Source: a virus. From it: a DNA stretch of 36,063 nt. Position 1 is the stretch's first letter. Every line of letters starts with the position of its first letter. The notes below the pieces were generated by a model. That model searched no databases. It was not told the DNA's origin and saw only the letters and a list, made by a program, of their open reading frames with translations. Location of the stretch: positions 1 through 36,063 of IMG/VR virus record IMGVR_UViG_3300048591_000336. One strand, given 5' to 3'. Position numbers and translations under genes: made by a program. Below are positions 1-36,063 of the stretch, one piece after another.

Positions 1-859
1 GCAACAGGATTGGACGCAGCAATACCAGGGCGGGCAGTTGCAGTTGCAGCAGCAGGCGAACCAGATCGACCAGGCGTACCGGATGGGGCAGATCTCCAAC
101 GAGCAACGGCAACTAGCCCTGGCGGAACTCACGCAGCAGCAAGGCAATGCGTACCAATATGCACAGCTGGCGCAGCAGGGGGGCTTGCAGAGTCGTGAGC
201 TTGACCTGGCAGCGCAACAGCAGAACTGGCAGCAGCAGTACCAGGGCGGACAGCTTGGATTGCAGGCGCAGGAACTCGCCAGCCGGGACTGGTATCAGCG
301 AGCGCAGACGGACATCGCTAACCGACAGGCAACCATCGATGAGCAGTACCGGATGGGGCAGATCTCCAACGAGCAACGGCAACTAGCCCTGGCGGAACTC
401 ACGCAGCAGCAAGGCAATGCGTACCAATATGCACAGCTGGCGCAGCAGGGGGGCTTGCAGAGTCGTGAGCTTGACCTGGCAGCGCAACAGCAGAACTGGC
501 AGCAGCAGTACCAGGGCGGACAGCTTGGATTGCAGGCGCAGGAGTTGAGCCAGCAGGGTTGGTATCAGCGGCAGCAGGCGGACATTGCGCGCGGGCAGAT
601 GTCGATCGATGCGATGTACCGGAGCGGGCAGATTTCCGCACAGCAGCGAGAGCTGGCATTGGCGGAACTCACACAGTCGCAGAGCAGTGCATTGGCGCAG
701 GCGCAGTTCGGATGGCAGCAACAGTATCAGCAGATGCAGATGCAGCAGCAGGCTGCGCTGGAACGGGAGCGGCAGCAGAGCGAACGGCAGATGGCGGCGA
801 TGCAGGCGTTTGGCCGGGCGTATGCGCCGAACGTGCGGGCGATCCGAAGCTGGGCATAA
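1..859 (+). CDS. Glutamine-rich repeat protein, C-terminal part (open at left end)
   Basis: The frame is open from base 2 and ends at TAA 857-859. It continues the gene that starts at 34835 and runs off the right end in the same frame. The protein is very rich in Gln, Leu and Tyr/Trp and has no recognisable catalytic motif. It contains repeats with the pattern WQQQYQGGQLGLQAQEL and YRMGQISNEQRQLALAEL, probably long amphipathic helices. At DNA level 76-273 and 346-543 are identical (198 bases, offset 270 bases = 90 codons). Joined across the 263-base overlap, the whole protein would be about 604 residues, but the copy number is uncertain. It lies directly after the portal and 9 bases before the giant gene, so a virion role (internal or portal-associated) is inferred from position only. 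Confidence 0.8.
   Translation, partial: QQDWTQQYQGGQLQLQQQANQIDQAYRMGQISNEQRQLALAELTQQQGNAYQYAQLAQQGGLQSRELDLAAQQQNWQQQYQGGQLGLQAQELASRDWYQRAQTDIANRQATIDEQYRMGQISNEQRQLALAELTQQQGNAYQYAQLAQQGGLQSRELDLAAQQQNWQQQYQGGQLGLQAQELSQQGWYQRQQADIARGQMSIDAMYRSGQISAQQRELALAELTQSQSSALAQAQFGWQQQYQQMQMQQQAALERERQQSERQMAAMQAFGRAYAPNVRAIRSWA
11..273. repeat. Terminal redundancy, left copy (identical to 35801-36063)
   Basis: Bases 11-273 match 35801-36063 without mismatch. Bases 1-10 do not match 35791-35800. They match 35629-35638 instead, and 1-123 equals 35629-35751. The overlap implies a circular or circularly permuted molecule of about 35,790 bp, closed inside the repeat region of the glutamine-rich gene. 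Confidence 0.9.
76..543 (+). repeat. Long in-frame direct repeat, 198 bp identical, period 270 bp
   Basis: Bases 76-273 recur exactly at 346-543. The offset of 270 bases keeps the reading frame (90 residues). The last base of the window (36063) corresponds to base 273, the last base of this identity, so the right end stops exactly where the two copies diverge. Confidence 0.9.
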
Positions 860-868
860 GGGGGAACG

Positions 869-3800
869 ATGCCGGACTGGGGAAATGTCGAGAGTGTGCG
901 CAAGTGGATCCGTGAGCGAGAGGAGGAGGAGAAGCAGCCTTCTTCTCGCAAGGTGCAGGGGCCGAAGACGCGCGAGGAATATGAACGGGATATGGCGGCG
1001 CTGCGTGCTGATGGTGAGCAGGCGCAGGGATGGCGTGCACCGGTCAAGGCGTATGATCGGCCAGAGGTGCAGCAGGCATTGAACCAGAGCGGCGGGCAAT
1101 CGGCGGAGTTGCTGCGGTTGCTGAGGTTGCTGAGCATGACGGGGGAGAGTGGCGGCCAGGCCGCGCGAGGGGCGAGGGGCGAGGAGCCAGGGGGGGCAAG
1201 CCCCAGGCCGGATGCGGGGTCGAGCCGCGCGGGAACAAGTCCTGTTGATTTCTCGCAACTGCGACCTGGCGATCCGATTCCGGCGCAACTGCGACTGGAG
1301 ATGCAACGCGCGGCGAACGCTGCCCAGACGGCGCCAGACCCCAACGGAGGGATGCTCGACCGGCCGGCCGGAATGCAGAGCTATGCGGAGTTTGATGCAG
1401 GCCGGCAGACAGACCAGGCGGCGATGCGGAGACAGGCGGCGCTGCTGCCAGCAGACCAGCAGGCGGCGGGGTATGACGTGGGGAATTGGGCGCAGGATGT
1501 GATGGGGCCGGCGTGGACATATTACGCAGCCCGGCGAGACCAGCGGGCAACGGAGAACCAGCAGCGGATTGAGCAGGGGACGCAGAGTTGGTACGACCCG
1601 ATCATGCAAGTGGGGGGGAATGCGATGGACTTGGGGTTCTTGATACCCCAAAAAGCGCTGACCTCGGCGGATACGAACCCGCTAATGGATGCCATGACCA
1701 CGGCGACCTTGGCGATCAACGGACAGGAGATGCCAGAGCCAGAGTCCGACCGGCCCCGCGGGATGTCGCCGGCGCAGGTGTACGCTCCCCTTGGCGGCGC
1801 GCTGAACAAGATGTTCAATCCGTTCAACCCCAACCATTTCGATTGGACAACGCCGGAAGACGGCAGGGTGGCGCAGCAGGTATGGACGCAGGCGACGGAT
1901 TATATCTGGAGTGAATGGCAGAAGCACAACGCCATGAATCAGGCGCTGGCGGGATTGCCAGAGGAACAGCGCAAGGAAGCGGAGCTTGCTATCCTCAATG
2001 CCACCAGCGGCGCCGACCATGCGTGGTCAACGTGGAATGCGATCCAGCAGAAGCAGAACGTCGAGACGCTGCGCCAGACGGCGAAACAGTTGGCGGCGCA
2101 GGGCGACACGACCACGGCCAGCCAGATGTACCAGTCATACCGAGAACTGAACGCCAAGAGCTATGCCGATCTGGTGGATGAGAACCAGAATATTTGGGCA
2201 GAGATGGTTGAGGGCATCTTCGCTGACCCGACGAGCATCGTGCTCGACCCGCTGATGGATGCGGGGATGGCGGCGTGGCGGTATGGGCGGGCGGCGAACA
2301 AGGTGGCAAAAGCAGGACAGGCCAGCACGAAGGCGCTTGACGCTGCGGTGCAGGACGGGATGCGGATGGCCGGGCAGCTGGAGGATGGGGTCACGGTTCC
2401 CGCGGCGGCGAACTGGCTACAGCAATTGTTTGGCAGGACGGCGGACACGAAGGTGCACATGGAGGCGGACGCACTGTGGAAGAGTGCGACGCAGTTGTTC
2501 CGCGGGGTGGACAATGCAGCAGATGCGCAGTTGTTGCTGCAAACATGGATCGAGAATCCTGCACAGCTGATCCAGGGTGTGACGGGGCTGACTTCAAAGG
2601 GGCTGCGTGAGGTGGCTGGTGTGGCCGACAACAAGGTGCGCTACGGCTACCTGAGTGTGGCGGGCGACGAGCAGTTACAGGCGCTGCCTATCTTGCAGAC
2701 AATCAAAGAGAATCTGCTGAACCTGCCCGCTCTGCGGGCGGAGGGCGGGTTCAACGCGCTGGAGTTCCTGACGCAGTTGGACACGGCGATCTACAGTGGG
2801 GTGCGCAAGAAGTATGGGTTGGAAGCGCTCGATGATCTGGGCGAGGGGGTGACGCGCTGGGCGATCCGGCGATTGGATGAGCCAGGGACGGACGGCGAAA
2901 AGTGGGTGGTCGATTACCTGAACGCTGACGGCGGGATCATGCGGTCGTCTGACGCTATGAGCTATGAGGCTGCGAAGACGCAGACGGGGGCGCTACAGAA
3001 GGCGCTCGACGCAGGGAAGGGGACGCCGACCGTACAGGGTGCGCTGAAGATGATCGGCAACGTGCAGCGGGGATTCCTCTCTGATATGTGGCTTAACCTG
3101 CGGCCCTCTCACTGGATTCGCAATGCAGCAGCAGCGACGGCGGCGACGATGGCGGATGACCTGTACACGCTGCGCAGTGTGAGCGGTATCCTCGACGAGC
3201 TTGGCGCCAAGTTTGTGGGGGCGGCGCCGACCAGCCGGATACAGGAGACGCTTAGCGGGGCGGCGAAGATGGCGGGCGGCCAGGCCGGACAGACGGCGAC
3301 CTCTCAGGGGCAGCACTGGAGCCGGGGAATTTGGGAGAAGAACAACCCCTACGCGAGTTTGAATGAAGCAGCGAGCCAGGTGTGGTCGGGGATGACGCAT
3401 CTGTTTGGAACAAATGTTCCGTTTGGGGAACAGGCGTTCTATCTACGGGCTTTTGACAAGGGGTTCAACCGCAGCTTTGGGAAGCTGTGGGGCGACGTGG
3501 TGAAAGAAACATTGTCGCCACAGGTGGAGAGATTGGGGCTTGACCCGGCTATGGGGCAGTCGATTGTCAACTCGGTGATCTCGGCGGGGGTGTACGGCGG
3601 TAAGCAAGATGTAGCGCAGGCCGCACGCAAGGTAATCTATGGAGCTTACCAGCCGTTCGACCCGCGCACACTGGGCGTACCTGACGAGTTGTTTTCGGCA
3701 GATGGGTGGAAGGAAGTGCAGAACGGGATCGAGGATTGGCTGCGCAACAGCCCCGATCCCTCCAACCAGATGGGGGAGATCGCCACGTGGGTGCGGCAGA

Positions 3801-6800
3801 TTGTCGGGCAGGAGAAGGTGCGCTACGGCGACATTCTGCGCAACGCTGCACCGCAGCCGGGTGTGTATGAGTGGAGCAAGCTGGACGCCGTGGACGAAGC
3901 GGCGGAGATGATGGATAGCCTGACGCAGGCGGCGACGAAGGCCGGGGTCGATCCCCAGCAGGCGCAGCAGCAGGCGCAGGCGTTGGCGGGTAGGCTGATC
4001 GACGGGCAGCAGGAGGCAATGGACAGCTTCCTGCAGGAGATGGCGACGGTTAAGAACCCCACGGCGATGAACGTGGCGTTTGACCTGTTGACGACGCTGC
4101 ACGGGCTGAAGACAGGCGCACGCCGGCAGGTGGATGAGTTGAGCCGGTTGGCGGCGGATGCATCCACGCCGGAGATGTGGCTGCGCAAGTTCGAGGAGAC
4201 GGGGAAGATCTACACGCAGTTGAGCGACGATTTGTCGGCTACGATCGCCGGGGCGGCGGATGATTTGCGCACGGTGGTGGCCGGGGGAGAGGTGCAACGC
4301 AAGTACGACTGGTGGGCAGCGTTGCGCCGGTACTTTGACTATGACCAGGCAGAGAATGCGGCGGTGCGGATCACGCCATTGGGCAGTTCGAAGGACAGCC
4401 GGGAAACGTGGGAGGCAGTGATTGAGGCCAACCGGCAGTATATCGACGCCAGCATGGTGCAGTTGTACGATGCGTTTCAGCGTTTCCCGTCGGTAGATTC
4501 GCTGGATGTGTTGCGCTCGGCGCAGCAGAGCATCGACATGGAAGGCGCCCGGGTGGCGGCGTGGCTGGCAAAGCAGCGAGAGCAAGCGCTGCAAGGGGCG
4601 CTGAAGTGGGACGATTACTTTGCGGCCAGGAATTCGGCATGGTATCGAGCGTTCGACAACATGACGATTTACAACGAGGCGGCAAAGCGGGCGATTGTGG
4701 CGCAAGGGATGGCGGAGCAGGTTCCCAGCCAACTGCGCTGGGTGGACGACTTCGCCGGTGGGGAGTTCTTCCTGCTGGGGCCAGCAGAAAAGAAGGGCTA
4801 CTGGCTGGCGCGGCGCATGGACGACGGGACGATCCATCAATTCGATACACCTGGCAGAGACCCGCATCAGGCTGCACCGCTTGTGCCAGCGGAGGTGCTG
4901 AACGATTGGTACAAGGTGACAGACCAGTCGGACCGGATCAAACCGGTGCTTGAGGAGATTGCCCAGGCGAACCCGCTGCCAGTGCGCAAGCCAACCGGAA
5001 CGCTGACACCCTCGAATGTGGGGACAGCAGAGGCAGGCTTTACGGATTACCCAGATTTTCCTGCGGATTGGCGGGCGCCGTGGACACAGCAGGAGTTACG
5101 GCAAGCGACAGACCCGGCGAATGATGTTGATTTCGGGATGCGATCCTCGGCGGCCAACCCTGCGCAGGCAACGCCAGGGGCGCCAAGCGCAGAAAGCCTT
5201 GACCCCAACGCACGCTTGACCAAGCCGAAAAATTGGGATAGCCCGCAGCGGGCGGCGCCGTTGGAGCCTGGCGCACAGGTGCGGCACAGGAAGACCGGGG
5301 CGCTGTACACCGTCGAGAAACGCAGCGAGAGCGGCGGCTGGTACTATGTGACTGATGAGAAGACAGGGAAGCGGAGCCGGTTCAAAAACCAGAGCCTGGA
5401 GGGGTTGGAGAAACCGGTGGCCTGGGTGAAGCCGGAACAACAGGCGAAGGTGGTTGAGCTTGTGCAGGCCGGGAAGAAGCAACTGATCACCGAGTATGGG
5501 GATCGGCTGCGGGAGATGGGCTATACCAACGGGCAGTTGAAGCGATACTCTCCGGAGGAGATCGCGCACGCCATCACCGGGACAAGCAAGGGGCCTAAGC
5601 CTGCGGTGGAAACATCCTGGATGACCTTCGAAGGTCAGCAGGGAATGGCAGGGCGGGATGAGTTGCGTGAGTTCATGCGCCAGGCGTGGGACTCGGATGT
5701 GGCGGCGACGTGGGGCAACCATCTCGAACTAGAGCGCATTGTGCGGCGCTTCAATAAGGATGGCCGGGTTGAACTGGTGAGCAGGGACAGCCGGTTAAAC
5801 CCCCAGGAAGTCGAAGGACTGTTCCAGGATTTGATAGGCACGACGGTGGGCGGCGAGCCGATCAACGACCTGGGCGACGTGGAGCGTTTCCTGCAGCGCT
5901 ATGTGGACGCAGGCGCCGACTTCACAGAGAACAAGGCGGCGATCACAGAAGCACGCCAGTTCAAAGGGATGGATGTCACACAGATTGTGGCGGACACCTA
6001 CGACGAACTGAAGCGCTTCGGGATGGATGACGCATCGATCCGGGAACTGGCAACGCAGAGCAGGCGGCAGGTGTTGGAGTGGATCGCCCAGGTGCGGGGC
6101 AAGATGCCGGACGCAGACAGCCCTTACGCCGGGATGATCACCTACGAATCCAGCACGCCGATGTTCAAGGGGATGACGGGACCGGGCTTCCTGACCGACG
6201 ACCCGCAGGAGACGCTGGAGAATGTGTACCAGTTGATTCGTACGAAGTGGGGAAAACGCAAACAACCGGAAGTGGGCGATGTGGCGATGCACATGATCAC
6301 ATCGCTAGACGAGGCAGGCGAACGGATTATAGCGGCGCTACCTCAACTGGCGCAACGGACGCCGAACACACTGGACGCCGGACAGAAGCGCTTCCTATTG
6401 CAGGCTATCGATGGATTGATGCCGACCTTTGACAATGTGGTGGCGGAGAGCCGGAACATTGGGGAGTCGTTGGCGAACGGCGCCATGCTGAACTACCAGG
6501 ATCGCCGGGGCTTCGACAGTCTGTTGAGTCTGGTGGCGCCTTATCATTACTTCTGGTCGCGCGGCGGGGCGACGTGGGCGCGGCGGCTGATGACGCAGCC
6601 GAAGACGCTGAACCTGGTGTACGAGACGAACCGGGCGATTAACACGGAGAACCGGCGACAGGATATGCCACAGCGTTTGGAGGGTTCGATCCCCGCGGTG
6701 AATGTGCCGGGCGGCCAAATCCGCATGGGCAACATCATGAACTGGCTGCTGCCGCAGGCGATCAATAATTTTGTAGACCCAGAAGCTGCGAACAACGATC

Positions 6801-9718
6801 TGGAGCGGATGATTATGCGCTTCCAGCAGGTGACGCCAGGCTTTATGCCTGTTATGCAGTATGCTCTCGACGCCTACTTTGACCAAGTGGCGCCGCTGCC
6901 CGGCGGACAGAAGCGGGTAGAGACTCAGCCGCGCAAGTATGTGCCCATGTACGGGGTGATGAGTGATGTTAGCCAGACGTTGACGGGGCAGGGGTTGCCG
7001 GGCGGAGGCGATGCCTACGACCCCTACCGCACACGGCGGGCGCTGCGCAACATGGCGCAGGAGGGACAGTTCGACGGGGAGACAGCGCAGTATGCACAGC
7101 AGATCGTCGTCAACCTGGAGAACGGTCGGGATCGGTATGCGGGGATTCCGCAGCAGGCGCAGAAGACAGCAGACGCAGCCTATCTAGCAGCGCAGAAGCA
7201 GGGAGGAGGAGAGCGGCTGTTGACCAGTGCGACGGGACTGGCGGCGGGTGCACCGCTCTACTATTACCCCGACTCGGAAGGGGAGATCCGCCAGGCGCAG
7301 CAGGCATACGGGCAGGCCGGGTACGACCCGCAGATGAATCCATACGGCAGTGCGCAGCAGCGGCGGGATGTGCTGGAAGCGAACCCAGGGCTGCCGGTGG
7401 CGTGGTCGACGAATGTGGCGCCGGGCAAGTTGGAGCCTGCCCAGGCCGCGCAACGCAGCGAGATGTGGGGTCTGCTGGACAACCAGGTGTATGGGCCGAT
7501 GGCGAATGCTGTGACGCGGGCGATCCTGGCGAATCCGGAGATCACCGAGAAGGAGATCAACGCCATCAAAGGGCCTTACTACGACAAGGCCGCGGAGATC
7601 AAGGGGCGCTATCCTGGGTTGCCGGAGAGTGACCCGAAGGCGCCGAGCGGAGCGAACCCGGCGGAACGGGCCATCTATGAATTAGAACGGCTGTTCAACG
7701 TGGCGGGGAAGCCGACCTATCCTGGGGACAACGCCAGTAATGCAGAGATGCAGCAGTACTATGCAGCGAAGGCGACCTGGGAAGAGCAGCGGCTGAACGT
7801 GATCGACCAGCGGCTGAATCAGTTTGTGTATCAGGCGGAAGGCGACCCGACGAACGAATGGCAGCGGGAACTGGTGAAGCTGGTGCAAGGCCGCTACTCG
7901 TCGGATATGCTACGGCAGTACAAGGAAATGAAGTACGCCACGGATGTGGAACGAGGATGGGCGGAAAAGGAAGCGCTGCGGCAGGAGACGACGGCGGCCA
8001 ACTGGAATGCGAAGGCCGGGGCAGTGGCAGAGCGGATGGGGCCAGAGGGTCAAGCACTATGGAGCCAGTATCACGCGGCGGCGAAGGGGCCGGAGCGGGA
8101 CGCACTGAAACAGCAGAATCCGGCGGTGCGTGAGGCGATCATGGCGGGGTACAATCCGGTTGAGTATGACCAGGCGGTGGTGCTCTTTGGCCCGGAGGCG
8201 TGGGCGACGCTGTACAACCCAGAGCGGCCGAGTTATCCCGTGGGAGCGGACGAGGCAACGCTGCAACAGTATTACGACCAGTTGTCGCAGTGGAACCAGG
8301 CGCACCCGACCGATGCGGAGATGAGATTCTGGATTAACGGCAGACCAACGATCGATGAGGACTTCGCCTATGACTTTGGCGACGACTGGCAGGAAGCACA
8401 GGCGATCTTCGGCGAGGATATCTTCGACATAGAGCGGGCGTCGAACAGTGCGGCGGACTGGCGGGCGTGGCGCAATGCGAACCCGGATGCGTACATGCGG
8501 CTGACGGGGTACAAGGAGTGGAAGAAGGTAGGCGTCGATGATGCAGAGAGTAGACAGGCAGTAGGAGAGGACGCAGCGCAGATCGCCTATCAGCCGGGGA
8601 TGCCCAGGCCGGTGGGTAGTGAGCGGCGGCCAGTGGGGGCAGGGGATTGGGAGGCAGGGTTGACGCTAGGGCAGGCGGCGCCGGATATGCTGGCGACTGC
8701 GGAAGTTCCGCAGTCGGGTGGACTGGGTGGACTCAATGGACAGGCGCCGGGGATGCCGCAGACAGGGAAGCCGCAAAATACAGAGATGGCTATAACCCCT
8801 GGGGTCAATGGTATGAGTGGGGAAGTTCCTACCACGGCGGAAGGGTGGGCAATGCGCAATGCCAGTTTCGCCAAATATCAGCAGGGGACAGTGCAGTGGG
8901 AGCAACGCAAGGCGCAGGTGTACGAGGTCTTTGGCCAGGAGACGGGCGGGCTGTACGAGCAGTACCTAGCCCTGCCCAGCAACAGCCAACAGAGGCGGGA
9001 TTTCAAGGCGCAGTATCCAGAGTTGCGAGCGGTGCAGCTCTACACGTTTCAGCCGGACGCCTATCAGCAGGCGCAGGAGATGTTTGGGCAGGAAGGTGTG
9101 CTGGCGTGGGCGAAGACGCCTGCCTACGCTGACACGCCAGAAGCAAAGGCAGCACGGTCGCAGTATCTGGACGCCAATCCGAAAGCGTTTACAGTGGGGG
9201 CGTGGCTGTACGGGCGGCCGGGCGAGGATAACGAAGACACGGCGGATGATGAGAAATTCCGCTATGACCTGGGCGGGGATTACAGCACGGCGCAGGAGAT
9301 GTTTGGGGCGGACATCTGGCGGGTGGTGGAGGGATACAAGAGGAACGCACCGAAGCCGATCAAGAGCCAGTACTACAAGGACAACCCTAGCCTGTCGCCG
9401 TTCTTCGATTGGTGGTACGGCAACCTGCCGAAAACAAACAGCATGGCGGCCACGACTCGCAGCGGGGCGAGCTATGGCGGCGGCGGTGGTTGGGGTGGCG
9501 GCGGCGGTTGGGGCGGTGGCGGTGGCGGCGGAAGCTGGCAGCCGAAGGTGTACCCGCCGCGCATTGACCCGCGGTATATGGACAGAGAGTTGGAGGTGCC
9601 GGCGCAGATGTTGCGGCGCTGGAGATCGGGCGACAATCAGATCGATACGTCGTGGCTGCGGGCCGGGGATCGGTTGGCGCCAGGGCAGTTGAAGGCATGG
9701 AGACCGAGAAGCAGCTAA
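869..9718 (+). CDS. Giant (2949 aa) putative internal virion / DNA-ejection protein
   Basis: ATG 869 follows an AAGGGGGAA ribosome site, and the frame stays open for 8.85 kb. At 2949 residues it is a quarter of the genome. The N-terminal ~130 residues are charged and low in complexity. A long helix-rich body has amphipathic, Trp/Pro/Asn-rich stretches near residues 740-760 (WLNLRPSHWIRN) and 1885-1900 (PYHYFWSRGGATWARR), of the kind seen in large encapsidated phage proteins. A small SH3/Tudor-like segment lies near 1468-1516. Two homologous modules of about 165 residues occur at about 2388-2553 and 2687-2855, sharing FG-x-E/A and Y/W-rich motifs. A glycine-rich linker (GGGGWGGGG type) precedes a basic C-terminus. 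The position between portal and scaffold genes fits an internal or ejection protein. I saw no RNA polymerase, lytic transglycosylase or protease motif. The gene is certain; the function is inferred. Confidence 0.8.
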   Translation: MPDWGNVESVRKWIREREEEEKQPSSRKVQGPKTREEYERDMAALRADGEQAQGWRAPVKAYDRPEVQQALNQSGGQSAELLRLLRLLSMTGESGGQAARGARGEEPGGASPRPDAGSSRAGTSPVDFSQLRPGDPIPAQLRLEMQRAANAAQTAPDPNGGMLDRPAGMQSYAEFDAGRQTDQAAMRRQAALLPADQQAAGYDVGNWAQDVMGPAWTYYAARRDQRATENQQRIEQGTQSWYDPIMQVGGNAMDLGFLIPQKALTSADTNPLMDAMTTATLAINGQEMPEPESDRPRGMSPAQVYAPLGGALNKMFNPFNPNHFDWTTPEDGRVAQQVWTQATDYIWSEWQKHNAMNQALAGLPEEQRKEAELAILNATSGADHAWSTWNAIQQKQNVETLRQTAKQLAAQGDTTTASQMYQSYRELNAKSYADLVDENQNIWAEMVEGIFADPTSIVLDPLMDAGMAAWRYGRAANKVAKAGQASTKALDAAVQDGMRMAGQLEDGVTVPAAANWLQQLFGRTADTKVHMEADALWKSATQLFRGVDNAADAQLLLQTWIENPAQLIQGVTGLTSKGLREVAGVADNKVRYGYLSVAGDEQLQALPILQTIKENLLNLPALRAEGGFNALEFLTQLDTAIYSGVRKKYGLEALDDLGEGVTRWAIRRLDEPGTDGEKWVVDYLNADGGIMRSSDAMSYEAAKTQTGALQKALDAGKGTPTVQGALKMIGNVQRGFLSDMWLNLRPSHWIRNAAAATAATMADDLYTLRSVSGILDELGAKFVGAAPTSRIQETLSGAAKMAGGQAGQTATSQGQHWSRGIWEKNNPYASLNEAASQVWSGMTHLFGTNVPFGEQAFYLRAFDKGFNRSFGKLWGDVVKETLSPQVERLGLDPAMGQSIVNSVISAGVYGGKQDVAQAARKVIYGAYQPFDPRTLGVPDELFSADGWKEVQNGIEDWLRNSPDPSNQMGEIATWVRQIVGQEKVRYGDILRNAAPQPGVYEWSKLDAVDEAAEMMDSLTQAATKAGVDPQQAQQQAQALAGRLIDGQQEAMDSFLQEMATVKNPTAMNVAFDLLTTLHGLKTGARRQVDELSRLAADASTPEMWLRKFEETGKIYTQLSDDLSATIAGAADDLRTVVAGGEVQRKYDWWAALRRYFDYDQAENAAVRITPLGSSKDSRETWEAVIEANRQYIDASMVQLYDAFQRFPSVDSLDVLRSAQQSIDMEGARVAAWLAKQREQALQGALKWDDYFAARNSAWYRAFDNMTIYNEAAKRAIVAQGMAEQVPSQLRWVDDFAGGEFFLLGPAEKKGYWLARRMDDGTIHQFDTPGRDPHQAAPLVPAEVLNDWYKVTDQSDRIKPVLEEIAQANPLPVRKPTGTLTPSNVGTAEAGFTDYPDFPADWRAPWTQQELRQATDPANDVDFGMRSSAANPAQATPGAPSAESLDPNARLTKPKNWDSPQRAAPLEPGAQVRHRKTGALYTVEKRSESGGWYYVTDEKTGKRSRFKNQSLEGLEKPVAWVKPEQQAKVVELVQAGKKQLITEYGDRLREMGYTNGQLKRYSPEEIAHAITGTSKGPKPAVETSWMTFEGQQGMAGRDELREFMRQAWDSDVAATWGNHLELERIVRRFNKDGRVELVSRDSRLNPQEVEGLFQDLIGTTVGGEPINDLGDVERFLQRYVDAGADFTENKAAITEARQFKGMDVTQIVADTYDELKRFGMDDASIRELATQSRRQVLEWIAQVRGKMPDADSPYAGMITYESSTPMFKGMTGPGFLTDDPQETLENVYQLIRTKWGKRKQPEVGDVAMHMITSLDEAGERIIAALPQLAQRTPNTLDAGQKRFLLQAIDGLMPTFDNVVAESRNIGESLANGAMLNYQDRRGFDSLLSLVAPYHYFWSRGGATWARRLMTQPKTLNLVYETNRAINTENRRQDMPQRLEGSIPAVNVPGGQIRMGNIMNWLLPQAINNFVDPEAANNDLERMIMRFQQVTPGFMPVMQYALDAYFDQVAPLPGGQKRVETQPRKYVPMYGVMSDVSQTLTGQGLPGGGDAYDPYRTRRALRNMAQEGQFDGETAQYAQQIVVNLENGRDRYAGIPQQAQKTADAAYLAAQKQGGGERLLTSATGLAAGAPLYYYPDSEGEIRQAQQAYGQAGYDPQMNPYGSAQQRRDVLEANPGLPVAWSTNVAPGKLEPAQAAQRSEMWGLLDNQVYGPMANAVTRAILANPEITEKEINAIKGPYYDKAAEIKGRYPGLPESDPKAPSGANPAERAIYELERLFNVAGKPTYPGDNASNAEMQQYYAAKATWEEQRLNVIDQRLNQFVYQAEGDPTNEWQRELVKLVQGRYSSDMLRQYKEMKYATDVERGWAEKEALRQETTAANWNAKAGAVAERMGPEGQALWSQYHAAAKGPERDALKQQNPAVREAIMAGYNPVEYDQAVVLFGPEAWATLYNPERPSYPVGADEATLQQYYDQLSQWNQAHPTDAEMRFWINGRPTIDEDFAYDFGDDWQEAQAIFGEDIFDIERASNSAADWRAWRNANPDAYMRLTGYKEWKKVGVDDAESRQAVGEDAAQIAYQPGMPRPVGSERRPVGAGDWEAGLTLGQAAPDMLATAEVPQSGGLGGLNGQAPGMPQTGKPQNTEMAITPGVNGMSGEVPTTAEGWAMRNASFAKYQQGTVQWEQRKAQVYEVFGQETGGLYEQYLALPSNSQQRRDFKAQYPELRAVQLYTFQPDAYQQAQEMFGQEGVLAWAKTPAYADTPEAKAARSQYLDANPKAFTVGAWLYGRPGEDNEDTADDEKFRYDLGGDYSTAQEMFGADIWRVVEGYKRNAPKPIKSQYYKDNPSLSPFFDWWYGNLPKTNSMAATTRSGASYGGGGGWGGGGGWGGGGGGGSWQPKVYPPRIDPRYMDRELEVPAQMLRRWRSGDNQIDTSWLRAGDRLAPGQLKAWRPRSS
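1165..1184. repeat. GGGGCGA heptamer tract inside the giant gene
   Basis: Nearly three GAGGGGC heptamers lie in a coding region and are read as Ala-Arg-Gly-Glu-type residues. The same heptamer occurs at 11001-11028, 12816-12839, 21681-21692 and 28781-28797. Confidence 0.8.
8694..8716. repeat. 23-base near-perfect palindrome, copy A (twin of 25406-25428)
   Basis: 11-base arms around a single G, with the core CGACTGCGGAA-G-TTCCGCAGTCG, lie inside the giant gene. 21 of 23 bases match the site in the ParB-like gene, and both are read in the same frame (TAE-x-x-QS). A protein-binding site, possibly parS-like, or a small palindromic repeat is possible. Confidence 0.65.
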
Positions 9719-9734
9719 GGGAGAGGAGAGAAAG

Positions 9735-10271
9735 ATGGCAACACACCCGGCGAATGCGGTATTCGTAAGTGGAGACGGGAAGGTCTCGTTCAACGAGAAC
9801 GGGCGCAAGCTCGACAGTAATGGCAATGTGGTATGGGGAGATTACCAGGGGCTGCGCGGGGCCAATGCGCGCGTGCGACCGGAGATTGTCGAGGCATACC
9901 GGAAGGAGGAGGAAGCACAGCGACAGCAGCAGCAGGCGCCGCCCGTGGTGCAGGAGTACAGGCCGCCCGGTGGGCAGGGGACGCAGCAGGGGACGCAGCA
10001 GCCGACGAATCAATGGGCAGGGGTGGGGGCGTGGGATGCACCGATGCAGGCGCAGCCGTGGCGACAGTATCGACCGCAGCAACCGGCATGGGAGCCACCG
10101 CCAAGCGGGTTGGGGACGCCACAGCAGACGCCTTACTGGAATCAGTTCACGCCTCCACAGCAGTGGGAGCCACCACCAAGTGGCCTGGGGGCGCCACAGC
10201 AGGCGCAGGGCATGGTCGATCCGTGGAATCGGTACAAGCCGCCGAGGTCGTACAATCCCTATACGCCGTAG
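9735..10271 (+). CDS. Proline/glutamine-rich virion-region protein (178 aa)
   Basis: ATG 9735 follows a GGAGAGGAGAG ribosome site 17 bases after the giant gene. A short, possibly folded N-terminus (about residues 1-45, Gly/Asn/Val-rich) leads into a disordered Gln/Pro-rich tail. The tail has repeats of WEPPPSGLG followed by (T/A)PQQ (about residues 118-160) and ends in NPYTP. I recognise no family. The composition resembles the glutamine-rich protein upstream, and the position before the scaffold gene suggests a minor head component. The last 33 bases of the gene belong to a 44-base segment repeated downstream at 10318-10361, so the 3' end has been duplicated. Confidence 0.7.
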   Translation: MATHPANAVFVSGDGKVSFNENGRKLDSNGNVVWGDYQGLRGANARVRPEIVEAYRKEEEAQRQQQQAPPVVQEYRPPGGQGTQQGTQQPTNQWAGVGAWDAPMQAQPWRQYRPQQPAWEPPPSGLGTPQQTPYWNQFTPPQQWEPPPSGLGAPQQAQGMVDPWNRYKPPRSYNPYTP

Positions 10272-10361
10272 GGGTAGCAGGCCTGCGTCCCTTCGAAGCC
10301 GGGAAGATCGCCGAACGAGCCGCCGAGGTTGTACAATCCCTATACGCCGTAGGGGTAGCAG
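10237..10361. repeat. 44-base direct repeat (10237-10280, 10318-10361) flanking a capsid-derived insert
   Basis: The two copies differ at one base and are offset by 81 bases. Copy one contains the last 33 bases of the preceding gene plus a TAGCAG box. Copy two ends in the TAGCAG box of the first full promoter. Between them lies the 33-base copy of capsid sequence. Confidence 0.85.
10284..10316 (+). repeat. 33-base exact copy of major capsid gene sequence (12679-12711)
   Basis: All 33 bases equal 12679-12711, which in the capsid gene encode part of VRPFEAGKIAEQ (about residues 338-349). Here they are in a non-coding gap between two copies of a 44-base repeat. A chance match of this length is very unlikely. 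Confidence 0.9.
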
Positions 10362-10384
10362 CCCAGTGCAAGCTGTGCTAGACT
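10356..10384 (+). promoter_or_regulatory. Phage promoter P1 (TAGCAG-17-TAGACT)
   Basis: TAGCAG at 10356-10361, a 17-base spacer ending TGTGC, and TAGACT at 10379-10384. A GGGGTAGCAG upstream box and a TGC immediately before the -10 are shared with P2, P3 and partly P4. Confidence 0.65.
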
Positions 10385-10448
10385 TTTATGCAGTGAAATG
10401 CGACTAAACTGCCACGTCCGCCGCATTCACGCCCGCTAAACTCGCCTT

Positions 10449-10481
10449 CGCCCGGAATCGCCTCCGGGCGTTGGTATTTCT
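10449..10481 (+). terminator. GC hairpin plus TTGGTATTTCT after P1
   Basis: An 8-bp stem (CGCCCGGA / TCCGGGCG, 10449-10456 with 10463-10470) and a 6-base loop, followed by TTGGTATTTCT. It would end a P1 transcript of about 90 bases if it terminates. The T tract is interrupted, so efficiency is uncertain. Confidence 0.5.
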
Positions 10482-10491
10482 AGGGTAGGGG

Positions 10492-10520
10492 TAGCAGCCC
10501 AGTGCAAGCTGTGCTATACT
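10492..10520 (+). promoter_or_regulatory. Phage promoter P2 (TAGCAG-17-TATACT)
   Basis: TAGCAG at 10492-10497, a 17-base spacer identical to that of P1, and TATACT at 10515-10520. The -10 box is the closest of the family to TATAAT. Confidence 0.65.
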
Positions 10521-10584
10521 TTTATGCAGTGAAATGCGACTAAACCGCCAAGTCCGCCGCATTCACGCCCGCATAACTCGCCTT

Positions 10585-10616
10585 CGCCCGGACCGCCTCC
10601 GGGCGTTGGTATTTCT
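10585..10616 (+). terminator. GC hairpin plus TTGGTATTTCT after P2
   Basis: An 8-bp stem at 10585-10592 / 10598-10605 with a 5-base loop, followed by TTGGTATTTCT. The loop differs from the P1 copy by an indel and the stem is conserved. Confidence 0.5.
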
Positions 10617-10626
10617 AGGGTAGGGG

Positions 10627-10655
10627 TAGCAGCCCGGTGCAAGCTGTGCTAGACT
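10627..10655 (+). promoter_or_regulatory. Phage promoter P3 (TAGCAG-17-TAGACT)
   Basis: TAGCAG at 10627-10632, a 17-base spacer with one change from P1, and TAGACT at 10650-10655. The sequence downstream is unrelated to the P1/P2 leaders. Confidence 0.6.
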
Positions 10656-10726
10656 GTGGGGGTGGTGCGCATCAGTCGTCGCCTGGCGCCTCACAGCCCA
10701 GATAACCGTCCTGCTATTTGTATCAA

Positions 10727-10757
10727 GGCCCGGAGCAGTCCGGGTCTTGGTATTTCT
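10727..10757 (+). terminator. GC hairpin plus TTGGTATTTCT after P3
   Basis: An 8-bp stem (GGCCCGGA / TCCGGGTC with one G-T pair, 10727-10734 with 10739-10746) and a 4-base loop, followed by the same TTGGTATTTCT tail. The leader before it is not homologous to P1/P2, so the hairpin and tail are conserved independently. Confidence 0.5.
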
Positions 10758-10783
10758 GGGGCGGGGCGGCAGGGGTGCAGGGG

Positions 10784-10812
10784 TAGCAGGCGCAGAACGA
10801 ACGTGCTAGAAT
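10784..10812 (+). promoter_or_regulatory. Phage promoter P4 (TAGCAG-17-TAGAAT), before the scaffold gene
   Basis: TAGCAG at 10784-10789, a 17-base spacer and TAGAAT at 10807-10812. The spacer differs from P1-P3 but contains GAACGT just before the TGC, like the operator-like palindrome in P5. It is the last promoter before the scaffold-capsid genes. Confidence 0.65.
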
Positions 10813-10824
10813 ATGGGGAAGCGG

Positions 10825-10860
10825 GAGCGGATGTCCGGTAGACGGGCGTCCGCTCTTTTT
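10825..10860 (+). terminator. 13-bp hairpin plus TTTTT between P4 and the scaffold gene
   Basis: Arms 10825-10837 and 10843-10855 pair over 13 positions (two G-T) around a 5-base loop, then TTTTT. It starts only about 13 bases after the P4 -10 box and lies 33 bases before the scaffold start. It is therefore either an attenuator or a stabilising 5' hairpin of the late mRNA. Confidence 0.6.
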
Positions 10861-10892
10861 GATTGGTCAAATGATTTCCAGGAGAGAAGAAC

Positions 10893-11660
10893 ATGGCAGA
10901 GGAATTGACAAGCGGCCAGCCAGCGGGCAATACGACGCCATCACCAGAGACCGGTGGTCAAGCGTCAGCCAGCGGACGGCAGCCTCAGTTCGCAGGGAGA
11001 GGCGAGGGGCGAGGGGCGAGGGGCGAGGCCGGGCAACCGAGCACGCCGCCAGTCCCCAGCAGCGGCGGCGGAGCGACCCCGGCCGCGGCTGATGCACCCG
11101 CTGATGGCAAGCCAGAGGACGCCAAGCAGAAGGGTTTCAACCTGTTTGAGGATGATAACTTCCGCAAGGTGCAAGGCGCCTGGCAGAGACAGATGGCGCA
11201 GTTGCAGCAGCAGAATACAGAGATGGCAAAGCGGGTTCGAGACAGCGAACTGAAGGGGCTCGATGATTTCGAGAAACTTCAGTACGAAAAGAAGGAACTC
11301 GAGGGCGCCATCCAGAACATGCAGCAGCAGCGAGAACTGGAGATCATTGCCTATCAGAGGCAGCAGGACATCGAACAGATCGCCAGAGAGACAGGCGTGG
11401 ACGCAACCGAGATCGGGCAGGCGACAGATTACGCCAATGCATGGCAGCGGGCCGCGCTGAAATTGCGTGTGCAGGTGGGAGATCTACAGAAACAGATCGA
11501 CCGCATGGAAGGACGCAAGAAAGAGGCGAACGCACCGTATTTGGGCGGCGGCGCATCGACTCCGGCGAGTGACGATCTATCAGCAGCATTTGACGCGGCC
11601 AAGCGCAGCCGAGACCCGGCAGCGTGGGCCAAAGCGGTGAGAGAATCACGAAGGAGTTAA
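10893..11660 (+). CDS. Putative capsid scaffolding protein (255 aa)
   Basis: ATG 10893 follows a CAGGAGAGA ribosome site and ends 6 bases before the major capsid gene. The N-terminal ~70 residues are low in complexity and disordered, and include a GRGEGRGARGEAG tract made by the GGGGCGA heptamer repeat. Residues about 85-215 form a long highly charged helix with strong coiled-coil character (DFEKLQYEKKELEGAIQ). The C-terminus is Ala/Ser-rich with basic residues. Disordered N-terminus, central coiled coil, basic tail and position directly before the capsid gene are the classic scaffold layout, guiding procapsid assembly. The assignment rests on architecture and context, not a sequence signature. 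Confidence 0.75.
   Translation: MAEELTSGQPAGNTTPSPETGGQASASGRQPQFAGRGEGRGARGEAGQPSTPPVPSSGGGATPAAADAPADGKPEDAKQKGFNLFEDDNFRKVQGAWQRQMAQLQQQNTEMAKRVRDSELKGLDDFEKLQYEKKELEGAIQNMQQQRELEIIAYQRQQDIEQIARETGVDATEIGQATDYANAWQRAALKLRVQVGDLQKQIDRMEGRKKEANAPYLGGGASTPASDDLSAAFDAAKRSRDPAAWAKAVRESRRS
11001..11028. repeat. GGGGCGA heptamer tract in the scaffold gene
   Basis: Four tandem heptamer units (28 bases), the longest tract in the window. They are translated as GEGRGARGE-type residues in the disordered N-terminus. Confidence 0.85.
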
Positions 11661-11666
11661 CAAACT

Positions 11667-12812
11667 ATGGCTACCGGAACCCGGACTAGCTACACCGACA
11701 GTGGCGTGAACATGCGCTCGATTGCCGACGCCGTGTTCATGATCGATTGGACAGAGGCGCCGTTGCTCAACATCTTGGGCTTTGGGCCAGAGAACGTGCG
11801 CAAGTTCGAGCTAGTAAATTTTCCTTCGACCAAGATCGAGTGGATTGAAGACACGATGTCGCCGTATACGACCACGATGGATGAGTCCGGCTTTGACGAC
11901 AGCGAGACCGATCTGACTGTGGCCGCCGGAACCGGCGCCTACTTCAGACAGGGCGATATCATTTCGGTGGAGAGCGAGTACATGCTAGTCAGTGCCGTGA
12001 GCACTGACACGCTGACCATTGTGCGTGGCTATGGCAGCACGACCGCGGCCGCACACACCACAGGCAACACGGTGACGCTGTTGACACGCGCCATGCCCGA
12101 AGGCGCCAACGCCACGACCGGCCACTCGACCACGACCACCCAGCCGTACAACTACAGCCAGATCATCAGCGAGGCCGCGCAAGCAACAAAGACGGCAATT
12201 GCGATCAAGAAGTATGGCGTCGAGGATGAAATGGATTACCAGGTTGGTAAACTTTTCGCTAACAGCGGGCAGGCGGGCAAGCTTGCGCAGTTCCTGCAAC
12301 GGACGTTCTACTATGGAAAGCGGGTGCAACGCACAGCCTCGGCGTATGGCAGCATGGGCGGCTTCGGTGCGTTCGTGACAACCAACGTGGCGAACCTGGC
12401 CAGCGCCAGCCTGCAACGATCGGACATCCACACGAAGATCCGCCAGATTCGAGATGCGGGCGGCATGTGCACGCATGTGATCACCGGGTCGTGGGGGCTG
12501 GAGAAGATCAACGGCATGTATGAGGGAATGATCCGCACCACCCGCGACGAGACGCGCGGCGGCAGCGAGATCACGATGATTAAAACTCCGCATGGCGAGG
12601 TCGAGGTGGTGTACGACTGGATGGCGCCGGCGGGGTATATGTACTTCATCAACGCTGAGAAAGTCGGCTGGCTGCCGGTGCGTCCCTTCGAAGCCGGGAA
12701 GATCGCCGAACAGGGCGACTACTACCTGACCGACGTGGTTGGGGAATACACGCTGGCGATTGCGAACGAGAAGAGCCACGGACTGATCTACGGATTCAGC
12801 ACGACTAGCTGA
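11667..12812 (+). CDS. Major capsid protein, HK97-fold / SU10-like (381 aa)
   Basis: ATG 11667 follows an AAGGAG ribosome site overlapping the end of the scaffold gene. The length is typical for HK97-fold capsid proteins. The N-terminal segment with APLLNILG, an insertion-like domain at about residues 79-140 (LTV.., QGDIISVESEYMLV.., TLTIVRGYGSTTAAAHT..GN), the helical middle and the C-terminal GEYTLAIANEKSHGLIYG resemble the SU10-type major capsid family. The protein would form the icosahedral shell with the scaffold upstream and the portal as partners. A 33-base stretch (12679-12711) is copied exactly at 10284-10316. The capsid call is strong from position and composition. The subfamily is inferred. 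Confidence 0.85.
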   Translation: MATGTRTSYTDSGVNMRSIADAVFMIDWTEAPLLNILGFGPENVRKFELVNFPSTKIEWIEDTMSPYTTTMDESGFDDSETDLTVAAGTGAYFRQGDIISVESEYMLVSAVSTDTLTIVRGYGSTTAAAHTTGNTVTLLTRAMPEGANATTGHSTTTTQPYNYSQIISEAAQATKTAIAIKKYGVEDEMDYQVGKLFANSGQAGKLAQFLQRTFYYGKRVQRTASAYGSMGGFGAFVTTNVANLASASLQRSDIHTKIRQIRDAGGMCTHVITGSWGLEKINGMYEGMIRTTRDETRGGSEITMIKTPHGEVEVVYDWMAPAGYMYFINAEKVGWLPVRPFEAGKIAEQGDYYLTDVVGEYTLAIANEKSHGLIYGFSTTS

Positions 12813-12815
12813 GCA

Positions 12816-12839
12816 GGGCGAGGGGCGAGGGGCGAGGGG
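12816..12839. repeat. GGGGCGA heptamer tract after the capsid gene
   Basis: About three and a half units (24 bases) begin 3 bases after the capsid stop codon, in the 69-base gap before the next gene. Confidence 0.8.
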
Positions 12840-12881
12840 TACACCTTCGCCCTTTCGCTGTTGCCCATATAAGGAGCACAG

Positions 12882-13457
12882 ATGATTACCAATCAGCTAC
12901 AACAATTTGAGAGCGGGATCGACGGGGCCGGGCCGGCGCAATGGTACGGGCCGGATGTTCCTGACGGCGACCGGGGCGCCTGGGCAACGGCGGCAGTGGG
13001 CAGCCTGTATTGTCGGCGCAACAGCACGAGCACGCGCTGGTATGAGAAGCGCAAGAGCGACGGCCGCGACGATGACTGGGCGCTGACATGGGGAGAGATT
13101 CGGGAGACGGTGACGGTTGCCGACTTCACGGACGGCGGCAGCGCGGCGGGCACGTATGTGCTGGTCGAGCAGATTCCGCTGGGGGCGTGGGTGCTGCGCA
13201 CGGTGCTGCGTAATGTGACGGGCTTTACGGGCAACACGAGCGCTACGCTCACCGTGGGCGACGGCACAGACGTAGATCGCTATAACACGGGCACGCCTTC
13301 GGTATTTACGACGGCCAACGCCATCGACATGGCCGCACCGAGCGGCACGCAGGTGCACGTGGCGGCGGCATCGGTGACGCTGACGGTTACGGGCGGTTCC
13401 GACTTTACGGCCGTGGTAGCCGGGCAATTGACGATCTCGATCTATTTCCTTGGGTAG
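12882..13457 (+). CDS. Probable head decoration / capsid-associated protein (191 aa)
   Basis: ATG 12882 follows an AAGGAG ribosome site. The N-terminal ~60 residues are polar, with a stretch of Arg/Lys/Asp (YEKRKSDGRDDDW). Residues about 75-191 are a Thr/Val/Gly-rich beta sandwich-like domain (TLTVGDGTDVDRYN, VTLTVTGGSDFT, GQLTISIYFLG). It has no Cys pair, signal peptide or enzymatic motif. Genes of this size directly after the capsid gene often encode decoration or head-fibre proteins, and that is the basis of the call. Confidence 0.5.
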   Translation: MITNQLQQFESGIDGAGPAQWYGPDVPDGDRGAWATAAVGSLYCRRNSTSTRWYEKRKSDGRDDDWALTWGEIRETVTVADFTDGGSAAGTYVLVEQIPLGAWVLRTVLRNVTGFTGNTSATLTVGDGTDVDRYNTGTPSVFTTANAIDMAAPSGTQVHVAAASVTLTVTGGSDFTAVVAGQLTISIYFLG

Positions 13458-13530
13458 GTTCGCAGAGTTTGCGAGAGTTCGCAGAGGGGTGAAGGTCGGG
13501 TTCGTCCGTGCGCGCCTGCTCAACCGAAGG

Positions 13531-13547
13531 CCCACGTCAAACGTGGG
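13531..13547. other. Short hairpin in the 150-base gap before 13610
   Basis: CCCACGT and ACGTGGG form a perfect 7-bp stem with a CAA loop. It is flanked by CAAC and GTTG, which can extend the stem past a bulge. No T tract follows, so a terminator is unlikely. The rest of the gap (13458-13609) holds a 10-base direct repeat (GTTCGCAGAG) near 13458-13490 and no open frame. Confidence 0.5.
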
Positions 13548-13609
13548 GTTGATGTAGGTTGCGTGGGCGCCTAGCCTCTCTGCGGATTTCTATATAGGAG
13601 TTGACTCCC

Positions 13610-13948
13610 ATGAGTTGCTATAAAACAATTGTGCTACAGAGCGCAGCAGTTGCGACGGGTGACGGCACGGCGGCGGATTGCACGCCGGTGGCAGATGGTC
13701 CGTACTACACGTTGACAGCGCAGGTGCAGGGAATTACGACGGCGACGATCACCTGGGAGGGGACGGTGGATGGAGCCAACTGGGTGGCTATTCAGGCCAC
13801 GAACCTGAACAGCGCAGCGGCAGCCACGACGGCCACGGCAGACGGTTTGTTCCGGCTGACGGTGCTGGGGTTGCGGCAGGTGCGGGCGCGCATCAGCGCG
13901 TGGACGACCGGCGCCGTAACGGTGACGGGTGTACTGGCCGATATGTGA
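13610..13948 (+). CDS. Small beta-rich virion-region protein (112 aa)
   Basis: ATG 13610 is chosen over an upstream in-frame TTG at 13601 because ATAGGAG (13594-13600) is then spaced 9 bases from the start. The protein is Thr/Ala/Val-rich with predicted strands throughout (YYTLTAQVQ, TATITWEGTVDG, LFRLTVLGLRQVRARIS, AVTVTGVLADM), like small immunoglobulin-like phage decoration domains. It follows the putative decoration gene, so a second decoration or head protein is the likeliest role. No family was recognised with certainty. Confidence 0.6.
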   Translation: MSCYKTIVLQSAAVATGDGTAADCTPVADGPYYTLTAQVQGITTATITWEGTVDGANWVAIQATNLNSAAAATTATADGLFRLTVLGLRQVRARISAWTTGAVTVTGVLADM

Positions 13949-13955
13949 TCATGGC

Positions 13956-14249
13956 ATGGATAAACGGCGAGGGTTCCCCGCGCTCCATCGACGCCGACGC
14001 TACCTGGAGCAAGAGGTCTACACCTATGAGAAGTGGATGCGGGATGGCAAAGACATTGACGCCGCGACGCAACACCGGATGGCGTTGGCCGCTGGCGATC
14101 ACTCTGAGGAGTTAGACGAGTTGGAAACCATTTTGCAATTTATGGAGCAGTTAGCAAACGGATACCATTTGTCCCGACTACAATGGACCCTCCTCCTGTC
14201 GGCGGTGGTGGCGTCAATGATATTGACGATTATGGCGGCGATGCGATGA
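13956..14249 (+). CDS. Small membrane protein with coiled coil and C-terminal TM helix (97 aa)
   Basis: ATG 13956 is inside the same frame as a GTG at 13929 that would overlap the previous gene. No strong ribosome site precedes it, so translational coupling is likely. Residues 1-25 are strongly basic, residues about 25-70 are a charged helix (EELDELETILQFMEQL), and residues about 74-95 are one hydrophobic helix (LLLSAVVASMILTIMAAM). It overlaps the next, also membrane-bound, gene by ATGA. Two membrane proteins within the structural module are unusual. They could be a lysis or adsorption-related pair, or conserved accessory proteins. Function unknown. Confidence 0.6.
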   Translation: MDKRRGFPALHRRRRYLEQEVYTYEKWMRDGKDIDAATQHRMALAAGDHSEELDELETILQFMEQLANGYHLSRLQWTLLLSAVVASMILTIMAAMR

Positions 14250-14578
14250 GCTGGGATGAAGCGATCCGGGCGTTCTGGTATGCGATGCTGTTTCCTGGCT
14301 TTTGGTATCTGGCGATGATCGCATTGAACCAACGGCAGAAGATGCGCTGTGCGATTTATGCGAGCCTGGCGGTTTTCTTTCTGCTGCTGCTGATCGGGCT
14401 GGTGTTGCTGCGCTACTGGCGCCCCGTACCGTTGCTGCTTCACTTGAACACGGGTGTAGTGAGCTGGCTGGGGGTGCTGGTGCTGGCGCAGTGCACACGG
14501 TATGTGCGGGCGTGGTGGTGTGACCACCATCGAGCCAGGGCGCAGCGGGACCGGTACGTATTGATTGAGGAGGCATAG
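14246..14578 (+). CDS. Small three-helix membrane protein (110 aa)
   Basis: ATG 14246 overlaps the previous stop (ATGA). An in-frame ATG at 14183 lies inside the upstream gene and is less likely. Three hydrophobic segments are visible: about residues 10-27 (FWYAMLFPGFWYLAMI), 36-60 (IYASLAVFFLLLLIGLVLL) and 66-82 (LNTGVVSWLGVLVLA). A basic, Arg-rich cytoplasmic tail follows. Its size and helix count fit holin-like proteins but also many others. The next gene starts on the last base of its stop codon. Holin or anti-holin pairing with the preceding gene is speculative. Confidence 0.6.
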   Translation: MSWDEAIRAFWYAMLFPGFWYLAMIALNQRQKMRCAIYASLAVFFLLLLIGLVLLRYWRPVPLLLHLNTGVVSWLGVLVLAQCTRYVRAWWCDHHRARAQRDRYVLIEEA

Positions 14579-15414
14579 TGCTGAATCTACGTGATCAGGC
14601 GGTGCTGCTCAACGACATGCAGTCGCGGCTACGCGATAGTGGACAAAGCCGGTGGACGGAAACGGAGTTGTTGCACTGCCTGAACCAGGCGATTGAGCAA
14701 TGGCACGGACGGGTGAGTTCGACGGCCAGCTATGAGATCCCAGGCGGATGGGTGAACGACCAGTTTGAGATAGCGCTGGCGGATTGGTTACCGGATGATG
14801 TGCAACCCCAGGCACAGTGGCCGGTTGACCCGCTGCTACCCAACGGGACGACGCTGAGCACATGGAAGGACATCTTGACATGGCAGGTAGAGCCAGCCGA
14901 GGATGGCACGCGCACGCTGCGGCTGGACCTTGTCCCGTATAACGGACAGGTGCGGCTGCTGTATCGAGTGCGCAACGGGCGGCTGCCCGCCGTAATCCCT
15001 GCGCTCAGCGCAGGGATTACGGCGACGGATGCCAGCCTGACGGTGGATCAGCCGCTGCCGATGATCGAGCGCACAGGCTGGATGCGGATCGGGGCGGAGT
15101 GGATCGGATACCGAGGGGTGAGCGTAGGCGCCAGCACGACGGCGCTGCAGAACCTGGTGCGCGGGCAGCACGAGACGACGGCGGCGACGCATGACACAGG
15201 CGACGCGGTGTTGTGGGGCGTGGCGGCGCCGAACTGGGCGCTGTTCCAGCAGTTGAGCGATCAAGCGTGCGCGTACGCACACGAGCGCTGTTTGACGGAT
15301 GGCAGTCCCAAGGAGCGTGACCTGCACGAGCGGATGCTGAGTTACTTTCAGGGTCGAGCGGATATGTTCTGGCGGCGACACACGCCACGGGCGCCACGCT
15401 GGAGATACACATGA
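14578..15414 (+). CDS. Putative head-tail connector / adaptor protein (278 aa)
   Basis: The start is GTG 14578, sharing a base with the previous TAG and preceded by GAGGAGG. The N-terminal ~55 residues are helical (LLNDMQSRLRDSG..WTETELLHCLNQAIEQW), as in phage adaptor or gateway proteins. Residues about 140-215 form a beta domain (TATDASLTVDQPLP.., WMRIGAEWIGY.., LVRGQHETTAATHDTGDAV). The same pattern occurs in the major capsid insertion at residues 79-140. The C-terminal helix is charged. Position between head and tail genes supports a connector role. A 17-base-arm perfect palindrome lies in the coding sequence at the domain boundary. Confidence 0.6.
   Translation: MLNLRDQAVLLNDMQSRLRDSGQSRWTETELLHCLNQAIEQWHGRVSSTASYEIPGGWVNDQFEIALADWLPDDVQPQAQWPVDPLLPNGTTLSTWKDILTWQVEPAEDGTRTLRLDLVPYNGQVRLLYRVRNGRLPAVIPALSAGITATDASLTVDQPLPMIERTGWMRIGAEWIGYRGVSVGASTTALQNLVRGQHETTAATHDTGDAVLWGVAAPNWALFQQLSDQACAYAHERCLTDGSPKERDLHERMLSYFQGRADMFWRRHTPRAPRWRYT
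14988..15024. repeat. Perfect inverted repeat, 17-base arms, 3-base loop, in the connector gene
   Basis: Arms 14988-15004 and 15008-15024 are exact reverse complements around TCA. They encode residues about 137-149 (AVIPALSAGITA), between the helical N-terminal and the beta domain. Such a hairpin is not required by the protein and may be a small inserted palindromic repeat. Confidence 0.85.
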
Positions 15415-15494
15415 GAGCACAACCGGGTTGCTGGCCACCCTTGATCGGGCTGGCCTTCGTGATGGCGCTGTGGATTCGGATCGGGGTGCGGTAG
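15411..15494 (+). CDS. Tiny hydrophobic peptide (27 aa), uncertain
   Basis: ATG 15411 overlaps the connector stop (ATGA), with GGAG 7 bases upstream. The stop TAG abuts the next ATG at 15495. The peptide MRAQPGCWPPLIGLAFVMAL... is a single hydrophobic segment. It may be a real coupled gene or simply a bridging frame that brings ribosomes to the next start, which has no ribosome site of its own. Confidence 0.45.
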   Translation: MRAQPGCWPPLIGLAFVMALWIRIGVR

Positions 15495-16691
15495 ATGGCC
15501 ACCCGGTCGGACAGTTTTGATCGGGCCGACTCGTCCAGTTTGGGTGTGGACTGGACAGAGGACTATGGCGACTGGGCGATAGCATCAAACAATGTCCGGT
15601 GCGATTCCACGAATGATTATCAGAAGGCGCGGTGGACAGGCGCCGCGATGGACTCCAGCAATTACTATGTGGAGATGCCAGCGCGCAGCGGCGCCGCTGC
15701 AATTGGCATCGGGCCTGCGGCGAGACTGGTGGGATCGGCGACTGTCAGCTATTACGCCTACATGATTTTCGGCGGAGACTCCGCCTACCTGGTGTATATC
15801 AATGGCGGCAGCGAAACGATCCTGGACACAGGATCGGCGATCACTGCCAGCACGAATTACACCCTGCGGATCGAGGTGGACGGCAGCACGATCCGTGGCT
15901 ACCTGAACGGCTCTCTGGACTGCGAGGCAACGAACAGCGCACTGACGGCTGGTGCGCCGGGGATTGCCAGCTATGGCGGCAGCAACGCCAACACCTATGG
16001 CACGCAGTGGACGGCAGTGGACCTTGCCAGCGGGACGACCTACTACAGCACGCCAGCGGGCAGCCTGACCCCGGCGGGGGCCGCCAACAAGCGGACGAGC
16101 AAGCGACCAGCGGGCAGCCTGACCCCGACGGGGGCCGCCAACAAGCGGACGAGCAAGCGACCAGCGGGCAGCGTGGGGCTGGCGGGAACGGTGCGCAAGA
16201 GCACGGCCAGGCGGGTGGCGGGCAGCGTGGGGCTGGCGGGGGTGCTGGCGGCGGTGCGCACGGTGCTGGCGAGTGTTGGCGGCGTGCTGGCGCTGGCCGG
16301 GACAGTGGCGAAACAGACAGCCAGGACGCTGGCCGGGGCGTTGACGACGGCGGGCAACCTGGCTACGCAGTTGCTGGCCGGGGTGATTGAACAGGCGGTG
16401 GGCGGGGCGCTGACGCTGGCCGGGGTGGTGCGTAAGAGCACAGCCAAGCGGGTGGCAGGCAGTGTGGAGTTGGCCGGGGGGATTGTCCGGCAGATCGGGA
16501 AGCAGCTGGCAGGGTCGATTGGGCTGGCGGGCAGTGTTGTTCGCAACTGGTTCAGCCCTTCGGCGCCGAAGGTGGATGTGACAATCGGCGACGCTGCGCA
16601 GACGATGCTGGCGATTGGCAATGCCAGGTGGACGGCGGTGGCCGCCACAGACATGGCGCAGACAGTGTTGACGATTGGAGATGCGACATGA
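15495..16691 (+). CDS. Tail protein: LamG-like domain plus AGS-x-x-LAG repeats (398 aa)
   Basis: ATG 15495 directly follows the stop of the 27-residue frame. Residues about 1-180 form a jelly-roll, concanavalin/LamG-like domain (SDSFDRADSSSLGVDWTEDYGDW start, YYVEMPARSG, TNYTLRIEVDGSTIRGYLNG), often involved in glycan or receptor binding. Residues about 185-350 are roughly nine repeats of AG(S/A)-x-x-LAG-x-V-x-K-x-T-x-(R/K). Such repeats occur in phage tail-fibre and tail-associated proteins. The DNA of the first two repeats (from about 16062) is nearly identical at 54-bp period, suggesting recent duplication. The C-terminus has another short repeat (VTIGDAAQTMLAIGNARW and MAQTVLTIGDAT). It is probably on the tail surface. 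Confidence 0.65.
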   Translation: MATRSDSFDRADSSSLGVDWTEDYGDWAIASNNVRCDSTNDYQKARWTGAAMDSSNYYVEMPARSGAAAIGIGPAARLVGSATVSYYAYMIFGGDSAYLVYINGGSETILDTGSAITASTNYTLRIEVDGSTIRGYLNGSLDCEATNSALTAGAPGIASYGGSNANTYGTQWTAVDLASGTTYYSTPAGSLTPAGAANKRTSKRPAGSLTPTGAANKRTSKRPAGSVGLAGTVRKSTARRVAGSVGLAGVLAAVRTVLASVGGVLALAGTVAKQTARTLAGALTTAGNLATQLLAGVIEQAVGGALTLAGVVRKSTAKRVAGSVELAGGIVRQIGKQLAGSIGLAGSVVRNWFSPSAPKVDVTIGDAAQTMLAIGNARWTAVAATDMAQTVLTIGDAT

Positions 16692-16978
16692 ACCAGTACA
16701 GCATGGGCGACCTGGTGCGCTGCTCGGCGAGTTTTGCGACGAGTGCAGGCACGCCGATGGATCCGTCGGCGGTGCTTTTTCAGGTGAGAGACGCTGCCGG
16801 GATAGCCACGACGTACACGTACGGGACAGATGCGCAGCTGGTGCGCAGCGCAACGGGCAACTATTACGTCGATGTGAATGCTAACCGGGTGGGGACGTGG
16901 CACTACCGTTTCTATAGTACGGGGACAGGGCAGGCCGCAGACGAAGGGTCGTTCCGAGTGAAAGATAGCTGGTTCTGA
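16688..16978 (+). CDS. Small beta-sandwich tail-associated protein (96 aa)
   Basis: ATG 16688 overlaps the previous stop (ATGA). The protein looks like a single Ig-like domain (GDLVRCSASFATSAGTPMDPSAVLF, YYVDVNANRVGTWHYRFYSTGTGQA, GSFRVKDSWF). Small proteins of this form sit among tail fibre and baseplate genes in many phages. The exact role is unknown. Confidence 0.6.
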   Translation: MNQYSMGDLVRCSASFATSAGTPMDPSAVLFQVRDAAGIATTYTYGTDAQLVRSATGNYYVDVNANRVGTWHYRFYSTGTGQAADEGSFRVKDSWF

Positions 16979-17003
16979 AGTTCAGCGTAGTGAGGAGAGA
17001 GAC

Positions 17004-17615
17004 ATGAAAAGCAATGTCGTATTGGGCGGTGCGTTGACTGCTCGGAAGATCGGCGGAGAACGAGCGCCGCTTAGCTGGCGAGTGCGCAACGGGTTGCGCA
17101 TTGGGTACTGGTGGGGCTGGCTGGCGCACGTGGTGGGCGGGCTGTACAGCCGGCTGTTTGGGGCGCCGGTGCTGCTGGGCAAACTCTCGGCGGTGCTGGT
17201 GCGGGCGGATGGCAGCACGCTGAACTATGGCGTGCTGGGCTGGCGGGTGGTGACGACGGCCTACGTTACCCTGCTGGTGGATGAGCTACAGGGGAGCCAG
17301 GCGGCGCACAGCACATTTGCTTATCACGATTCGGGTACGGGCACCGGGAGCGAAGCGGCTGGAGACACCGGGCTGGGCACGAAAGTGGAGACGGGGCGCG
17401 CCACCGGCACGCAGACGGAAGGGGCAGCCGCCAACATTTACCGCAGCGTGGGGACGATCTCCTATACGGCGACACGGGCGATTACGGAGCAGGGTCTATT
17501 CTCTGCATCGTCTGGCGGGACGCTGATGGATCGGTCGGTGTTCACGGCGATCAACGTGGTGGACGGGGATTCGATCCAGTTTACCTATGAGATGACAGCG
17601 ACGGCGGGCGGGTAA
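17004..17615 (+). CDS. Tail-associated structural protein (203 aa)
   Basis: ATG 17004 follows GAGGAGAGAG. Residues about 25-60 are hydrophobic and basic (WRVRNGLRIGYWWGWLAHVVGGLYSRLFG), and the rest is Gly/Thr-rich beta structure. The segment from YHDSGTGTGSEAAGDTGLGT through RATGTQTEGAAANIYRSVGTISYTATRAITEQGLFSA to VVDGDSIQFTYEMTATAGG matches a pattern common to phage tail-fibre-adjacent proteins of unknown function. It sits between small tail genes and the large tail protein. Confidence 0.6.
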   Translation: MKSNVVLGGALTARKIGGERAPLSWRVRNGLRIGYWWGWLAHVVGGLYSRLFGAPVLLGKLSAVLVRADGSTLNYGVLGWRVVTTAYVTLLVDELQGSQAAHSTFAYHDSGTGTGSEAAGDTGLGTKVETGRATGTQTEGAAANIYRSVGTISYTATRAITEQGLFSASSGGTLMDRSVFTAINVVDGDSIQFTYEMTATAGG

Positions 17616-17631
17616 GCCGGGGAGGGGAGAC

Positions 17632-20028
17632 ATGAGAGGGCATATTCAGTTGGGGGCGACAGCGGCGACGCTGCGCCCCTATTTGTTGAACGACCCGCGC
17701 AACTACCGGGCGATGACGGCGAACCCGATGGCAGCCAGAGTGAGCACGGGCAGCCAGTATGGGGATTTGCAGGCGTGGTCTACGTTCCTGATGGCGGACT
17801 GGCAGGCAGGCGTGGGCAAGACACAGGCGGAAGCGGGTGGTTTTCTGTTCGCCGAGGCGGAGACACGGGTGCCGCAACAGGTGATCCTGCCGGCGGCGCT
17901 GGGGTGCGCACCGATGAAGTTTGCCAGTTTGGTTGTTGGCGCCGGATTTGGCGACGAGACGCCCGCGTATATGCCAGCGGAAGCAACAGCATACACCGTG
18001 CAGGCGGTGGGCGGCACGGGCAATCCGACACGCATCAGCATTGAGATAACAATTTTCGGCACCATAAGCGAAGCCCCGGCCGAGAGACCGGAGATCGAGG
18101 GGGTAGCCGTGTACGGATACATTGCCACAGGTGTAGAGGTGACGGCGGCGCTCTATAGCGACAGCGCCGGGCAGCCGGGCAGCAGCCTGCGGACGGGTAC
18201 GCTGACGCCGACGGCGGCGCAGAACTACCGGCCTGGCTACCAGTGGTATTATATCCCGCTCTCGACCACCTATAACGCAGATATCAACGGCGACGTGACC
18301 TGCCATTGGGTGATTTATCCAACAAGCAATGGCAACGAGATCACGCTGGTGGAGGGCGACAGCTATGGCGACAATAGCTTTACCTATGACGGCAGCACGT
18401 GGAACGCCAACACGGGGCAGTGCCCGTTTTTCTGTTGGTCAAAGCCGTTTGCTGGCTATCCAGGCGCCGATATGTATGATCTGACCGGCGCCCGTGGGTT
18501 TTTTATCGACGGCGACAGCATCGGCACGGTGGGGTATTTGCGCCAAGGCAGCACGGGCAACCTGACCGCCACGCCGCGGGCGTTGACCTACAACGCCAGC
18601 AGCAACCAATGGGAGCCAGTAACGGTAACTGGGATGTCCTCGACATGGAGCGGTCTGGCGCCTGACGAGGTAGGGCCGCCGGTGCTGTTCGATGGCGTGG
18701 TGTACATTCCACAAGGGGCGAACTATTCGACGTGGACACTGAGCAGTGACACGGGTGGCAACTCTACCAATGATGCCCACTTTTTTTGCTCCTGGGCGGG
18801 GTACTTGTGGCGAGCATACAACAATCAGTTGTGGTACTCGACGGATGGGACGACGTGGACGGCGATCACCAACGACGTGGGGCCGAGCGACTACCGCATC
18901 CGGGGGATGGCGGGCTTTGGGCAATATTTGTATGTGGCGACAGATGAGGCGCTGTACTATGTGGCGCCGGGTGATGTGGCAGTGGGGCTGTTCCCGTGGA
19001 GCACGATCGACGAGGGCAACGGGGTGGGCATGGTGGTGCACCAGGGTGCGCTCTATATCCCAGTGGCTGGGCGCATTTTGCGCTACAGCGAAGATGGCAG
19101 CCTGCAGGATGTGTGGGTGAGCCGCGACAACGACCTGAACAACCGGCGGCTGGGCAAAATTGCGGCGTTGGCGGGGCTTTCCTCGTGGCTGGTGGCGGGG
19201 GTGAATGGCACGACAAGCAGCGACCCGGCCAGTGTGTGGGCCTTTACGCAGCAGGGGTGGCACCACCTGGCGACGCTGCCGCCGGACTTTGGGATCCGTT
19301 CGATGTACTACGACCGGGTGCGCAGCCGGTTGTGGGTATCCTCGGACGAGTGGGCGATCTTCTCTATCTATGCGCCAGACTGGGCGATCAATCCGTACAA
19401 CGACAGTAGCGCCAGTTTCATGCCCCACGGGTGGCTGGAGACGGGTCGCATTTACTCCGGTCTGCGCGAGCTACAAAAGGATTGGGAGAGTGTACGCTTG
19501 TTTGGAGAGTTCACGCCGGGCGATACCGATGTGGTGGTCTACTACCGGGATGCAGAGACGGAGGAGTGGACGAGCCTGGGCACGGCGACGGCGGATGCCG
19601 AGGAGCTGCGATGGAGCGACTACGCCACGCGGCCAAACGGCAGTTGGTTGAAGCTCGGCCTGCTGTTGCGCACGGACACGCCGGCGAGCACGCCGAAGAT
19701 CGAGGCAGTGGCGACGAAGCTGCTACCGATGGTGACGGATCGGCGCGCGTGGAATCTGGCGATCATTATCCACGACGACCAGGAGATGGTTGACGGGGCC
19801 GTGAATGTGTACACGGCGGACGAGATGATCGCTCACCTGCGGGGACTGGTGGAACAGGTTCCGCCTTTTATTTTCGAGGATGTGACGGGGACGCAGTACG
19901 AGGTGAAGGCGACGGGCAGCGCGGAGAATATCCTGCAATATGAATGGCTGGACGCCAGCCAGGAGGTGCGCCTGATGTGGGCCTTCGAGGTGGCGGTCGA
20001 GCAGGTGACGCCGGGGGCGTATAACTGA
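17632..20028 (+). CDS. Large tail protein with beta-propeller-like core (798 aa)
   Basis: ATG 17632 follows GGGGAGGGGAG. The N-terminal ~290 residues are mixed, with a beta jelly-roll-like part (YPTSNGNEITLVEGDSYGDNSFTYDGSTW). Residues about 290-620 contain successive four-strand units with W/Y-rich turns (QLWYSTDGTTWTAI, GQYLYVATDEALYYV, GALYIPVAGRILRYSEDG, SRLWVSSDEWAIFSIYAPDW), typical of a beta-propeller. The C-terminal ~180 residues form a further beta domain. In short-tailed phages beta-propeller proteins build the tail nozzle or bind receptors, so a nozzle or receptor-binding role is inferred. The next gene overlaps it by TGATG. Confidence 0.65.
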   Translation: MRGHIQLGATAATLRPYLLNDPRNYRAMTANPMAARVSTGSQYGDLQAWSTFLMADWQAGVGKTQAEAGGFLFAEAETRVPQQVILPAALGCAPMKFASLVVGAGFGDETPAYMPAEATAYTVQAVGGTGNPTRISIEITIFGTISEAPAERPEIEGVAVYGYIATGVEVTAALYSDSAGQPGSSLRTGTLTPTAAQNYRPGYQWYYIPLSTTYNADINGDVTCHWVIYPTSNGNEITLVEGDSYGDNSFTYDGSTWNANTGQCPFFCWSKPFAGYPGADMYDLTGARGFFIDGDSIGTVGYLRQGSTGNLTATPRALTYNASSNQWEPVTVTGMSSTWSGLAPDEVGPPVLFDGVVYIPQGANYSTWTLSSDTGGNSTNDAHFFCSWAGYLWRAYNNQLWYSTDGTTWTAITNDVGPSDYRIRGMAGFGQYLYVATDEALYYVAPGDVAVGLFPWSTIDEGNGVGMVVHQGALYIPVAGRILRYSEDGSLQDVWVSRDNDLNNRRLGKIAALAGLSSWLVAGVNGTTSSDPASVWAFTQQGWHHLATLPPDFGIRSMYYDRVRSRLWVSSDEWAIFSIYAPDWAINPYNDSSASFMPHGWLETGRIYSGLRELQKDWESVRLFGEFTPGDTDVVVYYRDAETEEWTSLGTATADAEELRWSDYATRPNGSWLKLGLLLRTDTPASTPKIEAVATKLLPMVTDRRAWNLAIIIHDDQEMVDGAVNVYTADEMIAHLRGLVEQVPPFIFEDVTGTQYEVKATGSAENILQYEWLDASQEVRLMWAFEVAVEQVTPGAYN

Positions 20029-20603
20029 TGGCAAAAGAGGCGCCCAATCTCTTCAAGCGGATCGACAAGAGCAAAACGATCCGGGGGCTGGGCAGGAAGC
20101 GGAAGGAGTTCGAGCCGAAGTTTGGGCTGCGCGCCAAGCGGGTGGTTGATCTGCGGGATGCGTTGGAGGTGCGGCTGCTGCGGACGTTCGACGGCGATGA
20201 GAAGCTGGTGAAGCGAATCATTGCGCTGATGGAGCGGTACCCGGCGGGGTCGATCCCGGAGTTTATCTGTTACACCTGGCTGGAGAAGGAGCGGATCAAG
20301 TTCACCTATCAGGCGATGCTGTTTGGCGGACGGCGGCAGAGCGGCGGGCTGCTGCCTGACTTTGTGGTGGATGTGGGCGGCGGGCTGAGCGTGGCCTGGC
20401 AGGTGCAAGGCGAGTATTGGCACAGCCTGGCGCGCAAGGGGAGCTACGACCGGTCGGTGAGCCTGCGACTGCAGGGGGCGTATTTCCGGGGGCGGCGCAT
20501 CTGGAAGGTGGCGGAGTTATGGGAGGCTGACCTGCTAGATAAATACCAGCGGGAGACGGTGCTGCGGCTGGCACTGCAGGGAATTTCTGTAAGGCAGGCG
20601 TAG
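20028..20603 (+). CDS. PD-(D/E)XK-like nuclease-fold protein (191 aa)
   Basis: ATG 20028 shares a base with the previous TGA. The N-terminal ~45 residues are basic. Residues about 65-180 match the Vsr/DUF559-like endonuclease pattern: helix (PEFICYTWLEKERIKF), LLPDFVV (catalytic-type Asp), WQVQGEYWHS (Gln at the usual Glu position, then Gly and His), YDRSVSLRLQG and IWKVAELWEADLL. The Glu to Gln change could alter or abolish catalysis, although similar phage proteins carry QGEYWH. It is the last gene of the tail operon. It could act in DNA processing or on host DNA. Confidence 0.6.
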   Translation: MAKEAPNLFKRIDKSKTIRGLGRKRKEFEPKFGLRAKRVVDLRDALEVRLLRTFDGDEKLVKRIIALMERYPAGSIPEFICYTWLEKERIKFTYQAMLFGGRRQSGGLLPDFVVDVGGGLSVAWQVQGEYWHSLARKGSYDRSVSLRLQGAYFRGRRIWKVAELWEADLLDKYQRETVLRLALQGISVRQA

Positions 20604-20656
20604 CGAAGGATTTACCCCTCAGATTACGATTGTATTGATGGTGGGATTCCCCCGAC

Positions 20657-21277
20657 CTACCCACCGTAAGGTGCGGACTCCTCAATATCATCTAGTGCAT
20701 CTATCGCTTGCTTGAGTTGTCGTTTCAGTTCTGTGTATTCCTCTTCTGTGATCGTGCCAGGGCTGTCGTAGTCTGCAATCAAGGCTCGATTGACCTTCTC
20801 ATATAGGGCAAGCATGGTGAGTATTCTTTGATGGAACGCATCATGCAGAAGTGGGGGGGCTAGTCTCCTTATACCTATAGAAACACTATCCAAGTGGTTG
20901 AGTGAATCAGCCAATTCTGTAGTCAGCTTATTGTATTGTTCGGGCGCCATCTCCCCTGCATCGCTAATTGTAACCAGTGACAAATTGATCTCATCAACGG
21001 CGGTCTCAAATTCTGACATTAACTGTTGTATTTGGTGCTCGTATCCTTGCTCGGAGAGCGGCGCTGTCATTGTCTCGACAGCCTCAGGTGCGGGGATGAC
21101 CATCCAATCTAGCGTAACGAGTGTTGGCTCTGGTGTTCTCATGAACGACAAAACATTGCGTTGAAAGTATTCCGCATCGTGCTTATTGATCAGATAGCTT
21201 GCACGTAGTGCCAATATGATGATGAATGTGAGCAGCGAAGCACGGGTTAGGCGGCCGGTAAGTAATCGCCAAATCAT
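20657..21277 (-). CDS. Membrane-anchored accessory (moron-like) protein (206 aa)
   Basis: The start at 21277 is set by GAGGAGAG spaced about 4 bases upstream, and an in-frame start at 21340 is less likely. Residues about 10-30 are one hydrophobic segment after a basic N-terminus (RASLLTFIIILALRASYL), an uncleaved anchor or signal. The rest is an acidic four-helix-like domain (IQQLMSEFETAVDEINLSL, TTELADSLNHL, TEEEYTELKRQLKQAIDALDDIEE). The gene is opposite to its neighbours and visibly poorer in GC, as expected for an accessory gene expressed from the prophage. Superinfection exclusion or lysogenic conversion is possible but unproven. It reads convergently toward the tail operon; the 53-base gap shows no clear terminator. 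Confidence 0.65.
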   Translation of the reverse strand: MIWRLLTGRLTRASLLTFIIILALRASYLINKHDAEYFQRNVLSFMRTPEPTLVTLDWMVIPAPEAVETMTAPLSEQGYEHQIQQLMSEFETAVDEINLSLVTISDAGEMAPEQYNKLTTELADSLNHLDSVSIGIRRLAPPLLHDAFHQRILTMLALYEKVNRALIADYDSPGTITEEEYTELKRQLKQAIDALDDIEESAPYGG

Positions 21278-21312
21278 AATGCTCTCCTCATAAGGGTCGT
21301 GTTGATTGCCTA

Positions 21313-21341
21313 TTGCAATGATAACACAATTCATGTACAAT
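21313..21341 (+). promoter_or_regulatory. Sigma70-type promoter for the Xis-like gene (TTGCAA-17-TACAAT)
   Basis: TTGCAA at 21313-21318, a 17-base spacer and TACAAT at 21336-21341, ending 42 bases before the start codon at 21384. It is unlike the TAGCAG family of the late region and may be read by host polymerase in the prophage. On the opposite strand TTGTAC-17-TGCAAT overlaps it and could serve the divergent gene. Confidence 0.6.
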
Positions 21342-21383
21342 ACTCACGGCGGTATCACTATTCACGCAATGGAGACATGTATT

Positions 21384-21596
21384 ATGACCGAGGTCACCGC
21401 AGCTCAAGCCGCTGCTATCATTGGAAGATCAGCGATGACTGTTCATCGAAAAGTCGAGGATGGTGTATTAAGCGCTCGTCAGGAGGGAACTGGCGAACGT
21501 AAATTCACCTTTATCGATTTGTCTGATCTCCGAGAGTTTGCGGCCAAGTATGGCTACCGATTCAACGAAGATGTAGCCAAGCAATTTGAGGAGTGA
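21384..21596 (+). CDS. Excisionase / MerR-type small DNA-binding protein (70 aa)
   Basis: ATG 21384 is 9 bases after GGAGA (an in-frame ATG at 21369 overlaps that site). The sequence TAAQAAAIIGRSAMTVHRKVEDGVLSARQ is the winged helix-turn-helix of the excisionase family, followed by a wing (GERKFTFIDLSDLREFAAKYG). It is small, as expected for Xis/Cox, and lies 90 bases from attP and close to the convergent integrase. It probably directs integrase toward excision and may repress lysogeny promoters, since no separate repressor was found. Confidence 0.7.
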   Translation: MTEVTAAQAAAIIGRSAMTVHRKVEDGVLSARQEGTGERKFTFIDLSDLREFAAKYGYRFNEDVAKQFEE

Positions 21597-21602
21597 CCTG
21601 TA

Positions 21603-21644
21603 GCGGCCGAACTGCCCACTCAGAAAGATGATCAGTTCGGCCGC
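21603..21644. terminator. 12-bp perfect inverted repeat after the Xis-like gene
   Basis: GCGGCCGAACTG (21603-21614) and its exact reverse complement (21633-21644) surround an 18-base spacer. No T tract follows, so it is either a weak terminator or a protein-binding site (Xis or integrase) near attP. Confidence 0.5.
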
Positions 21645-21680
21645 CTGCGGTAGTGCACCTTACCAAGAGAAGCTCGGCAA

Positions 21681-21730
<50 letters not shown>

Positions 21731-21747
21731 TTAGGGACTAACCTAAG

Positions 21748-21802
21748 GCCGGGCCTTGATACCCAGACACATAATCTGGTTATCTAGCGACCCGGCTTTT
21801 TT
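21748..21802 (+). terminator. Long two-part hairpin plus TTTTTT, between attP and int
   Basis: The outer stem GCCGGGCC / GACCCGGC (21748-21755 with 21789-21796) encloses an inner hairpin of 9 of 10 pairs (21758-21767 with 21775-21784), followed by six T (21797-21802). The T run covers the end of the convergent integrase gene. It would stop rightward transcription from the Xis-like gene before it enters int on the opposite strand. Confidence 0.7.
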
Positions 21803-22694
21803 ATTTCCCTACACCCTTCATCTTCGCCGTGTATTCATCCACCAGTCCTTCGGTCAGCCAGTTGGCGTAGTGTTTCGCCGTGGTGCTGATCTGACTGTGT
21901 CCCAGCACTTTCTGCACCAGGGACATGTCGCCGCCTTTGTTGAGGAGGTACATGGCCAAGCCGTGCCGGAACGAATGGGGGTTGAGCGGGCGCAGGTTGG
22001 CGCGGATGCAGCGGCGCCGGATCATCTGGTAAATACCCTTCTCTTGGATGGCAGCAAGGCGGGGATGCCTGGCGCCATCGGCGGCCAGGAACAACTGCGA
22101 CAGTGCGGACTCCGGGCGGCAGAACAGGTAGGCCACAAGTGCCCGTTCGACGGCGGGGAGGAGTGGCACCAGGCGAACGCCGGTTTTCCCATCGACCCGC
22201 AGCAGATGCTCGGCAATGCGATAGTCATTCGCAGCCAAGCGGGTGCACTCACCTAACCGAACACCACATAAAAACAGTGTGGTAATGATGAGTCTATCAC
22301 GATTGTCGATCCATGTGAAGCTCGAAATCGATTCGAGCAGGCGCAAATATTCATCTAGTTCGGTGCGGCGGGGTTCTTTGGGGGGGACGGCTGGGGGCTT
22401 CATGCCGGACATGGGACTGATCGGGATGTGCTGACGCTCCACCAGCCAGGCGAAAAAGCCACGCAGGGCGCGGTAGTGCCCTGCGACGGTGGCGGGCTGA
22501 TTGCCACTGGCACGGCTGGCAGCCAGGTACTGTTCGATGATCTCCCGGCTGAGCCAGTTGCCATTGTGCAGGCGATTGGCGGCGAGCCAGTGCAGGAAGC
22601 GGCGCACCTGCTCATCGTACCAGCGGATGGTGCGAGGACTGCGATCCACAGAGAGGGATTGCAGGAACAGCGTAAGAAGTTCGTAGACAGACAT
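21801..22694 (-). CDS. int: Tyrosine recombinase / phage integrase (297 aa)
   Basis: The start at 22694 is preceded by GGAGG. The N-terminal SAM-like core-binding domain spans about residues 3-95 and the catalytic domain about 105-290. The expected catalytic set is present: Arg146 (GVRLGE), Lys170 (DGKTG), His240 and Arg243 (HSFRH), His266 (GHSQ) and Tyr276 (KHYANW). The length and the compact N-terminus resemble XerC/D-type enzymes without an arm-binding domain. It reads toward the tRNA-His 3' half at 21686-21729, which it presumably recombines with the host gene. The gene ends on a shared T run with the + strand terminator. Confidence 0.93.
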   Translation of the reverse strand: MSVYELLTLFLQSLSVDRSPRTIRWYDEQVRRFLHWLAANRLHNGNWLSREIIEQYLAASRASGNQPATVAGHYRALRGFFAWLVERQHIPISPMSGMKPPAVPPKEPRRTELDEYLRLLESISSFTWIDNRDRLIITTLFLCGVRLGECTRLAANDYRIAEHLLRVDGKTGVRLVPLLPAVERALVAYLFCRPESALSQLFLAADGARHPRLAAIQEKGIYQMIRRRCIRANLRPLNPHSFRHGLAMYLLNKGGDMSLVQKVLGHSQISTTAKHYANWLTEGLVDEYTAKMKGVGK

Positions 22695-22836
22695 AGGGCC
22701 TCCGGTGGTTTGCTGCCAGGCAGAGGGACGGTGCTCCGCCGGACAGCACGAACAGAACCCCGTTGGGGGATGGCAGTTGCACCGGGCCGGGGCCTGTCAT
22801 CTCCCAGTTTAGCAGATTTTACGTGAGAGCTATCCT

Positions 22837-23259
22837 ATGCAGGAGTGGTTGCGGGCATTACATATACCCGGGTACGTGCGAGAAGACCTGCTGAAGTGCA
22901 GATTCTGTGAGTGTGGCGCCCCGCCTGTGGCGATAGGCGTTTTTGAGACGAGAGCAGCCAGGAATGCGATGTGGCTGTGCGCAATGCATCGCACGGAGGT
23001 TGATCGCGGTGTGACGGTGTACGAGATCGGATGCGTTGGTGCGTGCGGAGATGAAATGAATCACGATGCGTTGTTCTATGCGTTGGTGCGTGCGGAGTTG
23101 AAGCGCCTGGCGAACGGGAACGGGCCGCCAGATCCAGAGCGCTGGGACAGGCAGCGGGCACGCCATCTGCCGCTAGCGTGGCAGGTCAGCGAACTTACCG
23201 GAAAGTCCTGGGACGAGATGGTCCAGGAAGTGACATTTGTAAAAGGGGAACGGCAATGA
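22837..23259 (+). CDS. Zinc-cluster protein of unknown function (140 aa), first early gene
   Basis: ATG 22837 begins the early operon, divergent from int across a 142-base gap. CRFCECGAP (about residues 21-29) and WLCAMH (about 47-52) supply Cys and His ligands for a small zinc site. The C-terminal half is helical and basic, with a possible helix-turn-helix-like SELTGKSWDEMVQEV. The ribosome site is weak (GTGAGAG). Its stop overlaps the next start (ATGA). It may be an early regulator. Confidence 0.6.
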   Translation: MQEWLRALHIPGYVREDLLKCRFCECGAPPVAIGVFETRAARNAMWLCAMHRTEVDRGVTVYEIGCVGACGDEMNHDALFYALVRAELKRLANGNGPPDPERWDRQRARHLPLAWQVSELTGKSWDEMVQEVTFVKGERQ

Positions 23260-23546
23260 AACTAATGACCAGCCCGCCGGCGACGACGCTGCCAGGCGGG
23301 AGCAAGGCGGGGGTAGCGATGCGCATTTTGCAGGCGGACGAACTGAGCGACGAGCAGGCGCAGATCGCTACATCGATGCTGGCGCTGAGCCACGGCGCGC
23401 AGGCAAGCACCTCCACGTGGGTGGCGACGCAGATGTTCGACTGCACGCCAGAGGAGTGGTGCGAGTGCCTGGCGGCGCTGACGGATGCGGGGTTGATCGC
23501 AACGGATTGGTTGAATCCTGAGCGGGTAAATGTGGTGTGGCTATGA
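23256..23546 (+). CDS. Small winged-helix-like protein (96 aa)
   Basis: ATG 23256 overlaps the previous stop (ATGA), with AAAAGGGGA upstream. Residues about 30-90 read as helices followed by a wing (DEQAQIATSMLALSHG, STWVATQMFDCTPEEWCECL, AALTDAGLIATDWLNPERVNVVWL), the pattern of small winged-helix regulators or replication adaptors. It ends with an ATGA overlap to the next gene. The function is not recognised. Confidence 0.6.
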   Translation: MKLMTSPPATTLPGGSKAGVAMRILQADELSDEQAQIATSMLALSHGAQASTSTWVATQMFDCTPEEWCECLAALTDAGLIATDWLNPERVNVVWL

Positions 23547-23710
23547 GGCGGGCGATGTTGGTGGCCGTGCTGTGGATGTTGCTGGCCGGGCCCGTGTGGG
23601 CTGAGCCTGAGCCTGAGCCAATCGTGCCGGGCTTCGGCCCATGCCACTCCGATATGCCGTATTTTTGTTTTCCGCACCAGGTGTTTCTGCCAGAGGTGCG
23701 GGGAGAGTAG
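23543..23710 (+). CDS. Small secreted peptide (55 aa)
   Basis: ATG 23543 overlaps the previous stop (ATGA). A clear signal peptide is present: basic MRR, a hydrophobic core (AMLVAVLWMLLAG) and a VWA cleavage site near residue 20. The mature peptide starts EPEPEP, contains two Cys (CHSDMPYFC) and is about 35 residues. A secreted product inside an early replication operon is unusual. It might act at the envelope, for example in exclusion of other phages. Confidence 0.55.
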   Translation: MRRAMLVAVLWMLLAGPVWAEPEPEPIVPGFGPCHSDMPYFCFPHQVFLPEVRGE

Positions 23711-23713
23711 GCG

Positions 23714-24646
23714 ATGCTCGCAGAGTTGTTGGAGATGCTCGATAAAATGGAACTCTCGGCGCCGATGTACCGGACGGCGGTGCGGCTGGCGGCGCGGACG
23801 CCGCCCGGCGAAAGCTATGTGCGGCTGAGCTATGCGGAACTGCTGGACGTGGTTGGCACCCAGTCCGACAACACAGTGCGCGGGCATCTGGCCGGGCTGG
23901 CCGGGGCGGGGCTATTCACGTATCAGCGCAATCATAGCATCCATGTGTGGTGGAAGGTGATCGTCACGCGCGCGTCACGCGCGCTGGACGATCAAACGGT
24001 CGTGGACGTGGTGGACGATGTGATCGCTGGACGCGCGTCACGCGCGCTGGACGATCAAACGGTCGTGGACGTGGTGGACGATGTGATCGCTGGACGCGCG
24101 TCACGCGCGCTGGACGATCAACCTTCGCCAGAAGATGAGAAAATTGATCGTGGGACGCGCGTGGCGCGCGCTGGACGCGCGCCACGCGCGTCCCACGATC
24201 ATCCTAATACAACTACAGGTAGGATGGTAGGTAGGAAGGAAGGATCTAATCCTACCTACCTACCTGAAGGGGGTGTGGGGGAAACAGCGCCGGGAACGAC
24301 GACCCGGAGCGAGGCGCAGCAGCAGGCGTTTGCGTTGCTGACCGACCCGGAGGTGGGGTTGGACCTGGGCAGCGCGGCGCTGCTGGCGGTGGAACACCCG
24401 TTCGGCGCGGTGCGCGACCAGGTGTTCCGGTTCGTGAGGGATCGCGCGGCGGGGGCGGTGCGTTCGCCGGCGATCATCAAGACACGGTTGACGCGCGGCT
24501 TTTCGGCCGGGCCGGTGCTGGAGAGTGACCGGCAGACGGCGCTGTGGGCGCGGCACACGACCGAGGCGGAAGAGGCGAAGGAAGCGGCGGAGGAGATTCG
24601 CCGGCGGTACGCACCCGACGAGTACCGAAACATCATTCTGGGGTGA
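23714..24646 (+). CDS. Putative replication initiator (lambda O-like layout), 310 aa
   Basis: ATG 23714 starts 3 bases after the previous stop, within AGAGTAGGCG. Residues about 15-80 form a winged helix-turn-helix (LSYAELLDVVGTQSDNTVRGHLAGLAGAGLFTYQRN). The middle (about 86-137) is 2.4 copies of a 21-residue repeat encoded by a 63-bp DNA repeat. Residues about 144-163 are encoded by a 26-bp-arm palindrome. The C-terminal ~110 residues are helical (LLAVEHPFGAVRDQVFRFV, TEAEEAKEAAEEIRRRY). An N-terminal DNA-binding domain, repeats inside the gene and a separate C-terminal domain copy the plan of phage initiators whose origin lies in their own gene. The replication role is inferred. Confidence 0.6.
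   Translation: MLAELLEMLDKMELSAPMYRTAVRLAARTPPGESYVRLSYAELLDVVGTQSDNTVRGHLAGLAGAGLFTYQRNHSIHVWWKVIVTRASRALDDQTVVDVVDDVIAGRASRALDDQTVVDVVDDVIAGRASRALDDQPSPEDEKIDRGTRVARAGRAPRASHDHPNTTTGRMVGRKEGSNPTYLPEGGVGETAPGTTTRSEAQQQAFALLTDPEVGLDLGSAALLAVEHPFGAVRDQVFRFVRDRAAGAVRSPAIIKTRLTRGFSAGPVLESDRQTALWARHTTEAEEAKEAAEEIRRRYAPDEYRNIILG
23971..24122. repeat. Iteron-like tandem repeats, 63-bp unit x 2.4, candidate origin
   Basis: Units begin at 23971, 24034 and 24097 and are identical until the third diverges at about 24122. Each carries the near-palindrome GCGCGTCACGCGCGC. They lie inside the initiator-like gene between its DNA-binding and C-terminal parts. Confidence 0.7.
24145..24201. repeat. Perfect 26-bp-arm hairpin with 5-base loop, candidate origin element
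   Basis: Arms 24145-24170 and 24176-24201 are exact reverse complements around CTGGA. The arms are built of GCGCG and GTGGGAC modules also seen in the adjacent 63-bp repeats. It is the strongest hairpin in the window. It lies within the coding frame and encodes an Arg/Ala/Gly linker. Confidence 0.85.
24226..24260. repeat. 11-bp inverted repeat of GGTA/TACC units
   Basis: GGTAGGTAGGA (24226-24236) pairs with 24250-24260 around a 13-base spacer, 25 bases after the large hairpin. This purine/pyrimidine-biased stretch is poorer in GC than its surroundings and could be part of an origin unwinding region. Confidence 0.6.
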
Positions 24647-24650
24647 TGCG

Positions 24651-24743
24651 ATGTTCTCCAGCAGGCTGGGGGAAGTGGTGTTGTTGTTCGGGTCGGTTTC
24701 GTTGGTGCTGCTGCTGCTGTGGCTGATTGGGTGGCCGTGGTGA
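24651..24743 (+). CDS. Tiny hydrophobic peptide (30 aa), uncertain
   Basis: ATG 24651 is 4 bases after the initiator-like stop, with GGGGTGA as a weak ribosome site. The product is a short charged start followed by one hydrophobic run (VVLLFGSVSLVLLLLWLIGWPW). It could be a one-helix membrane peptide or a chance frame. Confidence 0.4.
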   Translation: MFSSRLGEVVLLFGSVSLVLLLLWLIGWPW

Positions 24744-24764
24744 TAGTGAAAAATAGGGGGCGAG

Positions 24765-24878
24765 ATGGCAAGGCGAGAGACTCCAGATATTCTAGGGAAA
24801 ATTGATGTGCTGGGCAATGAGAAGGTGCAACGCTCTGCGGCGATCACAGGAGGGCAGGATGCGCAGACGGACGCCTGA
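24765..24878 (+). CDS. Small peptide (37 aa) overlapping the ParB-like start, uncertain
   Basis: ATG 24765 follows AGGGGGCG. The 37-residue frame (MARRETPDILGKIDVLGN...) ends at 24878, 20 bases inside the next gene. It may be a leader for translational coupling of the ParB-like gene. No homology was recognised. Confidence 0.35.
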   Translation: MARRETPDILGKIDVLGNEKVQRSAAITGGQDAQTDA

Positions 24879-26052
24879 TTATCCGACGTTGCAACCGGTC
24901 GAGCAGCAGCCAGACGACAATAGCGCGCCCAGCGATGTGCTGGGGGCGATCCTGGGGGGAACGAATAGCAAGCGGCTGATGGGGATGGACATCCGCACGG
25001 ACGGCGGAACGCAGCCACGTGCCGGGCTGGATGCTAAATATGTGGATGCGCTGGTGGAGGATATCCAGGCCGGCGCGCTGCTGCCGCCGATCGATGTGAT
25101 GTACGACGGCACGTGTTACTGGTTGTTCGACGGTTTCCATCGGCTGGCGGCGCAGTGGAAGATCGCCGGCGAAAAGGTGCTCTATGTGGACGCACGCGTC
25201 CATATGGGGAGCCAGGCTGATGCACAGTGGGCCAGCTACGCTGCGAACAAGAGCCACGGGCTGCGCCGCTCGAACGAAGACAAGAAACGGGCAGTGCTGG
25301 CCGCGCTGCGCCACCCGAACGGGGCGAGCCGGGCAAACCGGGAGATTGCCCGGCACCTGGGGGTAGACGAGAAGACGATCCGTTTCTATCGTGAGGGTCT
25401 GGAATCGACTGCGGAAATTACGCAGTCGAACGAGCGGGTCGGGGCAGACGGTCGGAGGATTGATACGACGAAGATTGGGGCAAGGCCATATGCGCCGATC
25501 TGGGAAATCCAGAACTGCGTTCGGGAAGGGCTGCGGAAGTTTACGCCGCGGCAGATACGCATCTCTGCCGCGGAGCGAAGTGGCGTGCCCTGGACTGATT
25601 CAGCGCAGGCGCTCGATGGCGCCGGCCTGCGCTACCGACAGAATGACCTGGTGCAGGCGCTGAATAATCAAGCCGACATGTTCGAACACACGGAGCGCCC
25701 GTCACCGCCACTAGAGGTGGCCAGCGGGGCTGAGCCGGTGGCGGCGGAGTTTGCAGCCACCTTCGAGACCAGCGAGGTGCAGGTGACACCGGGATCTGAG
25801 GCAGTTGCCAAACAGATGTATGTCCCCGAATTTGGCGAACCGCTCAGCCTGAAGCAGGAATTGCGGATGTACGCCGCAAAATTTCGAGACCTGTTAGGCG
25901 AGACGGAATATCTCGATGGCAGCCTGCGTCGCTGGGGTGATCTGACGGGGCGGCACCTGGCGACGGCGGAGGCCAAGCGGGGGCTGCGAAAGATGTTGGA
26001 GATTACGGAGCAGGAGCTGGCGCTGCTGGGTGGGGAGGGGGTGGAGAAATGA
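24859..26052 (+). CDS. ParB/KorB-like DNA-binding protein (397 aa)
   Basis: ATG 24859 is chosen for the AGGAGGGC ribosome site immediately upstream. Residues about 56-125 form a ParB/sulfiredoxin-like domain (AKYVDALVEDIQAGALLPPIDV, then the box WLFDGFHRLAAQW with the conserved G..R..A). Residues about 158-180 are a helix-turn-helix (ANREIARHLGVDEKTIRFYREGLE), and the C-terminal part is helical. Such proteins bind palindromic centromere or operator sites for partition or gene control. No ParA ATPase is encoded beside it, so regulation (KorB-like), or use of a host ParA, should be considered. The gene contains a 23-base palindrome (25406-25428) that recurs in the giant gene and is a candidate binding site. 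Confidence 0.75.
   Translation: MRRRTPDYPTLQPVEQQPDDNSAPSDVLGAILGGTNSKRLMGMDIRTDGGTQPRAGLDAKYVDALVEDIQAGALLPPIDVMYDGTCYWLFDGFHRLAAQWKIAGEKVLYVDARVHMGSQADAQWASYAANKSHGLRRSNEDKKRAVLAALRHPNGASRANREIARHLGVDEKTIRFYREGLESTAEITQSNERVGADGRRIDTTKIGARPYAPIWEIQNCVREGLRKFTPRQIRISAAERSGVPWTDSAQALDGAGLRYRQNDLVQALNNQADMFEHTERPSPPLEVASGAEPVAAEFAATFETSEVQVTPGSEAVAKQMYVPEFGEPLSLKQELRMYAAKFRDLLGETEYLDGSLRRWGDLTGRHLATAEAKRGLRKMLEITEQELALLGGEGVEK
25406..25428. repeat. 23-base palindrome, copy B, inside the ParB-like gene
   Basis: CGACTGCG and CGCAGTCG (8-base arms) surround GAAATTA. 21 of 23 bases match 8694-8716. The site lies just after the helix-turn-helix coding region. Confidence 0.65.
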
Positions 26053-26144
26053 GGTTGTCCATCCGTTTGGGTGACGAACCTGATTTTGCGTGGAGTGATG
26101 TCGACATCAAGAATCGACGAACGCTGAGGATGGAGTTTGTATGA
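26049..26144 (+). CDS. Small protein (31 aa) between ParB-like and Lar-like genes
   Basis: ATG 26049 overlaps the previous stop (ATGA) and its own stop overlaps the next start (ATGA), with GGAG upstream. The product MRLSIRLGDEPDFAWSDVD... is acidic then basic. Double coupling makes it likely to be translated. Function unknown. Confidence 0.5.
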   Translation: MRLSIRLGDEPDFAWSDVDIKNRRTLRMEFV

Positions 26145-26422
26145 GTGCTTTGATTTTTGGCAGCCCGGAGGCGAATCGAATCGCAAAGCGGATGCGGTTC
26201 TGTGAGTCGTTGGAACCATGCCCGCTGTGCGGGCGCGCACCGACGGTTAAGGAGAAGAGCTTCCCGTCGCTAATGTTGTATCAGGTGCGCTGCCCCGATA
26301 CTTCCTGCTGCGAATTACAGGAGGATTTCAGGGCAGACGCCGGCGGAGAACGCTGGGGAACGACATTGGATGACGCTCGTGCGGCGTGGAGGACGTGGTG
26401 TAGGTATACGGAAAGGAAGTAG
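26141..26422 (+). CDS. Lar-like zinc-ribbon protein (93 aa), putative restriction alleviation
   Basis: ATG 26141 overlaps the previous stop, with GAGGATGGAG upstream. LEPCPLCGRAP (Cys pair, about residues 25-35), YQVRCPDTSCCEL (second Cys cluster, about 48-60) and DDARAAWRTW at the C-terminus follow the Lar family plan (LKPCPFCG, VxCxxCG, EAIxAWN). Lar proteins are small zinc ribbons linked to relief of type I restriction. Many phage relatives have unknown roles. The context in an early operon fits a host-defence function. Confidence 0.65.
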   Translation: MSALIFGSPEANRIAKRMRFCESLEPCPLCGRAPTVKEKSFPSLMLYQVRCPDTSCCELQEDFRADAGGERWGTTLDDARAAWRTWCRYTERK

Positions 26423-26424
26423 AG

Positions 26425-26754
26425 ATGGATGCGCAGGAAGACAAGGCGACAGGGGAACAAGGAGAAGGGGAGAGGGGGAGACTTTCGGCGTTGGCGTTGG
26501 CGTTGGTGCGGATCGAACGCTTCGAGCACGAGTTGAGCTTATGCGACCAAAAGGCGGCGTGGACGCAGGGCAATTTGATCGAGGCGGAGCAGTTATATCG
26601 AGCGACGCAGTTACGGGAGCTGGCGGCGATTGCGATGGAGGTGCGAGACCTGCACGCCGATCACATTCGAGTGGCAAACTCTTTGACGGAATGGCTGGAT
26701 GCTATTGACAGCCGGCTGATCGCGGTGGAGGAGGCGATTCAGAACTCGAAGTAG
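26425..26754 (+). CDS. Small helical protein (109 aa), unknown
   Basis: ATG 26425 follows GGAAAGGAAG. After an acidic, low-complexity start (DAQEDKATGEQGEGERG) the protein is a continuous set of helices (RIERFEHELSLCDQKAAW, LIEAEQLYRATQLRELAAIAMEV, WLDAIDSRLIAVEEAIQ) with coiled-coil character. It is the last gene before a cluster of hairpins and a terminator, so it probably closes the ParB-like operon. No family was recognised. Confidence 0.6.
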   Translation: MDAQEDKATGEQGEGERGRLSALALALVRIERFEHELSLCDQKAAWTQGNLIEAEQLYRATQLRELAAIAMEVRDLHADHIRVANSLTEWLDAIDSRLIAVEEAIQNSK

Positions 26755-26759
26755 GGAAA

Positions 26760-26818
26760 CCCCTGGCCGTGGTTACGACACGGCCAGGGGAACATTAGCG
26801 GGTGTGGATGGCACCCGC
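26760..26818. other. Two hairpins in the 26755-26887 gap
   Basis: Hairpin one: a 12-bp perfect stem (26760-26771 with 26779-26790) and a 7-base loop, no T tract. Hairpin two: GCGGGTG (26798-26804) with CACCCGC (26812-26818) and a 7-base loop. Together with the terminator at 26836 they make three stems in 100 bases, resembling a structured leader or an RNA element. Confidence 0.6.
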
Positions 26819-26835
26819 GGCACTGAGTATATCAG

Positions 26836-26864
26836 GCGCATTGCACCATCCGCAATGCGCTTTT
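26836..26864 (+). terminator. Intrinsic terminator before the FtsK-like gene
   Basis: GCGCATTGC (26836-26844) and GCAATGCGC (26852-26860) form a perfect 9-bp stem with a 7-base loop, followed by TTTTGTATTGG. It lies 24 bases before the FtsK-like start, so it may be an attenuator for that gene. Confidence 0.7.
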
Positions 26865-26887
26865 GTATTGGATCGGGAGGCTGGGCA

Positions 26888-28231
26888 ATGGCTAGGCAAA
26901 TGGACGGGATGGAACAGCAGTTGCTGGGGGAGATTAAGCTAATCAATCGAACGCTGAGCGCGTTCGGGATTGATGCGGGGACGAAGCCGGGGTGGACGAC
27001 GGTGGCGGGTTCGTCGTTTGTGGCGTACGGGCTGCGGACGGGCGCCACGCAGCGGATCAGCGAGATCAGCCGGGTGCTGCCGGAGTTGAGCGAGCGACTG
27101 AGTGCGGCGCGGCGCCGACCCACGCCGGTGCGGTTGCGGGAGATGCCGTTGGCGCTGGAGGTGATACACCCGGAGCCACAGCCATTGGACTGGCGCAGCG
27201 CTACGCTGCGGATCGGCGCTGGCCGGATGCTGGCCGGACGCAATTATGGAGTATCGCCGACGCAGGATTGCGTGATCGACCTGGACGCCAAGCCGCATTT
27301 GCTGGTGGCCGGGACGACGGGCAGCGGCAAGAGCACGATACTGCGCATGGTGCTGGCGTCGCTGGCCTACAGCACGGCGCCGGATGTTCTGCGGATCGTT
27401 CTGGTGGATCGGAAGAACGAAGATCTGGTGCCCTTTGGCGCGCTGCCGCACGTGGATGCAATGGCGTGGACGGCGGGGGACGCACGCCAGGCAATTGCAG
27501 GCGTGCACGCTGAGATGCAGCGGCGCGTCGAGCGCGGCCGGGGGGAGTGGCCGCGGCTGGTGCTGGTGATCGATGAGTTAGCGCAGGTGGATCAGGCGTC
27601 GCTCGATCTGCTGGCGGCGATCCTGGCGGTCGGGCGCAGCAAGTGGGTGCATGTGGTGGCGGCGACGCAACACCCGACCGTGAAATTGATTGGCGACAAA
27701 TCAAATTACGCGGTGCGGCTTGTCGGCCAGGTGGTGGACGGGGCGACGGCGGCGATTGCGTCGGGGCGGCGCGGCACGGGGGCGGAGTTGTTGCCCGGCG
27801 CCGGGGCGTTCCTGTATGTGGATGGGGCGACGCTGGAGAGGTTGCAGGCGTACAACCTGACGGCGCAGGCGACGGCGGCATTGGTGGCGGCGATCTGTGA
27901 CAAGTGGTGCGGAGTTGCACCGCTTGCACCAGTGCGCACCGGTGCGGAGATGCAGATTGTGTCTGTGGCGCCACAGATCGAGGAGCTTGCACCGGTGCGC
28001 ACCGGTGCGGAGGTAATGCGGTTTCCGATTGCGCGGCGGGCGCCGACGGCGGCGGAGGTCGTCGAGATTCGGCGGCTGCGGGGCGAGCTGGGGAGTTTGA
28101 ATCAGACGATCCGCGCGGTGTACGGGTCGAAATCGAGCGATACGCATCGTTGGATCAGCGAGGCGCTGGCGACGGAAGAGCCGATCGCCAATACGCCAGC
28201 GCCAATTATATCGATGCGGAGGGGGGCGTGA
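26888..28231 (+). CDS. FtsK/SpoIIIE-type DNA translocase (447 aa)
   Basis: ATG 26888 follows GGGAGG. An in-frame start at 26804 would place the terminator inside the gene. The N-terminal ~90 residues lack strong membrane helices. The motor domain has Walker A GTTGSGKST (about residues 142-150), VDRKNEDLVPF, Walker B LVLVIDEL (about 224-230), ATQHPTVKLIG and AIASGRRGTGAELLPGAGAFLYV, all typical of the FtsK-HerA motor. The C-terminal part has LAPVRTGAE twice and a winged-helix-like end (TAAEVVEIRRLRGELGSLNQTIRAVYG). Length and single motor domain resemble mobile-element translocases rather than the chromosomal 800-residue FtsK. It may move phage DNA, for example in transfer, segregation or resolution. 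The next gene overlaps by GTGA. Confidence 0.8.
   Translation: MARQMDGMEQQLLGEIKLINRTLSAFGIDAGTKPGWTTVAGSSFVAYGLRTGATQRISEISRVLPELSERLSAARRRPTPVRLREMPLALEVIHPEPQPLDWRSATLRIGAGRMLAGRNYGVSPTQDCVIDLDAKPHLLVAGTTGSGKSTILRMVLASLAYSTAPDVLRIVLVDRKNEDLVPFGALPHVDAMAWTAGDARQAIAGVHAEMQRRVERGRGEWPRLVLVIDELAQVDQASLDLLAAILAVGRSKWVHVVAATQHPTVKLIGDKSNYAVRLVGQVVDGATAAIASGRRGTGAELLPGAGAFLYVDGATLERLQAYNLTAQATAALVAAICDKWCGVAPLAPVRTGAEMQIVSVAPQIEELAPVRTGAEVMRFPIARRAPTAAEVVEIRRLRGELGSLNQTIRAVYGSKSSDTHRWISEALATEEPIANTPAPIISMRRGA
27989..28008. repeat. 20-base perfect palindrome in the FtsK-like gene
   Basis: GCACCGGTGC twice in tandem makes a fully symmetric 20-mer. It encodes part of the second LAPVRTGAE repeat; the first copy (about 27925-27947) differs in one base and is imperfect. 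Confidence 0.6.
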
Positions 28232-28839
28232 GGCCGTATCTGGGGATCGACGGGGGACACTGGTCGGATGGGCTAATTGGGGCGATGGCGCCGGCGAGCG
28301 ATGGGCCGCTGCCGGCAGATGAGGTGGGGGAAGAGGAGATGCCAGAACTACGTCCACGTGATGGCTGGCGCCAACTGCGGTGGATTCAGAGCAACCGGCC
28401 GGGGATGGATGCCGAGCATTTGATGCGGCGGTATGGTGTTCCGATCAGAGATCGGTGTTATCCGCTACAGGGGCCGGTGCGCGGGAAAGAAGTCGGGTTC
28501 GACGTGCCGGCGCGTCAGGCGGCGTGGGCAGAGTATCTACTTTGCCGGGCCGGGTTTGCGCTGACGACGCCACTGCTCGATGAGCGCAACCAGGCGGCGC
28601 TGGAGCGGGCGCACAGTGAGGGCGCCAGCCGCCCCGTTGGTGGCGGGCGGATCCGGCGGCAGGGGATTGTAGCGAAGTATTACGGATTTATGGACGAGCT
28701 GCTTGGTGTGGGGGAAAATGGCCGGGAACGGACGGCGCCGATGCAGACGAGTTGGCAGCGGAGAATTGCAGGAAACGAGAGGCGAGGGGCGAGGGGTGTC
28801 CGTGGGTGGCTTTATCGGATTTTTGGGGTGACATTATGA
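28228..28839 (+). CDS. Unknown early protein (203 aa)
   Basis: The start is GTG 28228, overlapping the FtsK-like stop (GTGA) and preceded by GGAGGGGG. The N-terminus is acidic (PLPADEVGEEEMPEL). The middle has WRQLRWIQSNRPGMDAEHLMRRYGVPIR and a helical basic part with RQAAWAEYLLCRAGF. The C-terminal ~25 residues (NERRGARGVRGWLYRIF) are encoded by the GGGGCGA heptamer tract, which may have extended the gene. Coupling to the FtsK-like gene suggests a partner role. No family was recognised. Confidence 0.6.
   Translation: MRPYLGIDGGHWSDGLIGAMAPASDGPLPADEVGEEEMPELRPRDGWRQLRWIQSNRPGMDAEHLMRRYGVPIRDRCYPLQGPVRGKEVGFDVPARQAAWAEYLLCRAGFALTTPLLDERNQAALERAHSEGASRPVGGGRIRRQGIVAKYYGFMDELLGVGENGRERTAPMQTSWQRRIAGNERRGARGVRGWLYRIFGVTL
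28781..28797. repeat. GGGGCGA heptamer tract near the end of the 28228 gene
   Basis: About two and a half units, translated as RRGARG near the C-terminus. Confidence 0.75.
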
Positions 28840-29366
28840 ATCAGAATGACGATATTGCGCTGGAGCATGAGATCTCGGCGCTACGGACGGCGAATTTGTG
28901 GGCGAAGGTGGCGTTGATGCTGCTGGGGTTGATCGGCATGGGGGCGTTGGTATGGGTGATCGATCATTATTTTGGGGCGCCCGGTGTGCGGGTTTTCCTC
29001 GTCGCCGCCGGGGTGATCGGTTTGGTGATGCTGATCTATATCATGAGTATCGGAGTATCGGCGGTGTTTGGGCGGCAGGCGATGGCGCATCATGATGCTG
29101 TGCTGCAGGGGCTGATTGCGTTCCAGCGGGCGGATGATTACGGCGAGGTAGCCCGCAGCGTCGCCACCGGCATGAGTGGGGCTATCCGCTCCGGCAACCA
29201 GATCGACGCGCGTGTGTTGCAGATTGCCAACCAGATCGCCCGGCAGCAGAGCGCCCAGCTCGCCGACAGCCAGCGCCAGCAGCAGGCGCAACTCCCGCCC
29301 GGCTGGGCCATGACCGACGAGCCGGGCGAGCAGGATGCCGACGCGCAATTCCGTTGGATCCAATGA
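28836..29366 (+). CDS. Two-helix membrane protein with Gln-rich tail (176 aa)
   Basis: ATG 28836 overlaps the previous stop (ATGA). A short acidic N-terminus is followed by two hydrophobic helices at about residues 22-46 (VALMLLGLIGMGALVWVI) and 52-76 (VRVFLVAAGVIGLVMLIYIM). The cytoplasmic-like tail has a helical Gln-rich part (IANQIARQQSAQLADSQRQQQAQL). Codon use changes near 29150: upstream third positions favour G, downstream they favour C, so the tail may come from another source. Unknown function. Confidence 0.65.
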   Translation: MNQNDDIALEHEISALRTANLWAKVALMLLGLIGMGALVWVIDHYFGAPGVRVFLVAAGVIGLVMLIYIMSIGVSAVFGRQAMAHHDAVLQGLIAFQRADDYGEVARSVATGMSGAIRSGNQIDARVLQIANQIARQQSAQLADSQRQQQAQLPPGWAMTDEPGEQDADAQFRWIQ

Positions 29367-29506
29367 GCAAGCGCGGCAAGCCCGGCCGCCACCGCTGGAT
29401 CATCAGCGACTGGCTCGACACTGACGGCGATGACTTCTGGCTGACGATCATTGCCGTGGTAGGCTGGCTCCTACTGATCATCATCGTCATTCTGCAGCCG
29501 GCATGA
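29363..29506 (+). CDS. One-helix small membrane protein (47 aa)
   Basis: ATG 29363 overlaps the previous stop (ATGA). A basic N-terminus (MSKRGKPGRHRW), an acidic patch (DTDGDD) and one hydrophobic helix (FWLTIIAVVGWLLLIIIVIL) are visible. Coupling to the preceding membrane protein suggests they act together. The gene lies inside the C-rich codon-use block 29150-29650. Confidence 0.6.
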   Translation: MSKRGKPGRHRWIISDWLDTDGDDFWLTIIAVVGWLLLIIIVILQPA

Positions 29507-29528
29507 CGATCAATCGAGGATAGACACC

Positions 29529-29750
29529 ATGCTCCTGAGTCAGGCAATCGACGCCCTCGTCACCGCCACCATCGCCGACGGCCGCAGCGACCGCACTGTG
29601 GATGGCTACCGGCGCACGCTGGCCTACCTGCGCGGCCGGTCGAAAAAGATTAGCCACGTGTTTAGCCCTGCACGATCTTCAAGATCGTGCAGGGCTTTTT
29701 TGTTGGGGCGTAGGGTTGGGCGGGGGGTAGCACGGACGTTCCGAACGTGA
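29529..29750 (+). pseudogene. Integrase N-terminal fragment (core-binding domain remnant)
   Basis: ATG 29529 opens MLLSQAIDALVTATIADGRS followed by DRTVDGYRRTLAYLRGR, the typical start of a tyrosine-recombinase SAM-like core-binding domain (compare the main integrase from residue 3). After about residue 38 the similarity stops, and the frame runs through a strong terminator hairpin to 29750. The catalytic domain is missing. It is probably a remnant of an earlier integrase or of a recombination event, although a short truncated product cannot be excluded. Confidence 0.6.
29664..29701 (+). terminator. Strong intrinsic terminator
   Basis: A 14-bp perfect stem (29664-29677 with 29683-29696) with loop TTCAA, extendable by two A-T pairs, is followed by a run of six T (29696-29701). 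It ends the early operon just before promoter P5. Confidence 0.85.
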
Positions 29751-29756
29751 TACTAT
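29728..29756 (+). promoter_or_regulatory. Phage promoter P5 (TAGCAC-17-TACTAT) with operator-like palindrome
   Basis: GGGGTAGCAC, a 17-base spacer and TACTAT (29751-29756) match the P1-P4 family. The spacer contains a perfect palindrome ACGTTC-C-GAACGT (29736-29748), half of which (GAACGT) is also in P4. It is followed by a hairpin and the holin-like gene and probably starts late transcription toward the terminase. Confidence 0.65.
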
Positions 29757-29774
29757 CAGAGAGACAACCAGGGG

Positions 29775-29808
29775 GGCGGGTGCCCGGTGGGGCATCCGCC
29801 TTGGTTTT
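29775..29808 (+). terminator. 11-bp hairpin plus TTGGTTTT directly after P5
   Basis: Arms 29775-29785 and 29790-29800 pair over 11 positions (one G-T) with a 4-base loop, followed by TTGGTTTT. The hairpin starts about 12 bases after the expected transcription start, as at P4. It is an attenuator or 5' stabiliser candidate. Confidence 0.55.
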
Positions 29809-29860
29809 CCCCCCGCCGGCCCGCCATCCCGCCTAATCTGTTGTGGTCGAGGTGGACGCT

Positions 29861-30076
29861 ATGGACGAGACGCCGGCATTTTTACCAGAGCCTGTAAAAA
29901 AAGATGTGTGGATCTACCGGATGGTGGTCGGGGCGCTAGCGCTGGTGGCGCTGGTGACAGTGCTGGGTGGCATCGGCCTGGCGTTTACGGGCGGTGAGAT
30001 TCCGTCCAGTGTGATTGCGCTGGGTTCGGCGGCGATTGGTGCGCTGGCCGGTCTGCTGGCGCCGTCGCCATCCTAA
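29861..30076 (+). CDS. Holin-like small membrane protein (71 aa)
   Basis: ATG 29861 is preferred to the in-frame GTG 29843; GAGGTGG lies just upstream. A short acidic N-terminus is followed by two hydrophobic helices, about residues 20-44 (VVGALALVALVTVLGGIGLAF) and 50-68 (SSVIALGSAAIGALAGLLA). Size and two-helix layout fit class II holins, and the gene is first in the late transcript from P5. No endolysin lies beside it, so the holin call stays tentative. Confidence 0.5.
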   Translation: MDETPAFLPEPVKKDVWIYRMVVGALALVALVTVLGGIGLAFTGGEIPSSVIALGSAAIGALAGLLAPSPS

Positions 30077-30123
30077 TTGTTGCTTTACGCCTGGGTTTCT
30101 CCTTGTGGTGGATAACGGTACGG

Positions 30124-30155
30124 CGAAAGGGCGGCGCTTATGCGTCGCCCTTTCG
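30124..30155. terminator. 14-bp hairpin after the holin-like gene
   Basis: Arms 30124-30137 and 30142-30155 pair over 14 positions (one G-T) with loop TTAT. No long T run follows. The surrounding gap 30077-30245 otherwise shows no open frame and no clear promoter. Confidence 0.55.
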
Positions 30156-30245
30156 TATAGACATGAGTGAGGCAGAAGCAAACCCAGGGGGCGCCTGCGT
30201 CGCCCTGGCTCGGTAGGTTGATGTTTTCCTGAGTAGAACTTGAGT

Positions 30246-30791
30246 ATGGATTATCCAGCGTATGCGGTGCGGTATTTGTCCTATGAACTGGTGCAGGCGC
30301 TCGGTGAACTGAGCGAGCAGCAGCAGCAGGTGATCGTGCGGGTGGTGTTGAAGGACAAGTACGCGGGCGGGCGGACGCTGATTCCGTGGAAGTATATCGG
30401 GACAAACAAGTTAGTGAGTGCGCAGACGTACAGCGGGCGTGGATGGCAGGACGAGACGGGCGCCTGGCATGACGTGGGGTGGCACCATCAGGCGGCGTTT
30501 CGCGCGGCGGTGGCGCTGGCAAAGCGGGCGGTGCTGGAAGCGGCGGCGGAAGAGGGGCTGGCGGATGTGCAGCGGGCGACGGGCCGGGCACGGGCGAAGT
30601 TGGCACGGCTGACCGGGGTGCGCATTGGGATGGCAGAGGATGAGGGACTGGACGCACAACACCGGCTCAAGGCGATTGCGGATAACGAGAAGCTGGCGCT
30701 GCTGGGGGTGACGCTGCCCGGCCAGGCCAACGACGAGCAGGCAGGAGAGGGCACACTGGAGGCAGATTGGTGGAAGGCAGCAGCAGAGTGA
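30246..30791 (+). CDS. Putative small terminase subunit (181 aa)
   Basis: ATG 30246 (an in-frame TTG lies at 30240). No strong ribosome site is seen. An N-terminal helical part (SYELVQALGELSEQQQQVIVRVVLKDKYAGG) is followed by a long Ala/Arg-rich helical region (FRAAVALAKRAVLEAAAEEGLADVQRATGRARAKLARL) and an acidic tail. Size, helix content and position two genes before the large terminase support a small terminase that recognises packaging DNA. There is no distinctive signature. Confidence 0.5.
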   Translation: MDYPAYAVRYLSYELVQALGELSEQQQQVIVRVVLKDKYAGGRTLIPWKYIGTNKLVSAQTYSGRGWQDETGAWHDVGWHHQAAFRAAVALAKRAVLEAAAEEGLADVQRATGRARAKLARLTGVRIGMAEDEGLDAQHRLKAIADNEKLALLGVTLPGQANDEQAGEGTLEADWWKAAAE

Positions 30792-31141
30792 GCGAGGCAA
30801 CGGGCAACGGGCAACCAGATCGGCCGCGGCCGTACGGCGTGATCGACGAGTGGATGGAGCGGAGAACCACACCGCAACCCACGCCGGCGGATGGGGATGA
30901 TTATACCTACGATGTACGCACGCCGGCAGCGCTGCGGCTGGACGATGCAGCGCGACGGGTGCGGGCGCTTGAGCAGCAGGTGGCGGTGCTGAACTGGGAC
31001 ATCTATGGCCCGTACCCGTTGGAAATGGCGCACGAAAGGGCGGCGCTGTTTGAAGAAGATATCCGCCAGGAGGTGCGCACGATTGCGAAGAGACTACAGC
31101 ACGTTGAATACCTACTGGAGCAGTGGCGCGGTGATGGTTGA
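30788..31141 (+). CDS. Small helical protein before the large terminase (117 aa)
   Basis: The start is GTG 30788, overlapping the previous stop (GTGA), with GGAAGG upstream. A disordered Pro-rich N-terminus (about 1-50) is followed by a charged coiled-coil-like helix (LDDAARRVRALEQQVAVLNW, RQEVRTIAKRLQHVEYLLEQW). It overlaps the terminase start by 8 bases. It could be a packaging accessory. No family was recognised. Confidence 0.6.
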   Translation: MSEATGNGQPDRPRPYGVIDEWMERRTTPQPTPADGDDYTYDVRTPAALRLDDAARRVRALEQQVAVLNWDIYGPYPLEMAHERAALFEEDIRQEVRTIAKRLQHVEYLLEQWRGDG

Positions 31142-32654
31142 TCGAGTGCTGGCGCTGCGCAGGTACCAACAGGACATTGCGCTGTTCAGCCGGGACGTGA
31201 TCGGCTATCCGCTCTACCGCTACCAGGCGGCGTGGGCGCAGGTGGCGCTGGAGATGGTGCACGAGCGGCGCAATGAGGTGTTGGTGGTGGAGCAGCCCCG
31301 GCAGAGCGGGAAGAACGAGACATCCGCACAGTTGGAGTTTGCGATCCTGGCGCGGCATGGGGCGCACGGGGGAGAAGTGGTGAAAACGGCGCCGACGTTC
31401 AAGCCGCAGATCGTCAACAGCAAGTTGCGCTTCGAGGCACGGGCACGGATGGCGGCAGAGCGGATGCCGTTCCTCAAGGTGCGGCCGAGCATGGGGTACA
31501 TGTACAGATTGGGCAGGGCGGGGATTACGTTCCTGTCTGCTGATCCAGCGGCCAGCGTGGTGGGGGCAACGGCAAGCCTGGCGCTGGAGGTGGACGAGGC
31601 GCAGGACGTGGATCGGGCGAAATTTGACAAGGACTTTGCGCCGATGCGGGCGAGCACGGCGGCGCCGATGATCCAGTATGGAACGACGTGGACGAGTGAC
31701 ACGCTGCTGGCAGTGACGAAGCGGGACATCCTAGAGGGTCGGCTGCCGGGTCGGGTGTTCCGGGTGCTGCCAGAGCAGGTGGGCGAGGAGAATCCAGCGT
31801 ACTGGCTGTATGTGGAGGGGGAGGTGCGGCGGCTGGGGCGGCAGCATCCACTGATACGCACGCAGTATTTCCTCGAAGAGTTGGAGAACAGAGGGCGCCT
31901 GCTGAGCGAGACCCAGTTGCGGCAGATGATGGGCGACCACGAGCGCAAGGAGCAGCGGGAGAGCGAGTCGATTATTGTGGCCGGGCTGGACTGGGCGGGG
32001 GCGGATGAGGACGCCGGAGAGATTGCCAGCCTGATGCGACAGAGCAAGCGGGACAGTGTGGCGCTGGTGGTGGGGAGTGTGCAGTACGTCAAGGAGACGG
32101 AGGGGCTGTGGGTTCCGCTGGTGCGGATACTGGCGCGATACGAGTGGACGAATGTGCACCCACTGTCGCTGAAGGGGACGCTCTACGACATTCTGCAGCG
32201 GAAGTGGCGGGTCAACCGACTGCATTCGGACGGGACAGGGATTGGGGCGACGGGCACATTGGAGCTGGGGAAAGCGCTCGATGCGGGGACGGGGAAGCGG
32301 GTGCAGGGGGTGACTTTTGACGGGGCGTGGAAGACGCACACCGACCTGGCATTCCAGTACCTGAGCCTAATTAACGGGTCCCGGATGCTCGACTATAAGG
32401 CGCCGGGGTTTGACCCGCTGGCGGTGGCCGGGCAGGAGGCGCCGGATAGGGAGGATGTGCACCGCCATACGTGGTGGCAGCGAGGCCATGCCCGGATGGA
32501 GGCACGCAACAATCAGCGGGTGCGGGTCTATGTGCCGGAGAGTGAAGGCCACGACGATCTGCTGATGGCGGAGATGCTGATGGTGGATGCGGCGATGCAA
32601 TTACAACCAGTGGCGCCAGTCGGGACGGCAAAGCGCAGGGAAGCCATAGTATGA
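31134..32654 (+). CDS. terL: Terminase large subunit (506 aa)
   Basis: ATG 31134 is chosen because upstream in-frame codons lie within the preceding gene. The ATPase domain has Walker A QPRQSGKN (about residues 54-61) and Walker B LEVDEAQD (Asp154-Glu155). The nuclease domain has VAGLDWAG (Asp286), HSDGTGIG (Asp366) and DDLLMAEML (Asp474/475), the expected metal-binding acids of the RNase H-like fold. The enzyme packages DNA through the portal and cuts it. The length is normal. The next frame, a decayed methyltransferase, overlaps by ATGA. Confidence 0.92.
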   Translation: MVDRVLALRRYQQDIALFSRDVIGYPLYRYQAAWAQVALEMVHERRNEVLVVEQPRQSGKNETSAQLEFAILARHGAHGGEVVKTAPTFKPQIVNSKLRFEARARMAAERMPFLKVRPSMGYMYRLGRAGITFLSADPAASVVGATASLALEVDEAQDVDRAKFDKDFAPMRASTAAPMIQYGTTWTSDTLLAVTKRDILEGRLPGRVFRVLPEQVGEENPAYWLYVEGEVRRLGRQHPLIRTQYFLEELENRGRLLSETQLRQMMGDHERKEQRESESIIVAGLDWAGADEDAGEIASLMRQSKRDSVALVVGSVQYVKETEGLWVPLVRILARYEWTNVHPLSLKGTLYDILQRKWRVNRLHSDGTGIGATGTLELGKALDAGTGKRVQGVTFDGAWKTHTDLAFQYLSLINGSRMLDYKAPGFDPLAVAGQEAPDREDVHRHTWWQRGHARMEARNNQRVRVYVPESEGHDDLLMAEMLMVDAAMQLQPVAPVGTAKRREAIV

Positions 32655-32865
32655 GAGATGCAACGCTCTATCACGGGGATTGTTTGGAGGTGCTGCGCAC
32701 ACTGCCGGCGCAGTGGTTGCCGACCCGCGTGGCCACCCTGCTGAGAAGCCGGTTGATTTGTTGAAGTGGATTGTCCGGCACAGCACTATGCAGTGGCGCC
32801 ACAGGCGTGGCTGCCATCGGTGAGGGGCGGCGATTTATTGGGATCGAGATTGACCGACGATAGTG
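32651..32865 (+). pseudogene. Decayed DNA methyltransferase between terminase and portal
   Basis: ATG 32651 overlaps the terminase stop. LYHGDCLEVLRTLPA is the standard start of a type II N4/N6-adenine methyltransferase. In a second frame from 32731 comes GHPAEKPVDLLKWIVRHS, the usual C-terminal block. Back in the first frame 32828-32854 reads RRFIGIEID, the final motif. The SAM-binding and DPPY/NPPY catalytic core is absent and stops interrupt both frames (32762, 32821). This is a deletion remnant with a frameshift, not a working enzyme. Confidence 0.8.
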
Positions 32866-32879
32866 GACTAGGAACGAAC

Positions 32880-34808
32880 ATGAAGCTGACGATAGACGAG
32901 ATCAAAGAGCGTGTCGAGAACGTAGAGGGGAAGCAGAGCGAGTATCGCAAGGCGGCCAGGGTGTGGGAGGACATGTGGAACATGAAGGTGTTCGACCGCA
33001 CGCCGAAAGATGCAATCGAGCAGGACGGGCAGGAGCAGGTGACGCTGCCGGTTGCCTACAACGTGGTGCATCTGGCGCAGCGGCTGATCGCCTCCGATCC
33101 TCGGATCGAGGTGCCATCCGAGGCAGCGGAGGAGGACGACGACCAGGCGGCGCAACGGCGACAGCGGTGGCTGGCGGCGTTGTGGCAGCGCACCAACCGG
33201 CAGCAGGGCAGGGATGTGATCGGCGATGCGGTGTGGCAGGCGCTGGTGCGTGGTCGGTTCTGCTTTCAGGTGCTGTGGGTGCGGGATCAGTTGCCGGAGC
33301 GGATGCGGGATCGCAGGCTGCCGGTGTTGATTCGGGTGCTCGACCCGCTGAATGTGGGGATTAAACAGGGGCCACTCTATGTGGAGTATGCGTACCACAA
33401 GGACCGACAGACGGCGGACAGCCTGGCGCAGATGTACCCCGATCTGGAGATTAAGAAGGCGAGCCGGAAGGGCAAGCGGGCAGGGCTGCGGGGCGAGGAT
33501 AAGGTAGACGTGATTGACCTGTGGTACGTCGATCACAAAGACGGGACGGTCTGGAATGCCGTGGTAGTAGAGGAACAATTCGCCAAGGAGCCGGTGCAGA
33601 CGGACTATCCAGAGATACCGATTGTTTGCGGAATGGGGGACACGGCGCCGATTGAGAGCGACCTGGGGCAGGGGCTGAGCATCCTGCATCCGCTGAAGGA
33701 TTTGTATCCGTACATGTGCCGGTTAGCTTCGCAGATCGGAACGGGGCTGCTGGCGTACTTCTGGCCGCTGATCACGGTGGAGAGCGAGCTGGGGCAGGAG
33801 GTGGGCGATCTCGACCTGCGACCGGGGGCAACGCAGCCACTGCCGGCGGGCACGAAGATCAACATGCTGCGCGCTGACGTGAATGTACCACTGGCAAACA
33901 ATATGCTGAGCATCCTAGATACACACGTGCAGATGGCGACGTTTCCAGGCGTAATGTACGGGGAGAGCGGCAACATGCAGGCCGGGTACGGGGTCAACGT
34001 GTTGGCAGACCAGGCGCGGGGACGCATTGCGCAGTTCCGCAACAATGTGGAGAGTGCGCTAGAGCATGTGAACGAGATTGTCCTGGGGCTGGTAGATGCT
34101 TTGGCCGACAGCGACGGGGTGCAGATTTGGGGCAAGGATGACAAGAGCGGGGCGATCTACAAGGAGGTGCTGACGCCGGCGGACATCAACGGCGCGTACA
34201 ACAACATGGTGACGCTGGTGCCAGGCGTGACGCTGGACGACCTGCAGAAAGAAACGTTGGGGCTGCGCATGGTGGAGCAGGGCATTGCTTCGATGCGCAC
34301 GTACCGGGAGAAGTTCATCCGGGAGGAGTTCCCAGACGATGAGGCGCTGCGGGTGGCATACGAGGCGCTGATCACAGGCGAACTGGGGCCGAAGACGCAG
34401 GCGGAAGCGCTGATTAAGTACCGGCCAAAAGACTGGCGGGCGATGGTGAGCGGGACGCCGTTGGAACAGATAGCGATGGGGTTGGAAGGGGAGACAGGGA
34501 GACAGGCGCCACCAGGTGGGCCGCCAGGGATGGGGCCAGGGATGCCACCAGGTGGGCCGCCAGGGATGGGGCCAGGGATGCCACCAGGTGGGCCGCCAGG
34601 TGGGCCGCCAGGGATGCAGGCGCCGGGGATGCTGGGGCCGGGTGGCCCGCCTCCAGTGATGCAAGGACAAATGACGCCGGAGACTCTGTTGGGGATGCCT
34701 GGGCAAGCGGCGCCACCGGGATTGTTCCAGGAGCTAGTGGGGGAAGAGCTTCCGCCAGAAGAGTTGCTGCGCCGGATGGGTGGCGCAGGCAGGCCGCCGA
34801 TGCGGTAG
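32880..34808 (+). CDS. Portal protein (642 aa)
   Basis: ATG 32880 follows CTAGGAAC. In-frame codons back to 32766 fall in the methyltransferase remnant and are rejected. The length is within the range of large portal proteins. The N-terminal helical part (IKERVENVEGKQSEYRKAARVWEDMWNM), VTLPVAYNVVHLAQRLIASDPRIEV, the IRVLDPLNVGI strand, the crown-like middle (GLLAYFWPLITVESELGQEV..PGATQPLPAGTKINML) and the long helix ARGRIAQFRNNVESALEHVNEIVLGLV match the portal plan. Residues about 540-620 are collagen-like PPGMGPGMPPGG repeats encoded by a 36-bp DNA repeat. The portal is the DNA channel at the head vertex. Confidence 0.85.
   Translation: MKLTIDEIKERVENVEGKQSEYRKAARVWEDMWNMKVFDRTPKDAIEQDGQEQVTLPVAYNVVHLAQRLIASDPRIEVPSEAAEEDDDQAAQRRQRWLAALWQRTNRQQGRDVIGDAVWQALVRGRFCFQVLWVRDQLPERMRDRRLPVLIRVLDPLNVGIKQGPLYVEYAYHKDRQTADSLAQMYPDLEIKKASRKGKRAGLRGEDKVDVIDLWYVDHKDGTVWNAVVVEEQFAKEPVQTDYPEIPIVCGMGDTAPIESDLGQGLSILHPLKDLYPYMCRLASQIGTGLLAYFWPLITVESELGQEVGDLDLRPGATQPLPAGTKINMLRADVNVPLANNMLSILDTHVQMATFPGVMYGESGNMQAGYGVNVLADQARGRIAQFRNNVESALEHVNEIVLGLVDALADSDGVQIWGKDDKSGAIYKEVLTPADINGAYNNMVTLVPGVTLDDLQKETLGLRMVEQGIASMRTYREKFIREEFPDDEALRVAYEALITGELGPKTQAEALIKYRPKDWRAMVSGTPLEQIAMGLEGETGRQAPPGGPPGMGPGMPPGGPPGMGPGMPPGGPPGGPPGMQAPGMLGPGGPPPVMQGQMTPETLLGMPGQAAPPGLFQELVGEELPPEELLRRMGGAGRPPMR
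34502..34620 (+). repeat. 36-bp tandem repeat in the portal C-terminus (Pro/Gly-rich)
   Basis: A unit encoding PPGGPPGMGPGM is repeated twice with a partial third copy. It makes a flexible collagen-like tail before the last ~60 residues. Confidence 0.75.
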
Positions 34809-34834
34809 TGTTGGAGAATCAGGAGGAATAGGAA

Positions 34835-36063
34835 ATGGCAACAGCAACAGCAACAAATTACCAGGTGATGCCGTGGAACCCCGACCAGCAGCCGGACATC
34901 TGGGCGCTGGCGAGCGGGATGGGGCAGACGACAGGAACATCTGCGCTCTATGGCACGACAGGCGGCCAGACGGGATTCGGCGGGCAGCTGGCGGGACAGC
35001 CGACGTATGGCACGGGACAGGGGCTGCAACAGTTTGCGCCCACCAGCTGGTACGGCGGCGGTGCACAGGAGCAGTACAGCACGCAGCCAGTGCAACCGAA
35101 CACGATGCCCAGCTGGTACGGCGGCGGCGGTGCACAGGAGCAGTACAGCACGCAGCCAGTGCAACCCTACGCTACGGATCGAGCAGGGACACGACCCATG
35201 CAGCCGATGCCGGGCAGCGTGCAACAGCAGATGTCCAGTCCACAGCCAGGGGATTGGAGCTATACAATGCCCACGCCAACAGCACAGCAGGCGCAACAGC
35301 AGGCGCAAACCCTGGGCGGGGTGGTGCATCCTGGCAGCCAGGCAGACTGGGACTGGTATCAGGCGAACAATCAGCAGACGGCCGCCTGGCTGCCTTATGC
35401 GCAGTTCATGCAGAACAGTTACCAGTACGGCATGGACTTCAACGAGGCGCAACGGCGCTGGGATGAGCAGAACGCCTGGACGCAGCAGACTGACCAGTTC
35501 AACATGGGGCTGGCAGGGCGCCAACAAACGATGGCGGAATGGCAGGCGCAACAGGCGGCAAGCCAATGGGATCAGCAGTTCGGATGGCAACAGCAGCAGG
35601 ATCAATGGTCGAATCAGTTGGCGAATCGGCAACAGGATTGGACGCAGCAATACCAGGGCGGGCAGTTGCAGTTGCAGCAGCAGGCGAACCAGATCGACCA
35701 GGCGTACCGGATGGGGCAGATCTCCAACGAGCAACGGCAACTAGCCCTGGCAGAACTCACACAGCAGCAGAACTACGGATTGCAGCAGCAGCAGAACGCT
35801 TGGACGCAGCAATACCAGGGCGGGCAGTTGCAGTTGCAGCAGCAGGCGAACCAGATCGACCAGGCGTACCGGATGGGGCAGATCTCCAACGAGCAACGGC
35901 AACTAGCCCTGGCGGAACTCACGCAGCAGCAAGGCAATGCGTACCAATATGCACAGCTGGCGCAGCAGGGGGGCTTGCAGAGTCGTGAGCTTGACCTGGC
36001 AGCGCAACAGCAGAACTGGCAGCAGCAGTACCAGGGCGGACAGCTTGGATTGCAGGCGCAGGA
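34835..36063 (+). CDS. Glutamine-rich repeat protein, N-terminal part (runs off right end)
   Basis: ATG 34835 follows AGGAGGA (34821-34827). The frame is open to the end, 409 codons, and matches in frame the segment at 1-859. The N-terminal ~130 residues are Gly/Thr/Gln-rich, with a duplicated SWYGGGAQEQYSTQPVQP. From about residue 165 the protein is a Trp-Gln-rich helical repeat (NAWTQQTDQFNMG, WDQQFGWQQQQDQW). From 35639 a 162-bp (54-residue) unit repeats. It is probably an elongated virion protein beside the portal. No known domain was recognised. Confidence 0.8.
   Translation, partial: MATATATNYQVMPWNPDQQPDIWALASGMGQTTGTSALYGTTGGQTGFGGQLAGQPTYGTGQGLQQFAPTSWYGGGAQEQYSTQPVQPNTMPSWYGGGGAQEQYSTQPVQPYATDRAGTRPMQPMPGSVQQQMSSPQPGDWSYTMPTPTAQQAQQQAQTLGGVVHPGSQADWDWYQANNQQTAAWLPYAQFMQNSYQYGMDFNEAQRRWDEQNAWTQQTDQFNMGLAGRQQTMAEWQAQQAASQWDQQFGWQQQQDQWSNQLANRQQDWTQQYQGGQLQLQQQANQIDQAYRMGQISNEQRQLALAELTQQQNYGLQQQQNAWTQQYQGGQLQLQQQANQIDQAYRMGQISNEQRQLALAELTQQQGNAYQYAQLAQQGGLQSRELDLAAQQQNWQQQYQGGQLGLQAQ
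35629..36063 (+). repeat. 162-bp in-frame repeats and right terminal redundancy
   Basis: A unit starting at 35639 recurs at 35801 (162 bases, 54 codons), and 35801-36063 equals 11-273 exactly. The left end carries the flank of the first unit (1-10 = 35629-35638) joined to the body of the second, as expected for an allele missing one unit. Confidence 0.85.

Follow-up and report, generated by a model that had tools for sequence, protein, structure and literature searches.

Putative promoter–hairpin cassettes with a shared dyad operator before the capsid and terminase operons of an uncultivated phage

Middle promoters of phage T4 combine a MotA box with an extended –10 element, and late promoters of the P2 type rely on the activator Ogr and a TGT-N12-ACA dyad at about –55; to our knowledge, the latter have no terminator module. 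In the lambdoid phages lambda, 21 and 82, a late promoter (pR′) is followed by an intrinsic terminator (tR′) and then by the late genes, with the control site for Q embedded in the promoter solely between –35 and –10 (as direct repeats in phage 21); this read-through logic has been described for Q of lambda and 21 (PMC6606751). The same promoter-then-terminator gating logic is known for AlpA of Pseudomonas aeruginosa (PMC9371919), a predicted winged-helix factor that binds within two target promoters, with predicted terminators that begin 26 nt and 54 nt downstream of the start site (PMC7969949).

Here we consider a window of 36,063 nt, that is, the whole stretch of DNA analyzed (positions 1–36,063 of the virus record IMGVR_UViG_3300048591_000336), for which a preliminary description had proposed an array of four promoter–hairpin units, stating that no phage element of this form had been described. 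As far as we found, this is true of the quadruplicate array (the literature searched yielded no tandem late-promoter/terminator array of such form), whereas the promoter-then-terminator logic is already known from the targets of lambda Q and AlpA (PMC6606751, PMC9371919, PMC7969949).

Judging by sequence, the Q-type order of promoter and then terminator before late structural genes is found in the window, with the pair P4/T4 preceding the scaffold and major capsid protein (MCP) genes and P5/T5 preceding the terminase operon. Unlike in lambdoid phages, there are up to five cassettes per genome, and the predicted control site is a dyad overlapping both promoter boxes, inverted in one relative. 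Moreover, no homologue of Q, AlpA or N matched in the ORFs scanned (Pfam, PHROGs, NCBIfam), and no sigma-dependent –10-like pause element is evident by eye in P3, P4 or P5. The cassettes appear to work like the Q system in architecture, and we do not class them as a Q system. With AlpA and PalpB–tB they would share the scheme of one factor, two target loci and a DNA site within the promoter, and our candidate regulator is also a predicted winged helix, but the canonical –35 is lacking, copies are amplified in tandem, and the likeness rests on layout. As in T4 middle promoters, a phage-specific box takes the place of the –35 and the –10 is extended; here, however, the box belongs to a dyad that extends from –37 to –10, of which it forms one arm, and terminators lie downstream. 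The dyad for a phage activator common to several late operons resembles P2-type late promoters, from which the cassettes differ in that the dyad covers –35 and –10 and a terminator module is present.

The four putative promoters of the same layout proposed for the intergenic region 10272–10892 are all found, with TAGCAG at 10356, 10492, 10627 and 10784, a gap of exactly 17 bases in each, and –10 boxes TAGACT, TATACT, TAGACT and TAGAAT from P1 to P4. Each has the form GTAGCA-N15-TGCTA with a –10 of the type TAnnnT and a GC hairpin after it, and all four lie within 10355–10860 of the plus strand: P1 (GTAGCA-N15-TGCTAGACT, 10355–10384), P2 (TGCTATACT, 10491–10520), P3 (TGCTAGACT, 10626–10655) and P4 (GTAGCAGGCGCAGAACGAACGTGCTAGAAT, 10783–10812). 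The pattern GTAGCAGN{14,18}TGCTA occurs four times in the window, compared to 0.01 expected from shuffled sequence. A scan of both strands of the whole window for GTAGCA-N-TGNTA with spacers of 5–25 yielded five sites, all five on the plus strand and all with N15, namely P1–P4 and P5 at 29727. A fifth complete cassette, missed by the preliminary description, is thus present outside the array region, at 29727–29830 before the terminase operon. One more GGGGTAGCAG box, the fifth in the array region (P0, 10271–10280, plus strand), overlaps the stop of ORF 9735–10271, and no –10 is seen downstream of this orphan. The cassette promoters are of the extended –10 type TGnTAnnnT without a TTGACA-like –35; we infer their identity as promoters from the sequence and from the fact that they precede operons in several phages. 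Together, the –35 and –10 boxes make up an inverted repeat (TAGCA/TGCTA), each box being one arm of a 27-bp dyad.

P1 and P2 are tandem copies 136 bp apart, as had been proposed, and are 95% identical; the 5% difference argues against a simple assembly duplication. The array is known from one assembly, and all records compared are metagenomic contigs. P3 shares with P1 and P2 the promoter, the exact TTGGTATTTCT and a similar hairpin core, and has an unrelated leader, in line with the preliminary description; the supposed tail TTGGTAT, however, for the most part belongs to a 15-bp stem, as its 3′ arm.

A hairpin follows the box in all five copies of the window, compared to approximately 0.03 expected per independent site, P1–P3 being non-independent. 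These are, all on the plus strand, T1 (10449–10470, 8-bp stem, tail TTGGTATTTCT), T2 (10585–10605, the same tail), T3 (10720–10753, 15 bp, tail TTCT), T4 (10823–10857, a 15-bp stem and then a T run, directly 5′ of the scaffold RBS) and T5 (29775–29800, 11 bp, tail TTGGTTTTCC). The T-rich tail ascribed to each unit of the array holds less well than the hairpins: among the four, a good U tract is observed solely at P4, the tails of P1–P3 being poor. Nor is the hairpin shared across the array, since that of P4 is unrelated in sequence to the others. T scores are 4.1 for P4, 2.2–2.4 for P1–P3 and 2.6 for P5, by which P1–P3 are predicted weak terminators and T4, a strong intrinsic one.

Directly downstream of the array is a gene (10893–11660, plus strand) that is scaffold-like by position, followed by the MCP gene (11667–12812, plus strand) of the SU10_MCP family (PF17236, E=6.7e-50). 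On the 5′ side of the capsid operon, 869–9718 (plus strand) is a single ORF of 2949 aa with relatives in three of the compared sequences (G001, G002 and L132) and no Pfam family above the cut-off. In the capsid–tail region, between ORFs 12882–13457 and 13601, positions 13510–13572 (plus strand) match the Rfam DUF3800-VIII RNA at 49.4 bits (gathering threshold 40.2), and no match at that threshold was found in G001 or the other relatives searched.

P5 (GTAGCACGGACGTTCCGAACGTGATACTAT, 29727–29756, plus strand) is immediately preceded by a predicted strong terminator (29664–29696, plus strand) closing the upstream operon, which makes T5 superfluous for ending that operon. The genes after P5 are a small membrane-protein-like gene (29861), a gene at 30240 that is small-terminase-like from its position, and, at 31005, the presumed large terminase, so called because of its location and a tblastn match to an annotated terminase.

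The closest relative, G001 (IMGVR_UViG_3300043411_000554), has an MCP 88% identical to that of the window and DNA of approximately 78% identity; its scaffold-like protein is 72% identical. It has a single P4 unit, which overlaps the upstream gene's stop codon, and a single P5 unit, P1–P3 being absent. P5 is also present in L216 (terminase 90% identical). The boxes, whose conservation in related phages had been suggested as a check, are hence retained in three phages at P5 and in two at P4. In T4, all 15 stem pairs are kept between the window and G001 despite seven changed pairs, one of them compensatory; in T5, 11/11 pairs are kept in the three phages with three changed pairs, again one compensatory. 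Together this makes ten changed pairs, two compensatory, with no stem pair lost, while in slid controls pairing drops to 43–60%; shuffle controls for covariation have no power at two to three sequences.

Among the P5 elements of the three phages, the dyad arms (GTAGCACG...CGTGnTA) are nearly invariant and the interior is divergent. The L216 dyad is inverted: it matches the P5 element of G001 at 25 of 27 positions in reverse complement and at 17 in the forward orientation (the 10/11 core match has a chance probability of approximately 8e-6), with the direction of the promoter unchanged. In both the window and G001, exact matches to the half-site TAGCACGNNCGTTC are confined to P4 and P5. The arms and the inverted element point to a DNA-binding regulator that would accept either orientation, and the inversion fits more readily with a symmetric dimer than with a Q-type factor loaded in one direction.

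As G001 has P4 and P5 alone, P1–P3 are most simply explained as an insertion of about 510 bp with both ends at the GGGGTAGCAG box GTAGCAG, and P4 is taken as the ancestral copy. The left junction contains a 33-bp exact copy (10284–10316, plus strand) of a part of the MCP gene (12679–12711), followed by a second, 94% identical copy (10315–10364, plus strand) of the end of ORF 9735–10271 plus the box, the first being at 10234–10283, with a spacing of 81 bp. Both a capsid-gene fragment and a duplicated gene end are expected from template switching. Chances seem evenly balanced that P1–P3 are side products, generated by template switching or duplication at this box and without selected function, and that only P4 and P5 matter: in addition to these junctions and the absence from G001, no related array copy was found in the viral contigs searched. 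On the other hand, the promoter and tail are kept despite the wholly different leader of P3, which may indicate selection, although modular recombination would have the same outcome. Neutrality of P1–P3 is a separate question, compatible with gated cassettes at P4 and P5.

Neither GTGCAAGCTGTGCTANACT nor related array copies were found elsewhere in 2.9 million viral contigs, and the array DNA had no match among phages and plasmids. The strict 18-base box pattern matched only G001 among viral contigs and nothing in GTDB genomes. The loose pattern GGGGTAGCAGN{12,16}TGCTA gave at least 120 stretches in viral contigs, presumed mostly chance, and five matches to TCCGGGNNTTGGTATTTCT were set aside as unrelated, their flanks showing no visible promoter–hairpin unit. 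In the compared sequence G002, two TTGACA-17-TAyAmT promoters (18333–18365 and 23951–23985) have spacers with TAGCAC before TGCTA and may represent a related operator with other spacing.

A capsid-alignment search yielded 69 loci. In two of them, from the distant but syntenic phages L147 and L154 (33–36% MCP identity), a TTGACA-17-TATWCT promoter, a shared leader GGTAATTGAATAAGTC, a strong terminator and the scaffold gene follow in this order; the promoter is unrelated to that of the window, while the promoter-then-terminator design at the scaffold gene is alike. These two loci have only 64% nucleotide identity overall; L132 is the same contig as L154, with shared flanking genes. A TAATTG stretch in both leaders could serve as a pause element. 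Six other capsid loci (L148, L150, L151, L153, L155 and L181), read by eye, have a simple promoter without a terminator, and thus the promoter-proximal terminator looks clade-specific. A promoter at the scaffold position would then be general, and the terminator next to it limited to some lineages.

Our preferred reading, held tentatively and at slightly less than even probability, is that of late-operon cassettes gated by a phage factor, with antitermination as the likelier gate. Each cassette would consist of an extended –10 promoter inside a 27-bp phage-specific dyad operator and a hairpin terminator approximately 5–80 nt past the start site. By default, RNA polymerase would yield only short RNAs of approximately 45–100 nt; with a phage-encoded factor at the dyad, it would be initiated and/or modified so as to pass the terminator(s), reading into the capsid operon from P4 and the terminase operon from P5. 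If the factor were a processive antiterminator, P1, P2 and P3 would also supply the capsid operon past all downstream terminators, raising capsid-gene dosage. From the elements observed we infer termination at the hairpins, the gating by a phage factor, antitermination as the gate and any function of P1–P3. The position of a strong terminator between a promoter and the operon it serves implies that read-through is conditional. For gating count the enrichment of the motif, the stem pairs kept at P4 and P5, the separate terminator before P5, the order of elements in L147 and L154 and the layout of the AlpA targets; against it count the poor U tracts of P1–P3 and P5, the six relatives with a promoter and no terminator, the lack of matches to Q, AlpA or N in the ORFs scanned, the inverted L216 operator and the absence of an evident pause element. 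Of the three readings offered earlier, that of stacked late promoters with attenuators is the best fit, given single units before the capsid and terminase operons of relatives and hairpins kept through substitution, while for small RNAs and titration the positive evidence is confined to the array.

A candidate for the regulator is a small protein (23256–23546, plus strand; 46% identical in G001), whose predicted winged-helix fold resembles CodY, ArsR and MarR domains. The 140-aa Cys-rich protein encoded at 22837–23259 has an AlphaFold pLDDT of 43. The broader proposition of a new late-gene control, unrelated in sequence to Q, N and AlpA, in which a phage factor recruited by an orientation-independent 27-bp dyad within the promoter licenses RNA polymerase past a promoter-proximal terminator and some phages amplify the cassette in tandem to tune capsid output, we regard as rather doubtful. 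If gating is true, uncultivated phages with SU10-type capsids gate late genes by promoter and terminator through a DNA element other than that of lambda Q or AlpA; whether factor loading depends on orientation and copy number could then be tested directly with the inverted operator and the enlarged array. Tandem amplification of an entire promoter–terminator unit, bordered by a captured piece of the capsid gene, suggests a route by which phages could rewire late expression through replication errors.

A somewhat unlikely alternative is that a dimeric phage repressor or activator at the dyad merely sets initiation, the hairpin ending upstream transcription or shielding the mRNA 5′ end, without antitermination. 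The nearly invariant arms around a divergent interior and the restriction of the half-site to P4 and P5 agree with it, and it keeps its weight because of the inverted L216 operator; yet a promoter cut off from its operon by a strong terminator would be silenced, and at P5 the upstream operon is already ended by a separate one. That each cassette is instead a small regulatory RNA gene, its 45–100 nt product acting in trans, appears improbable: promoter and hairpin do make RNA-sized units, and whole P1–P3 units fold better than shuffles (z from –1.8 to –2.7), but leaders differ between P1/P2, P3 and P4, and P4 and P5 lie directly before operons. Moreover, no Rfam family reaches the gathering threshold at P1–P5, which counts against this reading, the only sub-threshold matches in the array, 10719–10752 and 10448–10470, being at chance level (E 2.3 and 5.8).

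Still less probable, indeed very unlikely, is a titration array in which the four operators would bind away a DNA-binding factor of the phage, or the use of the array by a ParB-like protein for partition or silencing. The operators are clustered and a ParB-like gene is present (24802–26052, plus strand), but G001 has only two boxes, which are dispersed, and although the boxes are conserved there, conservation of the ParB-like protein is limited to the 45 residues at its C-terminus, which also disfavors this protein as the dyad binder. Leader-peptide attenuation was rejected: the 13-codon ORF of the P1 leader loses its stop in P2, carries two non-synonymous changes and has no counterpart in P3 or P4.

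Several other features of the window were observed. A hairpin at 26834–26862 (plus strand) lies just 5′ of an FtsK-like gene, and its G001 counterpart (29029) is of different sequence, also with a stem and a T tail. ORF 23714–24646, whose product is only 36% identical in G001, contains in-frame tandem repeats of approximately 63 bp at 23970–24115 (plus strand; RASRALDDQTVVDVVDDVIAG). The last 264 bases exactly match bases 10–273, inside a repetitive gene (regions 1–543 and 35620–36063), which may point to a circular or circularly permuted contig. A tyrosine integrase gene (21801–22694, minus strand), together with the ParB-like gene and the FtsK/SpoIIIE-like gene (26804–28231, plus strand), suggests a temperate or plasmid-like phage.
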